Shown here piece by piece: positions 1 to 64,000 of a stretch of 64,000 nucleotides of DNA. The first letter of the stretch is position 1; each line of letters begins with the position of its first letter. Position numbers and translations under genes: made by a program. The stretch is from Phragmitibacter flavus (GTDB taxonomy: Bacteria; Verrucomicrobiota; Verrucomicrobiia; Verrucomicrobiales; Verrucomicrobiaceae): assembly GCF_005780165.1 (NCBI RefSeq), contig NZ_VAUV01000016.1:1-64000 (forward strand), in the 5' to 3' direction. The notes under the pieces were generated by a model. That model saw nothing but the letters and a program-made list of their open reading frames with translations. It ran no database searches and was not told the origin of the DNA.

Positions 1-133
1 GTGCATTTCCAGTGGTGAGCGCTGAATCTCAGACGGTGAGCCTTCAATGATCAAGAAAGCTCGATGGCATTCTACAGCGCATCATAAGAAATCGGCAAGT
101 GAGAGTCTCTTCGAGGAAACAAAGTTCCAACTC

Positions 134-141
134 GTCACAAG
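134..141. repeat. Left 8-bp target site duplication of the IS66 element
   Basis: The octamer GTCACAAG directly abuts the left inverted repeat and recurs exactly at 2664-2671 next to the right one. IS66-family elements generate 8-bp duplications, so this pair marks a transposition event rather than rearranged ends. Confidence 0.93.
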
Positions 142-193
142 GTAAGCGTCACGCCGTCCGCCATTGATTTTTGGTTGACATGATGGCGGTAGA

Positions 194-1751
194 TCAGGCG
201 GCGAGGCGCTTGGCCTCCCGACGATTCTTCGTCCATGCGGCGGGCGTCAGTTCATGCACCTACTGATTACTCGCTTGCGGCAGACGCGTGAAGATGTCAC
301 GCAGGTATTCAAACGGGTCAATGCCTCGGGCTCGGCACGACTCGATGACCGTATACAAAATAGCTCCGCGTTGGCCGGCTTCGGCTTCGCCAATAAAGAG
401 CCAGTTCTTCTTGCCGATGGCGGTTGGCCGGATTGAGTTCTCTACCAGGTTGTTGTCGATTTCCACACGCCCGTCTTCCAGATATTTAATCAACTGCGGC
501 CATTGCTTCAAGGCATAGTTGATGGCTTTGCCCATGTTGCTTTTTGGAAGATGACGACGGCGCTCTTTGAGCTTCGTAAGCACTTTTCCTATTCGCTCGA
601 CGATCATTCGACTCTGACTGGCGCGCACGGCTTGACGGAGGCGTGGCCCTGCCTGCTGTCCGCGCAGCTTCCTCTCAATGCGGTAAAGATGTTTGATCTG
701 CAGGAGGATAAATCCAGCGTGTTGCGGTGCTTGTTCTTTCGCATCGTAAAACTTGCGCCGCACATGCGCCCAGCATCCAGCCAGTTCGATCTGTCCGGCT
801 CTGCTTCCGGCGAAGGCCGGGTAAGCGCCGTAACTATCGCATTGCACTTTGCCGGTGAAGTCGACCGGAATGATGTTGTCCAGGCACGCGGCTGCGCGAC
901 TGGTGGCCCATTCAAAGAACACGTCGCCGCCAGGCTTGTTGCATGCCCAAAGATATCCCTGGCGCGTCTGGTCATGTCCGGGACTTAGATACTCAATGGG
1001 CGTTTCATCAATCTGCACATAACTTCCCGCCAGCACGCCTTTCTTGATGTCGGCATAGATCAACTGCAGCCAGTCAGTGGCCAATCCCATCCATCGTGCC
1101 ATGCTTTGGCGCGGGATATGAACGCCGTGCCTCCTGGCAAAGATTTGCTCCTGCCGATACAACGGAAGGTGATCGCAATACTTGCCCACGATGATTTGCG
1201 CCAGCAATCCGGGCGCGGCAATGCTGCGTTCCTGCAATGTGTTGAGCGGGGCGATCACCGGCGGCAGCAACGGCGCATCGCGTCGCACATACTTGCGCCG
1301 GATCAATCGCCGACGAAAGAACTTCGCTGGCTGATAGTCGAGTTGTTCAGTAACTTCCTCTCCAATTTGACGCCATTGCTCAGGCTCAGCCGTAACCTCC
1401 ACCGGATCGATAACTTCCTCCTCCGCAGGAAGGTTCTGCGGCACGCGTGGCTCACGGCGAGAACGCGTGGTGCGTCGCTCGTCATCTTTACTGCTCTTCC
1501 CGATCTCAGCCTCCAAGGTGCCTGAAGCGGCCCCGGAGGCGTCGTGCTTTTTTGCTTCATCTCCGCCTTGTAGTAACAGCATCAATTGGGGCTTCATCCA
1601 ACTGTTCACTCTTCGCTCCAAAGATTCGCTTCACCAGCAAGTCCACCTTTTCGCGCAACAGTTTGTTCTCCGTTTCAAGCAGTGCGATGCGTGCCTGTTG
1701 GGCTTGGTTGCAAGCGAGGACTTCTTGAAGCTGTTGTTCCAACGGCGTCAT
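194..1751 (-). pseudogene. tnpC: IS66 transposase TnpC, broken by a frameshift and a nonsense codon
   Basis: TnpC is the DDE transposase of IS66. An N-terminal leucine-rich segment starting at 1751 reads to KSEQLDEA, then leaves frame at a run of four G (plus strand 1588-1591). The following reading frame, beginning in practice at QLMLLLQGGDEAKK, continues through the helix-turn-helix region, the zinc-finger-like region and the DDE core (for example VQIDETPIEY, WAHVRRKF and DNNLVENSIRP). Removing one G would join the two parts into the usual IS66 sequence. A second lesion, TAG at 260-262, cuts off VHELTPAAW and the basic tail, which stay open to a TGA at 194-196. The restored length is about 518 residues, normal for TnpC. 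Either lesion could be a sequencing error, but two argue for decay. Confidence 0.9.
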
Positions 1752-1844
1752 CGGTGATGAAGTTTTTTAACTGCTGAAAGACCATCCTGCCAAGCTAAAA
1801 ATAAAGTTTTCACCTCCGCTCTATTGGCATTTAAGCGTTACCCT

Positions 1845-2198
1845 TCAATCACGCCGATACCATGGGCGCAGCTTCGCTCCATGCAAGTCAACCCCATCGG
1901 TGAGCATGGCAAAAGCCTCTGGAGCCAGCAAAATCTTGCCCTCCTGAACCTCACCCGCTCTCGGCCAGCTGAACGTGCCTTTTTCGTGTCGCTTGGTCAT
2001 CAACCACAAGCCGCTTCCATCAAAATAGAGCACCTTCAATCGCGTATGGCGCTTGTTGCAAAACACGAACAGTGCTCCGCTACGCAGGTCTTCCTTGAGT
2101 TGTTCGCTGACCAACGCTGCAAGTCCTTCAAAGCCCCGACGCATATCACAAGGGTTCACGCACACCCACACCTTCAAGCTGCCGGTGAAACTCAGCAT
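1845..2198 (-). CDS. tnpB: IS66 accessory protein TnpB
   Basis: This is the small IS66 Orf2 protein needed for transposition in members that carry it; its biochemical role is not well defined. The 117-residue product contains the family signature: VNPCDMRRGFEGL near the N terminus, then VFCNKRHTRLKVLYFDGSG and LWLMTKR. The ATG at 2196-2198 was chosen because it gives the usual TnpB length and overlaps the end of tnpA, as expected for translational coupling. The frame is also open upstream, but that stretch is the shadow of tnpA. The gene appears intact. Confidence 0.93.
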   Translation of the reverse strand: MLSFTGSLKVWVCVNPCDMRRGFEGLAALVSEQLKEDLRSGALFVFCNKRHTRLKVLYFDGSGLWLMTKRHEKGTFSWPRAGEVQEGKILLAPEAFAMLTDGVDLHGAKLRPWYRRD

Positions 2199-2593
2199 GG
2201 CTTTTGTAACAAAGTGAGAAGTTCCACCACCAGTGGCAACTGATGTCGATGCAGCACCTCCACGCAGGCCCCGCCCGGCAAGCGCACCTGCAACGCCGCT
2301 GGTGCCGTCGCGCACCGTGGGACCGACACCACCGCTTCAACAAAGTTGCCGGGTGCCTGCACTAATCCACGCTCCGCCACGCCGGAATGCGTCTGGCGCT
2401 TCTGCTGCTGTCTCCAGGAGGCAAAAGTCTGGTAGTTGATCCCGGCCACACGTGCAAACTGGGGCCCACTCAACCCAGACTTTTCGAACTGCTGCAACAA
2501 CGCCAAGCGTTGGCTGGGTGTCGTCAACACCCGTCCCCGGCGGTCCTGCTTCAAAACCGCCACCGATTCCGTATCAAAGTCACTATCCGTCAT
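2192..2593 (-). CDS. tnpA: IS66 accessory protein TnpA
   Basis: First gene of the IS66 operon, 133 residues. The N-terminal half holds a transposase-8/helix-turn-helix-like region (LLQQFEKSGLSGPQFARVAG followed by INYQTFASWRQQ). The C-terminal half, LQVRLPGGACVEV, is typical of IS66 Orf1. Its stop codon overlaps the start of tnpB. TnpA is thought to bind DNA or regulate transposition together with TnpB. No lesion is seen. Confidence 0.9.
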   Translation of the reverse strand: MTDSDFDTESVAVLKQDRRGRVLTTPSQRLALLQQFEKSGLSGPQFARVAGINYQTFASWRQQQKRQTHSGVAERGLVQAPGNFVEAVVSVPRCATAPAALQVRLPGGACVEVLHRHQLPLVVELLTLLQKPC

Positions 2594-2663
2594 AGCCCTA
2601 CGCTATGACCCATGGTGACCACGCCTCATAGTTCTTTCCAACGGTGAACGGCGTGACGCTTAC

Positions 2664-2671
2664 GTCACAAG
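2664..2671. repeat. Right 8-bp target site duplication of the IS66 element
   Basis: GTCACAAG, identical to 134-141, directly after the right inverted repeat. Confidence 0.93.
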
Positions 2672-2727
2672 TGCAACCTTCTCTTGTAATGCTGTCTACT
2701 GCTGCATGCATAAAGTTCTTCAATCCT

Positions 2728-2761
2728 AAAAAAACCGCGAAGCGCACTAGGCACTTCGCGG
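2728..2761 (-). terminator. Rho-independent terminator after tsf
   Basis: Inverted repeat CCGCGAAG (2735-2742) and CTTCGCGG (2754-2761) with a short loop. On the minus strand the hairpin is followed by a run of seven T (the A run at 2728-2734). It lies about 85 bp past the tsf stop codon, the right place and orientation to end the rpsB-tsf transcript. Confidence 0.85.
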
Positions 2762-2845
2762 GTTTAAATTGTGGGACTGACCTTACTGATGAAACGGCAG
2801 AGACATGCTTGCCTCACCCACAGGCTGAAAGCCTGTATCACGGGT

Positions 2846-3439
2846 TTACTCGCCGCCAACGGCGTAGCGGGTGAAGCGACGGACGACGATGTTTTCACCG
2901 AGTTCAGCGATCTTGGTTTTAATGAGGTCGCTGATGCTGAGCTTGTCGTCTTTGATGAAGGCTTGCTCGAGGAGACAGTTGTCGGCGTAGAATTTGTTGA
3001 TTTTGCCTTCAACAATTTTCTCTACGACGTTGGCGGGTTTGCCCTGGATCTGGTCACCGGCGATTTCTTTTTCCTTTGCAACGAGGTCGGCAGGAATGTC
3101 TTCACGCTGCAGGTAAGGAGGGTTGGCAGCGGCGATGTGAAGGGTGAGGTCCTTGACGAAGTTCTGGAAGTTTTCGTTCTTGGCGACGAAGTCGGTCTCG
3201 CAGTTGACTTCGATCAACACGCCGACGCGACCGGCCATGTGGATGTAGCTGGAGATGATGCCTTCTTTGGCTTCGCGGTCGGCTTTGGTGCCGGCTTTGA
3301 GAATGCCTTTTTTGCGCAGAATGGTAGCAGCTTCCTCAAGGTCGCCGTTGGCTTCTTTGAGGGCTTTTTTGCAGTCCATCATGCCCGCGTTGGTTTTTTT
3401 GCGGAGATTGTTGACGAGTTCAGCGGTGATTTCAGCCAT
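2846..3439 (-). CDS. tsf: Translation elongation factor Ts
   Basis: EF-Ts is the guanine nucleotide exchange factor that recycles EF-Tu-GDP in the cytoplasm. The 197-residue product opens with MAEITAELVNNLRKKTNAGM and the invariant MDCKKAL segment of the N-terminal UBA-like domain. It then has the core motif IHMAGRVGVLIEVNCETDFVAKN that contacts EF-Tu. The length matches the compact EF-Ts form (as in Thermus) rather than the roughly 280-residue form of enterobacteria. The gene follows rpsB in the same direction, the near-universal order, with 104 bp and a hairpin between them. Confidence 0.97.
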   Translation of the reverse strand: MAEITAELVNNLRKKTNAGMMDCKKALKEANGDLEEAATILRKKGILKAGTKADREAKEGIISSYIHMAGRVGVLIEVNCETDFVAKNENFQNFVKDLTLHIAAANPPYLQREDIPADLVAKEKEIAGDQIQGKPANVVEKIVEGKINKFYADNCLLEQAFIKDDKLSISDLIKTKIAELGENIVVRRFTRYAVGGE

Positions 3440-3479
3440 GGGTAATCGATGAAGGTGGAATGTGGTGTTTTGAGAAAAG

Positions 3480-3504
3480 CACCGCGCTCTGTGGGAGCGC
3501 GGTG
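3480..3504 (-). terminator. Strong hairpin between rpsB and tsf (possible attenuator)
   Basis: Perfect 9-bp stem CACCGCGCT/AGCGCGGTG with a 7-base loop. On the minus strand it is followed by CTTTTCT, a weak U tract. It lies between rpsB (stop 3544) and tsf (start 3439). Partial termination at such a hairpin would lower tsf relative to rpsB; a hairpin at this position is known in Escherichia coli. That it acts this way here is inference. Confidence 0.6.
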
Positions 3505-3543
3505 CGGTGAAGGGAGGAACGGCAAATGAAGCCGACCAGATGA

Positions 3544-4233
3544 TTATTTGGCTTCTTCCATGGCTACAATGATCGGATCAATGAGCTTCTGGAGGATGAT
3601 GCGAATGGAACGGATGGCGTCGTCATTGGCAACGATCGGGTAGTCGATGAGGTTAGGATCAGCGTTGCTGTCCACCAAAGCGACGATCGGGATGCGAAGG
3701 CGGGTGGCTTCGTGAACGGCGATGTGCTCGCGGGCGCTGTCGACGATGACGATGGCGTCAGGCTTGGCGTCCATGTAACGAATGCCTTTGAGGTTGCGCT
3801 CAAGTTTGGCTTTTTCGCGGTTGAGGGCGGCGATCTCCTTTTTGGACATGGCCTTGAACTCGGGGAGCTGGGGAAGCTCTTCGAGGTATTTCAAACGGGC
3901 GATGCTTTTCTTGATGGTCGCAGCGTTGGTGAGGGTGCCACCGAGCCAGCGGTTGTTGACGAAAAATTGACCGCAAGCTTTGGCGGCTTCTTCAACGGCT
4001 TCCTGAGCCTGGCGTTTGCAGCCGACGAAAAGGATGCGCTTGTTTTTGCGGGCGAGATCGCTGAGGAAGGTCGCGGCTTCGTCGATCTGGGTCAACGTTT
4101 TCTCGATGTTGATGATATGGATGCCATTGCGGGCTTCGAGGAGGAAACCCTTCATTTTCGGGTTCCAACGGCGGGTCTGGTGGCCAAAGTGGACACCGGC
4201 TTCTACGAGTTCAACGAGTTGTTCTTGGGACAT
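3544..4233 (-). CDS. rpsB: 30S ribosomal protein S2
   Basis: S2 binds the 30S subunit between head and body and is needed for S1 attachment. The 229-residue product begins [19 protein letters not shown] and carries [40 protein letters not shown] and [14 protein letters not shown], all S2 hallmarks. The ATG at 4231-4233 was taken because homologues start just before the [10 protein letters not shown] motif. An in-frame GTG at 4260 would add nine residues and has no better ribosome binding site. First gene of the rpsB-tsf pair. Confidence 0.97.
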
Positions 4234-4461
4234 GTAATGTTTTTTTGCCGGCAACCCCACTTCAACGGTTTAAGCGGAAGCTCAGTGGACTGATCAGGTT
4301 GTTTGGCGGTTTGATTTTGATTAAATCCCCGTGCTGCCGGGCAGGAAGGGGCGTGGAAGGTAGGCGGATTTGAGGGGTTGGCAAGAAAAAGGTGAATGGG
4401 CAGGGAATTATTGGGATTGAGGGAAATACCCCCCGCGCATGGGGCGTTGTTTAGGTCCTTT

Positions 4462-5352
4462 ATGAAAAAACTCACGCCTTTGCTCGCGCTTTTTGGTTTT
4501 GCCTTGTCTTCCCAGCTCGTTGCTGCGGAGCTGTCCACGGTTCTCGAATTGTGGCCGAAGGGGGCACCTGAGGCGGAGGGATTCAAAATGGAGGCGGAGC
4601 ATGAGGTGCCGAAGAAGTCGGACACCGATGTGAAGCGGGTGACGAATGTTACGGTGCCGACGATTGCGGTTTACAAGCCGGAGAAACCGAATGGCACGGC
4701 GGTAATTGTTTGTCCGGGAGGTGGATACAGCATTCTGGCGATTGAGCACGAGGGAACGCAGGTGTGTGAGTGGCTCAATACTTTGGGGGTGACGGGGATT
4801 CTGTTGAAGTATCGGGTGCCGGCGCGGGACAAGGCCGACCCTTCCAAGGTGCCGGTGCAGGATTTGCAGCGGGCGATGGGTTTGGTGCGGAAGAATGCGG
4901 AGGCGTGGGGATTCAAGGCGGATCGCGTGGGCGTTTTGGGATTTTCGGCGGGTGGGAATCTGGCGGTGTTGGGATCGTTGCATGCCAATGAGCGCACTTA
5001 TATGGTCGATCCGGCGTTGGATGTGGAAGATGCGACCCCGAACTTTCTGCTGCCGATTTATCCTGCGTATCTGACGGAGAAGGAAAATGGGTTTGTGTTG
5101 AGACCAGAGATAAAGGTGACCAAAACTTCGCCGCCAGTGTTTTTGATTCATGCGCATGATGATCCGGTCACTCCGACCGGCAGCGCGTTGCTTTATCTCG
5201 AATACAAGAAGGCGGGTGTGCCGGCTGAGTTGCACATTTTCGCAAGCGGCGGGCATGGGTATGGCATGCGCAAAGGTGACAAGCCGGTGTTCGACTGGCC
5301 GCAGCGGGCAGGGGAGTGGTTGCGCAGTGCCGGATGGCTGGAGATGAAGTGA
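4462..5352 (+). CDS. Secreted alpha/beta-hydrolase, acetylxylan-esterase/BD-FAE-like
   Basis: A 296-residue exported hydrolase, probably an esterase that removes acyl groups from plant or microbial polysaccharide. A signal peptide covers about residues 1-22 (KKLTPLLALFGFALSS then VAAE). VIVCPGGGYSILA forms the oxyanion-hole strand, GFSAGGN is the nucleophile elbow with the catalytic Ser, HAHDDPVTP carries the acid Asp, and SGGHGYGM the catalytic His, all in the right order. The start at 4462 puts the signal peptide first; the upstream in-frame extension looks non-coding. It stands alone, convergent with the MATE gene. The substrate cannot be told from sequence. Confidence 0.88.
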   Translation: MKKLTPLLALFGFALSSQLVAAELSTVLELWPKGAPEAEGFKMEAEHEVPKKSDTDVKRVTNVTVPTIAVYKPEKPNGTAVIVCPGGGYSILAIEHEGTQVCEWLNTLGVTGILLKYRVPARDKADPSKVPVQDLQRAMGLVRKNAEAWGFKADRVGVLGFSAGGNLAVLGSLHANERTYMVDPALDVEDATPNFLLPIYPAYLTEKENGFVLRPEIKVTKTSPPVFLIHAHDDPVTPTGSALLYLEYKKAGVPAELHIFASGGHGYGMRKGDKPVFDWPQRAGEWLRSAGWLEMK

Positions 5353-5370
5353 AGAGCTGTTCGATTGTCG

Positions 5371-6765
5371 TCAGTTTGGTCGAGGGGTGGAGGAGATCAG
5401 CTTTCGCCACGCCCGGCGGCCAAGCACCACGGCGGCAATGCCCAGTCCGAGAGCCAGTGGCCACCAGATGCCTTCGACGCCCCATTGCTTGTGGAGTCCA
5501 AACCAAAGACCCAGGGGAATGGCAATCAACCAGTAGGCGACGAAGACCATTCGCGCGGGAACTTTGACATCATTGATGCCGCGAAGGGCGAAAACGGAGA
5601 CGACTTGGAAGCCATCGGCCATCTGGAAAATGGCGGCGATGATGAGCAGTTTGGCAGCGAGTCGGACGACCTCGCTGTCGGCCACGAACTGATGGGCAAT
5701 CCATGCGCCATAGAAGAAGAACATCAGCATGGAGAGGATCATGAATCCGACGGCAAACAACCAGCCGCTGAGCAGCACCCGTCGTAAGCGGGCATGTTCA
5801 TGCGGGAGGCCTGAGCCGACGATCTCGCCGACTCGAACGGTCATGGCCATGCCGACTCCAAGGGGAATCATGAAGGTGGTGGAAGCGCAATTGAGGGCCA
5901 CTTGATGGGCCGCAAGAGGGATGGCACCGAGCGTCCCGATCATAAGGGTGCAGGCAGAGAAGGCTCCGACTTCGGTGAGGAGGTGCAGGCTGGCGGGAAT
6001 GCCGATGATCAGCAGGTTTTTGAAAGTGGCAATGTCGCAAGGGGCGAGCCAGCGCTTTGGCAGCCAGGGTTTGGCGAAGGCGGCGCGGGTCAGCCATTGG
6101 AACATCAGAACGGCGGTGATGATCCTGGAAAGCAGGGTGGCATATCCGGCACCTTCGAGGCCAAAGGCGGGCAGGCCGAGTTTCCCCCAGATGAGGATCC
6201 AGTTGAGCAAAATGTTGAGCAACACGCCACCGAGTTGAATCCAAAAGGGAATCCATGGTCGGTTGAGGGCATCGGCGTGACTCTTCCAGGCCATGCCGAG
6301 GAGGGCCGGAATGATGGATATGCCGCAGGTGATGAGGAATGTCGGCACCAAGAAAACCACCTCTTCGGGCTGCCGCATGGAGCTGAGAAAGGGAACGATG
6401 GCGATTGAACCCAAGGCGGCGAGAAGACCGAAAGCGAGGGCCAGCCAGGTTCCGTGGCGCAGGGCTTTGGCGGCTTCATCGGGCTGATTGGCTCCGTGGG
6501 CCTGGGAGACCCGCACGGAGATGGAGCTGAGCAGGCCAAAACCCAACATGAGCGGAACGATCAACAAGTTGGTGGCGATGGTGGAGGCTCCGAGATGCGG
6601 AACGCCGAGTTTGCCAATCATGATGGTGTCCGCCAGACCGAGCAGCATTTGGCTCAACTGACCAATGATCAAGGGCAGGGCGAGGCGGAAGGTGAGCCGG
6701 CTTTCCGTGGCCAATGAGGGCAGGGGGGATTCGAATTTTTGATTCTGATGGTGGGAAAGTGACAT
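5371..6765 (-). CDS. MATE-family multidrug/toxin efflux transporter
   Basis: A 464-residue inner-membrane antiporter of the MATE/NorM class, which exports cationic or amphipathic compounds using Na+ or H+. About twelve hydrophobic segments are visible in two related halves. The first half has the diagnostic LPLIIGQLSQMLLGLADTIM with IGKLG; the second half has GIPASLHLLTEVGAFSA and LAAHQVALN. The start at 6765 (MSLSHHQNQ) was chosen because homologues begin shortly before the first membrane helix; the frame is open further upstream but that part is Pro/Ser-rich and probably untranslated. It ends 18 bp from the convergent esterase gene. Confidence 0.92.
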   Translation of the reverse strand: MSLSHHQNQKFESPLPSLATESRLTFRLALPLIIGQLSQMLLGLADTIMIGKLGVPHLGASTIATNLLIVPLMLGFGLLSSISVRVSQAHGANQPDEAAKALRHGTWLALAFGLLAALGSIAIVPFLSSMRQPEEVVFLVPTFLITCGISIIPALLGMAWKSHADALNRPWIPFWIQLGGVLLNILLNWILIWGKLGLPAFGLEGAGYATLLSRIITAVLMFQWLTRAAFAKPWLPKRWLAPCDIATFKNLLIIGIPASLHLLTEVGAFSACTLMIGTLGAIPLAAHQVALNCASTTFMIPLGVGMAMTVRVGEIVGSGLPHEHARLRRVLLSGWLFAVGFMILSMLMFFFYGAWIAHQFVADSEVVRLAAKLLIIAAIFQMADGFQVVSVFALRGINDVKVPARMVFVAYWLIAIPLGLWFGLHKQWGVEGIWWPLALGLGIAAVVLGRRAWRKLISSTPRPN

Positions 6766-7113
6766 GAAAGAGGGATGAGGAGCGATGGAGCGAGAGGGGG
6801 CGAGCTTTTGCGGTGGCACAAAAAAACCACCGCCGCAGTCGCTGGCTGGTGGTGGAGGAAGGGAGGCGGTGGATTGAAGAGGAGAGAAATCAATTACCGC
6901 AATCACGCTTCATCACCAGCGCCGCCGACTTATTCAGTCGGGAGGCAGAAGAGGCGAGATTGGGCGTGGGGCTCATGGAAAGGTGAGGTTGGTGCCATCT
7001 GGGGGAGCGCTTGTCAAACGGGTTGTGGCAGTGGTCGGGACGGGGAGGCGTTGTTTTTTGCATGACGCTGGGGCTTTGATTACGTATGATGAGTGTTCAA
7101 CCTGCTCACGCTT
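6766..7113. other. Divergent intergenic region, no gene seen
   Basis: A 348-bp gap between the divergent MATE and membrane-protein genes, so it must hold promoters for both; none is clear enough to mark. It contains a run of A followed by an imperfect inverted repeat (6827-6855, CCACC/GGTGG arms). On the minus strand this would resemble a weak terminator in the MATE leader, but internal C-A mismatches weaken it. Confidence 0.5.
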
Positions 7114-8373
7114 ATGAAATCCCTTGTTGTTGTATTCTGTGCTCTGGTGGTGTTGGGGCTGACGGGTCATGCGGCTGAAGAGGTGCCGCGTGAAGAACCA
7201 CAAACACCTGCCGTGGATGCACGTCTGCCTGGGGTGGTATTGTCGGAAGGGATCAGTCAGATTACTGGCACGGCGGTGAGTCCTTTGTTGGGCATGAGCG
7301 CCGTGGGGGCGTGGAAGTATTTTAACACGCCGGCGGATCAGCGGCATTTGTTGCCGTGGTATTGTCATCATTGGGTGTGGGGTTCGTTTGCGGTGGTGCT
7401 GGCCTTGTGTTTCACCAAGGATGTGTTGGGCGCGGCGGTGCCCGCATTGGTGAAGAAGCCGCTGGATTTCGTGGAGTTGTTTGAGGACAAGTTGAGTGCG
7501 CTGGTGGTGAGCGGTGCATTTGTGCCATTGATCGCCAGCACGATGGCGAAGCTGGAGACGGGTGCGCCAGCGGATGGCGCGGCGGTGTTTTCGGGCGGGA
7601 TGGGTTATGCGACGGTGCCTATGCTGGCGATGCTTGATGGCTATTGGGCGAAGTTCGCGTTGTTTTTGCCGTTGTGCCTCGGCGGGTTTTTGGTGGTGTG
7701 GCTGGCGTGTCATTCGATCAACGTGATCATTGCGATGTCGCCGTTTGGATTGGTGGACATCGCGTTGAAATTGTTTAAAGCGGGGTTGCTGTTGTTGATC
7801 ACGGCGGCGGCTTTCATCAGTCCGTTTCTGGGATTGCTGGTGTGTGTGCCGTTGATTGTGGTGGCGTTTTTTATCTCGGGCTGGACGTTCCGGTTGACGG
7901 TGTTTGGCACCGTGATCGGACTGGATGTTTTGTCGCGCAGGAAGGCGGACAGCAAGGAGGTGCGGGACGGGCGCGGTGTGCTGGCGTTTAATGCGAGGGC
8001 GATGGCGAAAGCGCCGGTGCGCAGTCTGGGTCGGGTTTGCAAGGAGGCGGATGGCTCGCTTCGGTTCGAATACCGTCCGTGGTTGGTGATGCCGAAATGT
8101 GAGGTGGTTTTGGATGGTCCGGTCAACGGCATCGAGCGGGGCGTTTTGTTCCCGTCGATGATGTGCTGGCAGGCGGATGGTCGGGCTCGGCGGGAGTTGG
8201 TGTTGCTGCCGCGTTATGGCAACTGTGTTCCGCAGGTGGCGGCGAGATATGGATTGGAGAAGGTGACGGACAGTTTGCTGGTGCGTGGATTCAACAGTGC
8301 GAAGCAAAGGTGGAGTGATGTGATGGCCTTTGTGACGGGAAAACCGAGGCTGGCGGAGTCGCAGATGGGGTGA
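7114..8373 (+). CDS. Exported polytopic membrane protein of unknown function (DUF4126-like)
   Basis: A 419-residue protein with a signal peptide or first helix (MKSLVVVFCALVVLGLTGHA), then an LPGVVLSEGISQITGTAVSP segment. Several hydrophobic stretches follow at roughly residues 85-105, 130-150, 175-200 and 210-265, and a soluble C-terminal part of about 140 residues. The SPLLGMSAVGAWKYF region recalls DUF4126-type membrane proteins, but this rests on memory of the family and not a search. The ATG at 7114 was preferred over an in-frame GTG at 7093 because it begins the hydrophobic leader. No function is proposed. Confidence 0.65.
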   Translation: MKSLVVVFCALVVLGLTGHAAEEVPREEPQTPAVDARLPGVVLSEGISQITGTAVSPLLGMSAVGAWKYFNTPADQRHLLPWYCHHWVWGSFAVVLALCFTKDVLGAAVPALVKKPLDFVELFEDKLSALVVSGAFVPLIASTMAKLETGAPADGAAVFSGGMGYATVPMLAMLDGYWAKFALFLPLCLGGFLVVWLACHSINVIIAMSPFGLVDIALKLFKAGLLLLITAAAFISPFLGLLVCVPLIVVAFFISGWTFRLTVFGTVIGLDVLSRRKADSKEVRDGRGVLAFNARAMAKAPVRSLGRVCKEADGSLRFEYRPWLVMPKCEVVLDGPVNGIERGVLFPSMMCWQADGRARRELVLLPRYGNCVPQVAARYGLEKVTDSLLVRGFNSAKQRWSDVMAFVTGKPRLAESQMG

Positions 8374-8468
8374 CTGAGTTCCTATTGCATCAAGGTAGAA
8401 ACCTTATTTGGCGCTTATGTGTTTCTGGAGGAGGCGGTGGATTTTCTTGAGATGTCTTGCCAATCCAA

Positions 8469-8822
8469 TCACCTATCAGCGGTCTTTTTACCAAACCACT
8501 TTTGTTCGTCTTCCCAACGGTATTCAGTTTGCGCTTCGCGCATCCAGGTGGTGTAGCCTCTGAGGTCAAAATGGGTGGCTTCGAAGCTAGGTCCCCAAAG
8601 AATCGAGGCTTCCGTTCTGGAAGGGGATGAGGTGTCGACACCAAATTCAGTAATTCGATGACAGAGGGGTTCGACGCATTGATGCGTAAGGTTGTTCTGT
8701 AAGTGAAAATCCACCAAAGCAACTGCTTGATCACGGTCATCGGCTCGAACAATAAAATGGGTGTCAGATCCATCGGGACCTTCTGCATCGTGGCCCCAAC
8801 GAATGGCTAAAAACAATTTCAT
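8469..8822 (-). CDS. Conserved hypothetical protein, 117 aa
   Basis: A soluble acidic protein opening MKLFLAIRWGHDAEGPDGSD, then THFIVRADDRDQAVALVDFH and a late EYRWEDEQKWF. The even codon use and the sensible composition across the whole frame support it over the overlapping minus-strand frame. The start segment looks like a conserved small-protein family in Verrucomicrobiota, but I cannot name it. Isolated between two plus-strand genes. Confidence 0.6.
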   Translation of the reverse strand: MKLFLAIRWGHDAEGPDGSDTHFIVRADDRDQAVALVDFHLQNNLTHQCVEPLCHRITEFGVDTSSPSRTEASILWGPSFEATHFDLRGYTTWMREAQTEYRWEDEQKWFGKKTADR

Positions 8823-8984
8823 GGGGGGAGATGTGACACTTGGAAAATTGTGTGGCGGCGGAAGAAATTTGATCTTATGTCAATTTTGGAGCTCAGGCAA
8901 TGGCGCAATTTCTTCAGATTAGTTCGGCCATTTTTTGTGCGGGCGATAGTTGACATCTAGGTGGGAGATGATGGATAAGGGGTG

Positions 8985-9644
8985 ATGAAGATGGATCGAC
9001 GAATTGTTAGTGTTGTCGTGATGGTTGGTTTCGTGGGATGGGCCTCAATGATGATGGGGGAGGAACCGGTGACGATTAGGTTGGAGCCGAAGCCGGGCAA
9101 TTTTGAAGGGGCGGAGGCGTTTGGGCAAATTGCCTGGAAGGATTTGAAGGAAGGAGTGGTGAAGCGTGAGTCGAGCATCATGACCGAGGGGTATTTGCCC
9201 CAGGCGTTGGTTCTAGAAAAGATGGCCGACCCGGCTTCGGTGAGGTTGCAGTGGCGGGTGCGGGGAGCCTGGTTCTGGGCGAGTGAAGAGGGGGCTTATG
9301 GATTGGGTTTGCCGGTGCACGTTTCGGATTGGGTAAATCTGCATGTGGCCCCTGAGGGTTGGGTGTTGTTGCCGGCATTGGCGTTGCTGGAAGAGGCGGC
9401 AGGTTTTCCGGGGACACCGGAGGTGGAGGACGTTGTTAAAGTTTTGCAGAAGGATTACCCCACGGATGAGAAGGGGGATGGGATGGCGAAGACTTTTAAG
9501 GATCAGGTCAAAGCACAAGGGGAGGAGGCGGTGATGGGGCAGGTTTTGTATCTGTTGAAGGACATCGAGATTCGCTTTGCTGAGAAGGGGAAGGAGTTTC
9601 CTGAAGAGGCTCAGTTGGTCATTCACCTTGAGCCGGGATGTTAG
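8985..9644 (+). CDS. Putative exported protein, unknown function
   Basis: A 219-residue protein with a basic start (MKMDRR) and a hydrophobic segment VSVVVMVGFVGWASMMMG followed by EEP, consistent with a cleaved signal peptide. The mature part is rich in Glu and Lys, with an aromatic WRVRGAWFWASEEGAYG region and no recognised domain. AAGGGG lies a few bases before the ATG at 8985, a better ribosome binding site than most genes here; an in-frame GTG lies directly before it. Monocistronic, convergent with the next gene. Confidence 0.6.
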   Translation: MKMDRRIVSVVVMVGFVGWASMMMGEEPVTIRLEPKPGNFEGAEAFGQIAWKDLKEGVVKRESSIMTEGYLPQALVLEKMADPASVRLQWRVRGAWFWASEEGAYGLGLPVHVSDWVNLHVAPEGWVLLPALALLEEAAGFPGTPEVEDVVKVLQKDYPTDEKGDGMAKTFKDQVKAQGEEAVMGQVLYLLKDIEIRFAEKGKEFPEEAQLVIHLEPGC

Positions 9645-9687
9645 GAGGCTGCCTTTTAGTCATTTCAGCAATGGGCAACTTTGCGAC

Positions 9688-10185
9688 CTAAGATGGATCA
9701 CGCGCATGAACCTCCGCAATTTCTCGCTCAAACCGAGCAAGGTTTTTGCGATCAAGGTGACGCACGAAAACAAGAGCGACAAAACCAAATGCCGTCACGA
9801 TGGCGGGGACGATGAAGCGTTCTTTGTCCTGGGATCCATAAATGAGCCTGGACTGTTTAGGGTCTTCAGGATGAGAGATCAAGGTGATGCTTTCAAGGGG
9901 GGGATCGCCGGGGATGTCAGACGAGGCGATATAAAAGGTCTTGAGGAAGGTTTTTTCGGGGAACTTTGGAAGTTGAAAAGTCAGATCGTATTCATAACGT
10001 TGACCACTCTTGGTAGGAAATCGTCTAAAGTCTTTAACTTCAGCTTCGATGCGTAGACCTTCACGAAGAAGCTTCTGATCTGAGTAGAAATCAATGAGTC
10101 CGATCGTTGTTGCGACTGGGCCAAGGACGATGGCGATCCAAATCGCCCAACGAATTTTACGAGATGGGACAGTCCAGCGGCTCAT
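9688..10185 (-). CDS. DUF3592-like membrane protein
   Basis: 165 residues with two hydrophobic segments (about 12-31, IRWAIWIAIVLGPVATTIGL, and about 128-145, FIVPAIVTAFGFVALVF). They enclose an extracytoplasmic domain with EAEVKDFRRFPTKSGQRYEY and DLTFQLP. That layout, two helices around a beta-rich segment with a Y-x-Y-x-L-T-F motif, is typical of DUF3592 proteins, whose function is unknown. It precedes another small membrane-anchored gene on the same strand. Confidence 0.65.
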   Translation of the reverse strand: MSRWTVPSRKIRWAIWIAIVLGPVATTIGLIDFYSDQKLLREGLRIEAEVKDFRRFPTKSGQRYEYDLTFQLPKFPEKTFLKTFYIASSDIPGDPPLESITLISHPEDPKQSRLIYGSQDKERFIVPAIVTAFGFVALVFVRHLDRKNLARFEREIAEVHARDPS

Positions 10186-10230
10186 AGTTGGTTGATGAGA
10201 TAAGGGATGCTTCGAGCCTTTTAAGCAGTC

Positions 10231-10676
10231 TCAACTCCAGCAGGTCCATATCATGACGGTTCCGCGTTGAGGATGGTGTGTCAACTTTGCAAACGAAGCG
10301 CCACCTCCAGCGGGAATATCAAACGTGATAGTTCCGTCTGGCGATTCGAATATCGTAGTTTTTGGATCGGCAACCCCGGGCAGCCACGAACCCATTCGGC
10401 TACTGCAGATGGCTCTCCGAAGCACGAAACACGTAATCCGCGAGTGAACATTCCGCCCTCAGTGGTGATGGTGAAACTCTCGAGTTCGTGAGGAAAAGGA
10501 TTCAATCGCGCCCATTCATGGTTAGCGGTCCGTGCGCTCCTCTCAGTGAAATGTGGGTATCCTGGAGGCCCCAAAGTGATGTCCAAGTTATAGAGCAGGG
10601 AAACAATACTGATGACGGTCAATGCGAACCCAGCAAGAACACCTCCCACGAAAGATCGTTTTCTTCCATGAGCCAT
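10231..10676 (-). pseudogene. Small membrane-anchored hypothetical protein with a likely one-base frameshift
   Basis: The 5' part from 10676 encodes MAHGRKRSFVGGVLAGFALT with one membrane helix, then EWARLNPFPHELESFTITTE and AVAEWVRGCPG. In that frame the tail becomes unnatural and stops at 10281. The other minus-strand frame continues sensibly with VADPKTTIFESPDGTITF, DIPAGGGASFAKLTHHPQRG and TVMIWTCWS, stopping at 10231. Adding one base to the run of four C on the plus strand (about 10375-10378) joins them into one protein of about 148 residues. Either a young pseudogene or a base-calling error. No known domain. Confidence 0.6.
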
Positions 10677-10739
10677 GATTAATAAGGAGTTTTATTCGGA
10701 TGCTGTTTCAGCCAGGGCTCCGGGCTTGCAATCGCTGTT

Positions 10740-12014
10740 TCAGGCCGCGTTTTTGTCGACTTTCTTGCGAACCAGTGGTGCGCGTTCGCCTTTGACGACG
10801 GCCTCGGTGAGGGTGACGGTGCGGACGTCGCGGCGGCTGGGGATCTCGAACATCACGTCGAGCATGATGCGTTCGAGGATGCTACGCAGGGCACGGGCAC
10901 CGGTGCCGCGTTTGATGGCTTCGGCAGCCATGGCGACGAGGGCGTCACGGTTGACCTGAAGGTCGACGCCATCAATGCCGAGGAGTTTGGCATATTGTTT
11001 GATGAGGGCGTTTTTGGGCTCGGTGAGAACGCGGACGAGTTCTTCCTCGGTGAGCTGCTCCATGGGAACGAGGACAGGGAGTCGACCGATGAATTCGGGG
11101 ATGAGACCAAAGCTGAGGAGGTCTTCGGGCTGGACGTCGCGTTTGAGGGCGTCGTCGCTTTCTTCACGAAGAGAGAGGCCAGCGCCGTAGCCCATGGTTT
11201 TCTGCCCGCGTCGACGACGGATGATTTGTTCGAGTCCGGTGAAGGCACCGCCGCAGATGAAGAGGATGTTCTGGGTGTTGACCTGGATGTATTCCTGCTG
11301 GGGATGTTTGCGTCCGCCCTGGGGGGGGACGTTGCACATGGTGCCTTCGAGAATTTTGAGCAGGGCTTGCTGGACGCCTTCGCCGCTGACGTCGCGGGTG
11401 ATGCTGACGTTTTCGGTTTTGCGTCCGATTTTGTCGATTTCGTCGACATAAATGATGCCGATCTCGGCGCGTGCGACATCGTAGTCGGCAGCCTGGAGGA
11501 GGCGCAGGATGATGTTTTCGACGTCTTCGCCGACATAGCCGGCTTCGGTCAGGGTGGTGGCGTCGGCGATGCTGAAGGGGACGTTGAGGACTTTTGCCAA
11601 AGTTTTGGCGAGCAGGGTTTTGCCGCAGCCGGTGGGACCGACGAGGAGCACGTTGCTTTTCTCGATTTCGACGTCGGTGTATTCGTTGATGGCGGCGGTT
11701 TTGCGTTCGTTGCCTCCTGCCTGGGTGCTGAGGATGCGTTTGTAGTGGTTGTGAACGGCAACGCTGAGAACTTTTTTGGCCTGGTGTTGACCGATCACAT
11801 GCTGGTCAAGGGTGGCCATGAGGTCGGCGGGTTTGGGCACGACGAGGGGCGGAAGGGAGTCGAGTTCAGTATTGGCCTCCTTGTCGAGGATGGATTTGCA
11901 GACCTCAATGCAGTTGTCGCAGATGTAAACTCCCGGGCCGGCAATGAGCTTTTTCACCTCGGCGTGACTCTTGCCACAGAAGGAGCAGATGGTGAGGTTG
12001 GAAGCGCGGGCCAT
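10740..12014 (-). CDS. clpX: ATP-dependent Clp protease, ATP-binding subunit ClpX
   Basis: ClpX is the AAA+ unfoldase that recognises tagged proteins and feeds them to ClpP. The 424-residue product has the N-terminal four-Cys zinc domain (Cys10, 13, 32 and 35). Walker A GPTGCGKT lies at about 126-133, the GYVGED pore-loop region near 160, and Walker B IIYVDEID near 187. Later motifs are the sensor-type segment [14 protein letters not shown] and [10 protein letters not shown]. Length and all motifs are standard. No clpP is next to it, so the protease subunit must be encoded elsewhere. Confidence 0.97.
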
Positions 12015-12183
12015 GGCGGAGAAGGGGAGGGGAAGGTGGTTCGAGGTCTTGCTTTTGACTGTGACATGGGGCGCAAAGGATGCGCAAGTGATTTATAAGG
12101 TGAGATAAGCAGGCGGTGGGCCAGTGATGAGGGTGGAAGACGAAAGAAAGAGGGAAGGATGGGGCAACGTTTGTGTCTGACTT

Positions 12184-12819
12184 ATGAAATTGATACGTAT
12201 CGCAGTGCTGGTTCTGTTGTGTTCTTCTGCCCGCGCGGAGGAGGGATTTGTCGATCTTTTTAACGGGAAGAATCTGGACGGCTGGATGGTGGTGCCGGAG
12301 AATCCGAAAGTTTGGACGGTGAACAAGGGGGAACTGGCGCGCAAAGTGCAGTCGAGCTACTTGTGGACGGAGAAGCAGTATGGCGATTTTGTTTTGGAGC
12401 TGGAGTTTAAGGTGACTCCGGGTTGTAACAGCGGATTGTTTTTCCGCACGGACCCGAAGAGCCCGGTGCAGGGTGGGTTTGAGCTGCAGATCATGGACTC
12501 GCATGGCAAGAAGGAGCTGGGCAAGCACGACTGCGGGGCGCTTTATGATGCGAAGCCGGCAATGGTGAATGCGGTGAAGCCGGTGGGCGAATGGAACAAG
12601 ATGCGGGTGGAACTGAAGGGGCCGAAGTTGGTGGCGTATCTGAATGGGGAGAAGATTCAGGACCTGAGTCTCGACGACTGGACGACGCCGAAAATGAATC
12701 CGGACGGTTCAGAAAACAAATTTGAAAAGGCCCTGAAGGATTTGCCAAGGACCGGACACATCGGGTTTCAGGATCACGGTCATGATGTGTTTTACCGGAA
12801 CATTCGGATCAAGGAATGA
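12184..12819 (+). CDS. Secreted DUF1080 (3-keto-disaccharide hydrolase-like) protein
   Basis: A 211-residue exported protein with signal peptide LIRIAVLVLLCSSARA. The rest is one DUF1080 jelly-roll domain: FVDLFNGKNLDGW at the start, DFVLELEFKVTPGCNSGLFF, GGFELQIMD, CGALYD, GEWNKMRVELKG and a closing HIGFQDHGHDVFYRNIRI. DUF1080 domains are greatly expanded in Verrucomicrobiota and Planctomycetota, and some members hydrolyse 3-keto-glucosides. Whether this one has that activity cannot be judged from sequence. Confidence 0.88.
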   Translation: MKLIRIAVLVLLCSSARAEEGFVDLFNGKNLDGWMVVPENPKVWTVNKGELARKVQSSYLWTEKQYGDFVLELEFKVTPGCNSGLFFRTDPKSPVQGGFELQIMDSHGKKELGKHDCGALYDAKPAMVNAVKPVGEWNKMRVELKGPKLVAYLNGEKIQDLSLDDWTTPKMNPDGSENKFEKALKDLPRTGHIGFQDHGHDVFYRNIRIKE

Positions 12820-12881
12820 GGGGCGTTTACGGCGGCTGGCGGTTGTTCGCCTTAGATATGTGCAACTGCTTAGCCGCGTTT

Positions 12882-13196
12882 CTACTTGGATGTGCCAATG
12901 CACAGGATTTGTTCGACACGCTCAGGTCTGAAATTTTCGAGGTCTTCTTTGCGGAGCCATCCACGACGCAGGCAAGTGGCGAAGGTTATCTCTAGACAAT
13001 TATAGCTGTATTGAAAGATGGTTTGGAGGTCGCGACGCCATGCTCGAATTTTTAACTCGTAAGCCCAGAGTTGGTCGAGAGTGGCTATTTTATGGCTCCT
13101 GTGGCGATCAAGAAATTCTTCGGTTGCTTTAGAAAGGGCTCGATCAAAAATGATCCGGGCGGCCTTCTTTTCGGCGGGAGACCAAGGAATGCTCAT
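12882..13196 (-). CDS. Hypothetical protein, 104 aa
   Basis: A basic, mostly helical protein starting MSIPWSPAEKKAARIIFDRA and ending LENFRPERVEQILCIGTSK. The regular composition (Arg/Lys/Glu with interspersed Leu/Ile) suggests a real soluble protein. I recognise no domain. It is preceded on the same strand by the pilT genes, 120 bp upstream, with a pair of palindromes in the gap. Confidence 0.5.
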   Translation of the reverse strand: MSIPWSPAEKKAARIIFDRALSKATEEFLDRHRSHKIATLDQLWAYELKIRAWRRDLQTIFQYSYNCLEITFATCLRRGWLRKEDLENFRPERVEQILCIGTSK

Positions 13197-13250
13197 CGGC
13201 GCGGGGACATGCGAGAGGGCTGAGTGGAATTGAATCTCGCAAACGTGCGG

Positions 13251-13290
13251 GTTCCCGGCAAGATGCCGGGAACGACACGCAAGATGCGTG
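13251..13290. repeat. Twin palindromes with identical AGA loops
   Basis: Two adjacent perfect hairpins. The first is GTTCCCGGCA-AGA-TGCCGGGAAC (13251-13273). The second is CACGCA-AGA-TGCGTG (13276-13290). Both share the centre GCAAGATGC. There is no T run, so this is not a typical terminator. It lies in the 120-bp gap after pilT and looks like an intergenic REP-like element. Confidence 0.7.
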
Positions 13291-13316
13291 TGCTACCCTG
13301 GGACATTGACCTCCGG

Positions 13317-14417
13317 TTACTTGTCTTCGCCACCTGAGGCGACACCGACGGCGGCGTCTTCGGGTGGGAGGAAGGCTTTGAAGCGGTTTTTGTCGATGGC
13401 TTTCATGTAGGCCTCCATCGGGCTGATGTAGCCGTCGCGGAGCTTTTCCCAGATGGCTTCGTCCATGAACTGCATGCCGAGGGCTTTGCCACCGATGATG
13501 ACGTCGTAGAGTTTCTGAGTGGCACCTTCCCGGATGATGGCTCCGACGGCGGGGGTGGAGACCATGATCTCGTTGACGGCGGCGCGACCTTTGCCGTCGG
13601 CTTTTTTGACGAGGAGCTGGGCGACGACGCCGCGCAGCGAGGCGGCGAGCATGGTGCGCACCTGGCTTTGCTGGTCGGAAGGGAAAACGTCGACAATACG
13701 GTCGACGGTTTTGCGGGCGTTGTTGGTGTGCAGGGTGCCGAAGACCAACAGGCCGGTTTCGGCGGCGGTGAGGGCGAGGGAAATGGTTTCGTAGTCGCGC
13801 ATCTCACCAACGAGCACGATGTCGGCATCTTCACGAAGGGCGGCGCGCAGGCCGTCGGAGAAGGTGGGGGTCTGGATGGGGACCTCGCGCTGGGTGATGA
13901 TGGATTTTTTGTTGTTGTGGACGAACTCGATGGGTTCTTCAACGGTGATGATGTGACGGTTGAAGTTGGAGTTGATGTAGTCGATCAGCGCCGCAAGGGT
14001 GGTGGATTTGCCGGAGCCGGTGGGGCCAGTGACAAGCACGAGGCCGCTGCGCATGTGGCCAAATTCCTTGACGACAGGGGGGATGTTGAGTTGCTCGAGG
14101 GAGGCGATTTTGGTGGGAATGATACGGAACACCGCGCCGTAGCCGTGAAGCTGGCGGAGGTAGTTGCAGCGGAAGCGGGAGTCGACGTCCATCTGGTAGG
14201 CAAAGTCGAGGTCGCCTTTTTCCTTGTATCGTTCCCAGGCGCGCGGCTCACAGATCTCGCGCATCATGGTTTCCAGATACTGCTCGTTGAGGATCTCGTT
14301 GGTGATGGGTTTGATAGAGCCGTGGACGCGCACCTTCGGCGGTTGTCCTTGGGTGAGATGGAGGTCGGAACCGCCGAGTTCAATCAGCTTTTGGAAATAG
14401 GCGTCGATGATGGGCAT
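13317..14417 (-). CDS. pilT: Type IV pilus retraction ATPase PilT
   Basis: A 366-residue secretion ATPase that drives pilus disassembly and twitching motility at the inner membrane. The N-terminal PAS-like domain has GGSDLHLTQGQPPKVRVHG. The core has Walker A GPTGSGKST (about 131-139), the Asp box VEEPIEFVH, Walker B ALREDADIVLVGEMRD and the His box GLLVFGTLHTNNA. The C-terminal AIIREG segment resembles the PilT AIRxxI retraction motif. It follows a second PilT-like gene 120 bp upstream on the same strand. The two share the whole ATPase core and are probably a PilT/PilU-like pair. Confidence 0.94.
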   Translation of the reverse strand: MPIIDAYFQKLIELGGSDLHLTQGQPPKVRVHGSIKPITNEILNEQYLETMMREICEPRAWERYKEKGDLDFAYQMDVDSRFRCNYLRQLHGYGAVFRIIPTKIASLEQLNIPPVVKEFGHMRSGLVLVTGPTGSGKSTTLAALIDYINSNFNRHIITVEEPIEFVHNNKKSIITQREVPIQTPTFSDGLRAALREDADIVLVGEMRDYETISLALTAAETGLLVFGTLHTNNARKTVDRIVDVFPSDQQSQVRTMLAASLRGVVAQLLVKKADGKGRAAVNEIMVSTPAVGAIIREGATQKLYDVIIGGKALGMQFMDEAIWEKLRDGYISPMEAYMKAIDKNRFKAFLPPEDAAVGVASGGEDK

Positions 14418-14423
14418 ATCGGG

Positions 14424-14458
14424 AAAGGATAAAGGATGAAGGCTAAAGGATAAAGACT
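14424..14458. repeat. Five 7-bp tandem repeats (AAAGGAT type) upstream of pilT
   Basis: Plus-strand units AAAGGAT, AAAGGAT, GAAGGCT, AAAGGAT, AAAGACT in exact 7-bp register. They end seven bases before the pilT start codon on the minus strand, so the transcript would carry CTTT-rich heptamers in its leader. The same unit recurs at 58800-58827 and 59829-59856. Confidence 0.85.
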
Positions 14459-14486
14459 GAGCCGCGTATTGCGGGGGTGGGGAGTG

Positions 14487-14514
14487 AATTTAAATTCAAA
14501 ATTTAGAATTCATC
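14487..14514. repeat. AT-rich 7-bp quasi-repeat between the two pilT-type genes
   Basis: AATTTAA, ATTCAAA, ATTTAGA, ATTCATC: four degenerate units with a 7-bp period in an otherwise GC-rich region, 29 bases from the AAAGGAT array. Confidence 0.45.
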
Positions 14515-14537
14515 ATCTCGCCCGCAGGGCGGGGCGG

Positions 14538-15713
14538 TCAGCTTTCGAGGAATTTGCGCATGCTTTGTTTGTCTTCGGAGCGGCCGAAGCATTCGTCACG
14601 GCTGATGTAACCCTGGCTGTAAAGGTTTTGCAGGGAGTCATCCATGGTGACCATGCCGACGGCCTTGCCGGTTTGCATGATGCCAGGGAGCATGAAGGTT
14701 TTGCCTTCACGAATGCAGTTTGCCACAGCGGGGGTGTTGACGAGGACTTCGAGGGCGAGGACGCGTCCGTGTCCATCCTGGCGGGGAACGAGCTGCTGGG
14801 AGACGATGCCGCGCAGGGATTCACTGACCATGATGCGGATCTGATCGCGCTGGTCGGAGGGGAAAACGTCGAGCACACGATCGAGGGTTCGTGGGGCGTT
14901 GCCGGTGTGCAGGGTTCCGAGCACCAAGTGACCGGTTTCTGCCGCAGTGATGGCGAGGGAGATGGTCTCCAAATCGCGCATTTCACCGACCATGACGACG
15001 TCCGGATCTTCACGCAAAGCTCCGCGCAGGGCGGCGGCGAAGGATTGGGTGTGGGTGCCGACTTCGCGTTGATTGACGTGGCAACCTTTTGGGGTGAAGA
15101 CGAATTCGATAGGGTCTTCGAGAGTGATGATGTGATCGTCGCGGTCCTTGTTCACCTCATCAATGAGCGAGGCGAGGGTGGTCGATTTGCCGGAACCGGT
15201 GGCTCCAGTGACGAGGACGAGACCGTTTTGGAATCGGGTCAGGGTGCGGCAGGTCTCGGGAAGGCCGAGCTCTTCAATGGAGCGAATGCGGGTGCTGATG
15301 ACGCGGAACACCATGTTGATGCCGAGACGCTGTTGCACGACGGAACAACGGAAGCGGCCAAATTCGGGTGAGTAGGCAAAGTCGACGTCGCCGCGTTTCT
15401 CGAGCGTCTTGATGTGGTTTTGGGCCAGGAAGGCGTAGGCGAGTTTTTCGGCGTCTTCGGGTCGGATGTTGGCGGCATTTTGCCAGATGGGCTGGAGGGT
15501 GCCGTAACGACGCCACATGGGCGGGGAGCCGGTGGCGATGTGAAGATCGGAGCAATCGTATTGCTGGGCGAGCTTGAGGTAGTCGTCGACGGAATTGAGG
15601 GTGGAGACGACGGAACTGTCGGGATTTTCGCTGGTAACAACGGCAGCGGGTGAACTGTCGTCATCAGCGACCACAGCAACAGCAATGATTTCTTCTTCTT
15701 CGGACTGGCTCAT
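14538..15713 (-). CDS. PilT/PilU-family type IV pilus ATPase (second copy)
   Basis: A 391-residue PilT-like ATPase. Residues 1-40 are an acidic, low-complexity extension. Then come the PAS-like domain (CSDLHIATGSPPMWRRYG), Walker A GATGSGKST (about 160-168), LEDPIEFVF, Walker B ALREDPDVVMVGEMRD and the His box GHLVLGTLHTGNA. A PilU role, supporting PilT-driven retraction, is likely from the tandem arrangement but not proven. Its start overlaps the stop of the upstream membrane-protein gene (15710-15713), so the two are translationally coupled. Confidence 0.9.
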   Translation of the reverse strand: MSQSEEEEIIAVAVVADDDSSPAAVVTSENPDSSVVSTLNSVDDYLKLAQQYDCSDLHIATGSPPMWRRYGTLQPIWQNAANIRPEDAEKLAYAFLAQNHIKTLEKRGDVDFAYSPEFGRFRCSVVQQRLGINMVFRVISTRIRSIEELGLPETCRTLTRFQNGLVLVTGATGSGKSTTLASLIDEVNKDRDDHIITLEDPIEFVFTPKGCHVNQREVGTHTQSFAAALRGALREDPDVVMVGEMRDLETISLAITAAETGHLVLGTLHTGNAPRTLDRVLDVFPSDQRDQIRIMVSESLRGIVSQQLVPRQDGHGRVLALEVLVNTPAVANCIREGKTFMLPGIMQTGKAVGMVTMDDSLQNLYSQGYISRDECFGRSEDKQSMRKFLES

Positions 15714-16159
15714 TCGATGGGATCGGGCTTGTATAATGGGGAATTATTGGAATTGGAATGGGATGACGCCGGTTTGGGCGTTTGAAACTTGTCGAGATAC
15801 TGCATGGCCAGCGGCATGGCTTTTTGGGTGGCGAGGGCGAGCAGCGGTTCACGTGCGAGTCCCCAAGCGCTGCCAATTAGAATGCCCGCAATGGTTCGCC
15901 TTTTTGTAGCGGATTTGGTTGAAGTGTCACGACTATTTTTCCTCGGGCCTGAAAAGAGCATGCGGGTGAGCAGGAATCCGCCGATTGCGGTGCCTGCGAG
16001 GACCCAAACACCGTGCTTTCGAACAGTGTTTTCGACGATGGAGCGCGGACTGAGTCGTTCCCGCGCGTGGTTGATGCCGAGATGAAGAGAGGACCGCGAT
16101 TCTGCGAGAGCGAGAAGGGCCTGTTTCTTTAGGATTTCTTTGTTTGGTTTGCCAGCCAT
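15710..16159 (-). CDS. Small membrane protein, YqjK-like position, unknown function
   Basis: 149 residues starting MAGKPNKEILKKQALLALAE. Two weakly hydrophobic segments are seen (HGVWVLAGTAIGGFLLTRML around residue 50 and TIAGILIGSAWGLA around 90), then a Pro/Ser/Asn-rich tail. It starts inside the end of the holin-like gene and ends in an ATGA overlap with the PilU-like gene. The place after yqjD- and yqjE-like genes matches yqjK of enterobacteria, but the sequence resemblance is too weak to name it so. Confidence 0.7.
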   Translation of the reverse strand: MAGKPNKEILKKQALLALAESRSSLHLGINHARERLSPRSIVENTVRKHGVWVLAGTAIGGFLLTRMLFSGPRKNSRDTSTKSATKRRTIAGILIGSAWGLAREPLLALATQKAMPLAMQYLDKFQTPKPASSHSNSNNSPLYKPDPIE

Positions 16160-16539
16160 GTTCGGTCTTTTTGGAGTTCGTTGATGGAGTCGGCAAACCA
16201 AAGTGCGGATTTGATGCGTGCCAGGGCGACAAGGAAACAGATCAACGCGAGAACAAGTTGTGCGCCTGCAAGGATAAAGATCGCTTTGAGCGGACTCCAG
16301 CCGGTTTGTTCGATGATGAGCGCAGCGAGTCCCGCAGTGAGAAGCAACCAGCCGGTCAGGGCGATGATGCTGCCGAGGATCGTGAAGATGACGACCCGGA
16401 GGAGTATTTGAAGGGCCTCCTGAGTTTCAATGCTGAGGAGCAGACCTCTGGCTTCGATGTAACGGAGAAGGGTGGCACTGATCCCTCCCATGGCCATGGG
16501 AGGGGTGGATGGGGCCGATGCCGGCGCGGCGGGTTCCAT
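16129..16539 (-). CDS. YqjE-like membrane protein (phage holin 3_6 / DUF1469 type)
   Basis: 136 residues. A Pro/Ala-rich start is followed by an amphipathic segment (ATLLRYIEARGLLLSIETQE) and two long membrane helices (about 47-77 and 86-110). Then comes a short charged tail (ARIKSALWFADSINELQKDR). This layout is that of the YqjE family, inner-membrane proteins often next to YqjD. The annotation 'holin' reflects family naming, not evidence of lysis. Upstream is the YqjD-like gene on the same strand. Confidence 0.8.
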   Translation of the reverse strand: MEPAAPASAPSTPPMAMGGISATLLRYIEARGLLLSIETQEALQILLRVVIFTILGSIIALTGWLLLTAGLAALIIEQTGWSPLKAIFILAGAQLVLALICFLVALARIKSALWFADSINELQKDRTWLANQTKKS

Positions 16540-16594
16540 GCGCGGTTAAATATGTTAGGGTCTTTACTGCCGGTGGGTCGCTGGACGCTAGGGT

Positions 16595-16987
16595 CTAGCG
16601 CTTTTTCAAGATGACACCGAGAATGATGCCAACGCCCAAGGCGGCAAGAAGAGCCTGGAGGGGTTTTTCGCGGGTGTATCTTTCAGCTTCGGCGGTGTAG
16701 TCGAGCGCCTGGCTGCGTGCATCGGTCCAGGTTTTGTCGGCGTAATCTTTGACCTGATGGGCTTTTTCCCCGGCGGTTTCGCGGAACTCATGAGCTTTTT
16801 GTTCGGCAGCACCACGGAATTCCTGGGCTTTGGCCGATGCGACACCACGAAACTCTTGAGCTTTGGCGGTCGCGGCGGCGCGAAGTTCTTCAGCGGCTTT
16901 TTTGGCGCTGGCTTTGGCGGCAGCGAAAGGGTCGGTTCCTGGAGTTTCAGCGGCGGGTTCGAAAGGATGTTGGGTTTCGTCGGACAT
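16595..16987 (-). CDS. YqjD/ElaB-like tail-anchored protein (DUF883 type)
   Basis: 130 residues: an acidic start, then a long Ala/Lys/Glu helix with imperfect repeats of AKAQEFRG and QKAHEFRE (about residues 40-75). A C-terminal membrane helix with glycines (LQALLAALGVGIILGVILKK) follows. In Escherichia coli, YqjD and ElaB are inner-membrane tail-anchored proteins that bind ribosomes in stationary phase; the same role here is inference. The minus-strand frame stays open far upstream, but that part is antisense to asnB. The start at 16987 is the first sensible ATG. Confidence 0.85.
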   Translation of the reverse strand: MSDETQHPFEPAAETPGTDPFAAAKASAKKAAEELRAAATAKAQEFRGVASAKAQEFRGAAEQKAHEFRETAGEKAHQVKDYADKTWTDARSQALDYTAEAERYTREKPLQALLAALGVGIILGVILKKR

Positions 16988-17188
16988 GATCGTGTAAGTA
17001 GTAAGGTTGTGGGAAGTGTTTTTCGATTCCTGAGGTAATACAGCAGCATCCGAGGGTTTTTGCCAAGGAAAAGTTGTGCCGTGTAGTTGAGGATTCGGAT
17101 TTGTGACAACTGGTGGATGTCTGGGTTCACTTTCTGTTTGTGGGGAGGCGGGAGAGACGCATACTGAGCAACAATTCATTGTTCTTTC

Positions 17189-19120
17189 ATGTGCGGCATT
17201 TACGGTTTTGCAGGTTTTGATGAGGAAGGTCTTTTGGACCGGATGGGGAAGGTGATGCAGCATCGGGGGCCTGATGGTCGGGGGCAGTTTCGTGCGCCGG
17301 ACGGGGTGCGGTTTGCAATGGGTATGCAGCGGCTTTCGATCATCGATCTGGAGGGCGGATGGCAGCCGGTTTACAACGAAGATGGATCGGTGGCGGTTTG
17401 TTACAACGGGGAGACCTACAATTATTTGGAGCTGCGCGAGGAGTTGGTGGCGAAGGGGCATGTGTTTGCGACGCATAGCGATACGGAGTGCTTGGTGCAT
17501 GGGTATGAGGAATGGGGGATTGAGGGGTTGCTGAAGCGGATGAACGGGATGTTTGCGTTCTGTTTGTATGATGCGCGGAGGCGGGAGTTTTTTATTGCGC
17601 GGGATCGCTGCGGGCAGAAGCCGCTTTATTATTACTACCAAAACGGGAAGTTCGTTTTTGCGTCCGAAGCGAAATCGATTTTGCAGAGCGGGCATGTGTC
17701 GGCAGAGCCGAATTTGCAGGCGATTGATCCGTATCTGACGCTGCGCAATGTGCCGGAGCCGCAGACGATGTTTAAGAACATCAACATCCTGCCGGTGAGT
17801 CATTACATGCGTTTTGCGGTGGCGGAGGGAAATTTGAGTATCAAGAGGTATTGGGAGGTGCCATTGCTGGATGCGGGGACCGCGACCTATCGGTCGGATG
17901 GGGAGTATTTGGAGGAGCTGAATGCGCTGTTTCATGACGCGGTGAAACTGTGCATGCGCAGTGATGTTCCGGTGGGGGCGTATTTGAGCGCGGGGGTGGA
18001 TTCGTCCCTGACGGTGGCGGCGATGACGAGGTTTTCATCGAACATCAACACTTATTCGCTGGGGTTTGACTCGCCGGTGGATGAGACGCCAGCGGCGCGC
18101 GAGACGGCGAAGTTCTTGGGGACGAATCATCATGAGATCATTTGTCAGCCGGAGGATTTTGATTTGTTGCCGAAGATTGTCTGGCACATGGACCGGCCGG
18201 TGGGCGATGCGTTGTTGATTGCCTTTTATAAACTGGCGCAGGGGGCGGCGAAGGATTTGAAGGTGGTGCTGGGTGGAGAAGGGGCGGATGAGGCGTTTGC
18301 CGGGTATTCGTTTCAGGGGGTGATCACCAAGGTGCAGAAGATGCGTCGCAAGCTGCCGTGGGTGACTTCGGCGGCGGCGCCGGTGTTTGCAGCAACGCCA
18401 ACGGGGGTGTTGAACAAGTTTTTCACCTTTCCGGCGGATTTGGGGAGTCAGGGGAAGAAGCGGGTGGTGGAGTTTTTGCGGCGCTACAACGGTCGGGACT
18501 TGAACGAGAATTTTAATGCGCTGAGAACGTTGTGGTCGGAGGACGAGCGATCGGATGTTTACACCAGTGGGTTCAAACATCTGGCGACGGAGCAATGGAT
18601 GGCGAAGGAGCGGGAGCAGGACAAGAAGGGGCCGTTCTTGGACCGGCTGTTGAAGCTGCAATATGACGAGTGGTTGCAGGATTGGGCCTTGATTCGCCAG
18701 GACAAAAACACCATGGCGCACAGTCTGGAGTATCGGCTGCCGTTTTTGGATCACCGGATGATTGAGCTGGCGTTCAGGATGCCGGCGCATCTGAAGATCA
18801 ACAAAGGCACGGACAAGTTCATCGAACGTCAGCTGGCGGACCGGGTGTTTCCGCCGCACATTGCGCGGAGGCCGAAGATCCCGTTTTACATGCCGGTCGA
18901 GTATTTTTTGGACAAGCCGCAGTTCCGGAACTTGGTTGCAGATACGTTAAATGAGTCAGCAATCAAGAAGCGGGGCTACTTTGAACCAGCCAAGGTGAAG
19001 GCGTTGATCGATAAAATGCATGCAACGCGGGAGTTCATTTACTGCAAACAGGTGGTTTCGCTGCTCATGTTGGAGTTGTGGCACCGGGTTTTTGTGGACA
19101 AGTCCTATCGTTTTGACTGA
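17189..19120 (+). CDS. asnB: Asparagine synthase (glutamine-hydrolysing), AsnB type
   Basis: 643 residues with an N-terminal Ntn glutaminase domain and a C-terminal ATP-dependent amidotransferase domain. Met-Cys at the start makes Cys2 the glutaminase nucleophile (MCGIYGFAGF). Further motifs are HRGPDG, RLSIIDL, NGETYNY, the synthase P-loop LSAGVDSSL (near residue 265), GGEGADEAFAGY and DRPVGDA. The C-terminal LEYRLPFLDHRMIEL is typical. It forms asparagine from aspartate and glutamine, or in surface-polysaccharide clusters amidates another acid. The polysaccharide-type neighbours downstream leave the second option open. Confidence 0.94.
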   Translation: MCGIYGFAGFDEEGLLDRMGKVMQHRGPDGRGQFRAPDGVRFAMGMQRLSIIDLEGGWQPVYNEDGSVAVCYNGETYNYLELREELVAKGHVFATHSDTECLVHGYEEWGIEGLLKRMNGMFAFCLYDARRREFFIARDRCGQKPLYYYYQNGKFVFASEAKSILQSGHVSAEPNLQAIDPYLTLRNVPEPQTMFKNINILPVSHYMRFAVAEGNLSIKRYWEVPLLDAGTATYRSDGEYLEELNALFHDAVKLCMRSDVPVGAYLSAGVDSSLTVAAMTRFSSNINTYSLGFDSPVDETPAARETAKFLGTNHHEIICQPEDFDLLPKIVWHMDRPVGDALLIAFYKLAQGAAKDLKVVLGGEGADEAFAGYSFQGVITKVQKMRRKLPWVTSAAAPVFAATPTGVLNKFFTFPADLGSQGKKRVVEFLRRYNGRDLNENFNALRTLWSEDERSDVYTSGFKHLATEQWMAKEREQDKKGPFLDRLLKLQYDEWLQDWALIRQDKNTMAHSLEYRLPFLDHRMIELAFRMPAHLKINKGTDKFIERQLADRVFPPHIARRPKIPFYMPVEYFLDKPQFRNLVADTLNESAIKKRGYFEPAKVKALIDKMHATREFIYCKQVVSLLMLELWHRVFVDKSYRFD

Positions 19121-19222
19121 TAGTGGCGATCATGAGGCTCAACATGAAAGTCAGTCCATTTGACAGGGTATTGAAGTCGTGTTGAGTCAAACTCCTTCCA
19201 TTTTTCCGTTATCCTTTTATCT

Positions 19223-20470
19223 ATGTTGAAAGAACTCAAGCAGCGTGAAGCTGAGGGGCGCCCCATTCAAGTTGGCTTGGTGGGAATTGGGTCCATGGGC
19301 AAGGGGATCGCCTTTCAAATTGCCAAAACCCCCGGCATGAGGCTCTCGTTCATCGCGGATCGTGATCCGGCAGCGCTGGCCAAGGCAGGGGAGGTTTACC
19401 CGCACGAGACGCATTTGACATTGGATGCGATGGCGGCATTGAAAGATCAAAACATCCCTTGTGATGTGCTGGTGGAGGCGACCAACTCGATCATTGGAGC
19501 TTTCGACTACTGCATGGCGGCGATTCAACGCAAGGCCCATTGTGTGCTGATGAATGCGGAGGTGGATGCGATTCTTGGGTTTCTTTTGCATGCCGAGGCG
19601 AAAAAGCACGGGGTGATTGTGACGAGCGATTCGGGGGATCAGCACGGGGTGCTGGCGCGCATGATGAATGAGATTGAGATGTGGGGTTTCGAGATCGTGC
19701 AGGCCGGCAACATGAAAGGGTTTCTGGATCGTCATCGCGACATGGAAGGAACGGTGGAGATTGCGAAGAAGCTGGGTTTGAGCACCCAGCAGTGCCTGGC
19801 TTACACGGACGGCAGCAAGCTGAACATCGAGATGTCGATCATTGCCAACGAGTATGGATTGACGCCGGTGGTCCCGGGGATGGAAGGTCCGAAGGCGACC
19901 AAGATGCAGGATGTGATTGAGGTGTTCGATTTCGAAAAATATGACGGGAAGGGGCGGGTGGATTACATCCTGGGTGCCAGCGAACATGGCGGCGGGGTCT
20001 ATGTGGTGGCGAAGACGGAGAGCACGTTCGAGCAGGGGTATCTGAACTATTACAAAGTGACAAACAAACACCCTTATTATGTGTTTTTCCGTCCCTACCA
20101 TCTCTGCCACATTGAAACGCCGCGTTCGATTGCGCTGGCCTGTCTTTATGGCAATGCCGTTTGCACCATGAGCAAGGGGCGGGTGACGGACACCTATGCG
20201 TATGCGAAGAAGGATCTGCAACCGGGGGATCGTATTCGGCACGCGATTGGCAGCGATGAAGTCTATGGTTTGATTGATGAGGCGAAGAAGGCCGATGCCG
20301 CAGGTCATGTGCCCCAAGGTGTTCTGGATGTAGAGGACTCGGAGGCGCGTCCGGTGTTGAAGAGGGCGGTGAAGATGGATCAGCCGCTGACCTGGGATGA
20401 TGTGGAAATTCCTGCCGGCCGCATGGCGGATCTTTGGGAGCAACAGAAGTCGCTGCTGGGCATTGCCTGA
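19223..20470 (+). CDS. NAD(P)-dependent homoserine-dehydrogenase-like oxidoreductase with SAF-type C terminus (COG4091 type)
   Basis: 415 residues. A Rossmann start VGLVGIGSMGKGIAFQIAK (about 18-36) is followed by ADRDPAAL, VLVEATNS and MNAEVDAILG, the core of the homoserine-dehydrogenase-like superfamily. The C-terminal part (VCTMSKGRVTDTYAYAKKDL then QPGD) resembles a SAF domain as in sugar-acid enzymes. The true substrate is unknown; homologues act on sugars or sugar acids rather than homoserine. It begins an operon with the FAD enzyme 38 bp downstream and the DUF423 gene. Confidence 0.8.
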   Translation: MLKELKQREAEGRPIQVGLVGIGSMGKGIAFQIAKTPGMRLSFIADRDPAALAKAGEVYPHETHLTLDAMAALKDQNIPCDVLVEATNSIIGAFDYCMAAIQRKAHCVLMNAEVDAILGFLLHAEAKKHGVIVTSDSGDQHGVLARMMNEIEMWGFEIVQAGNMKGFLDRHRDMEGTVEIAKKLGLSTQQCLAYTDGSKLNIEMSIIANEYGLTPVVPGMEGPKATKMQDVIEVFDFEKYDGKGRVDYILGASEHGGGVYVVAKTESTFEQGYLNYYKVTNKHPYYVFFRPYHLCHIETPRSIALACLYGNAVCTMSKGRVTDTYAYAKKDLQPGDRIRHAIGSDEVYGLIDEAKKADAAGHVPQGVLDVEDSEARPVLKRAVKMDQPLTWDDVEIPAGRMADLWEQQKSLLGIA

Positions 20471-20508
20471 GTGTCGGTGCTTTGGAGACAGCGAATGAGC
20501 TTCATGAA

Positions 20509-21906
20509 ATGACAACCGTGAGCAACAAGCATGTAGTCATCCTTGGCGGCGGGCCCTGCGGACTTTATGCCGCGCGGGTTTTGAGCCGGGTGGGGGTGAA
20601 GGTGACGTTGTTGGAGAAAGATCTTCAGCCGGGCGGGTTGGCGACTTCGCACAAGCGTGGGGAGAACTGGTATGACCTGGGCTGCCACATGCTGCATGAG
20701 TTTGACAAAGAAATCTTTGAGGACATCATGGATTTGATGGGCGATGAAAGCATCCCGGTGCAGTTGGATGCGAAGATTCGCTGGGCAAAGAACTTTTACC
20801 GGTATCCGCTGCAATTCCAGGACATGATCAAAGGCATTCCGCTGCCGCTGCTGGTGTTCTACACGGCGGGATTGTTTTACGCGCAGTTCCGCAAGACGCT
20901 GGTTCCATGGACTCCCAAGAACGCGGAACAGGCACTGATACAACTTTACGGGTCACCGCTCTACCGGTTCTTTTTCCGGGACTTCACGCATCGTTACTGG
21001 GGCATTCATCCGCGAGAGCTCTCGGCCACATTCATCACCACCAAGATGCCACGTTTGAGCGCGGTGGATGTGTTGAAAAAAGCTTTGGGCAAGGTGGGGG
21101 TGAAAGACAAGGAGGTGAGGGCGGTGGACAGCGCGTTGCATGAGGAGACGCTGCATTATTCGAAGCGCGGTGCGGAGGCGATGCCACGTGCGTTGGTCAG
21201 AGGGATTGAGGAGGATGGTGGAGTCGTGGTGTTGGGGGCGGAGGTCAGCAAACTGATGATGATCGATGGTCGCGTGAGCGCGGTGCAGTATGTCAAAGAT
21301 GGTGAGACTATTGAGATCGCCTGCGATGAGTGCATTTCGACGATCCCGGTGCCGTGGTTGGTGAAGCGTGCGGAACCAGCCCCGCCGCAGGAGGTGATGA
21401 CAGCCGCAGAAAAATTGCGGTTCAAGCCGATTGCAATCTATGGCCTGTTGGTGAACAAACCGCAGTGTTTTGATGCGCTGTATATTTATTATCGGGACCG
21501 GATGTTCCATCGTGTGGGCGAGCCGAAGAATGCAGGGTTGAAAGTGACACCGGCGAACCACACTGTGCTGATTGTGGAGACCACTTGTGAGATCGGGGAT
21601 GACAAGTGGAAGGGGACGGACGAGGTGAAGGCGAAAATTTTTGCGGATTTGGAGAAGGAATCGATCTGCTCCAAGGATGACATCGTTGAGGTGCATTTGC
21701 TGCATGGTGAAACGGGCTACCCCATTTTTGCCCTGGGCTTTGAGCCTCATCTCGAAGAGGTGATGCAGTGGGTGCGGCGGGTTCCAAACCTGCAAAGCAC
21801 GGGTCGGCAGGGTGGCTTCAAATATCCCAACATGCATGCGGCGATGCGCATGGGAGCGACGGCGGCCCAGACCATCTTGCAGAAGTGGGAAAAACCAAAA
21901 TCATGA
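20509..21906 (+). CDS. FAD-dependent protoporphyrinogen-oxidase/amine-oxidase-like protein
   Basis: 465 residues. A dinucleotide-binding motif VVILGGGPCGLYAARVLSR is followed by LLEKDLQPGGLATS, the FAD-binding signature of the amine oxidase/UGM-like superfamily. Later HYSKRGAEAMPRALVRG and TGRQGGFKYPNMHAAMRMG close the FAD site. Homologues sit in surface-glycan clusters and handle nucleotide sugars or are annotated as protoporphyrinogen oxidase-like. No haem genes are near, so haem synthesis is unlikely. Start at 20509 chosen just before the Rossmann strand. Its stop overlaps the start of the next gene (ATGA). Confidence 0.8.
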   Translation: MTTVSNKHVVILGGGPCGLYAARVLSRVGVKVTLLEKDLQPGGLATSHKRGENWYDLGCHMLHEFDKEIFEDIMDLMGDESIPVQLDAKIRWAKNFYRYPLQFQDMIKGIPLPLLVFYTAGLFYAQFRKTLVPWTPKNAEQALIQLYGSPLYRFFFRDFTHRYWGIHPRELSATFITTKMPRLSAVDVLKKALGKVGVKDKEVRAVDSALHEETLHYSKRGAEAMPRALVRGIEEDGGVVVLGAEVSKLMMIDGRVSAVQYVKDGETIEIACDECISTIPVPWLVKRAEPAPPQEVMTAAEKLRFKPIAIYGLLVNKPQCFDALYIYYRDRMFHRVGEPKNAGLKVTPANHTVLIVETTCEIGDDKWKGTDEVKAKIFADLEKESICSKDDIVEVHLLHGETGYPIFALGFEPHLEEVMQWVRRVPNLQSTGRQGGFKYPNMHAAMRMGATAAQTILQKWEKPKS

Positions 21907-22304
21907 AAGCAGATCCATTCAAACTTCGTGTGGCGGCCATGTTGGGTTTTCTGGGCGTTTCGCTTGGTGCCATGGGCGCTCATGCCATGGAGGCAAGGTG
22001 GCTGGCGGAACTTTCTGCGGAGGATGCAGCACGTCGGATCGATGTGTGGGGAACGGCGAGCTTCTATCACATGGTCCACGCAGTGGTGCTGATGGTGATG
22101 GCCTATGTGTTTCCGCGTGAGGAGCAGGGCCGCTGGACCTGGGGTTGCATGGTTTTGGGCGTGGTGATTTTTAGCGGCAGTTTGTATGGCTATTGCTACA
22201 CTGGCATCAGGTGGATGGGTGCGGTAACTCCGTTTGGCGGATTGTTGATTATTATTGGCTGGCTTCTGCTGGCACTTGGGGCGGGCAAAAAGGCAGCGGT
22301 CTGA
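21903..22304 (+). CDS. DUF423 family inner-membrane protein
   Basis: 133 residues with four hydrophobic helices. Segments LGFLGVSLGAMGAHAMEA, WGTASFYHMVHAVVLMVMAY and GSLYGYCYTGIRWMGAVTP match the DUF423 (YgdD-like) pattern: a conserved GAxGAH near the start, a YHMxHA middle and a G-S-LY-x-Y motif. Function unknown. Last gene of the three-gene operon, start overlapping the previous stop. Confidence 0.88.
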   Translation: MKADPFKLRVAAMLGFLGVSLGAMGAHAMEARWLAELSAEDAARRIDVWGTASFYHMVHAVVLMVMAYVFPREEQGRWTWGCMVLGVVIFSGSLYGYCYTGIRWMGAVTPFGGLLIIIGWLLLALGAGKKAAV

Positions 22305-22312
22305 ATAATGGA

Positions 22313-22729
22313 TCATGCGCCGACCTTACGCAGCCATTCTTCGAGGTTGTAGTAATTCGTGATGCGGCTGACTTTGCCTTCGCGAATCTCGAAAAAGGCA
22401 CCGACCCGCAGGTGGTAGGTCTGGCCGGTGGCGGGGGGCAGGCCTTCGTCGGTGTTGAGGTAGGTGCCATCAATAAAGAACTCTGCGGCGGCGCGGGTGC
22501 CGTCGTCATTGGCGAAGACTTGCAGGTCGACGACCTGCTCGCGATAGCTGTGGTCCATGCGTTTCAGGAAAGTGCGGAAGGTGGAGACGCCAATTTCACA
22601 ACCGCCCTGATTGAGATCGTGCTGGACGTCGTCCGTCAGCAATGCCAAAAACGCCTCGCGGTCACCAGTGTTGAAGGTCTCATAATAGCGGGTGATGAGG
22701 GCAAGGGTAAGTTCGCGCGGAGTGGCCAT
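22313..22729 (-). CDS. NTF2/SnoaL-like protein (steroid isomerase-related)
   Basis: 138 residues, a single cone-shaped NTF2-like domain: LALITRYYETFNTGDREAFL, LLTDDVQHDLNQGGCEIG, FRTFLKRMDHSYREQVVDLQ and a closing AFFEIREGKVSRITNYYN. Proteins of this fold act as small enzymes or binding proteins; no catalytic set stands out. The start MATPREL (22729) matches the family; the upstream open frame seems non-coding. Convergent with the DUF423 gene, 8 bp apart. Confidence 0.82.
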   Translation of the reverse strand: MATPRELTLALITRYYETFNTGDREAFLALLTDDVQHDLNQGGCEIGVSTFRTFLKRMDHSYREQVVDLQVFANDDGTRAAAEFFIDGTYLNTDEGLPPATGQTYHLRVGAFFEIREGKVSRITNYYNLEEWLRKVGA

Positions 22730-22812
22730 GGTGGGCAGTGTGGCGACGGCAGGTGAATCGTCAACCTGATGGTTGCTGGCGCGATCAATCCCAACGGTTG
22801 ATCGCCGCATTT

Positions 22813-24588
22813 TCAAAGCGCGCGGGTGAGGAACTTGCGCTCGCCTTCGAGCAACAGGGAGTCCGGGACTTTTTCGGCGATTTCAAATGCGCGACGGGGG
22901 TCACCGCCTGCGTTGAGGAGGCCTGAGAGAACCGCACGCTGGCCGGGCTGGAAGTAGTCGGGGGTGAGGTCGGCGAGGGCGGTGCGCAGGTCGTCGATGT
23001 TCTGTTGCCGGTAGGCCGACATGGCATTGAGGAGTTGACGAATGGCCGGTGCGATGGAGTCGGCGATTTTTGGATCGGAGAGTTTGAGAGGAATGGTTTC
23101 GATTTCCACTCCAAGAAGGAGTTTGAGGTAGAGTTGTTTTTCCTTGTGATAGTGCAGGGTGGGGTCGGTTTCGACGAGGTCGTTGAGAGTCTTCAGCATG
23201 CCTTCGGAATCATTCTGACTGGTTTGAATGCCGAGCACGGCTTCCAAAAGGGCGACGCGGTGTTGGGGAAGGTTGGCACCGGTTCGAAGCGCCTCAAGGG
23301 CGGCGGTCGGGTGGCCCATGCTGTCCGCGATGGCGCTGATGCGGCGCACGCTGCGAATGTCCCTGGCGGCGGTGGCAAATTTGGCGGCATCGAGAAGGTG
23401 GCGGCTGACCACTTCAGCGGATTCACCGAGGCCTTTGGAAATTCGCGCGTTGAGAAGGGAAAGGTCGGGAGGCGAGATGGGAAGGCTGGTGGCGGTGCGG
23501 ATGGCATTGCGCAAAACGGTCCACTGTTCGGTGGCAGCCAGGGACTCGACGTAAAGGGAGAAAAACTCGCGCAACTTCAACACGCGGTCCATGGGCAACT
23601 GCTCAAGGACGCGCGGATGTTCGTTGATCGACTGCAGCATGAGAAGATAGGGGATGCGGTCAGCGGGGGATTTGCCCTCAAGTTCGGCCTCCTCCCTTGC
23701 AAAGACGGCGGCGCGGTCATCGGGATGGCGCTCCAGCATGCGACCGAGGAGTGAGTATCGATGCCGGGAGTCGGCCTTGGGGTTATTCTTCAGGATGTCG
23801 AGCAGTTCCGCGAAGTTTTGGGGGGTGAGTCGGGTTTCGCGAGCGAGCAGGTCGATGGCGGCGAGGTTGGCATCGGTATCGCCGCGGGCGAGTTCCCATA
23901 GGTTGTCGATGGCAGCGTTCTGGACTTCGCTCAAAGGATTGCGGAGGTCGAGGACGGAAAGTTTGAGGCGGCTTTGAGGATCATCAGGGTCCATGCGCAG
24001 GGCTTGTCGCATCACGGTGGCGGCCTCGGCGGTGCGGCCTTCGATGTTGAGGATGCCGGCCTCGATTTCCAATGCGGGCTTGGTGGTGCGCTCAGCGGGA
24101 GGAATAGTCGCGAGCAATTGGCGGGCTTCCGAGGATTTGTTGAGCTGGAGATAGGTTTGGGCGGTGTCGATGCGATCCTGGGTGGTGGCGGCACCGAGAT
24201 CAATGAGTTGCTGCCAGAATTGCAGGCTGCGTTCGGGATCGCTGTTCGTTTTGCGCATGAAGAGGGCGATCCCGCGGATCACTTCGGGTTCACTGGACGC
24301 TTCAAGATAGGCCTTGCTGTAGAAATCGGATGCGGTCTGCCATTCTTCGACTTCCAAGGCAGCGTCGGCCTTTTCCAGGAGACCGAGTGCTTTGTAGCGA
24401 TGATAGAGACGGCTGATGTCAGGCCAGGCAATAATCGCGGCGACGATGGCAACGACGATGAGTCCCGAGCCGAAGACGGTGACGAGAAACCAAGGAAATC
24501 CGGTTTTTGTTGTGGAGCCCGACTTGGCAACAGGCGTTTGGATGTGGTCTGGCTCGGGTGATGTTGGCGATTCCTGCGGGGCATTCAT
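22813..24588 (-). CDS. Membrane-anchored TPR-like repeat protein
   Basis: 591 residues. A short cytoplasmic start is followed by one membrane helix (about 33-53, FLVTVFGSGLIVVAIVAAII). A long helical repeat region, at first TPR-like, comes next (ALGLLEKADAALEVEEWQTA, DFYSKAYLEASSEPEVIRG, TYLQLNKSSEARQLL). Such proteins usually act as scaffolds. It follows the FGE-like gene 30 bp away on the same strand, so the two are probably one operon. Confidence 0.8.
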   Translation of the reverse strand: MNAPQESPTSPEPDHIQTPVAKSGSTTKTGFPWFLVTVFGSGLIVVAIVAAIIAWPDISRLYHRYKALGLLEKADAALEVEEWQTASDFYSKAYLEASSEPEVIRGIALFMRKTNSDPERSLQFWQQLIDLGAATTQDRIDTAQTYLQLNKSSEARQLLATIPPAERTTKPALEIEAGILNIEGRTAEAATVMRQALRMDPDDPQSRLKLSVLDLRNPLSEVQNAAIDNLWELARGDTDANLAAIDLLARETRLTPQNFAELLDILKNNPKADSRHRYSLLGRMLERHPDDRAAVFAREEAELEGKSPADRIPYLLMLQSINEHPRVLEQLPMDRVLKLREFFSLYVESLAATEQWTVLRNAIRTATSLPISPPDLSLLNARISKGLGESAEVVSRHLLDAAKFATAARDIRSVRRISAIADSMGHPTAALEALRTGANLPQHRVALLEAVLGIQTSQNDSEGMLKTLNDLVETDPTLHYHKEKQLYLKLLLGVEIETIPLKLSDPKIADSIAPAIRQLLNAMSAYRQQNIDDLRTALADLTPDYFQPGQRAVLSGLLNAGGDPRRAFEIAEKVPDSLLLEGERKFLTRAL

Positions 24589-24618
24589 GAGCGCGATGAA
24601 GAAGAGGTGGAGACGCGG

Positions 24619-26349
24619 TCAGGGTTGGCTGAGATCGAGAACCAGGCGGAACCCGATGTGGGGAAGAGCAGTGTCTTCAGTAAAATGTTGTCGGGCAGAA
24701 CTGAGGGCGTCGGCCTGCGCAGAAGTGATCCATGAACTGCCGCGCACGACGCGTTCACCAGCAGCACCGGGCCAGGGATCGCTGCACCATTCGGCAACGT
24801 TGCCGGCGAGGTCGTGAAGGTTGAAGGTGTTGGGGGAGAAGGATCCGACTGGGGAGGTGTAGGAAAAATTGTCGGCATAGCCGCTCATGCGTCCGGTGTC
24901 GAGATTGGCGCTGAAGGTGGGGGGCGGCCACTGACTGGTGCCCCAAGGGTAGTCCACCGTGTTGGAACCACTCTTGCTGGCGGGATCGGTGCCGGCTTCA
25001 TCTTTCAAGCCGACCGCGACGCTCCATTCGGCATCGGTGGGGAGGCGGTAGCGTGCGTTGGCAGGAATGAGATTGGATTCCCTGTCAGTGGCGGTGAGCC
25101 ATTCGGCGAAGTCGTTGGCCTCTTGCCAGGTGACGTTGACGACGGGATGGCTGGGCTGGATGACGAAGGTGGGGCGACGTGTCCAGCTTTTGCCGGTGGC
25201 TTTCTGGGCGGCCTCGTAGTCCTGGACGCGAACTTCGGTTTCACCCATCAGCATGCCCGGAGCCCCGAAGGGGTGGAATTTCATGCCGAGTTTGTTGGTA
25301 TAGGCGTCGGTGGAGGTGGCGGGTTTGAGGGAAGCTGGGTCTGGCAGTTCGACTGGCGTGCTGCTGTCGCTTTGGGCGCGGCGTGCTTCCAAAGACTGGC
25401 GCATTTTGGCGACTTCCTCAGCGCTCACATCGGGAGCCGTGTTAAGCATGGTGATCTGTTGCTTGTCTTCTTCCGCGCGGGATTTTTGCTGGTTGGCGAG
25501 GAAGGTGGCGGTTTCGCGCTTGTCTTCAAAGATGTAGCGGAAACCGATGCTGGGCGCGCGAAGGTCGGCGGAAACCAGGTAGCGGTAGTTGGAAGTGAGG
25601 CATTCTTTGCGGAAATACATCCAAGAACCACCGCGCAGCAGGGCGGCGGAGTTGATGGGGTCTTCACGGTCCCACGCCCATTCCCAAACGTTGCCCGCGA
25701 GGTCGTGGAGCCCTTGGGGTGAGGGGTCGAAGGCACCGACAGGCGAGGTGTAGGGGTGGCCGTCGTCGGTGCCATTGATTTCATAGGAGTTGAAGTTGCC
25801 GGCTTTGGCAGGTGGCGGCCATTGCAGGCCCCATGGGAAGCTGCGGGACTCGTCGATTTCCTGCGCACTGGTGAGCGAACGTTGGGTTTGGGCGGAAGCG
25901 AGTCCGACGGCGGCGTCCCATTCACGATTGGTGGGGAGCCGGTAAGATTGAAATTCGGTGATGGTGCCGCTGGCGCGTTCTTTCTCGGTCAACCAGCTGC
26001 AGAAAGCGGCGGCATCTTGAAGGGTGATGTTGACGACGGGGTGGTCGCCCGTTTGAGGGAAGTGCGGTTTGTGGTCCCACTGATATCCGCTTTCCGAGAC
26101 AAAAGCGGTGAAGTCGGACACACGAGTTGGATAGGCAGCAAACAGGACGGGCGTGCCTGGGACGGGCCGCAAGGGCATCTTTTGGCTGTTTTCGTGCGCC
26201 TGGAGTCCAACAAGCGGCGCGGGCTCGGGCTGCTGGCTTTGGCCAGGGATCGAAAACAACGGTGTCAGCATCAAGATAAACACCAACACAGCGCTGGGTG
26301 GGGAACGATGGGGGACAGATGGGGCGGTTTCGGGAGTTGGAGCAATCAT
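24619..26349 (-). CDS. Exported protein with two FGE-sulfatase-like (SUMF1) domains
   Basis: 576 residues with a hydrophobic leader (SAVLVFILMLTPLFSIPG). Two copies of the formylglycine-generating-enzyme fold follow, roughly 60-260 and 340-575. Each has HPVVNxTxQxA, YRLPTxxEWxxAVGL, PWGxxWPPP, YTSPVGxF, LHDLAGNVxEW and a final IGFR. The paired cysteines needed for sulfatase activation are absent: the expected site reads GGSWMYFRKECLTS in domain 1 and GSSWITSAQADALS in domain 2. A binding or structural role is therefore more likely than sulfatase maturation. Start at 26349 gives the leader; longer in-frame starts exist. Confidence 0.85.
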   Translation of the reverse strand: MIAPTPETAPSVPHRSPPSAVLVFILMLTPLFSIPGQSQQPEPAPLVGLQAHENSQKMPLRPVPGTPVLFAAYPTRVSDFTAFVSESGYQWDHKPHFPQTGDHPVVNITLQDAAAFCSWLTEKERASGTITEFQSYRLPTNREWDAAVGLASAQTQRSLTSAQEIDESRSFPWGLQWPPPAKAGNFNSYEINGTDDGHPYTSPVGAFDPSPQGLHDLAGNVWEWAWDREDPINSAALLRGGSWMYFRKECLTSNYRYLVSADLRAPSIGFRYIFEDKRETATFLANQQKSRAEEDKQQITMLNTAPDVSAEEVAKMRQSLEARRAQSDSSTPVELPDPASLKPATSTDAYTNKLGMKFHPFGAPGMLMGETEVRVQDYEAAQKATGKSWTRRPTFVIQPSHPVVNVTWQEANDFAEWLTATDRESNLIPANARYRLPTDAEWSVAVGLKDEAGTDPASKSGSNTVDYPWGTSQWPPPTFSANLDTGRMSGYADNFSYTSPVGSFSPNTFNLHDLAGNVAEWCSDPWPGAAGERVVRGSSWITSAQADALSSARQHFTEDTALPHIGFRLVLDLSQP

Positions 26350-26422
26350 GAACAAATATGGTCGCAGGAAAGTCGTGGCATGGACGAGATGGTAGCCAAA
26401 ATGAGAAGGGAAGGAAAGAAAA

Positions 26423-26448
26423 AGCCGCCCGGTTTTCACGGGGCGGCT
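26423..26448 (-). terminator. Rho-independent terminator of the secreted protein gene
   Basis: Perfect 8-bp stem AGCCGCCC (26423-26430) / GGGCGGCT (26441-26448) with a 10-base loop, followed on the minus strand by TTTTTC. It lies 25 bp after the stop at 26473. Confidence 0.88.
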
Positions 26449-26472
26449 GTAAAACCTTGAAGGAATTTGAAA

Positions 26473-27795
26473 CTAGGGATTGCTCTCGGAGGCGTTCGGG
26501 GAAGAGCCTGAGCCGATAGGTTGACCACGGACCGGGCGGACAACGGTATTGTTGATGACCTGCGGAGTCGTGGGGCTGGTTCCACTGTTGCCAAGTCCAA
26601 CGGCGCTGGAAGCACGGTAGTCGGAGCTGAAGGCACCATAGCCGATCAAGGGGGTGATGGCCGTATCCAAATTACCTGAACCGGGCTGGGTGCCGGGGGT
26701 GGTGGCCGCACCACCAAGGGCGTTGGCAACCGCCTGATTGAAAGCCACACTGGAGAAGGCTCCATTGATCAAAAGGCCTCCGATGGTGGAACCGCCAGGA
26801 GGGGTGGAGGCGATCAATTGTGATCCCTCGAATCCGAAGTCAGAGGCGGGAACAGCAGCAGCACCTTGGGCAATTGCCTGGAGGCGAATGACGATATACT
26901 GGGCGCTGAAGGAAGAAGAAGGTTTCACCTTGATGCGTCCAAGTCCGCGGGAATCGACGCCGCTCGCCACTGGAGTCGCCGTGTCGAGGAACGCTGGATC
27001 GAGGGTCAATTTACCGCGCCAATCCTTTTTCTCAGGGAGCTGGTCGAAGGCGAAGACGTCGACCTGGGTAGGGCTCCTGTCATAGGATAGGGAGATGGCA
27101 TCCACCAAGCTGGTGCCGCTGAGCTCGTAAACGAGGGTTTTGGCGGGTTGATTGCTTTGCGGGAAACGAAGGATGTTCACCGAGGTTTCCTTGTCTCCAA
27201 GGTTGGTTGGAGCAGGGCTGGCGTAAATGGCACGGGCACCACCGATGGCTGAAGCAAGGTTGGCTTTGCCATTGCTGGAAGAGTTGTCACCGGCGGCGGC
27301 AGCAGAGGCGGCAGAACCGAGGATGGCAATGTTGGTGATGGCACCAGGAGCGGAGGTTTCGAAATCAAGTCGCACGTAGCGAACTTGGGCCGAAGCAAAG
27401 CGGGCGGAGACGGCCACATCGGAGGAGGTGAAAGAAACCTGGCTGAGTGCGTTCCAACTGCTTTTGTCGGCACTGCCGGAAACGGTGACGACACCTTCAG
27501 CGCCAGCGTTGCTGAGGGTGATCGTGTCAACATACTGCTGACTGTTAAGGCGAATGACGGCACTGGCCTGACCGGCGCTGAGCGTTGCAACCTTGGTGGG
27601 ATCTTCGTCGATCAAGTTCGCCGCCTGGCCGATGCCTTTGCTGGACTCGATACCGGTTTGAGCGATTTGCTCGGTGGCAAGATTGATGGAGCGGACTTCC
27701 TGGTTGGGGAGCCGAACCCATGCTGCAGAGGCTGGAGCGACCGCCCCAATGGTGCCTAAGGCGGCGAGAATGGTGATGAACGGGGCGGATTTCAT
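26473..27795 (-). CDS. Secreted protein with discoidin-like (F5/8 type C) region, low-complexity C terminus
   Basis: About 440 residues. The signal peptide KSAPFITILAALGTIGAVAP ends before ASAAW. Residues about 35-150 look like a discoidin-type beta fold (NLIDEDPTKVATLS, VRYVRLDFET, GAITNIAILG). A second similar stretch follows near 190-310 (ILRFPQSNQPAKTLVYELSG and AQYIVIRLQAIAQG). The tail is Gly/Ser/Thr/Asn rich with several PGT and SGS segments. It probably acts at the cell surface. The start may also be the ATG nine bases earlier (27804). Preceded by a good promoter and followed by a terminator. Confidence 0.7.
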   Translation of the reverse strand: MKSAPFITILAALGTIGAVAPASAAWVRLPNQEVRSINLATEQIAQTGIESSKGIGQAANLIDEDPTKVATLSAGQASAVIRLNSQQYVDTITLSNAGAEGVVTVSGSADKSSWNALSQVSFTSSDVAVSARFASAQVRYVRLDFETSAPGAITNIAILGSAASAAAAGDNSSSNGKANLASAIGGARAIYASPAPTNLGDKETSVNILRFPQSNQPAKTLVYELSGTSLVDAISLSYDRSPTQVDVFAFDQLPEKKDWRGKLTLDPAFLDTATPVASGVDSRGLGRIKVKPSSSFSAQYIVIRLQAIAQGAAAVPASDFGFEGSQLIASTPPGGSTIGGLLINGAFSSVAFNQAVANALGGAATTPGTQPGSGNLDTAITPLIGYGAFSSDYRASSAVGLGNSGTSPTTPQVINNTVVRPVRGQPIGSGSSPNASESNP

Positions 27796-27849
27796 GGGAA
27801 TCATCGTGTTGTTTGAATGCGCTTGCTGGAGCCGCGTAATTTATTGTCA

Positions 27850-27877
27850 ATTATTCAAGAATGGAGCTCACTGTCAA
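27850..27877 (-). promoter_or_regulatory. Predicted sigma-70 promoter for the secreted discoidin-like protein
   Basis: Minus strand TTGACA (27877-27872), 16-bp spacer, AATAAT (27855-27850), about 50 bp before the start codon. A second TTGACA lies 27 bp further downstream. The match to the consensus is close for such GC-rich DNA. Confidence 0.55.
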
Positions 27878-27993
27878 CGCAATAGTGGTTTTGTGCCTGT
27901 CTAAATGCACTGTGCCTAGGAGCGACCGGACGGGACGGTGAGGAATTTCCCCGAAGGATTGACGTTTGCCGTATCCATGATATTCCAAAGGGG

Positions 27994-28656
27994 ATGAATT
28001 GCCCTCGATGCCATGCGGGTCTGACGCCCGCCGTGAAGCGCTGCGGCGGGTGTGGGTTCGAAATGCGGCAACTGGTTGAAGTTTTGGGAGATGACCTGGT
28101 GAGATTGGGGCGGCTGACAGATCGGGCGCACTGTTTGCGACTCGGTGACTCGCGTGATTTGGAGGAGTGTCTGGAGGAGTTTGAGGTGCGTTTTCCGCAG
28201 GTGTTTGTGGCGGTTTATTTCGGGGTTCTGCCAGCTTCGCTGTCGATGAACGAGCTGACCTTCTGGTTGCTGAATCATGCGGCATTCGATACGGACGATT
28301 TTCAGCGTTTGAATGAGTTTGCGATGGTGTTGGTGATCGATCCGGTAGCGAAGGTGGCGGCATTAAATGTGGGGTATGCTCTCGAGGGGGCGTTGCCGCA
28401 GCGTTTTTTGATGAGTATTTTGACGCACCTGCGCACGCCATTGTGGCATGGGGAGTATGTGAGTGCCGTTGAAGAGGTTTTGAAGAGAATCTCGCGGCGG
28501 CTGCGCCGATTCGGGAAGCGGGTGGTGCCGGCGCAGGAATTGTCCCCGCCGGAGAATGCGGAGGTTTTTTTGCAGGGTTCTGGGTTGGACCGCCTGCGTG
28601 ATGGAACGAAGGGCGGAGATCAGTCTGCTACTCGCAAAGGAGGGGAATTGCGATGA
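27994..28656 (+). CDS. Zinc-ribbon protein with TPM-like domain
   Basis: 220 residues. The first 24 form a zinc ribbon (CPRCHAGL and CGGCGFEM, four cysteines in CxxC pairs). The rest resembles a TPM/TLP18.3 (Psb32) domain: LEEFEVRFPQVFVAVYFGVL, NVGYALEGALP and SAVEEVLKRIS. The region GYALEGALPQ is the family hallmark. TPM proteins are membrane- or envelope-associated with phosphatase or assembly roles in a few cases. It is coupled by ATGA overlap with the next gene, which has a related domain. Confidence 0.7.
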   Translation: MNCPRCHAGLTPAVKRCGGCGFEMRQLVEVLGDDLVRLGRLTDRAHCLRLGDSRDLEECLEEFEVRFPQVFVAVYFGVLPASLSMNELTFWLLNHAAFDTDDFQRLNEFAMVLVIDPVAKVAALNVGYALEGALPQRFLMSILTHLRTPLWHGEYVSAVEEVLKRISRRLRRFGKRVVPAQELSPPENAEVFLQGSGLDRLRDGTKGGDQSATRKGGELR

Positions 28657-29723
28657 GGAGACGAGATGGTGTTTTCGCTGGTTGGATGCTGGTTTGGTCT
28701 TTGTTGACCGCGGTCACTCTGACGGCGGCAGAGGAGGGATTGCCGCTGCCGAATTGGGAGCAGGAGGAGGTGCAGATTTTCCCATTGGGCGGTGGGCTTT
28801 GGCCGGCGGGGTCGGCGATGCCCAGTCAGTCGGATGGCGCGGCTTCGGGGGAGGATGACGTAAGGTTGTTTATTCCCAACACCGCAACGCGAAAGGATGG
28901 GGCGGATGATCCGGGCGGACGCCCGTTGACGGCTGACAAGGACATGATTGAGGTCGGGGCAGACTTTTTTCAACAGCATGAGGGCATGGTGCAAGGGGGA
29001 TTCGTTTATGATCCCGAAATGTTGCTGAACGAGGGGGCGAGAGATGAATTGAGCCGGCTGCTGGCGAACCAGGCGGAAAAGGCCAAGGTGGCGGCGCATT
29101 TTGTGATTTTGGAAAGCCGGCAGCGGCTGCCTCAAACGGTGGATCTGACCAAGCTGGCGGGTGCCAATCTGATGGGGGGGCTTTCCTGCATGGTGGTGTA
29201 TCCGATGGGGGAGCCATGGCGGGTGCGGTTGTTCATGAGCCGCCGGGTGACGGATGTGGTGAAGCCTGATTATTTGCGCGTGATGGCTCGGGCCTGCATT
29301 CAGGATGCGCTGAAAGCGGTGGATGCATGGGATCAGTTGGAACGATTTGCGATTCAGTTGTCGATCCGGCTCACCTGGCTGGAGCGGGAGCATGCGCTGC
29401 CGGAGATTGAGCTGGTGACCATGACGGAGGCGGTAGGGGAGGTTTCGGAGATGCCCGAGGTCAAAGTCACGGCGCCTGAGGGGGGCGATGGGTCGGATGC
29501 AAAATCGAGCTGGGAAATTTGGTGGGCTTGGCTTAAACCCTGGCTTTTGATGGCGCTCGGAGGTTTGGTGGCGCTGATGCTACTGATTTTTGGGGTGCGC
29601 TGGTGCTGGCGCAGGTGGGTGCCGCGTCAGCGGGTGGTGGTGTGGATGCTGCCGGAGGTGCAGGTGCCACCCAGGTTGGGAGGCAAACATTGTGGCGGCG
29701 GCGGCGCGTCGGTGCGTTATTGA
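28653..29723 (+). CDS. Exported, membrane-anchored partner of the TPM-like protein
   Basis: 356 residues. N-terminal signal (VFAGWMLVWSLLTAVTLTAA), a variable acidic part, then a domain starting FVYDPEMLLNEGARDELSRL with AHFVILESRQRLP and MVVYPMGEPWRVRLFMS, which recalls a TPM domain. One membrane helix lies near the C terminus (WLLMALGGLVALMLLIFGVR), and a short cytoplasmic tail ends HCGGGGASVRY. The Gly-rich tail with a lone Cys is peculiar. Start overlaps the stop of the previous gene. Confidence 0.65.
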   Translation: MRRRDGVFAGWMLVWSLLTAVTLTAAEEGLPLPNWEQEEVQIFPLGGGLWPAGSAMPSQSDGAASGEDDVRLFIPNTATRKDGADDPGGRPLTADKDMIEVGADFFQQHEGMVQGGFVYDPEMLLNEGARDELSRLLANQAEKAKVAAHFVILESRQRLPQTVDLTKLAGANLMGGLSCMVVYPMGEPWRVRLFMSRRVTDVVKPDYLRVMARACIQDALKAVDAWDQLERFAIQLSIRLTWLEREHALPEIELVTMTEAVGEVSEMPEVKVTAPEGGDGSDAKSSWEIWWAWLKPWLLMALGGLVALMLLIFGVRWCWRRWVPRQRVVVWMLPEVQVPPRLGGKHCGGGGASVRY

Positions 29724-30772
29724 GCGGTCGGTTTGAAGGCGGGGCCGCTGATGGTGAGGTGCGGTCGGTGGGGATGAGCTTCGTCCAGTTCGGTGATGCG
29801 GAAGGAAATGCCGGGTCGGTCTTGAAGCAGTTGGAGCGCTTTTTGTGGTCCGAGGATGCAGGCAGCGGTCGCGAGCGCGTCGGCGGTGGTGGAGTCGGGC
29901 GCGATGAGGGTGGCTGCGATGCGCCGGGTGAGGCCGAGTCCGGTGGCGGGATCGACGATGTGGGACCAGCGTTTGCCGTCGAGTTCGAGGTATTGATGAA
30001 GGTCGCCGGAGGTGGAGCAGGCGCAGTTGTGCAGCAGGATTTCGCTGGTGACATCGGGTGAGGGGGAATCTTTGGCGGCGAAGGATCGCAGGGTGACCGG
30101 CCAGCCGGATTTGCCGGGTGGAGGATCGCCGATGGCGAGGTCACCGCTGGCGGCGACGAGGGCGCGGGTGATGCCATGTTGACGAAGGATCGTGAGGGCG
30201 GCGTCGGCGGCGTAACCTTTGGCGATGCCACCGAGGTCGATGAGAATTTCGGGTTGGGTTTTGGTGAGGGTGCGTTGGTGATGGTTGATTTCGAGCGCGC
30301 GCCAGTTGGTCATGGAGATGGCTTTGGCGGTGAGTTCGGGTTTCGGAAGCTGTTGTTGACGGCGGGCGCGCCGCCAGTTTTGCACGGCGTAGGCGGCGGT
30401 GATGTCGAAAGCGCCTTCAGTGAGTGCGGAGATTTCGATGGATCGGGTGAGGAGGGCATGGAGATCGTCGCTGAGCGGAATGGGTTGGTGGGCAGGAGCG
30501 CGGTTGAGGCGGCTGAGTTCGCTTTCGGGAAGGTAGTCGGAGGCGATCTGGTTGATGGCTTCGATGAGGGAAATGGCTTCATCGAGTGCCGTGTTGGCGA
30601 CTTGGGCGGATTCGGCGTGAACGTGGAAGTGGAACTGGGTGCCCATGGCGGCATGGTTCCGTTGGAAGTATTCGAGCGCATGGACGGGACTGTGGGCACC
30701 GAGCACGAAAAGCAGGGTGATTCCAACCAGCGTGATGAAATGATTGGGAAGGCGCTGGCGTTGACTGTGCAT
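29717..30772 (-). CDS. apbE: FAD:protein FMN transferase ApbE
   Basis: 351 residues with a signal peptide (HFITLVGITLLFVLGAHSPV). ApbE attaches FMN from FAD to a Thr or Ser of periplasmic or membrane proteins such as Nqr and Rnf subunits. Motifs: AMGTQFHF at the start of the domain, SELSRLNR, LIDLGGIAKGYAADAAL (FAD/Mg site), ALVAASGDLAIG, SHIVDPATGLG and STTADALATAACILG. No target redox complex is encoded here. The ATG at 30772 overlaps the divergent phosphatase start. The 3' end overlaps the convergent TPM gene by seven bases. Confidence 0.92.
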   Translation of the reverse strand: MHSQRQRLPNHFITLVGITLLFVLGAHSPVHALEYFQRNHAAMGTQFHFHVHAESAQVANTALDEAISLIEAINQIASDYLPESELSRLNRAPAHQPIPLSDDLHALLTRSIEISALTEGAFDITAAYAVQNWRRARRQQQLPKPELTAKAISMTNWRALEINHHQRTLTKTQPEILIDLGGIAKGYAADAALTILRQHGITRALVAASGDLAIGDPPPGKSGWPVTLRSFAAKDSPSPDVTSEILLHNCACSTSGDLHQYLELDGKRWSHIVDPATGLGLTRRIAATLIAPDSTTADALATAACILGPQKALQLLQDRPGISFRITELDEAHPHRPHLTISGPAFKPTAQ

Positions 30773-31748
30773 GATGTTGAGTTCTTCCAATCTATCACGT
30801 CGCCGTTTGTTGAAACAGACTTTTGCGTTCAGCGCTTCGGCGATGTTGGGTCGGTCGGTGATGGGGCAGGCCGATGCCTTGGTTCCAGTGGCGCCGGGGG
30901 AGCACTTGTTGATGATTGGAGACTGGGGGGCGAAGGAGACGAAGGGGCAGGAGGCGGTGGCGTCGGGGATGAAAAAATTTCTCGATGAGCAGAAGATTAA
31001 ACCGGGGGCGATGTTTTTGTTGGGGGACAATTTTTATGGGTCGATGAAGGGCGGGGTGAAGAGCGAGCGATGGAAGGTGCAGTTCAGCGAGATGTATCCG
31101 CGTTCGCATTTTGACTGCCGGTGTTATGCGGTGTTGGGAAATCACGACTACGGGGATGATCCCAAGCGTTCGTTGGAGGCGCAGTTGGGTTATGCAAAGG
31201 AGAATCCGGGCACGCGCTGGACGATGCCGTCGAAGCGGTATGCGTTTGATTATCCGACGGTGAATCCTTTGATGAGAGTCGTGGCGGTGGACAGCAACTG
31301 GCGGGACATGAAACCCGAGGAGATTGCGGAGCAGAATCAGTGGCTGGAAGATGAACTGAAGCGGGCCAGGTCGACACCATGGGTGGTGGTGATGGGCCAT
31401 CATCCGCTGTATTCAAATGGTCAGCATGGAGATTCGGAAGCATTGATTGATGCATGGGGTCCGCTATTCGAGGAGCATCGGGTGGATTTTTATTTTTGCG
31501 GCCACGATCACGATTTGCAGCACATGGAATTTGAAGGGTTGAAGACTTCGTTCGTGCTGAGTGGTGGCGGTGGGGCCAGGGTGCGGGAGTTGCGCAAGGT
31601 GCGGTCCGGGCATTATGCCAAGTCGGTTTACGGGTTCACGCATCTTCACGTGACCGCAGAGAGTTTTTCGGTGCAGCATGTGGATGCGAACCGCAACCGG
31701 CTGCATGCGTTTTCGAAAACGTTGGACGGTGTCGTGACGATTGTTTGA
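30771..31748 (+). CDS. Tat-exported purple-acid-phosphatase-like metallophosphoesterase
   Basis: 325 residues. Twin-arginine leader SRRRLLKQTFAFSASAM, then the calcineurin-like metal sites: MIGDWGAKE, LLGDNFYGS, VLGNHDYGDD, VVMGHHPLYSN and CGHDHDLQHM. This set, with the GDNFY Tyr, matches the small tartrate-resistant (purple) acid phosphatases with an Fe-containing dinuclear centre. It probably releases phosphate from organic esters in the periplasm. ATG at 30771 or 30774. The gene is divergent from apbE with overlapping start codons, so the upstream control region must lie within apbE. Confidence 0.88.
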   Translation: MMLSSSNLSRRRLLKQTFAFSASAMLGRSVMGQADALVPVAPGEHLLMIGDWGAKETKGQEAVASGMKKFLDEQKIKPGAMFLLGDNFYGSMKGGVKSERWKVQFSEMYPRSHFDCRCYAVLGNHDYGDDPKRSLEAQLGYAKENPGTRWTMPSKRYAFDYPTVNPLMRVVAVDSNWRDMKPEEIAEQNQWLEDELKRARSTPWVVVMGHHPLYSNGQHGDSEALIDAWGPLFEEHRVDFYFCGHDHDLQHMEFEGLKTSFVLSGGGGARVRELRKVRSGHYAKSVYGFTHLHVTAESFSVQHVDANRNRLHAFSKTLDGVVTIV

Positions 31749-31770
31749 GAGGGTGATTGACGGGCTGGGA

Positions 31771-31913
31771 GTAGTCCCGGGCTTTAGCCCGATGAAAGCA
31801 TCGCCATGCGAATAAGCGTGGCAGTCATCAGAGTCTTGAACGTGCCGGGCGATCCTGGCTTGGGATTGCATTTTTGTTGGAGTTGGCTTTGACGGGCTAA
31901 AGCCCGGGAATAC
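31771..31913. repeat. REPIN: two REP palindromes in inverse orientation (143 bp)
   Basis: Left REP with core CCCGGGCTTTAGCCCG (31776-31791) and right REP with core CGGGCTAAAGCCCGGG (31893-31908), about 100 bp apart. Outer ends are GTAGTCCCGGG and CCCGGGAATAC. The internal sequence shares several blocks (CATCAGAGTCTTGA, TTGGAGTTGG) with the copy at 41133-41347. It sits between the phosphatase and the first sensor kinase. Presumably spread by the RAYT at 41.4 kb. Confidence 0.88.
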
Positions 31914-31953
31914 GCTCGCTTGATGGCTGCAATGAAGTATTGCATCGTGACCG

Positions 31954-34017
31954 ATGCAGTCCACCCACTTGGTTCTTTTTCTCGTCCTGCTCGCTGCCAT
32001 CCAGCCGGCAGGCGCGGCGGAAGTGGTGCGCAGCGCGGCGGTGCTGCGGGCGATGGCTCCTGATGAGGCGAAGAAAGGACTGCCAGTGGAGATGGAGGCG
32101 GTGGTGACGTTTGTGGACAGGAGTTGGGGGAATTTGTTTGTGCATGACGGCACGGCGGGTGTGTATGTGATGGCGGGTGAGCAGGTGAAGCAGGCGTCAT
32201 GGATCGCGGTGGGGCAGAAAGTAGGAGTGAGAGGCGTGACGGGAGACGGCTTTTTGCCAGTGATCGTGGCGGCGGAACTCGTTGAGCTGGGCGAGGGAGT
32301 GTTGCCTGCGCCCATGGTGCCGAAGTCGCTGGAAGCGATTCAGACACCGGCGTTGGATTCCCAGTGGGTGGAGGTGGAGGGCGTGGTGAAGCGCCTGGCA
32401 GACGAATATGCCGGCCTCACGCTTTACCTGCAATCCGGTCCACTGGAGCTGCCTGCCGTTTTGCCGCGCACCGAGACGCTGGCGGCTGTGGGCACGCTGC
32501 CGCTACATCTGCTGGAGCGGCGGGTGCGGGTGCGGGCGGTGGCGGCGACGCAGTTCAATGAGCAGGGACAGATGAGCGGGCGGCATTTGTATCTGCCAGG
32601 CATGAGTTTCCTGACGCTGCTCGATCCGGCGCAGGAGTCGCCGCCAGCGCCGCTGCGGCGGGTGGATGAGCTGCTGCGGGTCGGCTCGCCTCTTGATGAG
32701 CGGGTGCGATTGCGCGGCGTGGTGACTCACGCGGTGCCGGAGCAGATGCTTTTTCTACGCGGTGATGGCGGCAGCATGAGGATTGATTCGGCGCTGACGC
32801 CGGATTTGAAGCCGGGGACGATGATCGAGGCGGAAGGTTACGCGACGTTCATGCCGCTGCGGCCAGGATTGAATGCGGCGGAGCTGCAAATCTTGGAGGA
32901 AGGGCCGCCGCCGGTGCCGCTGCGGCTCGCTCTGACATCCGAACGCCGCAGCGCGGAGCAGTATGAGCTGGTGACGCTGGATGCGGACTTGGTGGAGGCG
33001 TTGCCCACACCGCGTGAGACGATCCTGCTCTGCCGCGCGGGCGCAGTGGTGTTTGAGGCCAGTCTGCCGCCGGGCGAGACTGCACCATTGGCGCTGGAGC
33101 CGGGGATGCGGCTGGGATTGACGGGCATCTGCGAGTTGGAGATGAACAATCCGTTTGGTATCGCCCAATGGACAAAGGAGTTCACGCTGAAGCTACGCTC
33201 TGCGCGTGATGTGGTCATTTTGCAAAGGCCTCCGTATTGGAATGCGGCGCGGCTCCTGATGCTGCTCTCCGCTGTTGGTGGTGCAGCGTTGCTGGTGGCT
33301 GCTTGGGCCTGGATGCTTCGAAGGCAGGTGGCGCGGCAGGCAGCGGTGATCGAGCGGCAGACGACGACGAAAGCGACGCTGGAGGAGCGTCAGCGCATCG
33401 CCCGTGATCTGCATGACACGCTGGAGCAGGAGCTGAGCGGGCTGGCGATCTTGCTGGATACGACCTCGCAGCAGTTTGAAACCGGTGAGGGCACGCCCGA
33501 CAAGACGCTGGGCCTCGCCCGGCAGCTTCTGCGGCGCAGTCGTGAGGAGTCGCGCTCCACCATCCGCGACTTGCGCAGCATGGCGATCGAGCAGCTCGGC
33601 CTGCTCGGTGCGATGGAGACGATGCTGCGTCCGCTGGCTGAGAGCGCGGGTCTGACGTTTGTTTTTTCAGCAGAGGGCAAAGAGAGAAGACTCCGGGGCG
33701 ATGTGGAGTCTGCATTCCTGCGAGTGGCCCATGAAGCGGTGGCGAATGCGGCGAAACACTCGCGCGGCAGCCGTGTGGAGGTGCGCACGAGTTTTTCTGC
33801 TGATGCGGTGAAACTCGACGTGAGTGATGATGGCACAGGATTCTGTCCCGAAACGGCCGCAGATGACGCCACCGGCCATTTTGGCCTCAGCGGCATGAGG
33901 GAGCGTGCGGTGCGGATCGGCGCGGATTTGCGTCTGGACGCTCAAAATGGGAGCGGGACATGGGTTTCGCTCGTTTGGAGCCATTCGCGGCTGGCAGTTG
34001 AGGATACTAATGATTAA
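31954..34017 (+). CDS. NarL-type sensor histidine kinase with OB-like extracytoplasmic region
   Basis: 687 residues. Signal segment STHLVLFLVLLAAIQPAGAA. A long extracytoplasmic part (about 25-425) is built of beta-rich repeats recalling OB-fold segments (VEMEAVVTFVDRSWGNLFVH, VRLRGVVTHAVPEQMLFLRG). One membrane helix lies at about 430-455. The HisKA_3 dimerisation motif RQRIARDLHDTLEQELSGL has the phospho-accepting His487. The HATPase_c part follows (VAHEAVANAAKHSRG, DDGTGF, HFGLSGMRERA). It should phosphorylate the regulator 18 bp downstream. The signal is unknown; the downstream genes suggest carbohydrate. Confidence 0.92.
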   Translation: MQSTHLVLFLVLLAAIQPAGAAEVVRSAAVLRAMAPDEAKKGLPVEMEAVVTFVDRSWGNLFVHDGTAGVYVMAGEQVKQASWIAVGQKVGVRGVTGDGFLPVIVAAELVELGEGVLPAPMVPKSLEAIQTPALDSQWVEVEGVVKRLADEYAGLTLYLQSGPLELPAVLPRTETLAAVGTLPLHLLERRVRVRAVAATQFNEQGQMSGRHLYLPGMSFLTLLDPAQESPPAPLRRVDELLRVGSPLDERVRLRGVVTHAVPEQMLFLRGDGGSMRIDSALTPDLKPGTMIEAEGYATFMPLRPGLNAAELQILEEGPPPVPLRLALTSERRSAEQYELVTLDADLVEALPTPRETILLCRAGAVVFEASLPPGETAPLALEPGMRLGLTGICELEMNNPFGIAQWTKEFTLKLRSARDVVILQRPPYWNAARLLMLLSAVGGAALLVAAWAWMLRRQVARQAAVIERQTTTKATLEERQRIARDLHDTLEQELSGLAILLDTTSQQFETGEGTPDKTLGLARQLLRRSREESRSTIRDLRSMAIEQLGLLGAMETMLRPLAESAGLTFVFSAEGKERRLRGDVESAFLRVAHEAVANAAKHSRGSRVEVRTSFSADAVKLDVSDDGTGFCPETAADDATGHFGLSGMRERAVRIGADLRLDAQNGSGTWVSLVWSHSRLAVEDTND

Positions 34018-34035
34018 CCTCTGACCACTTTTGCC

Positions 34036-34659
34036 ATGTCCATCCGCATTCTCATCATCGACGATCATTTCGTGCAGCGCCTCGGGTTGACGGTGGCCAT
34101 CAACAACGAAAAAGACCTCCGCATCGCCGGACAGGGCGGCAGTGTGGCGGAGGCGGTGGCGCTCTATGAGAAGTTGAAGCCCGATGTGACGCTGATGGAC
34201 TTCTCTTTACCCGACGGAACGGGGGTGGAGGCCGTGAAGCGCATCCGCGAAAAGCATGATGACGCTCAAATCCTCATGCTCACCGTGCTCGATGGTGAAG
34301 AAGATGTCTTCCGCGCCAGTGACGCCGGAGCGGCGGGCTATCTGACGAAGTCGGCGGATGTGAAGACGCTCATTGCAGCGATTCGCGAGGTGGCAAATGG
34401 CGGCACCTTTTTTTCGGAATCGGCCCGCGCCAAGATCGAGGCGCGGATGAAACGGGAGCCGCTGACGCGCCGGGAACTGGAGATCGTGCATCTCATCGTC
34501 GAGGGACTGGCGAACAAGGAGATCGGCGGGCGTCTTGGCATCACCGAGGGCACCGTGAAGCTGCATGTGGCGAAGGTGCTGACGAAAACCGGCGCGCCCG
34601 ACCGCACGCGCGCGGCCATTCTTGCAGTGGAGCGGGGCCTCGTGCGACTGGGCGGGTGA
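34036..34659 (+). CDS. NarL/LuxR-type response regulator
   Basis: 207 residues. Receiver domain with IIDDHFV (acidic pair), phospho-acceptor Asp55 in DVTLMDFSLP, switch residue in MLTVLDGEED and YLTKSAD Lys. C-terminal LuxR-type HTH: LTRRELEIVHLIVEGLANKE then LGITEGTVKLHVAKVLTKTG. Partner of the kinase just upstream. Likely controls the downstream LamG/PQQ and GH39 operon, by position only. A damaged second copy of its HTH follows directly. Confidence 0.93.
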   Translation: MSIRILIIDDHFVQRLGLTVAINNEKDLRIAGQGGSVAEAVALYEKLKPDVTLMDFSLPDGTGVEAVKRIREKHDDAQILMLTVLDGEEDVFRASDAGAAGYLTKSADVKTLIAAIREVANGGTFFSESARAKIEARMKREPLTRRELEIVHLIVEGLANKEIGGRLGITEGTVKLHVAKVLTKTGAPDRTRAAILAVERGLVRLGG

Positions 34660-34679
34660 GCATGCGCAACGGCCTGTTG

Positions 34680-34825
34680 TCCGGCGGGTCGGCGGGCGTC
34701 TCGGCATCAGGGAAGGCACCGTGAAACTGCACGTGACCAATTTACTCGCCAAGTTCGGTGCGCCGAACCGCACCCTGGCGGCGGTGCTGGCGGTGTCGAA
34801 GGGCCTCGTGCGGCTGGGCGGGTGA
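34680..34825 (+). pseudogene. Remnant duplicate of the response-regulator HTH domain
   Basis: GGRLGIREGTVKLHVTNLLA, KFGAPNRT and AVLAVSKGLVRLGG repeat the C-terminal part of the preceding regulator (GGRLGITEGTVKLHVAKVLT, KTGAPDRT, AILAVERGLVRLGG). There is no receiver, no start of its own and no first HTH helix. Both copies end in GLVRLGG and a stop. Best read as the leftover of a second tandem regulator or of a partial duplication. Probably not expressed as a functional protein. Confidence 0.8.
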
Positions 34826-34826
34826 G

Positions 34827-34842
34827 TATGTCTAACGACATA
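34827..34842. promoter_or_regulatory. Candidate operator palindrome TATGTC-TAAC-GACATA
   Basis: Perfect 6-bp inverted repeat with a 4-base centre, 72 bp before the ATG of the large secreted enzyme and just after the regulator region. Size and symmetry would suit a LuxR-type dimer, but no second copy was found by eye, so this is only a candidate. Confidence 0.3.
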
Positions 34843-34913
34843 TCGCGGACTGCGACCGGGTTTGATAGGATTGGCGCCCTCACACCCAACCATCACCCAC
34901 CACCTTGGCAGTC

Positions 34914-37900
34914 ATGCATTGGCATTTCCGTTTTTTCTTTCTGCTCACCCTTTCTTTCACGGCCATGCCGTGCGGGCTGCGCGCGGAACTGAAGCACCGC
35001 TGGTCGTTCAACAACACGTCTGGAGCGGTGACTCATGGCACGGCGCTGACGGATAGCGTGAGCGGCACGACGGCGCTGGTGGTGGGGACGGGCGCGACCT
35101 TTTCAGGCAGTCAGCTCACTCTGCCTGGCAATACGGGCGGCATCCAGACGGCGGCGAACATCGCGGGGTATCTCGATCTGCCGAATGGCATTCTCTCGTC
35201 AAAAACCAGCGTGACCGTGGAGGCATGGGCCACACCGCTTTCAGCAAAGGGATGGATGCGGTTGTTTGACTTCGGAAGATCGGCGGATGCGGGAGTCGGC
35301 GGTGGTGCGCCGGGGGAGATCACGGCGAATACGGCAGTGGCTCCGGCTGGCGGGGCGCCTTCGGACAATTTGATGCTGTCGTTCTGCCGTGGTCTGGAGC
35401 TGGGTCAGCAGCGCTTCGAGATCATGCGCAATGGTGTGTTCATGGGCGCGCGGAACACGGACTGGCCGACGACGGTGGGGCAGCAGTATCTTTATACGAT
35501 GGTGTTTGAAGGCGGTGCTGGCGCTTACGGGGCCGCAGGCGGACAACTGACGTGGTATCGCGATGGCGTGGTGATCGCGACGATGCCGGTGGCATTTAGG
35601 CTCGCTGACTTGCAGGACGTGAACAATTGGATTGGACGCTCAAACTGGACCTGGGACTCGAACGCGCACATGTCGCTGAATGAGCTGCGCATTTACGATC
35701 ATGCGCTGACGCAGGAGGACATCACCGCGAATCATTTGGCAGGGCCGGATGCGCCACCGGGGCAGGCTCCGAACTGGACCGTGGCACCCACGCCGGTGAA
35801 TCGCTGGACCTTCAACACCGCCGCTGGCACCGCGCCGAGCGGCACTGTTTTTGATGACGTGATCAGCGGCACTCCGGCCATCGTGCGGGGTCATGGAGCG
35901 ACGCTGAACGGGGCCAAAATCACGCTCCCTGGCGGCACCAATGGCAATCAAACCGCCGCGAATATCTCCGCCTATCTCGATCTGCCGAATGGCATCCTCA
36001 GCTCAAAACCGAACTTCACCATCGAGGCATGGTGTGCGCCGCTTTCCTCGCAAACGGATCAGCGGCTCTTCGATTTTGGCCGCAGCACGGCCACACGCGG
36101 TCCAGGGGCGCTTTTGGGCGAAATCATTGATGACGGAACGATCGGCGGTTTCGCTGGGTTCGACAATTTGGCGCTCACTTTGAATTCAGGAGCCGCCTTT
36201 GGTCAAAACCGCCTAGAGGGCCAATACAACGGTGCTCCGCCCATTTTGTTTGAGACGAACCTGACGGCCGTGACGGAACCTGGCCGCGAGTATCACTATG
36301 TGCTCGTTGTGGAGGACAACAAGGGTCTCTACGGCACCGGCGGCAGCGTGTCGAAGTGGTATCGCAACGGCGTGCTCCAGGATGTGCTGCCGTATCCCTT
36401 TCACATGAACCAGCTCGCCGACGTGAACAACTGGGTCGGCCGCTCGCAATACAGCGGGGACATGAACGCGCACTTCGCACTGAATGAGATGCGCATCTAC
36501 GACCGGGCGCTCACGCCTGCGGAGATCCTGGCGAGTTACCATGCGGGCGCGGAGGCGCAATACGGCCCCGTGGTGGCCGTGGCGGACAGTGTGACGATCC
36601 ACGCAGGCCAAAAAGTGCGCGTGGATGTGGTGCAAAACGACACCGGCGGCATCGCGCATCCGCTTTACCTCGAAGTCACGACCGCGCCTGCTGTCGGCAC
36701 CGCCACGGTGCAAAACGATGGCACCATATTGTATGCTCATGCGGGTGTGAGCACCGCACCGGTGATGTTTGCGTATCGTGTGCTCGGGCAGGGCGGCTGG
36801 TCGGCTCCTGCCACGGTCACGGTGAATGTTTCCAGTGCTCTGCGCATTGCCAATGTGGGCCTCAATGTGCCGGATGCGCCACCGACGAATCGCGTGGCAG
36901 TGGAAAGTGCGTTTGGTGAATTGCAGTTCAACAAACCGCTCGCCTTTGCCAGCCCGCCAGGGGACACGCAGCGGCTTTTTGTCTGCGAGATTGAGGGCAA
37001 CCTCAAAGTCATCCCCGATGTCTCCGCCGCCACGCCCACGAGCGCTGTGGTGCTGGATTTGCCCGCGCTGCTCGCCACACGCATCGGCGAGGTGCTCGAT
37101 CCTGGACCCTTCGGTGAGAACGGATTGCTCGGCATGGCCTTCCATCCGCAGTTCGCCACCAACGGCTATTTCTTCGTCACCTACACCGTGCAGAAGGCCA
37201 GTGATCCTGGCGTGTGGTATGACCGTCTCGCACGCTTCACCATTCCTGCGGGACAGATCAACTCGCCGACACCTGCGGCTGATCCTGCGTCCGAGCTGAT
37301 CTTCATCGAGCGGCGCATTCGTGGCCCAAATCATCACGGCGGCGACATTCACTTCGGCGCGGATGGATATCTCTACACGGCCTACGGCGACGAGGAGAAT
37401 GCCAACGACTTCCGCAACAACAGCCAGCGCATCGATTTGAACTTCTTCGGCGCCATGCTGCGCATCGACGTGGATCGTCTGCCAGCGAACTTGGAGCCGA
37501 ATCCGCACGCCTCCATTCCCACCGATGCCGGAGTGGCACGCTACAAAGTGCCCGCAGACAATCCGTATGTCGGCGTCACCACGTTCAACGGTATCACGCT
37601 CAATCCGGCCAATGTGCGCACGGAGTTCTGGTCTGTGGGCCTGCGTAGTCCGTGGCGTTTCTCCATTGATGCACCCACGGGTGAGCTGTGGTGCGGCGAT
37701 GTCGGACAGGACATTTACGAGGAGATTCATCTGCTCTCCAGCGGCACGAACGCTGGCTGGGCTTTCCGCGATGGCTTGCACCCAGGCCCGAAGGCCGCGC
37801 AGGCTCCCGCGGGCTTCACTTCCAGCCCTCCAATCTATGAATACCTGCACACCGGCGTGGCTGGGGGGGATGGAAACTACAAGGGCAACTCCATCATTGG

Positions 37901-39449
37901 CGGCGTGGTCTATCGCGGCACCAGGATCCCCAGTCTGACTGGTGCCTATATTTTCGGCGATCAGGTCAGTGGTCACATTTGGGCACTGACAAGACCCGGT
38001 GGCGTCGTCACCGTGCAGCGCATCGCCGGATCACCGAGTCCAGTGAATTTCGGCCACGATCCCTCAAACGGCGACATCCTTTTCTCTGCCTACTTCAACG
38101 GCAAAATCATGCGCCTGAAGACCGCGCTGCCGGATGACAGCTACCCGACGACATTGAGCGCCACGGGTGTTTTTGCGGATCTCACGGATCTCTCACCCGC
38201 GCCCGGTTTGCTGCCTTACACGCCCAATTTGACCTTCTGGAGTGACTTCGCCGTGAAGAACCGCTGGTTCACGTTGCCGGAAGCGGGCAGCAAGATGACG
38301 TGGAGCAAAGACGGCGTGTGGACCTTCCCGAATGGCGGCGTGTGGGTGAAACACTTCGACATGGAAATGACCCGCGGCAATCCCGCGACCAAGAAGCGCC
38401 TCGAAACCCGCCTGCTCGTCAAAAACACCAGCGGCGTCTATGGCGTGAGCTATCGCTGGAACGACGCGCAGACCGAGGCCACGCTCGTCGCCGACGCGGG
38501 CGAGGATTTTGATTTGAACGTCATCGAGAACGGCACGCCACGCGTCCAGCATTGGAGTATCCCCAGCCGCTCCCAATGCATGGCCTGCCACACGAGCAAC
38601 GCAGGCGGCATGTTGTCCTTCAATACCCGCCAACTCAACCGCAGCGGCACCCTGAATGGCGTCACCGGCAACCAGCTTGATCTGCTTGAAGCCGCTGGTT
38701 ATTTCCACAACCCCGTGCCCTCCACGAATCTCCTGCCGCGTCATGTGCGCCCGGATGAAACCGCCTTCCCCATTGAAGCCCGTGTGCGCTCGTATCTCGA
38801 CGTGAACTGTTCCTATTGCCATCAGGCCGGCGGCTCCGGTCCCGCCTGGGATGGCCGCGCTCACCTCACTCTCACGCAAACTGGCATGATCAACGGCTTC
38901 GGTGTAGCGCTGCACGCTGGCGATAAACTCATCGTCCCCGGCGACACGCTGCATTCGATCATCCTCAGCCGCACCGCCGCCATCAATGGCTATACGCGCA
39001 TGCCGCCGCTCGCCACCTCCGAGTTGGATCAAACCGGCATCCAGCTCCTCACCGACTGGATCAACCACTCGCTGCCCTCACGACAAACCTACGCCAACTG
39101 GCGGCTCGCCCAGTTCGGCAGCAGCACCAGCCCAGAAGGAGCCCCATACGTCGATGCCGACGCCGATGGCGCGACGAACATGGCCGAGTTCCTCGCGTTC
39201 ACGAATCCGCTCAGTGGCGTGAGTTCCTTAAAGCCCACCCTCAACGTCGCTGGAACCACCGCCACGCTCACTTTCGACGTGCCTGCCAATCGCAGTTTCA
39301 TCATCGAAACCACCGATGATTTAGTGAACTGGGTCCAATGGGACACGCCAGGAAACAGCGGCCAGGCACAGCCCGGTGGCAGCGTAACCATCTCCGGGCC
39401 GAGCAACGGCGAGCGGCAGTTCTTCAGGCTGCGGTTGAGTGAAAACTGA
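34914..39449 (+). CDS. Secreted multidomain enzyme: two LamG domains, PQQ-type sugar dehydrogenase and two-haem C terminus
   Basis: 1511 residues. Signal peptide (FRFFFLLTLSFTAMPCGLRA). Two LamG/concanavalin-like domains at about 25-280 and 290-545, both containing YLDLPNGILSSK and ending LNELRIYD or LNEMRIYD. An Ig-like domain at about 550-640 is followed by a glucose/sorbosone-dehydrogenase-type beta propeller at about 665-1070 (GLLGMAFHPQFATNGYFFVT, RRIRGPNHHGGDIHFGADGY, PWRFSIDAPTGELWCGDVGQ). The C-terminal part has two c-type haem sites, CMACH (about 1220) and CSYCH (about 1298). It probably binds glycans and oxidises a sugar, passing electrons to its own haems. The tail has a DADADGATNMAEFLA calcium-type loop. 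Start at 34914 chosen over TTG 34905. Confidence 0.88.
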   Translation: MHWHFRFFFLLTLSFTAMPCGLRAELKHRWSFNNTSGAVTHGTALTDSVSGTTALVVGTGATFSGSQLTLPGNTGGIQTAANIAGYLDLPNGILSSKTSVTVEAWATPLSAKGWMRLFDFGRSADAGVGGGAPGEITANTAVAPAGGAPSDNLMLSFCRGLELGQQRFEIMRNGVFMGARNTDWPTTVGQQYLYTMVFEGGAGAYGAAGGQLTWYRDGVVIATMPVAFRLADLQDVNNWIGRSNWTWDSNAHMSLNELRIYDHALTQEDITANHLAGPDAPPGQAPNWTVAPTPVNRWTFNTAAGTAPSGTVFDDVISGTPAIVRGHGATLNGAKITLPGGTNGNQTAANISAYLDLPNGILSSKPNFTIEAWCAPLSSQTDQRLFDFGRSTATRGPGALLGEIIDDGTIGGFAGFDNLALTLNSGAAFGQNRLEGQYNGAPPILFETNLTAVTEPGREYHYVLVVEDNKGLYGTGGSVSKWYRNGVLQDVLPYPFHMNQLADVNNWVGRSQYSGDMNAHFALNEMRIYDRALTPAEILASYHAGAEAQYGPVVAVADSVTIHAGQKVRVDVVQNDTGGIAHPLYLEVTTAPAVGTATVQNDGTILYAHAGVSTAPVMFAYRVLGQGGWSAPATVTVNVSSALRIANVGLNVPDAPPTNRVAVESAFGELQFNKPLAFASPPGDTQRLFVCEIEGNLKVIPDVSAATPTSAVVLDLPALLATRIGEVLDPGPFGENGLLGMAFHPQFATNGYFFVTYTVQKASDPGVWYDRLARFTIPAGQINSPTPAADPASELIFIERRIRGPNHHGGDIHFGADGYLYTAYGDEENANDFRNNSQRIDLNFFGAMLRIDVDRLPANLEPNPHASIPTDAGVARYKVPADNPYVGVTTFNGITLNPANVRTEFWSVGLRSPWRFSIDAPTGELWCGDVGQDIYEEIHLLSSGTNAGWAFRDGLHPGPKAAQAPAGFTSSPPIYEYLHTGVAGGDGNYKGNSIIGGVVYRGTRIPSLTGAYIFGDQVSGHIWALTRPGGVVTVQRIAGSPSPVNFGHDPSNGDILFSAYFNGKIMRLKTALPDDSYPTTLSATGVFADLTDLSPAPGLLPYTPNLTFWSDFAVKNRWFTLPEAGSKMTWSKDGVWTFPNGGVWVKHFDMEMTRGNPATKKRLETRLLVKNTSGVYGVSYRWNDAQTEATLVADAGEDFDLNVIENGTPRVQHWSIPSRSQCMACHTSNAGGMLSFNTRQLNRSGTLNGVTGNQLDLLEAAGYFHNPVPSTNLLPRHVRPDETAFPIEARVRSYLDVNCSYCHQAGGSGPAWDGRAHLTLTQTGMINGFGVALHAGDKLIVPGDTLHSIILSRTAAINGYTRMPPLATSELDQTGIQLLTDWINHSLPSRQTYANWRLAQFGSSTSPEGAPYVDADADGATNMAEFLAFTNPLSGVSSLKPTLNVAGTTATLTFDVPANRSFIIETTDDLVNWVQWDTPGNSGQAQPGGSVTISGPSNGERQFFRLRLSEN

Positions 39450-39461
39450 TCCCTTTATTTT

Positions 39462-41129
39462 ATGACGAGATACACCCAACGAGCCGTCGTATCGGCCTTC
39501 TTATTCCTGTCGTCTCTGACTTCCGCGCCAGCGAAAGACGCGGACTTCCCCGTCCAGATCACCGTGGATGCCTCCGAGCCCCTCGGCGAGCTGAAGCCCA
39601 TCTGGCGCTTCTTCGGCGCGGATGAGCCGAACTACACTTACATGCCCGAGGGCGAGAAACTGCTCGGCGAACTCGGCAAGATGAAGCCCGGGGAAGTCTT
39701 CTTTCGCACGCACAATCTGCTCACCACAGGCGATGGCACGCCTGCGTTGAAATGGGGCAGCACGAACGCCTACACCGAGGATGCCGAGGGTCGCCCGATT
39801 TACGATTGGACCATCGTGGACATGATCTTCGATGCCGGACTCCAGCGCGGCGTGAGGCCGTTTGTGCAGATTGGTTTCATGCCGAAGGCGCTCTCCATCA
39901 AACCAGAGCCGTATCAGCACCAGTGGACGCCAGAAGCGGGCTACAACGAGATTTTCACCGGCTGGGCCTACCCGCCGAAGGACTATGCGAAGTGGGAGGA
40001 ACTCGTTTTCCAATGGGCGAAGCATTGCGTGGAGAAATACGGCAGGGACGAGGTGTTGAAGTGGTATTGGGAGACGTGGAACGAGGCCAACATCCCCTAC
40101 TGGCGCGGCACGCGGGAGGAGTTCTTCAAGCTGCACGACCACGCCATCCGTGCGGTGCGGCGGGCGCTGCCAGAGGCAAAGGTCGGCGGGCCGGATGTCG
40201 CGGGCGGACCGGGCGGCACGTTTTTGGCCGAGTTCCTCACGCATTGCCAGAAGGCGGGCACGCCGGTGGATTTCATCTCCTTCCATGCCAAGGGCAAACC
40301 AGAGTTTGTGGACGGGCATGTGCGCATGGGCATCTCGCATCACCTCAATGACATTGATCGCGCCTTCAAAGTCATCGCCGGATTTCCTGAGTTCAAAGAC
40401 AAGCCCATCGTCATCGGCGAGTCCGATCCCGAGGGCTGTGCTGCCTGCCAGGGGCCGCAGCTCGGCTACCGGAACGGCACCATGTATTCCAGCTACACCG
40501 CCGCCAGTTTTGCGCGGAAGCACGACCTCGCCGCGCGGCATGACGTGAACCTCGAAGGCGCTCTCACCTGGGCCTTCACTTTTGTGGATCAGCCGATCTT
40601 TGGCGGCTTCCGCCAGCTCGCCAGCGGCGGCATCGACCACCCGGTGCTCAATACCTTCCGCATGTTTTCGAAGATGAGCGGCCAGCGTCTCGACGTGCAA
40701 AGCAGCGCTGCCATCGCGCTCGATGACATGATGAAAAATGGTGTGCGTGACAAGCCCGATGTCTCCGCGCTCGCCAGCATGGATGGCGGCAGGCTTTGCG
40801 TGCTCGCGTGGCATTATCACGAAGACGACGTGCCCGGCCCTGATGCAGCGATTGACCTCTCGCTCGCTGGTTTGCCTGCAAACAGCGGCAAAGCCCGCGT
40901 GGAGCACTACCGTATCGACGCCGATCACAGCAACGCCTACGAAGTGTGGAAGAAACTCGGCTCCCCGCCGAATCCCACGCCCGAGCAGCAGACCACGCTG
41001 GAGAAGGCCGGACAGCTCGCGGTTTTCGGACCGGCGGAGGCGATCGCGGTGAAGGATGGCGCCGCGTCCATTCGCGTGCAGCTCCCGCGTCAGGCGGTGT
41101 CGCTGCTGGTCGTGACGATGGAGCCGTAG
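39462..41129 (+). CDS. Secreted glycoside hydrolase, GH39-like (beta-xylosidase/iduronidase clan A)
   Basis: 555 residues with signal peptide (AVVSAFLFLSSLTSAPA). A TIM-barrel hydrolase of clan GH-A. The general acid/base is Glu208 in WYWETWNEANIPYW; the likely nucleophile is Glu320 in KPIVIGESDPEGC. FFRTHNLLTTGDGTP near residue 90 and DFISFHAKG also match GH39. It probably removes xylose or a uronic acid from plant-type glycans. Starts 12 bp after the large dehydrogenase gene, hence the same operon. Uses C-ending codons like its neighbours. Confidence 0.85.
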   Translation: MTRYTQRAVVSAFLFLSSLTSAPAKDADFPVQITVDASEPLGELKPIWRFFGADEPNYTYMPEGEKLLGELGKMKPGEVFFRTHNLLTTGDGTPALKWGSTNAYTEDAEGRPIYDWTIVDMIFDAGLQRGVRPFVQIGFMPKALSIKPEPYQHQWTPEAGYNEIFTGWAYPPKDYAKWEELVFQWAKHCVEKYGRDEVLKWYWETWNEANIPYWRGTREEFFKLHDHAIRAVRRALPEAKVGGPDVAGGPGGTFLAEFLTHCQKAGTPVDFISFHAKGKPEFVDGHVRMGISHHLNDIDRAFKVIAGFPEFKDKPIVIGESDPEGCAACQGPQLGYRNGTMYSSYTAASFARKHDLAARHDVNLEGALTWAFTFVDQPIFGGFRQLASGGIDHPVLNTFRMFSKMSGQRLDVQSSAAIALDDMMKNGVRDKPDVSALASMDGGRLCVLAWHYHEDDVPGPDAAIDLSLAGLPANSGKARVEHYRIDADHSNAYEVWKKLGSPPNPTPEQQTTLEKAGQLAVFGPAEAIAVKDGAASIRVQLPRQAVSLLVVTMEP

Positions 41130-41132
41130 CAT

Positions 41133-41347
41133 AGCCCGCCAAAGGATCGCCAGCAGAACAGGGGTGCAGCCATCAGAATCTTGAGCGGGCAGGTCGATCT
41201 CTGGAGTATTCCCGGGCTTTAGCCCGCTAAAGGATCGCCAGCAGAACAGGGGTGCAGCCATCAGAATCTTCAGCGGGCAGGTCGCTCTCTGGTTTGGAAA
41301 TGCACTTTTATTGAAGTTGGCGTTGACGGGCTAAAGCCCGGGAATAC
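41133..41347. repeat. REPIN with a partial tandem duplication, before the RAYT gene
   Basis: REP palindromes at 41206-41227 (GTATTCCCGGGCTTTAGC...) and, inverted, at 41327-41347. The block from AGCCCGCC at 41133 is repeated from 41221 with a period of 88 bp and only a few changes (CCAAAGG/CTAAAGG, TTGAGCGG/TTCAGCGG, CGATCTCTGG/CGCTCTCTGG). The right REP ends 10 bp before the transposase ATG, so the element may also carry its promoter or leader. Confidence 0.88.
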
Positions 41348-41357
41348 GCTCGCTCCA

Positions 41358-42061
41358 ATGACCTTCAGGCCGTTTGACCGGAAGGCTGCGGTGCGCATCA
41401 CACGGCAAAATTTCCCGCACTGGCGGCAGGAGGGGACGACTTATCTGGTCACGAGCCGACTGGCGGATTCGCTGCCAAAAGACGTCGCAGACGACTGGCG
41501 CAGCAAGCGCGACGAATGGCTAGCTCAACACGACGCGACCTGCGTGGACGAGCTCGCGGAGGAATTTCGACTTGACTGCCAACGTTTGTTTACCGACAAG
41601 TTTCATGACCTGATCGACGCGGGTTACGGCGAATGTTTACTCGCCCGACGCGAGTGCGCGGACATTTTGATCGGCAAGATGATCGAAGGCCACGGGACGT
41701 GTTTTCAACTGGGGGAGTGGTGCATCATGCCGAATCATTTTCACGCCGTGGTGGAGCCTGCGAAGGGATCGATGCTGGGCGGGATGGTGCAGCATTGGAA
41801 AGGCGGCAGCAGTTTCGCGATCAACCGGATGCTTGGCTGCTCTGGCAGTCTGCGGGTGAAGGAACCGTTCGATCACATCATTCGCAGTGAGCGGCCATGG
41901 CGGCGGTTGGGTGGTATGTGGTGGACAGTCTAGTGAAGGCGAAATTGAAGGCGGGTTATGTGTTGGGTTTCGGTGGAGGTTGGATTGGTGGGAGAAGAGT
42001 TGATGGAGCGTATTTCCAGGCTTTAACCCGTCAGGGGGAGCAGGGGGCGTGGGGCTGTTGA
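41358..42061 (+). pseudogene. REP-associated tyrosine transposase (RAYT, Y1_Tnp), frameshifted
   Basis: RAYTs are domesticated relatives of IS200/IS605 transposases that move or maintain REPs. The start RITRQNFPHWRQEGTTYLVT and the HUH motif MPNHFHAVVEP are diagnostic, as is KEPFDHIIRSE. The first frame then runs out at 41933 without the catalytic tyrosine. The frame two bases on continues GWYVVDSLVKAKLKAGYVLG, which matches the usual Tyr-containing Y-I-x-N-P-V-K-A-x-L helix, to a TGA at 42059-42061. Loss of one G in the run at about 41908 would explain it. Flanked on both sides by REP palindromes, as expected for a RAYT. Confidence 0.88.
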
Positions 42062-42127
42062 AGTTGCCGGGCAGATTCGGGGCGTGGCGTGTTATCGATG
42101 TTTTTGCGGGCTAAAGCCCGGGAATAC
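42010..42127. repeat. Degenerate REPIN after the RAYT gene, running into a PEP-CTERM gene
   Basis: Left arm GTATTTCCAGGCTTTAACCC (degenerate, from 42010) and right arm GCGGGCTAAAGCCCGGGAAT (from 42106, intact). The left arm overlaps the end of the RAYT reading frame. The right arm lies inside the 3' end of the PEP-CTERM coding region, whose stop is at 42092-42094. Confidence 0.85.
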
Positions 42128-42937
42128 ACGCCGCCGCGCCAACAATCCCATCATGCCAAACATCACCAACAGCGCCCGTGATGGCTCGGGAATGGCGGAG
42201 GCCACAATGAAACCAAGATCGTCGTAACGCACGAAATTGCTTTGGGTGAGCGAAAAGCTCACGATTGGGTTGGCCTCGGTGCCTGACAGGCCATGGAAAT
42301 AATTGGAGCCCGCATCTGGTCCCGCATTCGCTCCCGATGTGCTTGCGGTGGTGTTGTCCAGATAGGTAACCGTCAGCACGGAAGTGCGACCGGAATCACC
42401 CCGGTTTCCGACAAAAATTCCGAGGCTAAGCAGCGGCGTGTCCAGTGTGAAAGTTCGGGTCATCGCAGAATTGCTGAGGCCCAATCCCAGTGTTCCAGAA
42501 GTTGCTTCCGCGGTGTCGATGAAACCCGTGTTGATAGCGTCACCGCCCAAGGTCATTACCAAGCTGTTGGCTAGTGAAGTGCCATAGCTAAAGGTGATCG
42601 TTTCTCCGACTTCGACTTGGGAGAAGATAGTTTCAAAGTCCCACACGCCTCCGATGTTGTTGGCGTATGCAGTGGCGATGTCTGAGCCAAAAGTCGTCGA
42701 AGTGAAGGAATTCCCCGTCGCATTGATGATTGTCTTACCGTTCCCGTTCACCGTTCCCACGGTGTTGACGAGGATGGAGGCCGCAGCAGCGCTGTCGATG
42801 GAGGCTGCCAGGATGCCGACCATCGCGAGGATGGACCGCCACCGTTTTGCTTTAGTTTTTGTGTGGTGACGGCTGGCAACCAATGGTGATTGACCAGAGA
42901 GCTGGAATTTTGAGCAGGTTTTCGTATCTGGTTTCAT
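42092..42937 (-). CDS. PEP-CTERM sorting-domain exported protein
   Basis: 281 residues from ATG 42937 (an in-frame ATG at 42973 is also possible). The export signal is unusually far in (RSILAMVGILAASIDSAAAA, about residues 34-53). The mature part is a beta-rich domain (NGNGKTIINATGNSFTSTTF, IGGVWDFETIFSQVEVGETI). The C terminus has IPEPSRALLVMFGMMGLLAR followed by RR, a typical PEP-CTERM anchor recognised by exosortase. The last eleven residues (VFPGFSPQKHR) and the stop come from the adjoining REP palindrome. No exosortase gene lies in this window. Confidence 0.88.
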   Translation of the reverse strand: MKPDTKTCSKFQLSGQSPLVASRHHTKTKAKRWRSILAMVGILAASIDSAAAASILVNTVGTVNGNGKTIINATGNSFTSTTFGSDIATAYANNIGGVWDFETIFSQVEVGETITFSYGTSLANSLVMTLGGDAINTGFIDTAEATSGTLGLGLSNSAMTRTFTLDTPLLSLGIFVGNRGDSGRTSVLTVTYLDNTTASTSGANAGPDAGSNYFHGLSGTEANPIVSFSLTQSNFVRYDDLGFIVASAIPEPSRALLVMFGMMGLLARRRVFPGFSPQKHR

Positions 42938-43012
42938 GGTGATTGGTGAGAAAATGTTGGATGCGATGTTCAAATTTTACCTAAGTCCGTCGACGCAATC
43001 AACGGCCCGCGT

Positions 43013-43031
43013 ATGGCACTTTAGTCCTGCA
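43013..43031. repeat. 19-bp direct repeat, copy 1 (end of the GH5 gene)
   Basis: ATGGCACTTTAGTCCTGCA, identical to 44302-44320. This copy spans the GH5 stop codon; the other lies 28 bp before the longest GH5 start. Confidence 0.8.
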
Positions 43032-44253
43032 TGACCGGCTCCAGGCGGTGGCTGGTTCCGGAATGATCCGACGTGGCGACGGATTCGGGCTGCCGGAGCA
43101 TCTCTACCAATTCGTCATGGGGCACGAAGGGTGGCTTGCGTGAAACCACACCGCCTGGGGTGTCCCATAGAACAGGGATCATTTTTCTTTTCAGCGCCGC
43201 GCGGTAGACGGCTGACGTCCATCGGACCCGGGAGGCCTTTTCTTTGTCGGAACAAAGGGAGAACTCGCCGAGAAAGACCGGGATGTTGTTGCGGGCACTG
43301 AACTCCTGCAGCCTGTCGAAGAGTTCTTCCAGTTGTTTCACGTCGTCCCCGCTTCCCCAGGTGGGTTGCATTTTGGCCCAGGTGGTATCCTTGTTCATTC
43401 CCACAAACGGCCACGGCGTGTAGTAGTGGAGGGAGATGAAGAGCTTTCCAGGAGTGGTATCCGTGGGCAGTTGGTATTCTTTCTGGCAGGTCTTGTCGAT
43501 GTCCGTAGAATAACCGGGGACGATCAGCAGACGCTGCGCGTTGTTCTCGCCGGTGGCGCGCACGGTGTCGATAAAAAGCTGGTTCACGCGGGTCAACGTG
43601 GCGTAGGCTTGTTCAACGGTTCCTTCATTGGCAAAGTTCGTTTCTTCATTGAGGCCCTCGAAGAGGAGCTTCTCGCCATGGGTGGCAAAATGCGTGGCGA
43701 TCTGCTGCCAATAGGAGCGGAACTTCTTCTCGGCCTCAGGGCTGAATGTGTGATAGGTGTCGGGGAATCGCTCCTTCGAACCGGAATCGATCCAGCCGCC
43801 GTCCCAGTGGATGTTGATCACGCAAAACATGCCGGCATCCATGATCCAGCCGGCCACCTCGCCAACGCGCCGAAACTGTTCGGTCGTGATTTTTCCATGG
43901 TCGGCAAACGTGTCCCAAGCCACGGGCAAGCGCACCGTCTTGAAGCCCAGACTGGCGAGGCTCTGGATGAACTCTTTGGTGATGAGCGGACTACCCCAGC
44001 CCGTCTCCCATTGTTGGATGTTGTCAAAGGTATTGCCGAGGTTGATGCCGGGCGTCATTTGCGAAACCGCCGTCCACGCATCGAGAGAGATTGTTGTTTT
44101 GGCTTCCTCGGGTGGCTTGGGCGCTGTGGCCTGTTCAGACGCGTGGGTGAGCACGGTCATCAACAACCAGCACCAGCCAACCATGAGGATCGAGTTGGTG
44201 AATTGGGTTCGATTTTTTTGAGTGATGTGAATGGTTTTTTCCAGGGCTTCCAT
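43021..44253 (-). CDS. Secreted glycoside hydrolase family 5 (cellulase-like)
   Basis: 410 residues from ATG 44253 (a GTG at 44274 is also in frame). Signal or anchor segment SILMVGWCWLLMTVLTHASE. The GH5 TIM barrel shows TPGINLGNTFDN, GFKTVRLPVAWDTFADHGKI, VINIHWDGGW and the acid/base Glu in LLFEGLNEET (about 203). HYYTPWPF follows, and the nucleophile Glu is in PVFLGEFSLC (about 330). It should cut beta-1,4-glucan or a related beta-mannan/xylan. Divergent from the second sensor kinase, which may control it. Bracketed by an exact 19-bp direct repeat. Confidence 0.92.
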   Translation of the reverse strand: MEALEKTIHITQKNRTQFTNSILMVGWCWLLMTVLTHASEQATAPKPPEEAKTTISLDAWTAVSQMTPGINLGNTFDNIQQWETGWGSPLITKEFIQSLASLGFKTVRLPVAWDTFADHGKITTEQFRRVGEVAGWIMDAGMFCVINIHWDGGWIDSGSKERFPDTYHTFSPEAEKKFRSYWQQIATHFATHGEKLLFEGLNEETNFANEGTVEQAYATLTRVNQLFIDTVRATGENNAQRLLIVPGYSTDIDKTCQKEYQLPTDTTPGKLFISLHYYTPWPFVGMNKDTTWAKMQPTWGSGDDVKQLEELFDRLQEFSARNNIPVFLGEFSLCSDKEKASRVRWTSAVYRAALKRKMIPVLWDTPGGVVSRKPPFVPHDELVEMLRQPESVATSDHSGTSHRLEPVMQD

Positions 44254-44301
44254 TTGGCCGGTCATTAGACCCACGACCGCGCATCACGCGAGGCTCCAGT
44301 A

Positions 44302-44320
44302 ATGGCACTTTAGTCCTGCA
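44302..44320. repeat. 19-bp direct repeat, copy 2 (upstream of the GH5 gene)
   Basis: ATGGCACTTTAGTCCTGCA, the same as 43013-43031, in the 140-bp divergent gap between GH5 and the second kinase. It may be a recombination scar or an operator half-site copied with the gene. Confidence 0.8.
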
Positions 44321-44393
44321 CGGGCAGGCAGCCGATGGTTCTGGCTTTCCGTGGAAGTTCAATGCCGCTAGAATCAAATTCGTTCCAATTTCC

Positions 44394-46532
44394 ATGCACC
44401 GCCGCTTTTCGTCTGTCATTGCCATGCTTCTCGCATGCGGCGCGCCGACATTTGGCGCTTCCGGCGGGGATGGGAATGGGCAGACGCTCACGACCATCGC
44501 CGCCGTGCAGGCACTCACGTTGGACGAAGCGGCGCGACATCATCCCGTTCAGGTGCGCGGCATCATCACCTATTGCAATCCCGCTTACGGTCTCGGTTTC
44601 GTGCAGGATGAAACGGGTGGCATCTTCTTCACGCCGCCTGCGGTGGGCGCTGCCGATTCACCTGTGCTCGCGGCGGGTGACCGCGTGGAGATCACCGGCA
44701 TCACCCGCCGCGGACGGTTTTCACCGAGCATCTCGATCCTGCCCGATGATCCTGAAAGCGCGGAGGCATCTACAGGCGCTCCCGTGGTGAGGCGCATCGT
44801 TCGTCTCGGCGCAGGCTCGCTTCCCACGGTGCCGCTTGTGGACGTGGATCGGATCAATACGGGCGATTTTCACGACCAGTTCGTGAGGGTGCGTGCGACG
44901 CTCCGGCGCGCGACGGAAAACCCTGACCTTTTGATGGAGCAACTTTATGTGGATGCCAGCAGCCGCTCCGGTGCGCTCAAGATTATTCTGGACTGTCCGC
45001 GGAGCCAGCAAGCGGCGGTCAAGGAATGGGAAAATGTGGAGGTGGAGATCAGCGGGGTGGTTTCCGGCGAAGCCAATGACCGCAGCGAGCTTCGTAAAGT
45101 GACCCTGCTCGTCGCCTCGGTCGCGCAGATCAAACCCGGCACCGCCGCCATGCAGGCCAGCTTCAATCAGCCCGTGCGCGGCTTTCGCGAACTGCTGCAA
45201 TACCGGCCTCCGCAGCCCGGCGCGACGGGCGAGCGGCAGCATGTCAAGGGCATCGTAACCTTGGTGCATGCTTCGCGTGGCGGCTTTTATCTGGGCAGCG
45301 AGCAGGGTGGTCTATGGGTGCAAACCCCGCAGCACACCACCGTGCAGCCCGGCGATGAGCTTGATGTCATCGGTTACATTGCCGGTGGTGCCGACGAAGG
45401 CGTCTGGCTGGCGGATGGCATTCATCGCGTCGCGCGGCAGGTGGTGCCCTACGCACCACGGTTGAGCACCGCCGATGAGGTTGCCAAGGGCGGCCACCAT
45501 GGCAGTCTGATCCAGGTGGAGGGACAGTTGATCGACCAGTTTGATCGTCCAAACCATCGCCTTCTTTATCTCGGCGCGGAAGGCCAAACTTTCTACGCAC
45601 GGGTCGCGGAAAGCGCCGCTACCACGCCACCATTTGCGTTGGAAAAAGGGAGCTGGCTGCGGCTCACGGGGGTCTGTGAAAGGCCCAATGGTTCCGCCAC
45701 CCGCGAGTCGTTTTCGTTGCTGCTGCGCGAGAATGCGGACATCGTCTTGATAAGCACACCGCCCTGGCTCAATGCCGAGCGATTGCGCTGGCTTCTTGGC
45801 GGCGTGCTCTTGCTGACGTTGCTGGTCAGTGCCTGGGTGCTCCTTCTGCACCGGCAGGTTGGCCGCCAGACCCGGGTCATTGCGCATCAGCTTGAACAAA
45901 AGACGCTCAGTGACGAGCGCCGTCGCATCGCCCGCGAACTGCACGACACGCTGGAGCAACAGCTCGCTGGCGTGAACATCCATCTTGATACCGTCGCCGA
46001 ATGTGCGCCGGAACTGCCCGCGCCCGTCTCCCGCGCGCTCGACAACGCCCGTGCGATGCTCACCCACAGCCGCGCCGAGGCGCACCGCTCCATCCTCGAA
46101 CTGCGCTCCCGTGCCATCGAGCAGGCCGGCCTCGTTGGATCAGTGCGCGAATCCGTTGAGGCGTTGCAGATCATTACCCCGCGCATCACCATCGAGGTCG
46201 AAGGCGAGGAGCAACGGCAGCCACACCACATCGAGTTCCAGTTGCTGCGCATTGTGCAGGAATCCATCACCAACGCCCTAAAACACGCACAGGCCAGCCA
46301 CATCGTCGTGCGCTTCCAGTTCACCCCGGATGACCTGCGTGTCACCATCACCGACAACGGCATCGGTTTTGATGCTGCGCACCCCCCCGCCGTGCAAGGC
46401 ACCCAGTTCGGGCTGCTCGGCATGGGCGAGCGAGCGGCGAAAATTCGTGGCATGCTCGACATCCAGAGCCAACCTGGAGCCGGTTGCACCATCACTGTCA
46501 GCGTGCCGACACAACACCCGCGACCTGCATGA
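44394..46532 (+). CDS. NarL-type sensor histidine kinase, paralogue of the 31954 kinase
   Basis: 712 residues with the same plan as the first kinase. A signal segment is followed by a long extracytoplasmic region with OB-like repeats (HPVQVRGIITYCNPAYGLGF, VQDETGGIFF, ERQHVKGIVTLVHASRGGFY). A membrane helix lies at about 461-483 (WLLGGVLLLTLLVSAWVLLL). HisKA_3 RRRIARELHDTLEQQLAG carries the likely phospho-site His517, then HATPase (IVQESITNALKHAQA, TDNGIGFDAA, FGLLGMGERAA). ATGA overlap with its regulator. Probably senses an envelope signal linked to glycan use; ligand unknown. Confidence 0.92.
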   Translation: MHRRFSSVIAMLLACGAPTFGASGGDGNGQTLTTIAAVQALTLDEAARHHPVQVRGIITYCNPAYGLGFVQDETGGIFFTPPAVGAADSPVLAAGDRVEITGITRRGRFSPSISILPDDPESAEASTGAPVVRRIVRLGAGSLPTVPLVDVDRINTGDFHDQFVRVRATLRRATENPDLLMEQLYVDASSRSGALKIILDCPRSQQAAVKEWENVEVEISGVVSGEANDRSELRKVTLLVASVAQIKPGTAAMQASFNQPVRGFRELLQYRPPQPGATGERQHVKGIVTLVHASRGGFYLGSEQGGLWVQTPQHTTVQPGDELDVIGYIAGGADEGVWLADGIHRVARQVVPYAPRLSTADEVAKGGHHGSLIQVEGQLIDQFDRPNHRLLYLGAEGQTFYARVAESAATTPPFALEKGSWLRLTGVCERPNGSATRESFSLLLRENADIVLISTPPWLNAERLRWLLGGVLLLTLLVSAWVLLLHRQVGRQTRVIAHQLEQKTLSDERRRIARELHDTLEQQLAGVNIHLDTVAECAPELPAPVSRALDNARAMLTHSRAEAHRSILELRSRAIEQAGLVGSVRESVEALQIITPRITIEVEGEEQRQPHHIEFQLLRIVQESITNALKHAQASHIVVRFQFTPDDLRVTITDNGIGFDAAHPPAVQGTQFGLLGMGERAAKIRGMLDIQSQPGAGCTITVSVPTQHPRPA

Positions 46533-47167
46533 GCAAGACATCACCTCCCATCATCCGTGTGCTTCTGGTGGACGATCATTTCTTCGTTCGCTCCGGCGTC
46601 AAAGTATCGCTCGAAGCCGAAGGCGACCTTCGGGTCGTCGCTGAAGCCGACAGCGCCGCCACCGCCATCGAACAATACCGCGAGCATCAACCCGACGTGA
46701 CCCTCATGGATGGCAACCTTCCTGATCGCAGCGGCATCGAAGCCCTCAGCGACATCCGCGCCGAATTTGCCAAAGCCCGCATCATCATGCTCACCATCCA
46801 TGAGACCGAGGAAGATGTTTACCATGCCGTCGCCGCCGGCGCCACCGGCTACCTGACGAAGTCATCGGGCCGCCGGGAAATGCTTCACGCCATCCGCGAA
46901 GCCGCGCACGGCCGACGTTATTTTTCACCCGAACTCACCGCCCGTCTCAACGCCCGTCGCGCTCGTCCGGAACTGACCAGCCGCGAGACCGAAGTCCTCC
47001 AGCACGTCGTTGCCGGCACTCCGAACAAAATCATCGCCGACCACCTCGGCTGCACCGAACAGACCATTAAAAACCACCTCAGCCACATCTTTGCCAAGCT
47101 TGGCGTGCAAGACCGCACCTCCGCCACCGTGACCGCATTGCGCCGTGGGCTGGTGCGGCTGGAGTGA
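46529..47167 (+). CDS. NarL/LuxR-type response regulator, partner of the second kinase
   Basis: 212 residues. Receiver: VLLVDDHFFVRSGVKVSLE, phospho-acceptor Asp61 in DVTLMDGNLPD, MLTIHETEED and GYLTKSSGR. HTH: LTSRETEVLQHVVAGTPNKI then LGCTEQTIKNHLSHIFAKLG. Start codon overlaps the kinase stop. Candidate targets are the divergent GH5 gene and the PEP-CTERM proteins nearby; this is by position only. Confidence 0.93.
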   Translation: MSKTSPPIIRVLLVDDHFFVRSGVKVSLEAEGDLRVVAEADSAATAIEQYREHQPDVTLMDGNLPDRSGIEALSDIRAEFAKARIIMLTIHETEEDVYHAVAAGATGYLTKSSGRREMLHAIREAAHGRRYFSPELTARLNARRARPELTSRETEVLQHVVAGTPNKIIADHLGCTEQTIKNHLSHIFAKLGVQDRTSATVTALRRGLVRLE

Positions 47168-47237
47168 GAGGGCTTCGAGGTGTGTCTCTGGGCTCCAGCC
47201 AAACCTCGGATGGCAAAGTTTTCCATCCTTTAGTCCT

Positions 47238-49523
47238 TCACTTAATCAGCGGGCGTCTGCGGCGGAAGAGCAGAGTGGCGGTGCCCAATCCAATGAGCAG
47301 AACGCGACCGGGCTCTGGAACAGCTGCAATGGAGATGGTGCCATTGGTAAGGAAGGCGCTGGTATCCCACACGTAACCTGCGGCAAGGGAGGCGGTGGGG
47401 AGCGCAAAGGTGAAGAAGCCGTTTTTGGATCCAGAGTAGCCGCTCCAGTCGATAAGTTGCCACGTGCCGGCGGTCCAGCTTCCGGCAGCGGCTCCGCTGA
47501 CGTCGGCCACGGCGATGGTGCCACCGAGGGTCATGGTGGCGGCGGTGCTCGCGATTTTAAGGAGGTCGGCTTCGCTGGTGGTGATCGCGGCGACATCGTT
47601 GCCGAAGAGATCGAATTGGAGGGTGCCGGCGAGGGTCATGGCGATGACGTTGGCGCTGCCGAGGTTGAGGTCGGCGACGGCTCCGGTGTAGCCGTTCGAT
47701 CCGATGACTCCGCTGGCGACACCATGGGTGTTGCCGACCATGAGGAAGCTGTTGGAGCCGATGGTGATGCTGCTTGAGGGGCCTCCGGTGATGCTACCGG
47801 TTCCTCCGAGAGTGGCATTGGCACCTGCGGCTCCGTTGAGGACCACGTTGCCTGAGCCCGTGGCAGAGCCGGTGGCTGGATCGTTGTTGGCAAGGAGGGT
47901 GCCGCCGGAAACGGTGGTAACCCCATAGTAGATATTGTTTGCGGTGAGTGCCCAGGTGCCGGTGCCGGTTTTGGTGATTCGGGTATTGGTCGCAACGTTG
48001 GCATTGCTTCCGGTGGTGCCGCCGATGACGCCGCTCATGACGCCGTTGCCTGCGCCGAGCAGTTCGAGGCTGGAGACGTGGGTGACGGTGTTGCTGGTAG
48101 TTTTGACGGTCCCAGATAGAGTGAGGGTCTGTCCCGCAACGGTGTTTTCGATCCGGCCATTGCCGCTGCTGGCCTGACTGCCGTTAGTTAGACGAATCAG
48201 TCGGGAGCTGGAGCCGCCGCTGGTTCCGGTGAACTGCAATCGGCCAACCGTGCCGCTATCCTGGCCCAACGAGATTTGAGTGCCGGTGCCGATTCCTGTT
48301 CCTGCGGCACCTACGCCGCCATTGTTAATGGTGGAGGTGACGAATGTGCCGTCCGAGATGCTGACGTTTCCTGAGAAGGTGTTGAGTTCATTGAGGAAGA
48401 CGGTGCCGTTGTCGGTGCGGCTCACGCCCCCGAGGCCGGTGATGATGGTGTTGATGATGAAGTTGCTACCTCCACGAAAGGTGACGCCACCAGTATTGGT
48501 GATGGTCCCATTCATGGTAAAATTACCTGATCCAGAGTTGTAGAAGGAGCCGCCGTTGAAAGTGAAGTTGCGATTGGTGGAAGTCGCTCCGCCATAATAG
48601 ATGACATGGGCTCCGCCACCCGTGGCAAAGCTGCTGCCTGCACCGACGGAGCTGTTGAAGCCGGTGTTGGCGATGCTGTTGAAATAGAGGGCACCGTTGG
48701 TGATGGTGGTGGCGCCGGTGTAGGAAGAGTTGGCGTTGTTGAGGGTCCAGGCGTTGAAATTGTTGGTGGCGGGTGTTGCACCATTGATGGTGACGGCAAG
48801 TCCGCCGGCGGCGCTGCCGTTTGAGATTTCACCACTGACAACATTGGTGAAGCCGATGGGATTTGCGCCTGCTGACCGTGTGCCGACGTTTCCAGCGAGG
48901 GTGAGGGTAATGGTGGAACTGGTGGTGCCTCCTGAGATGTTGCCTGAGATGATCATCTTTGCGGCAGCGGCGGCATCTCCGGTCGCGGATGAGGCCGAGT
49001 TTTGATTGTTGGCGTTGTTGGTGAAGGAATACGATCCGGCGGTGGTGGTCGTGGCGGCTTCCAGAATCAAAGGCGCGTGGATCGTCTGGCTTTGCAAGGT
49101 TCCACCACTAACGGGAACGGTGGCGGGGCCAAGCATGGTGATTGATCCACCGCTGCTGAGGCTAAGGGGAGCGCCGAGGTTTGCTCCTGCACTGCCGATG
49201 GTAAAAGCTGCGGCGCTGAGACCGAATTCGATGTTTCTAATGTTGCGTCCGGAATCGATGGTGACGAGGGTGCCAGCGGTGGAAGTGTTGAAAATCGCTT
49301 TGTCAGCATTCGTGGTTCCAGGGTTCGCACCTGCGGGTCCAAGAGGTGACCAGTTGGTGCCGACTGACCAATCCTGAATTCCCGAGGGACCTGTCCAATT
49401 GTAATCAATTGCCTGAAGGGAGGTGGAGGCCTGAAATGCCGTCAAGATGGCCAGCAATGTTGCCGCTCTTTGGAATAAGGGCAGACGGCGGAGGGAGTTT
49501 TCTGTGATCTGAGCTGACTTCAT
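47238..49523 (-). CDS. Large PEP-CTERM protein with autotransporter-type beta-strand repeats
   Basis: 761 residues from ATG 49523 (preceded by an in-frame GTG). Signal segment LFQRAATLLAILTAFQASTS, then YNWTGPSGIQDWSVGTNWSP, the usual first motif of beta-helix surface proteins. It continues with Gly/Thr/Asn/Ser-rich strands including the repeat-like TKTGTGTWALTANNIYYGVT plus VSGGTLLAN. The C terminus VPEPGRVLLIGLGTATLLFR with RRR is a PEP-CTERM anchor. A structural or adhesive surface protein, typical of Verrucomicrobiota. Convergent with the second response regulator. Confidence 0.92.
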   Translation of the reverse strand: MKSAQITENSLRRLPLFQRAATLLAILTAFQASTSLQAIDYNWTGPSGIQDWSVGTNWSPLGPAGANPGTTNADKAIFNTSTAGTLVTIDSGRNIRNIEFGLSAAAFTIGSAGANLGAPLSLSSGGSITMLGPATVPVSGGTLQSQTIHAPLILEAATTTTAGSYSFTNNANNQNSASSATGDAAAAAKMIISGNISGGTTSSTITLTLAGNVGTRSAGANPIGFTNVVSGEISNGSAAGGLAVTINGATPATNNFNAWTLNNANSSYTGATTITNGALYFNSIANTGFNSSVGAGSSFATGGGAHVIYYGGATSTNRNFTFNGGSFYNSGSGNFTMNGTITNTGGVTFRGGSNFIINTIITGLGGVSRTDNGTVFLNELNTFSGNVSISDGTFVTSTINNGGVGAAGTGIGTGTQISLGQDSGTVGRLQFTGTSGGSSSRLIRLTNGSQASSGNGRIENTVAGQTLTLSGTVKTTSNTVTHVSSLELLGAGNGVMSGVIGGTTGSNANVATNTRITKTGTGTWALTANNIYYGVTTVSGGTLLANNDPATGSATGSGNVVLNGAAGANATLGGTGSITGGPSSSITIGSNSFLMVGNTHGVASGVIGSNGYTGAVADLNLGSANVIAMTLAGTLQFDLFGNDVAAITTSEADLLKIASTAATMTLGGTIAVADVSGAAAGSWTAGTWQLIDWSGYSGSKNGFFTFALPTASLAAGYVWDTSAFLTNGTISIAAVPEPGRVLLIGLGTATLLFRRRRPLIK

Positions 49524-49627
49524 CACGGCGGAGTTGTTGGGGGAATTGACACGAATGATACGAATGTTGGCGAGAGATCGGTTGGTAACAACTTCATTGT
49601 GATGAATTTGCGACTGCCAGACCAGCG

Positions 49628-52600
49628 CTACTTGGATTTTTCGGCGATGGCTTTGTAGTAACTTTCGATGGCAGCGCGGTATTCGGGGGAGGGTTCCTGG
49701 CGGGTGGCTTCGGTGAGGTCTTTGGCCATGCGGGCGGGAAGGCGGCCCCAGGATTCGTTGCCTTGGAGGGTGAGGACGGGGACGAGGGTGTTGGGGGCGG
49801 TCATGGAAAGGTTGCCACCGGCATCGGGAGAGGGCTGGCCTTGCTGGCCTGCGGGAGGCGACGGGGAGTTTTGTTGGGCGGTCTGGCCCTGGCCGGGCGA
49901 GGGTTGCTGACCGGGGACCTGACCTTGGGCGCGATCTTGAGCCATGCTCTGGGCCTGGGACTGGGCGGCGTTGGCGAGACTTTGTTGGGCGGATTGCTGT
50001 TGTTGTTGCTGCCCCTGCTGCTGCTGCTCGGCATCGCCCTGGCCCATGGGGTTGACGGCCTGGTCGAGCTGATCAAGGGCTTGGGCAAGCATCGCTCCTT
50101 TGGCGGCCTGGAAGAGTGAGGGGGAGGGCGTGGTGGGGAGGGATTGAGTGGCTTTGGCGGCGGCTTGTTGCGCCGCTTGGGCGGATTGGGCGGCGGCTTC
50201 GGCGTTGCCAGCATTGGCTTCGGATTTGGCGAGTTGCTGGAGCTGTTCGCTGGCGGCCTGAATTTGTTGGGCGGCTTCGGGCTGGTTGAGGCGCTGCTGA
50301 TGACGGGCAACGCGGGCGAGGTCGTGGGCCTCGGCAGGCGCGGCGGTGGGGAGGTTTTGCGGCTGGTTTTTCAGCTCGGTGAGAGCGGATTGGGTTTCGG
50401 TGGCAGCTTGTTTGGCGAGCTGACCGAGTGCTTGCTGCATCTGGGTGTTTTTCTGCAACTCCTGCTCGAGGGCGGCGAGAGTTTTTTGCGGGTTGTCGCG
50501 GGCCTCCTGCATGAGTTGGTTGAGCTCGTCGATGTTTTGATAACTCTCGTCGAGAGGTTGTTTGATGCCGAGGGCTTCTTCCATTGCCTGCTGGGCGGCG
50601 AGGGCATCTTCAGGGAGCGTTTTGCCTTGCTCCATGTTGGCCAGATTTTTGGAGAGTTGGTTGAGGGCGTCGGCGGTTTGTTGTTGGGCCTGGGCGGCGT
50701 TTTGGAGAGATTGTTGTTGTTGGGCGGTCTGGGTGGATTCGGTGGCTTGCTGGAGGTTGTTCGCAATCTTGGGCGTTTGCTGCTGCATTTGCGCGAGGCC
50801 GACGTCGGCGGTGCGGGCCATCTGGCGTTGGGCGAGATCGGCCATGTCAGCGTGGGCGGTTTCCTGACGCAGGGCGGCCTGGAGGTCGGCGAGTTGTTCG
50901 GCGTTGGCATCGGCCTGGGGCATGAGAGCCTGGGTTTGCTCAGCGGTTTGTTCGGTGGATTGATTGGCGGCGTTCTGGGCGAGTTCGCTGGTTTGTTGCT
51001 GGCTTTCGTTGAGATTTTTGGCGGCGTTTTCGGCGAGCTCACTGAGTTTGGGGGTGAGTTCTTCGAGGGTTCCCCGGGCGGATTCGACTTTAGGGATGAA
51101 GGCCTGGCGGGCGGCGGCGAGTTGCTGCTGGGCCTGCTGGTTGGCGTCGAGGGTGGGATTGTGTTGATCGGCGGGTTGCTGGAAGTCCTGCTGGTTTTGT
51201 TTTTGTTGGGTCGCTTGATTGGCCTGATTGCGGGCTTCGCCTTGTTGACGGTCGGCCTGACCACGGGCTTGCTGGGCGGCCTGGATGGCGGGTTGGTCGG
51301 CTTTGGCGCGCTGGAGGGCTTTGTCGAGGGGGCGAAGCTGGCTTTGGGCGGCAAGGGCGGCGTTGAGTTGCTGTTGAGGAGTGGCTTTGTCCTGAATGCG
51401 TTGCTGGCCTTCTTCGAGGGCGGACTGGGCGTCCTGCGCGAGGGCGTCGGCTTCGAGGGTGCGGGCGGTTTCGACGAGGTCGTTGAGTTTTTGCTGAAGA
51501 GGTTGGGCGGATTCTTTGGTGGGTTGATCGGGGATTTCTTCGGCGAGTTTGTCGATGGCGCGGCTGAGGCGGTTTTGATCGAGGGCGGCGAGGGTGTTGG
51601 TGCTGGCGTTTTGTTCGCGAAGTTCGCTCTGGGCTTTCAGCTGGTCGGCGGCGGCCTGGAGTTTTTGCTCGGCGGCCTTTTTGGCGTCGGCTTGTTGGTC
51701 GGGTTTCTTTTCGTTGGCGGCTTGGTTGAGTTGGTCGCGGGCTTTGCCGAGGGCGGCGAGGGCGGGGTTGTCGCGTTGGTTGAGCCGGTCGCGAAGTTCG
51801 GCGGCTTTGTTTTGGGCTTCTTCGGCCATCCAGCGGCTGAAATCGCGGGCGTTGTTGTTGGCGTTGCGGAGTTCGTGGGCCTGACCGTAGAGGTATTCGG
51901 GGGCTTGTTTTTGATCGGGGGTGTCGAGGGCGGATTCGATGCCGGGGATTTTTTGGTCGAGGTTTTTGAGCTGGTTTTGGATGTCGCGCTGGCGGTTGTC
52001 CGGGGCGATGTCGTGAAGGGATTGCAGGTCCTGTTGGGCGGATTTGGCGGCGGCGAGGGCGGCGCGTTGTTGTTCCTGCCAGCGGGTGCGCTGGGCGGGA
52101 TCTCGATTGGCGTCGATGGCTTTGTCGGCGAGTTTTTGCTGTTGGGGGGCGAGGATTTCGTAGGCTTCTTTGGCGGTCTGGGCGAGATCGGCGGTGGCGA
52201 AGGTGCGCAGGGCTTCGTTGAGGGTTTCGGCGTTGGCACCGGCTTCGTTGGCGGATTTGCGGATTTGTTTGCGGACTTCGCCTTCGGGCTTTTGGGTTTG
52301 TTCTTTGAGGGCGGGGAGGTGTTCGTTGCGAAGTTCGGCGAGGTGCTGGCCGACGAGGTTGATTTCCTGTTGTTTGAGAGTGTCGGGGGCTTGCTGGGCC
52401 GCCTTTTTGAGCTGTTCCCAAAGTTGGTCAGCTTGTTCTTCGACGGTGGCGAGGTTTTGTTTGAGGTTGGCAAGGGCGGCGGCGGTTTCCGGGTTGTCGG
52501 ATTTGGCGTCGTCGCGGATTTGTTCGGCCTGTTTGCGTGCGGTGCGCATTTCCTGGTTCAGGGCTTTGGCTTGTTGGGCGAGTTGTTTTTGGGTGGCGGC

Positions 52601-54130
52601 CCAGGCGCGTTGTTGTTGGTCGGGCTGGTCGGTGACGATGAGGAGTCGGGCGGCGGCGCTTTCGCTGCGCTGGCCTTTGAGGTCGGTGGCGGCGAGTTTG
52701 ATGAGCAGGGCGTCCCCGGGGTTGAGGGGGAGGTTGGCGAGAGCGAGGGTGGATTGGACGGTGGCTTCGAGGCCGCTGGCGCCGGGGATGTCCTGATTCT
52801 GCCAATCGGTGCCGTTGATGGCGTAGCTGAATTCGACTTTGGCGAGGCCGATGTCATCGCTGGCGGTGCCGCTGATGGCGATGGGCTGGTCGGGGCGGAT
52901 GGATTGATCGGTGGCAGGAGTGGTGAGGGTGAGGGAAGGCGGGAGATCGGTGATGGTGTCGATGCGGAAAGGGCTGGTTTCTTCGTTGGTGAAGAGGGTT
53001 TTGCTGGCGGTGAGGTCGAGCGCCCAGGCTTCGGATTTGCCGTCGAGGGTGAGTTCGAGTTGCCGGGTGTTGTTGTTGTTTTCCGTGCTGGTGATGGAGA
53101 GGGGAGTTTGGGCGGGATGAAGAACGGCGGTGGCGCTTTCGAGGGGTTGGTTGGCCTCGAACTGGACACGGATGGTGGAGCCTTCAAGGGCGCTGAGGTC
53201 GCCGTGATCTTCGGTGAGGGTTTGAGCGGGAAGTTTGGTGTAGGCGGGTGGGGTGATGGTTTTGATGAACTCGATGGCACGGGGACGGGCGCGGGCTTCG
53301 AGGGTTTGCCAGGAGGTGATGGCGTCGGCGGCGAGGACGCGGTAGCGGAGGTCGGTTTGTTCGACTTGCAGGGTGCTTTCGTATTGTTGATTGCCGACGG
53401 AGGTCATTTCCAAACGGGTGGGTTTGGTGTCGGCATTTTGTTGTTCGATGATGACGCGTTTGGGGGTGGGTCCATCGATGCGAACGCTGAGTTGCGTTTG
53501 GGAGGAGAAGGGGACGAGCGTGGGGGATTTTTCGGGGATGAGGAAGTGGATTTTGACGCTGGAGGGGCGGCCGATGTTGGCAAAGGGAAGGGCGGCGCGG
53601 GCGAGAAAGCCGGGGAGGTGGAGCTGGCCGAAGAAGGAAAGGGCGATGATGAGAACGATGACGACGGTGACGGCGCGGATGGTTTGCTGAAGGAGGCGGT
53701 TGGGGAGGGCTTTGACGGGGTCGAAATTGGAGAGTTGGGCGGCGACTTGATCTTGGAGATGTTCGCGGAATTCGGGGGAGTCGTGGTGGGCTTTGGTTTC
53801 GTCGGAGAGTTCGACGGCGGAGAGAAGTTTTTCGTGCAGGGTGGGGTCGGCGCTTTCCATGAGGCGCGCGGTGGCGGTGGTGTCGCGATGCTGGCGGAGA
53901 AGGGCGAGAGTTTGCCAGAGGGTGAAGGCGAGGGCGGCAATCCACGAGGTGTAGCTGAGGGTTTTGCGCAAGCCATCGGGCATGAAGGTGGCGCGGTCGA
54001 GCAGGGCGATGAGGAGGAAAAGGCCGAGCAGGATGGCGAGGGAGAAGAGGGCCGCGCGGATGAGGAGAAGGCGTGTGCGACGCTTTTGGAATGCGGCGAG
54101 GGCCTGGAGGGTGACGGGGCGTAAAGACAT
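49628..54130 (-). CDS. Giant DUF4175-like membrane protein with Gln-rich coiled-coil region
   Basis: 1500 residues. Three N-terminal membrane helices (about 20-45, 58-78, 155-175) precede a beta-rich extracytoplasmic part. That part includes NIGRPSSVKIHFLIPEKSPT, PPAYTKLPAQTL and the Ig-like SGTASDDIGLAKVEFSYAIN. From about 510 to 1430 it is almost all Ala/Gln/Glu/Lys helix, with Gln tracts up to six near the end. The C terminus ends LPARMAKDLTEATRQEPSPE then YRAAIESYYKAIAEKSK. This plan is that of DUF4175 proteins found with Bat/VWA genes. Last gene of the DUF58-VWA operon. Role unknown; probably an envelope-spanning scaffold. Confidence 0.85.
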   Translation of the reverse strand: MSLRPVTLQALAAFQKRRTRLLLIRAALFSLAILLGLFLLIALLDRATFMPDGLRKTLSYTSWIAALAFTLWQTLALLRQHRDTTATARLMESADPTLHEKLLSAVELSDETKAHHDSPEFREHLQDQVAAQLSNFDPVKALPNRLLQQTIRAVTVVIVLIIALSFFGQLHLPGFLARAALPFANIGRPSSVKIHFLIPEKSPTLVPFSSQTQLSVRIDGPTPKRVIIEQQNADTKPTRLEMTSVGNQQYESTLQVEQTDLRYRVLAADAITSWQTLEARARPRAIEFIKTITPPAYTKLPAQTLTEDHGDLSALEGSTIRVQFEANQPLESATAVLHPAQTPLSITSTENNNNTRQLELTLDGKSEAWALDLTASKTLFTNEETSPFRIDTITDLPPSLTLTTPATDQSIRPDQPIAISGTASDDIGLAKVEFSYAINGTDWQNQDIPGASGLEATVQSTLALANLPLNPGDALLIKLAATDLKGQRSESAAARLLIVTDQPDQQQRAWAATQKQLAQQAKALNQEMRTARKQAEQIRDDAKSDNPETAAALANLKQNLATVEEQADQLWEQLKKAAQQAPDTLKQQEINLVGQHLAELRNEHLPALKEQTQKPEGEVRKQIRKSANEAGANAETLNEALRTFATADLAQTAKEAYEILAPQQQKLADKAIDANRDPAQRTRWQEQQRAALAAAKSAQQDLQSLHDIAPDNRQRDIQNQLKNLDQKIPGIESALDTPDQKQAPEYLYGQAHELRNANNNARDFSRWMAEEAQNKAAELRDRLNQRDNPALAALGKARDQLNQAANEKKPDQQADAKKAAEQKLQAAADQLKAQSELREQNASTNTLAALDQNRLSRAIDKLAEEIPDQPTKESAQPLQQKLNDLVETARTLEADALAQDAQSALEEGQQRIQDKATPQQQLNAALAAQSQLRPLDKALQRAKADQPAIQAAQQARGQADRQQGEARNQANQATQQKQNQQDFQQPADQHNPTLDANQQAQQQLAAARQAFIPKVESARGTLEELTPKLSELAENAAKNLNESQQQTSELAQNAANQSTEQTAEQTQALMPQADANAEQLADLQAALRQETAHADMADLAQRQMARTADVGLAQMQQQTPKIANNLQQATESTQTAQQQQSLQNAAQAQQQTADALNQLSKNLANMEQGKTLPEDALAAQQAMEEALGIKQPLDESYQNIDELNQLMQEARDNPQKTLAALEQELQKNTQMQQALGQLAKQAATETQSALTELKNQPQNLPTAAPAEAHDLARVARHQQRLNQPEAAQQIQAASEQLQQLAKSEANAGNAEAAAQSAQAAQQAAAKATQSLPTTPSPSLFQAAKGAMLAQALDQLDQAVNPMGQGDAEQQQQGQQQQQQSAQQSLANAAQSQAQSMAQDRAQGQVPGQQPSPGQGQTAQQNSPSPPAGQQGQPSPDAGGNLSMTAPNTLVPVLTLQGNESWGRLPARMAKDLTEATRQEPSPEYRAAIESYYKAIAEKSK

Positions 54131-54195
54131 GGGCGAGGCGAAAAGTTAAAGTGAACTGAGAGAGGGAGTAGGAGTAAGAGTAGGAGGAGGATTTT

Positions 54196-56502
54196 CTATA
54201 CCAACCGCCAGTGTTTGCGGAGGAGCCATTCGGTGGTGAGGAGGAGAATGATGGCGGTGAACCACCACCAGCTGGACCATAATAAGGTTTCGCGGATGCG
54301 GGTTTCCTGGCGGTCGATTTGTTTGAGGAGTTCAGGGAGCTGGTTGATGTCGGATTCGCGCAGGAATCGACCGCCGCTGCTGCGGGAGATGGATTCGAGG
54401 AGGGGACGGTTGAGGGTGAGGTTGGACCACTCTTGGTTGGAGCTGTCGTCCACACGGAAACGGAGGGCGAGATCGCTGACTTTGGTGTTGTTGGTGGTGA
54501 CGTTGATGGAGTAGTCGCCGCTGGGAAGGTTGCTGGTGACGGCACGGAAGACGCCGCCGTGGGTGGGATCGGGTTCGAGCTGGAGGGTGGCGATTTGACG
54601 GCCGTCTCGGGTGAGGTTGACGCGGGGATTGGTGGCTTCGGTGAGGATGTTGCCATCGGCATCGCGAAGGCGGACGCGGAGTTCGGCTTTGTCGTTTTCG
54701 CGGTAGCGGAGCTGGTCCATGCCGATGCTGAGGGTTTTGTCTTCGGCGATGAAGGGAGGGGCGGCGATCCAGGAGGCGAGCTGCATCCAGAAACGTTGGT
54801 GGTGGAGGTCGGCGACTTCATATCGCCAGCGCCAGTATTCGTCGGTGGCGAGCCAGAGAACGCTGCCGGCTCCGAAGCGACGCCAGACCATGCCGGGGAT
54901 GCTGGGGTGGTTGGGGGACTGGAGTTCGGTGAGGGTGGTGGCGTCGGGGAGGGCGTCGGCGGAGGCGGCCCAGTTGGCTTTCGGGAGCTGCTCCCAGAGC
55001 GTCTGGTTGGCGGAGGGGCTGTCGCTGAGGCTGAGGGCGGTGAGGGTTTGACCTTGGGTGGTGAGGTCGTGGGTATAAGGGGTGTTGGCGGATTTTTTGC
55101 TGTTCCAGGAGACGGGGATGAGGGCGCTGTTGTTGGTGTCGCGCCAAGATTGCAGGTGGCCGCGTTGGCCGTCGAGGAGGATGAGGCCGCCGCCGCGTTT
55201 TTGGACGAAGTCGTGGAGGAGCTGGTGCTGTGCGGGTTGCAGGGCTTCGGAGCGGAGGTCGCCGAGGATGACGAGATCGTAGGATTGCATGTCGCGGTCG
55301 TCCTTGGGGAAGGCCTGCCGAATGCTGCTGTTGGGGGCGTTGGTGAAGTCGTCGAAGGCGGTGGTGACCTGCCAGCGTTGGTCGCGGTCGAAGTGGCTGT
55401 GGAGGTAGCGGGTTTCCCAGCGGGGGCGACCGTCGAGGATGAGGATTTTGCGTTTTTGGGTGAGGAGGTGGAGGGCGAGACTGGTTTCGTTGTTGGTCTG
55501 GATACGGTCTTTGGCGGCGTTTTCGCCGCTGAGTTCGACGCGGACGTTGAGGTTGCGGAGGGTGTCGCCGGGAGTGGGACTGGGGGCGAGTTCTTCGGCG
55601 AGGAAGGAGAAGGGGATCTGGCGGGCACCGGTGCCTTCGGTGGTGAAGTTTTGCTGCCAGAGGGTTTTGTTTTGAGACGTGATGGTGGCGACGGCGGGGA
55701 GGCCGGCAGGGAGGTGGTCGTTGATGTGGACGAGGCCTTCGGCGCGACCGTTGGGGAAGATGGCTTCGGGGGCGGTGACCTTGCTGAGGGCGAGGTCGGG
55801 TGGGGGAGCTTCGAGGCCGTAGCCGACGGTAAAGATGGGCGTTTTGTGGCTGCCGAGTTGTTCGGCGAGGGCTTCGGGGGAGCCGGGGGCGTTGTGCTGG
55901 CCGTCGGTGAGGAGGATGATGGCGGCTCCGCTCATGGAGGGGCCGAGGGCGTCGCGGAGGGGCTGGTCGAGGTTGGTGAAGGGGGCGTTGGGTTTGGCGA
56001 TTTGGGAGGGGAGGTCGCCGGAGGTATCTTTGCCGTTGTCGCGATGCCACCAGAGTCGGTCGGCTTTGCTGCCGCGGAGGGCGAAGAGTTCGACGTTGTG
56101 TTCCTGGGCGAGGGTTTGGATGAGGGTGTTGGGTTGCAGGAGGAGGGCTTGCTGGAGGCGGTCGAAGCGGGAGGATTTGGGCGAATTAGCGGTGGTGCTG
56201 GTGCTGGTTTCGTCGCTAAAGTCCATGCTGGCACTGGCGTCGGCGAGGATGAGGACACGGCCGAGCTGGCGGAAAGTTTCTTCATGACGCAGCACGGGGC
56301 CAGCGAGGCAGAGGATGATGAGGAGCACGGCGAGGGAACGGAGGGCGGGCAGCACCCAGCGGGGGGTGGTGGTGTGGAAGCGGAGTTCGCGACGGTAGTA
56401 AAAGAACATGAGCAGCGCGACGACGAGGGCGATGCTGATGACGGTGGCGGTGGGCCAGTCGCCGTTGAAACGAAGGAAAGTTTGTGTGGTTTGGGGAGAC
56501 AA
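54196..56502 (-). CDS. VWA-domain membrane protein (second Bat-like component)
   Basis: 768 residues. Two N-terminal helices (about 19-36 and 48-66), then a von Willebrand A domain whose MIDAS reads LILADASASMDFSD and later IILLTDGQHNAPG. A glutamine-amidotransferase-like middle part follows (YDLVILGDLRSEALQP, FVQKRGGGLILLDG and GMVWRRFGAGSVLWLATDEY). One C-terminal helix is seen (SSWWWFTAIILLLTTEWLLR). Proteins of this build accompany BatA and DUF58 genes and probably form a metal-dependent envelope complex. Separated by 124 bp from the BatA-like gene, a gap that holds GGCGGAA repeats. Confidence 0.85.
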   Translation of the reverse strand: MSPQTTQTFLRFNGDWPTATVISIALVVALLMFFYYRRELRFHTTTPRWVLPALRSLAVLLIILCLAGPVLRHEETFRQLGRVLILADASASMDFSDETSTSTTANSPKSSRFDRLQQALLLQPNTLIQTLAQEHNVELFALRGSKADRLWWHRDNGKDTSGDLPSQIAKPNAPFTNLDQPLRDALGPSMSGAAIILLTDGQHNAPGSPEALAEQLGSHKTPIFTVGYGLEAPPPDLALSKVTAPEAIFPNGRAEGLVHINDHLPAGLPAVATITSQNKTLWQQNFTTEGTGARQIPFSFLAEELAPSPTPGDTLRNLNVRVELSGENAAKDRIQTNNETSLALHLLTQKRKILILDGRPRWETRYLHSHFDRDQRWQVTTAFDDFTNAPNSSIRQAFPKDDRDMQSYDLVILGDLRSEALQPAQHQLLHDFVQKRGGGLILLDGQRGHLQSWRDTNNSALIPVSWNSKKSANTPYTHDLTTQGQTLTALSLSDSPSANQTLWEQLPKANWAASADALPDATTLTELQSPNHPSIPGMVWRRFGAGSVLWLATDEYWRWRYEVADLHHQRFWMQLASWIAAPPFIAEDKTLSIGMDQLRYRENDKAELRVRLRDADGNILTEATNPRVNLTRDGRQIATLQLEPDPTHGGVFRAVTSNLPSGDYSINVTTNNTKVSDLALRFRVDDSSNQEWSNLTLNRPLLESISRSSGGRFLRESDINQLPELLKQIDRQETRIRETLLWSSWWWFTAIILLLTTEWLLRKHWRLV

Positions 56503-56533
56503 GGGGCTGGAGGTGGGAGGTGGAAAGACAGAC

Positions 56534-56554
56534 GGCGGAAGGCGGAAGGCGGAA
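56534..56554. repeat. Three GGCGGAA heptamers between the two VWA genes
   Basis: Exact 7-bp units at 56534, 56541 and 56548 on the plus strand, in the spacer upstream of the second VWA gene. Same period as the arrays at 58800-58931. Confidence 0.8.
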
Positions 56555-56626
56555 GGCTTGAGTTTTGGGTAACGGGAAGAGTGACTGGAGTCTTGTCTCT
56601 TTTGTCTTTAAATCTTTTGTCTCTTG

Positions 56627-58795
56627 TCAGGCTCTGGCGATTCTTTGCTGGAGAAAGACTTCGGCGAAGAGGAAAAAGAGCACGAGGAGGAGGATGGGTT
56701 GCCAGATTTCGGAACCGAAACGGCGGGAGTGGTCGATCTTTTCAAAGGTGTCGTAGTCGGAGGCGAAGCTGGCGCCGAGGCGTTCGGCGATTTGACGGGT
56801 CTGATCGCTGCTGAGGGTGGCGAGGTTGGATTCGGCGGGGTCGGGGTTGAAGGCGAAGCGGCGGATGGGGGTGGTGTCGGTGGTTTTGGCGGGGCGGAGT
56901 TCGTAGAGGCCGGGGAGGAAGGTGTCTTTGTAGGTGATGGCGGGTTGGTTTTCGTTTTCGTTGCCGGAGTTTTTGACGGGCTTGAGATCGTGGGCTTGAT
57001 GGTGGGGATCGATGAGCTGGAGGGGTTGTTTGGCCTGGTCTTCGGTGAGGTCAAGTTGAAGCTGGTTGCCGGTGCGTTGGTATTGAGGAGGGGTGTTTTG
57101 GGTAGCGAGATGGGTGATGAGCCGCTGCATGAGGGGGACGAAGGCAGGTTGGAGGGGGAGGGTGCTCCATTGGGCGTTGGCGGTGGTGGTGAACAATAGG
57201 ACGCGGCCTTTGCCGTAGGGTTTTTCGATGAGGAGCGGGTCGCCGCGGTCGAGGTTGAGAAGGATGCGGGTGTCGCCTTCGATGTTGTCGAATTTCTGCC
57301 AGTGGGTGAAGGCGGCGTCTTGGAGGTTCATGCCGCGGGCGTCGTTGAAATAAGCGGTGGCGGGATGGGTGTGGCGCTGGCTGAGGAGGCGCGCGGGCAT
57401 CTGGTTGGGGTCGATGTGACCAAAGCCGGCGGGTTTGGCGGGGAGGAGTCCGGTGCCTTTTTGGTAGAGGTCGTTTTCATACCAGCGGGGGTCGATGTTG
57501 GGGCCGGGGAAGATGATGAGGCTATTGCCTTTTTTGATGTGTTCCTGGAGTTCCTTGAGCTGGTTGCCGTGGAGCTTTTCGACGTTGGCCATGATGATGA
57601 CGCGCTGGTTTTCGAGGTCGCGATCGCGGAATTTTTGTTCTTCGACGAGGGTGGGGAGGATGACGTCTTTGAGGCCGGTGGCGGCGCTCATGTGGGGGCT
57701 GAGGGCGATCTGGAGGAAGTCGGCGGGACCGGTCATGGGAGCGCTGCCGCTGCGACCAGAGATGAGCAGGGTTTTGACTTCTTCGCGGACGGGGATGACG
57801 AGGGAGAAGGCGTTGTCTTCGGGGAAGGCGTCGCCTTCAAGTCGGAGGGTGAGGGCGTGGTCGCCGGGGGTGTCGAAGGTGTGGGTGAGGGTGAAGGTGG
57901 CTTCGGCTTGCGGGGCGATGGTGACGCGGGTGCTACGGATGCGGACGCCGTCGGCTTCGAGGTGGACGGGGATGTCCTGGTAGTCGCGCTGGCCGTGGTT
58001 TTGGATGCGGGCGCGCAGGGCGAGGGGCTGGTCGCGGGCGATGATGAAGGCGGAGGGGTCGACGTGGGTGAGGGCGAGGTTTTCGCTGAGTTGGCTGTTG
58101 CTGCGGTAGAGGGTGAGGGCGGGGGCGGGTTCGATTTTTTTGATGGGGTCGAGTTCCGGGAGGGAGCCTCCGTCGAGGACGGTTTGCCAGTCGGTTTGCT
58201 GGAAGTCGGAAAGGATGAGGAGTTCGCGGGCGGGGGTTTGGGTGCGTTTCAGTTCGGTAGTGGCGAGCTGGAGGGATTCGGCAATGGCGACGGGGCCGGC
58301 GAGGCTGGGGGTGGTGTTGAGTTTTTCGAAGATGAGGTCGTGCGAGGTGGTGGGTCCGTCGAGGAGAAGTCGGGGAGGGCTGCCGGCGAGGATGACGCTG
58401 ACATCGGAGCCGCGCGGGAGCTGGTCGATGATGCGGCGCAGTTCGGCGGTGGCTTTGTCGCGGGTGCTGCCGCCTTCACCGGCGGCGCGCATGGAGGCGG
58501 AGTCGTCGAGGAGCACGACGAGTGAGCGTTTGTCCATGCCGGGGAATTGTCGGAGCAGGCTGAAGACGGGTCGCGCGAGGCAGAGGGCGAGAAAGATGGG
58601 GATGGCGATGCGGGTGGCGAGGAGCAGTTTTTGCTCAAGCTGGAGGTTGCGACGGCGGAGTTTGAGGGCTTTTTCGAGGAGGTGCATGGCTCCCCATTGG
58701 ACGGTGTGGATGCGGCGTCGGTTGAGCAGGTGGATGAGCAGCGGGATGGTGAAGGCTGCGGCACCGGCGAGGAGGATGGCGTTTAAGAAAGACAC
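56627..58795 (-). CDS. BatA-like VWA protein (aerotolerance regulator type)
   Basis: 722 residues. The start SFLNAILLAGAAAFTIPLLI with HLLNRRR is the classic Aerotolerance/BatA N-terminal module, followed by a second helix (LATRIAIPIFLALCLARPVF). The VWA domain has MIDAS VVLLDDSASMRAAG and ELLILSDFQQTDW. A long extracytoplasmic part with Ig-like strands and a GATase-like segment follows (QRVIIMANVEKLHGNQLKEL), and a final helix QPILLLVLFFLFAEVFLQQR. Bat proteins form envelope complexes linked to stress tolerance in Bacteroides and Leptospira. The same job here is inferred. Confidence 0.88.
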   Translation of the reverse strand: MSFLNAILLAGAAAFTIPLLIHLLNRRRIHTVQWGAMHLLEKALKLRRRNLQLEQKLLLATRIAIPIFLALCLARPVFSLLRQFPGMDKRSLVVLLDDSASMRAAGEGGSTRDKATAELRRIIDQLPRGSDVSVILAGSPPRLLLDGPTTSHDLIFEKLNTTPSLAGPVAIAESLQLATTELKRTQTPARELLILSDFQQTDWQTVLDGGSLPELDPIKKIEPAPALTLYRSNSQLSENLALTHVDPSAFIIARDQPLALRARIQNHGQRDYQDIPVHLEADGVRIRSTRVTIAPQAEATFTLTHTFDTPGDHALTLRLEGDAFPEDNAFSLVIPVREEVKTLLISGRSGSAPMTGPADFLQIALSPHMSAATGLKDVILPTLVEEQKFRDRDLENQRVIIMANVEKLHGNQLKELQEHIKKGNSLIIFPGPNIDPRWYENDLYQKGTGLLPAKPAGFGHIDPNQMPARLLSQRHTHPATAYFNDARGMNLQDAAFTHWQKFDNIEGDTRILLNLDRGDPLLIEKPYGKGRVLLFTTTANAQWSTLPLQPAFVPLMQRLITHLATQNTPPQYQRTGNQLQLDLTEDQAKQPLQLIDPHHQAHDLKPVKNSGNENENQPAITYKDTFLPGLYELRPAKTTDTTPIRRFAFNPDPAESNLATLSSDQTRQIAERLGASFASDYDTFEKIDHSRRFGSEIWQPILLLVLFFLFAEVFLQQRIARA

Positions 58796-58799
58796 TATG

Positions 58800-58931
58800 A
58801 AAGGATAAAGGCTAAGGGATAAAGGATAAAAGTCTGAAGTGGGAAGTCGGAAGTCGGAAGTCGGAAGTCGGAAGTCGGAGGTGGGCGGGGTTGGAAACGG
58901 ATTACTGCCTACTGCTCACTGCCTACTGTTT
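58800..58931. repeat. Three different 7-bp tandem repeat arrays in one spacer
   Basis: Plus strand: AAAGGAT/AAAGGCT/AAGGGAT/AAAGGAT (58800-58827), then five exact AAGTCGG (58844-58878), then ACTGCCT/ACTGCTC/ACTGCCT/ACTGTTT (58904-58931). The last array touches the DUF58 stop codon. The three units are unrelated in sequence but share the 7-bp period. They lie in the 135-bp gap between DUF58 and the BatA-like gene. Confidence 0.88.
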
Positions 58932-59824
58932 CACCGGGCGCGGAGGGCGAGGTAGGCTTTGACGGCGGCGCTGACGGGTTCGTGGGTGAGGATGGGGACG
59001 AGGTCGACTTCGTGTTTGCGGAGGCCTTCGGTGAGGGTGGTGCGGAAGGTGGCGAGGACTTCGAGATATCGCTGCCGGATGGCGGCGGGGTCGAGGAGCT
59101 GGTGGTCTTCGGTGTTTTCGAGGTTTTCGAAGCGGGCCCAGCGGGTGAAGGGGAAGTCGAGTTCGTCTTGGTCCCAGAGTTGGAAGACGATGAGTTCGTG
59201 GCCTTGGCGGCGGAGGATGCCGATGGCTTGGAGGAGGGCTTCGGGATCGTCGAAGCCGTCCGTGAGGAGCATGAGGAGGCCGCGTTTTTTGAGGTTGTTG
59301 GCAATCGAGCGGAGGACGGTGGCAAGGGAGGTGTCGGCGCCGGGTTTGGTTTTTTGAAGGGTGTCGAGGATGTGGTGGAGGTGACTGGTTTTGGTGCGGC
59401 AGGGGATGTGTTCGCGCACTTTGCTGTCGAAGGTGACGAGGCCGACGGCGTCCTGCTGGCCGGTAAGGACATAAGCGAGGGCGGCGGCGAGTTTGCGGGC
59501 TTGGTCGAATTTGATATGGCCTTTGGTGCCGCGGTAGTTCATGGAACCGCTGGCGTCGACGAGGATGGTGGCGCGGAGGTTGGTTTCTTCGTCGAATTCG
59601 CGGATGAAGAAGCGGTCGCTGCGACCGAAGATTTTCCAGTCGAGGCGTTTGATTTCGTCGCCTTGAACGTAGGGGCGATGCTGGCGGAATTCGACGGAGA
59701 AACCTTTGTGGGGGGAGGCGTGCATGCCGGTGCTGAACCCTTCCATGACGCTGCGGGCAAACAGCGGGAGGCCGTTGAGCTGGGCGAGGTCTTCGGGTGT
59801 GAGGAGATCAGAAAGGCGGGCCAT
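58931..59824 (-). CDS. DUF58 family protein (Bat operon)
   Basis: 297 residues, soluble. Characteristic DUF58 core: GFSVEFRQHRPYVQGDEIKR, LDWKIFGRSDRFFIREFDEE and TNLRATILVDASGSMNY, the last being a MIDAS-like site. AALAYVLTGQQDAVGLVTFD and LLMLLTDGFDDPEALL continue the VWA-like fold. DUF58 proteins normally work with a MoxR AAA+ ATPase; none is encoded next to it here. First gene of the four-gene minus-strand operon. Confidence 0.92.
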   Translation of the reverse strand: MARLSDLLTPEDLAQLNGLPLFARSVMEGFSTGMHASPHKGFSVEFRQHRPYVQGDEIKRLDWKIFGRSDRFFIREFDEETNLRATILVDASGSMNYRGTKGHIKFDQARKLAAALAYVLTGQQDAVGLVTFDSKVREHIPCRTKTSHLHHILDTLQKTKPGADTSLATVLRSIANNLKKRGLLMLLTDGFDDPEALLQAIGILRRQGHELIVFQLWDQDELDFPFTRWARFENLENTEDHQLLDPAAIRQRYLEVLATFRTTLTEGLRKHEVDLVPILTHEPVSAAVKAYLALRAR

Positions 59825-59828
59825 ATCG

Positions 59829-59856
59829 AAAGGCTAAAGGATAAGGGCTAAAGGAT
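59829..59856. repeat. Four AAAGGCT/AAAGGAT heptamers upstream of DUF58
   Basis: AAAGGCT, AAAGGAT, AAGGGCT, AAAGGAT in register, four bases before the DUF58 start on the minus strand. The same unit and the same close placement to the start codon are seen before pilT (14424-14458) and before the BatA-like gene (58800-58827). Confidence 0.85.
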
Positions 59857-59964
59857 AAAGATGAATAGCAGAGCGAGGATGGCGGGCGAACTTGATGGTT
59901 ACGCAGGGGCGGGGCGGGGTTTCTCATGGGATGAGGGGAATATTGAGAATGACAGGCACAAAAA

Positions 59965-59996
59965 TGCCCATCCCGCGCGGATTGGCGGGATGGGCA
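59965..59996 (-). terminator. Rho-independent terminator of the metallophosphoesterase gene
   Basis: Perfect 12-bp stem TGCCCATCCCGC/GCGGGATGGGCA with an 8-base loop, followed on the minus strand by TTTTTG. It lies 29 bp after the stop at 60026 and separates that gene from the DUF58 operon. Confidence 0.9.
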
Positions 59997-60025
59997 GTGA
60001 AGGGAAGGGGGTTTTGGAAGATGGT

Positions 60026-62842
60026 TCAATCGGTGCCGTCGTTGATTTTGACGCGGAAGAAGCGGAATTCGGGATCGACAGGGATGGACCATTCAACGGG
60101 TGGTCCGGCGTTTTGCCAGGACTCGGGCTGGAGGTTGGGGCTCTGTTTCAGTTGAAGGTTCAGCTCGACCATGTCGTCTTCGACTTTGATGAGGAGGCCG
60201 CCGGGGCGGAGTTCGCCGATTTCGTCTTCGGTGTAGAGGCCGAATTGTTCGCGGTTGTTGCGGACGAGATCGATGTAGGCTCGCTCGTTGGAGAGGGGGT
60301 TGCTGCCGGCGGTGGATTCGAAGAGGTCGCTGAGGCCGTCTGCGTCGGTGTCGGCAGTGCTGGAGGAGGTGCCGTGGATGACAAATTCGTTGAAGTTGTC
60401 GAGGCCGTCGAGGTCGTCGTCGAAATCGGCATCGAAGTAGTCGAGGATGCCGTCATTGTCCTGATCGGCGGCACCGAGGGGGAGGTCGAAGCTGAAGTCC
60501 TGATCGGTGGTGAGCAGGTAGTTGTTGAGGATGGGGGAGTAGGATTTGACGACGACGGTTTGTCCATCGGGTTGGAACTCGAGGGTGCGCAGGTAGCCTT
60601 CGCCGCCGAGGTTGCGGAACTGGTAGTTGATAAGCATTTGGTGGACGGGATTTCCAGCGTCGTTGTTGTCGACGCGATAGCCGGTGCCGTCGCCGAGCAC
60701 ATGGCCATTGACGGTGAGGACGAAGTTGTGTTTGCGGACGAGTTTTTGCCAGAGTTCCTCGCCGTCGTTGACGCCGCCGGGGGTGGTGTAGTTGTGTGGG
60801 TTGTAGGCTTGGGGTCGGGTGGAGTCGCTGATGTCGTAGCGGAAATCGTTGTTGTTCATGTAGGCGTGGGTCACGAGGATCGCCTTGTGCTGGGGGTATT
60901 GCTGAAGGATGCCATCGGCCCAGGCGATGGTGCTGTCGCGTGGGCCCCATTCGAAGCACATGACGATGAAGTTAACGCCGCCGGCGTTGAAGAAGTGGTA
61001 GCTGTTGTCCATCTTGCCGGTTTCCATGACGCCACCGAAAGCGGGGGTGAGGCGGTAGAGTTCTTCCTTGAAGTAGTCGTTCATAAAGGTGTCCCGCGTG
61101 GCGGCGTTGCCTCCCGGGCCGTAGTCGTGGTTGCCGGGGACGAAGGCATAGGGCACCTGGTTGTCGAGAATGCGGAAGGCACGGCGGGCGTTCTCCCATT
61201 CGGGACGGGAGTTGACGTTGACGATGTCGCCGAGGTGCAGGACGAAGCGGATGTTGCGGGCGCGGCGGTTGTGATAGATCCAGGAGGTTTGGGCTTCGAA
61301 GACGCCGGGGTAGTTTTGCGAATAGATCTGGGTGTCGGGAAGCAGGACGAGGGTCCATGCACCGTCTTCGATGAGGGAATCGCCGGGTTGGGGGGTGATG
61401 TTGATGGGCGGGGTTTGACGGTCACGCACGAGGGCGGTGTAGTCGTAGAGGTTGGTGAAGAAGGGTGTGTTGAAGGCGGCCTGACTTGTGGTGGATACAT
61501 CGGCTCCGGTGGAGGCGTTGAGGATTTTATCGACCGCGAGGGAGGAGACGAAGAAGCGGCCCTGACCGTAGGCACCTTCCATGAGGGCGGGGAAACGGGC
61601 TTTGGGATCGCCGGAAAGGATGACTTCGAAGCCAGAGAACTGGTCGAAGGTTTCCCAGGAGGTGTTGGTGCGGTAGAAAACGCTGTCGTCGCTGAGGGTG
61701 AAGGAGAGGGATTTGCCGTCGGCTGCGGTAGGCACGTTGGCGAGGAGGGAGTGGTCGGGAACGAGGATGAAGGTGGAATCGAAGTCGGTGTCGACCCGGC
61801 TGGCTGCCTGGGTGTCGGGAAGGAAAGGAGGCGAGGGTTCGTGTTGATCAGCCTGTGAGAATTGGATCAGCAATCCTGCGCGATCGATGAAGTCGTCGAG
61901 GTCATCAGCGTAGGTCGCCATGTAGGCTTGATATTCGGGATTTTCAGAAGCGAAGGAGCCGATGGCGATGAGGTCGACGTCGGTTTCGGGATCGGAACCG
62001 GGGACATACGGTGGCTGATTGAGGGGCAGCGGCATGACGTGGAATCCGGCGCGGCGGAGGAGTTCGCCGAGGCCAAGCTTGCTGGTGAAGCTGTCAGGGG
62101 ATTCATAGACGTAAGCGCGCAGCCCTTCGGGGTTGGCGGTGCTGACGGTGGAAGGAGGATTGGGGGTTTGACCGACGGCGGCATACCGGTTGGGTTGCGG
62201 ATCGGGGGTGATGGGGTCGGTGGGCGCGCGGGCGATCAATTCCAGCACGCTAATGGCTCCGTAGGTGGTGGAGTTGGCGGCGAGTTCAACGCGCACGGTG
62301 ATTTGTCCAGAGGCATTGGGGATGATGCCGGGAATGCTGGCGACGTTGGAAATGTTGTCGATGGCCTCAAGGGTGGCAGAGGCTGAGTTCGCTCCGGTGG
62401 CGGTGTAGAGGGTGTTGAAAACTTCGGGAGCGCTGCGATTGGAAGAGACGAAAGCTTTGATGTCGTAAACGGTGTTGCCGCTGGGATCGAGTCCGTCGAT
62501 GCGGATCGCGCCGACAGCATTGTCAGCTTTTTGCACAAACCAGAAGTCCGATGTCGCAGCGGAGTTGTAGATCAGTTCACCGCCGTTGTTGTTGGTGGAG
62601 ATGGTGCGGAAGGCGTCGGTGATGGTGAGGCTGACGCCGGTCCATGGGGAGCCGTCGACGCGGGTGGCGGGGTTGATGGGCGATTGGTTCAGTGCAGAGA
62701 AGAGGTTCCAATGGCGATTGAAGAGGTCCGGAGAAGGGGATTGTTCGGTGGCGTTGCCGAAGTCGATCAGAAGGCGGTCAGCGGCGAGGGTGGAAGTGGC
62801 GCAGAGGAAAAAGGCGAGGCCGTGAAGAGCGAGTGATTTCAT
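60026..62842 (-). CDS. Large secreted calcineurin-type metallophosphoesterase
   Basis: 938 residues from ATG 62842 with signal peptide (SLALHGLAFFLCATSTLA). An N-terminal beta domain (RLLIDFGNATEQ) and a GATase-like region (FTSKLGLGELLRRAGFHVMP, FFVSSLAVDKIL) come first. The metallophosphoesterase core starts at about 495 (LVLLPDTQIYSQ, FVLHLGDIVNVNSRPEW, FVPGNHDYGPGG, ILVTHAYMNNNDF, VNGHVLGDG). The C terminus has acidic calcium-type repeats (DQDNDGILDYFDADFDDDLD, ADTDADGLSDLFE). Probably a phosphodiesterase or nucleotidase at the cell surface. Ends at a strong terminator. Confidence 0.88.
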   Translation of the reverse strand: MKSLALHGLAFFLCATSTLAADRLLIDFGNATEQSPSPDLFNRHWNLFSALNQSPINPATRVDGSPWTGVSLTITDAFRTISTNNNGGELIYNSAATSDFWFVQKADNAVGAIRIDGLDPSGNTVYDIKAFVSSNRSAPEVFNTLYTATGANSASATLEAIDNISNVASIPGIIPNASGQITVRVELAANSTTYGAISVLELIARAPTDPITPDPQPNRYAAVGQTPNPPSTVSTANPEGLRAYVYESPDSFTSKLGLGELLRRAGFHVMPLPLNQPPYVPGSDPETDVDLIAIGSFASENPEYQAYMATYADDLDDFIDRAGLLIQFSQADQHEPSPPFLPDTQAASRVDTDFDSTFILVPDHSLLANVPTAADGKSLSFTLSDDSVFYRTNTSWETFDQFSGFEVILSGDPKARFPALMEGAYGQGRFFVSSLAVDKILNASTGADVSTTSQAAFNTPFFTNLYDYTALVRDRQTPPINITPQPGDSLIEDGAWTLVLLPDTQIYSQNYPGVFEAQTSWIYHNRRARNIRFVLHLGDIVNVNSRPEWENARRAFRILDNQVPYAFVPGNHDYGPGGNAATRDTFMNDYFKEELYRLTPAFGGVMETGKMDNSYHFFNAGGVNFIVMCFEWGPRDSTIAWADGILQQYPQHKAILVTHAYMNNNDFRYDISDSTRPQAYNPHNYTTPGGVNDGEELWQKLVRKHNFVLTVNGHVLGDGTGYRVDNNDAGNPVHQMLINYQFRNLGGEGYLRTLEFQPDGQTVVVKSYSPILNNYLLTTDQDFSFDLPLGAADQDNDGILDYFDADFDDDLDGLDNFNEFVIHGTSSSTADTDADGLSDLFESTAGSNPLSNERAYIDLVRNNREQFGLYTEDEIGELRPGGLLIKVEDDMVELNLQLKQSPNLQPESWQNAGPPVEWSIPVDPEFRFFRVKINDGTD

Positions 62843-63011
62843 GACGTTCAGACGATGAGGCATGAACGTTGGTCGATTCGAAGTGGTTGGCCATCATGCG
62901 GTTGTGACAGTCTTGTCAGTCACGGGGACGCTGCCCAATCCTTGGCTTGGTAGGGACATCATTGTGAACGCAATTGTAAGAACCTGCGGAGATGGGGACA
63001 ATCCGAACACG

Positions 63012-63554
63012 ATGAAGAGAAAGATATCTTGGGCGGGCGTTTTGTTCTTGTTGATGGGAACATTGGCAGGGTGCGTGTCAGTGAAGAAATTCGGGGAGGA
63101 AAGAAGTCGTGATTCCAATAAGACGCGGGCGGACTATGCGGGCAGGTATGAGGTGAATGATGCCAATGCTTATGGGTTGAGGTCGTTGATGGATTTGGAC
63201 GGGGTTCATCGAGGAACAGGGAAGCGTTTGATGACGCTGCAATGGGTGGGAGCAAGCTTAAGGGGGGAATATTTTGAGAATGGCGAACGGGTTTCGTCAG
63301 CGATGATTACGGAGAGTAGGGATTTTTCGATGGAGAATGGGCGATTGGTGAGGAAGCGGAGTTTTGGTCGAGGGGAGGACAATCCCTACACGGTGGAGGT
63401 GGGAATTCATGAGGGGCGATCCATCGAGTGGTATCTGGATGGATATGGAGATCTGGTATATCGATCGACGGTTTCGGGCAGTGAATTGTTGTTTGGCGTT
63501 GCTCCTGTTTATGGGAAGCAGACGAGTTATCTGGTGTTCAAGCGGCTGAAGTAA
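63012..63554 (+). CDS. Putative lipoprotein, unknown function
   Basis: 180 residues with a lipoprotein signal: MKRKISWAGVLFLLMGTLAG followed by Cys21 (lipobox LAGC). The mature protein is charged and beta-rich (YEVNDANAYGLRSLMDLDGV, RSIEWYLDGYGDLVYRS). No domain recognised. The ATG at 63012 was chosen for the lipobox; an upstream in-frame start at 62862 would bury it. Confidence 0.72.
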   Translation: MKRKISWAGVLFLLMGTLAGCVSVKKFGEERSRDSNKTRADYAGRYEVNDANAYGLRSLMDLDGVHRGTGKRLMTLQWVGASLRGEYFENGERVSSAMITESRDFSMENGRLVRKRSFGRGEDNPYTVEVGIHEGRSIEWYLDGYGDLVYRSTVSGSELLFGVAPVYGKQTSYLVFKRLK

Positions 63555-63625
63555 GTTCGGGGAGGAGCCTGACCGGGTCATGGGGGCGGGACCATAGCGA
63601 GGAAGACATCCGAACCCTTCCTGCT

Positions 63626-64000
63626 ATGAATACAAAAAAATCTCTAATTGCAGGAATCGGTGCCGCAGTATTGCTCGCGGCAGGTAGTGTGTCGGCTGAG
63701 CCGATGAAATCAGGTGGGGTCGTCTACCGCGAAGGCAAAGCCTATGTGGTGGTTGACGGCAAAACCACTCCCATCAATGAAACCACGGTGCCTGATGGCA
63801 AAATGATGACGTTCAGTGGTGAAATGGTGGATGCCCCAGAAGCCGTGTCGGGCACGCGTGAAGGTGGTCGTGCTTCAGAAGCGCAGAAGACCGAAAATAA
63901 AGCGGAACAGAAGTCGGGAACGGACGCTTCGAGTTCCACCAATAATCCATCAACGACCAGTGGTCGGGGTGCGGATGTGGTGACGCCTGATACGAAAAAG
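63626..64000 (+). CDS. Exported protein, truncated by the window edge
   Basis: 125 codons are visible and no stop is reached. Signal peptide NTKKSLIAGIGAAVLLAAGS-VSA, then a compact domain GGVVYREGKAYVVVDGKTTP with VPDGKMMTFSGEMV. A low-complexity Ser/Thr/Asn/Glu tail follows (QKSGTDASSSTNNPSTTSGR). The first part resembles small DUF6799-like exported domains; this is a loose resemblance. No function is proposed. Confidence 0.65.
   Translation, partial: MNTKKSLIAGIGAAVLLAAGSVSAEPMKSGGVVYREGKAYVVVDGKTTPINETTVPDGKMMTFSGEMVDAPEAVSGTREGGRASEAQKTENKAEQKSGTDASSSTNNPSTTSGRGADVVTPDTKK

Follow-up and report, generated by a model that had tools for sequence, protein, structure and literature searches.

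The regulatory genes of the locus described here have their closest known counterparts in two-component systems composed of DesK/NarX-type kinases and NarL/LuxR-type regulators. With these systems they share a HisKA_3 + HATPase_c kinase core and adjacent REC-GerE regulators, whereas the sensor of the two kinases found at this locus (HK1 and HK2) differs in that it is predicted to consist of four tandem extracytoplasmic OB-type barrels. The location of a sensor kinase beside glycoside hydrolases is reminiscent of the Bacteroidetes PULs with hybrid two-component systems, and a preliminary description of this DNA had drawn that analogy. However, the kinases belong to two-protein DesK/NarL systems in which the NarL-type kinase and the regulator are separate, the Pfam scan detected no SusC/SusD-like gene among the nine island proteins, and the genes do not form a conserved cluster, which leaves little of the analogy. 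Another point of comparison is provided by the Planctomycete and Verrucomicrobial secreted cytochrome-LamG proteins (PSCyt1/PSD1, DUF1501 pairs and GSDH-cytochrome fusions). A large protein of the island likewise combines LamG, GSDH and diheme cytochrome in 1511 aa, and kinases of the HK1 family adjoin LamG-PSD1 or DUF1501 genes in this and in other genomes, but the island protein contains no PSCyt2/PSD1 domain. Finally, a RAYT-like ORF with flanking inverted REP doublets, located in the middle of the island, resembles RAYT/REP (REPIN) systems.

The window, that is, the whole stretch of 64,000 nucleotides analysed here, is the start of a 132-kb contig (C16) of the 5.9-Mb genome of Phragmitibacter flavus. 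Gene calling combined with a Pfam scan of nine island proteins agreed with the gene list and positions of the preliminary description, and an Rfam search of the 64-kb window produced 0 matches. At the left end, the DesK/NarL-type kinase HK1 (31954-34017, plus strand) is followed by the NarL-type response regulator RR1, with REC and GerE domains (34036-34659, plus), and by a remnant of a second response-regulator C-terminus (34660-34837, plus) that was recognized by comparison with the RR1 tail. This remnant spans 178 nt, of which 44 aa are readable and 75% identical to the RR1 tail, and forms a tandem repeat with RR1 at a period of 166 nt. The next gene encodes the large secreted LamG fusion (1511 aa; 34914-39449, plus), which consists of two Laminin_G_3 domains, a Big_9 domain, a GSDH domain with the PQQ-type glucose/sorbosone dehydrogenase fold and an SO2930-type diheme cytochrome c C-terminal region. 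Only 12 nt separate it from the co-oriented gene for a beta-xylosidase-like GH39 protein (39462-41129, plus), so the two genes probably form one operon; GH39, identified by Pfam, aligns with beta-xylosidases, and its E208 and E320 align with the catalytic residues E160 and E277 of 1px8. Beyond the RAYT-like ORF (41358-41933, plus), a putative relic of an HUH endonuclease with a sub-threshold family match, lie two minus-strand genes. One encodes a PEP-CTERM-type exported protein (42092-42823) and the other an endo-beta-1,4-glucanase/xyloglucanase-like GH5 protein (43021-44265; Pfam), which aligns with endoglucanases and xyloglucanases and whose E207 and E334 align with the catalytic Glu residues of Cel5D. 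The right end is occupied by HK2 (44394 or 44424 to 46532, plus), a member of the kinase family of HK1, and by the NarL-type regulator RR2 (46529-47167, plus), both assigned by Pfam.

We interpret this locus as a mosaic gene patch of acquisitions around a resident HK1-RR1 pair, rather than as a unit bracketed by two kinase-regulator pairs, and assign this reading a probability of roughly 70%. Under this scenario, HK1-RR1 would be resident and belong to a kinase-regulator family found widely in the bacterial family of the host, and the genes between 34.0 and 47.2 kb would have arrived recently enough to lack the strand-dependent third-position bias of the host. The GH5 and PEP-CTERM genes would come from a lineage similar to genome G154, which belongs to another family of the class, and HK2-RR2, located within the block, would represent another clade of the HK1-type kinases.

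The composition of the genome, measured on ~842 kb (all of C16 and C7 and most of C5), depends strongly on the replication strand at fourfold sites: outside the block, the mean coding-strand G/C skew is +0.55 for plus-strand and -0.72 for minus-strand genes. The pooled plus-strand fourfold skew amounts to +0.62 upstream, -0.06 over 34036-47167 and +0.84 downstream, delineating a skew-poor block of 8 consecutive genes and 13 kb. Whereas individual flank genes on either strand show a fourfold skew of +0.17 to +0.90, the plus-strand genes of the block range from -0.57 to +0.29 (block versus flanks, Mann-Whitney p 1.9e-5), and the run of eight low-skew genes on C16 has a shuffling p of 0.0016. The right edge of the block is sharp, falling within 47167-47297, just past RR2. 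The left edge is fuzzy (~33.4 to 35.8 kb) and takes the form of a gradient in which the HK1 sensor is host-like, the HK1 core and RR1 are intermediate, and the first LamG domain is partly host-like; HK1, with an overall skew of 0.45 (sensor 0.55, core 0.22), lies outside the block. In a plain C3/GC3 comparison, the island showed no C3 difference from the upstream genes or the other contigs (weighted C3 of 0.39 in the island, 0.39 upstream, 0.66 downstream and 0.41 on other contigs), and the block is visible only in a strand-aware analysis. The earlier impression that codons of the island favour C at the third position more than genes outside thus holds against plus-strand neighbours, because third-position usage is strand-dependent in this genome, but not against all genes. 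The change in composition is real, although it is unlike the one described, being a collapse of skew over 34036-47167 that leaves HK1 out. The composition supports acquisition of the 34.0-47.2 kb block; given that the genome contains other skew-poor blocks (about five on C5 and one or two more on C16, including near its end), flat skew alone is no proof of foreign origin.

For two of the genes, acquisition is also supported by phylogenetic distribution, strong matches being confined to G154. The GH5 gene is not present in the 35 other genomes of the host family and gave no match at E <= 1e-30 among 57 relatives; across 285 genomes of the class, a strong match was found only in G154, a member of another family (71% over 342 aa; 75% over 941 nt at the DNA level), along with two distant genes in one further genome. 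Similarly, the relatives of the PEP-CTERM protein among the 285 class genomes are solely two G154 genes (60% and 50%). The sampled G154 genes have no strand skew, and most genes of the island resemble the G154 genes in that their coding-strand skew is slightly below zero regardless of strand. In G154, GH5 is surrounded by genes for a SASA esterase, an MFS sugar transporter, GH31 and a GH3-like ORF, a set that would fit xyloglucan or hemicellulose use; none of these neighbours was carried along into the island. The remaining six genes of the block are without a proven foreign donor. The nearest relative of GH39 (67% identical, in genome G028) comes from the host's own family or order, where the gene is patchily distributed among relatives, and that of the LamG fusion (53%) is in G009, with relatives in most genera of the host's family. 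The different nearest lineages of GH5 and PEP-CTERM versus GH39 and the LamG fusion make the block a mosaic. No tRNA was found at the block edges, no integrase among the island proteins and no direct repeat pairing both edges. An empty-site comparison was based on the flanking ApbE and DUF4175 genes, but in relatives these two lie apart from each other, which shows that synteny has decayed too far for such a comparison.

The most serious alternative attributes the flat skew to translational codon adaptation, with selection for C-ending codons, or to a past inversion, and not to acquisition. Codon selection can indeed mimic the signal on plus-strand genes, since the plus-strand ribosomal gene rplT likewise has a strongly negative skew and is strongly C-ending, and RR2 displays the full opposite-strand signature expected of an inverted resident gene, its third positions being strongly C-rich (fourfold skew of -0.57 on the plus strand, opposite to its surroundings). 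Adaptation, however, predicts the reverse of what is seen on the minus strand, where GH5 and PEP-CTERM (coding-strand skew of -0.32 and -0.04) are less C-rich than the minus-strand neighbours (mean of -0.72), and a simple inversion predicts a strongly negative skew throughout, whereas the observed values are near zero. Considering also the independent phylogenetic signal of GH5 and PEP-CTERM, we regard this alternative as unlikely.

The RAYT relic and the REP copies in the middle of the island mark mobile DNA. The REP palindrome CGGGCTAAAGCCCG is present in five copies in the 5.9-Mb genome, all of them within 31778-42120. Two form an inverted doublet upstream of HK1 (31768-31920, with copies at 31778-31791 on the minus and 31893-31906 on the plus strand), and two more a doublet of inverted copies upstream of RAYT (41206-41347); a 66-nt stretch of the HK1-side doublet is 89% identical to the RAYT-side doublet. 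The fifth copy (42107-42120, plus), located 3' of RAYT, overlaps the end of the PEP-CTERM gene and has a degenerate partner at 42006-42033. The RAYT-like ORF scored 35 bits against NF047646, for which the cut-off is 80, and, by eye, its C-terminal motif runs on in another frame; judging from these features, it looks like a broken relic. According to the account in PMC2817692, REPs usually number more than 100 per genome. In contrast to such systems, the present set comprises five local copies next to an apparently broken RAYT and thus did not spread.

The relationship between the two kinase-regulator pairs does not conform to the initial notion that they are paralogous products of a duplication. 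HK1 and HK2 are only 30% identical (BLASTP), and RR1 and RR2 46%. The genome encodes 12 HisKA_3 kinases, six of which have an HK1-type sensor, and when these paralogs are ranked by their similarity to HK1, a copy on another contig (C5) is nearest, followed by those on C29 and C7 and only then by HK2. In a maximum likelihood tree of 42 family members, HK1 groups with six genes of other genera (support of 99/92), whereas HK2 falls into a separate clade (96/94) that also includes genes from other genera, so that the closest relatives of both kinases reside in unrelated loci; the long branch of HK2 makes its exact neighbours less certain. The six members from this genome are scattered over the tree, requiring six label changes. 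RR1 is nearest to regulators partnered with kinases of the HK1 clade, and the pairing of the kinase with an adjacent REC-GerE regulator is conserved in relatives. Within this expanded family, HK1-RR1 and HK2-RR2 are therefore two old pairs independent of each other; their proximity is coincidental, with no duplication involved. A short-peptide pattern search of the genome contigs for HK1 retrieved only two distant kinase cores; such patterns miss the HK1 family. As for the remnant behind RR1, we considered that RR1 had been swapped in and that the remnant is the tail of the original partner of HK1, but rejected this possibility because RR1 best matches HK1-clade regulators and the remnant best matches RR1 itself.

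These findings bear directly on the proposal, advanced in the preliminary description, that the locus is one glycan-use unit, acquired or duplicated, with dedicated two-component systems controlling it from either end. The juxtaposition behind it is real: GH39, GH5 and a secreted oxidoreductase of carbohydrate type are enclosed by two kinase-regulator pairs of one family, separated by 10 kb, and the composition between these pairs is anomalous. Yet the clades of the two kinases differ and the two are not mutual nearest paralogs, which argues against duplication; HK1, in contrast to the interior, has a host-like composition; and the nearest lineages of GH5 and PEP-CTERM differ from those of GH39 and the LamG fusion. 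In addition, none of the relatives sampled combined HK1, HK2, GH39, GH5 and the LamG fusion; each carries at most some of the parts, at unrelated sites. A single unit is accordingly very improbable. It is equally doubtful that HK1 is a recombinant of a resident sensor with an incoming core and RR1, which would put the left boundary of the acquired block at the HisKA_3 motif of HK1: the skew does drop from ~0.55 to 0.22 near the sensor/core boundary (Fisher p 0.0014), and RR1 is directly followed by the regulator-tail remnant with its 166-nt period, but in the 42 family members the core is lower than the sensor by a mean of 0.15 (sd 0.17), so that the drop of 0.33 in HK1 is not exceptional and a recombination point is not upheld, and the sensor and core of HK1 share the same best-matching clade.

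These kinases are distinguished by their sensor. From the N-terminus, HK1 comprises a hydrophobic segment, four OB-type barrels, one transmembrane segment (~435-456) and the HisKA_3 + HATPase_c core. The AlphaFold2 model of the sensor, built with 37 family members, has a pLDDT of 89.8 and consists of four successive five-strand barrels (residues ~44-114, 137-213, 250-316 and 339-424), and the full-length model agrees with it in predicting four tandem OB barrels. In structural comparisons, the sensor alone matched nearly exclusively OB domains (Asp/Asn-tRNA synthetase anticodon, RPA, CST and HIN domains), with Z of 10.8-12.6 and rmsd of ~2 A over 80-90 residues for barrels 1 and 3; barrels 2 and 4 were assigned from the strand order in the model alone. 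For the whole sensor, the top match among solved structures is the four-OB-barrel p204 HINab protein at a large rmsd, which we take as a predicted resemblance of fold that carries no functional implication. The Pfam scan of the HK1 sensor gave no family match, the sensors of some relatives have weak OB-type or DUF5666 Pfam matches, and HK1-like kinases with this sensor family were found in 35 of the 57 sampled relatives (E <= 1e-30). Because HK2 is homologous to HK1 over its full length (BLASTP; alignment A2), its extracytoplasmic region is predicted to be of the same OB type, and the earlier observation that both kinases carry the same unusual OB-like extracytoplasmic region is thus borne out at the level of a model for HK1 and of homology for HK2. 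Both kinase cores exceed the Pfam cut-offs for HisKA_3 and HATPase_c, neither kinase reaches an NCBIfam equivalog cut-off, and the core aligns with the DesK/VraS structures. None of the papers searched described an OB-fold together with an extracytoplasmic sensor kinase. The four-barrel OB sensor thus appears, from a confident model, to be an extracytoplasmic input module that is uncatalogued in Pfam.

In the mosaic patch with a resident HK1-RR1, the four extracytoplasmic barrels of each kinase would bind a ligand that is probably either an oligosaccharide or a partner on the cell surface. The signal would pass through the single transmembrane helix, and the DesK-like core would in turn phosphorylate the adjacent NarL-type regulator. 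RR1 would then control the operon directly behind it, encoding the LamG-PQQ dehydrogenase-cytochrome and GH39, and these two proteins would cleave xylo-oligosaccharides and oxidize sugars outside the cytoplasm. Control of the adjacent LamG-GH39 operon by HK1-RR1 is plausible; there is no support for dedicated regulation of the entire island. The gene behind HK2-RR2 is convergent, and this pair, which lacks a co-oriented neighbouring target, probably acts elsewhere. By hand count, ~9 of the ~21 inspected kinase-regulator pairs of the family, representing ~5 independent lineages, are directly followed by a gene for a large secreted protein, compared with a base rate of 8% in this genome. The secreted proteins encoded behind the pairs contain LamG, PKD/Calx-beta, H-lectin/CHRD/DUF1800 (with DUF1501), FG-GAP or CBM domains. 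This association suggests local control, although the independent lineages are few and many members of the family do not show it.

As an example of the movement of carbohydrate genes between bacteria, the island itself is rather ordinary. In this genome, candidate acquired blocks stand out clearly in the strand skew at fourfold sites but not in total GC. We tentatively suggest, while considering it somewhat less probable than the opposite, that an expanded Verrucomicrobiales-type set of NarL-type kinases with a four-OB-barrel input may locally switch adjacent large secreted lectin or oxidoreductase proteins, following a PUL-like logic with separate parts. It is this uncatalogued four-barrel OB sensor family that deserves attention, and its ligand is experimentally testable.

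Kinase pairs of the HK2 clade were also found in other genera (loci L185, L187 and L188), where they are followed by a giant H-lectin/CHRD/DUF1800 protein and a DUF1501 protein, these neighbours being identified by a domain scan for L185 and assigned by similar length and start for L187 and L188. The HK2 kinase of the window has no such giant protein and no DUF1501 protein as neighbours. At the HK1 end, the start codon of the kinase is preceded, at a distance of 34 nt, by a REP doublet. Across the 5.9 Mb genome the REP palindrome CGGGCTAAAGCCCG occurs five times, always within window positions 31768-42120, where it forms inverted doublets. Directly 3' of the regulator gene RR1, positions 34660-34837 contain a degenerate tandem copy of a response-regulator C-terminus (period 166 nt, 75% identity). 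In a genome from another family of the class, the GH5 gene (L179, G154:C1) adjoins genes for a SASA esterase, an MFS sugar transporter, GH31 and a GH3-like ORF, and this locus looks like a xyloglucan-type one.

The strand-dependent third-position G/C bias of the host genome is likewise missing from IS66-type-like ORFs, recognized by eye, at window positions 260-2593, a candidate further acquired stretch. On the same contig, a second long gene run with flat skew occupies the far end (G000:C16 116747-131800; L137, L138), and an open frame of 3433 codons with flat skew (0.04) lies within a plus-strand gene run (72679-82977; L135). Another contig carries several blocks, each comprising 8-13 genes, in which the skew is flat or reversed (G000:C5 84-102, 120-186 and 282-300 kb; L143-L153). 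In this host genome, strand skew looks like a sensitive indicator of acquired DNA.
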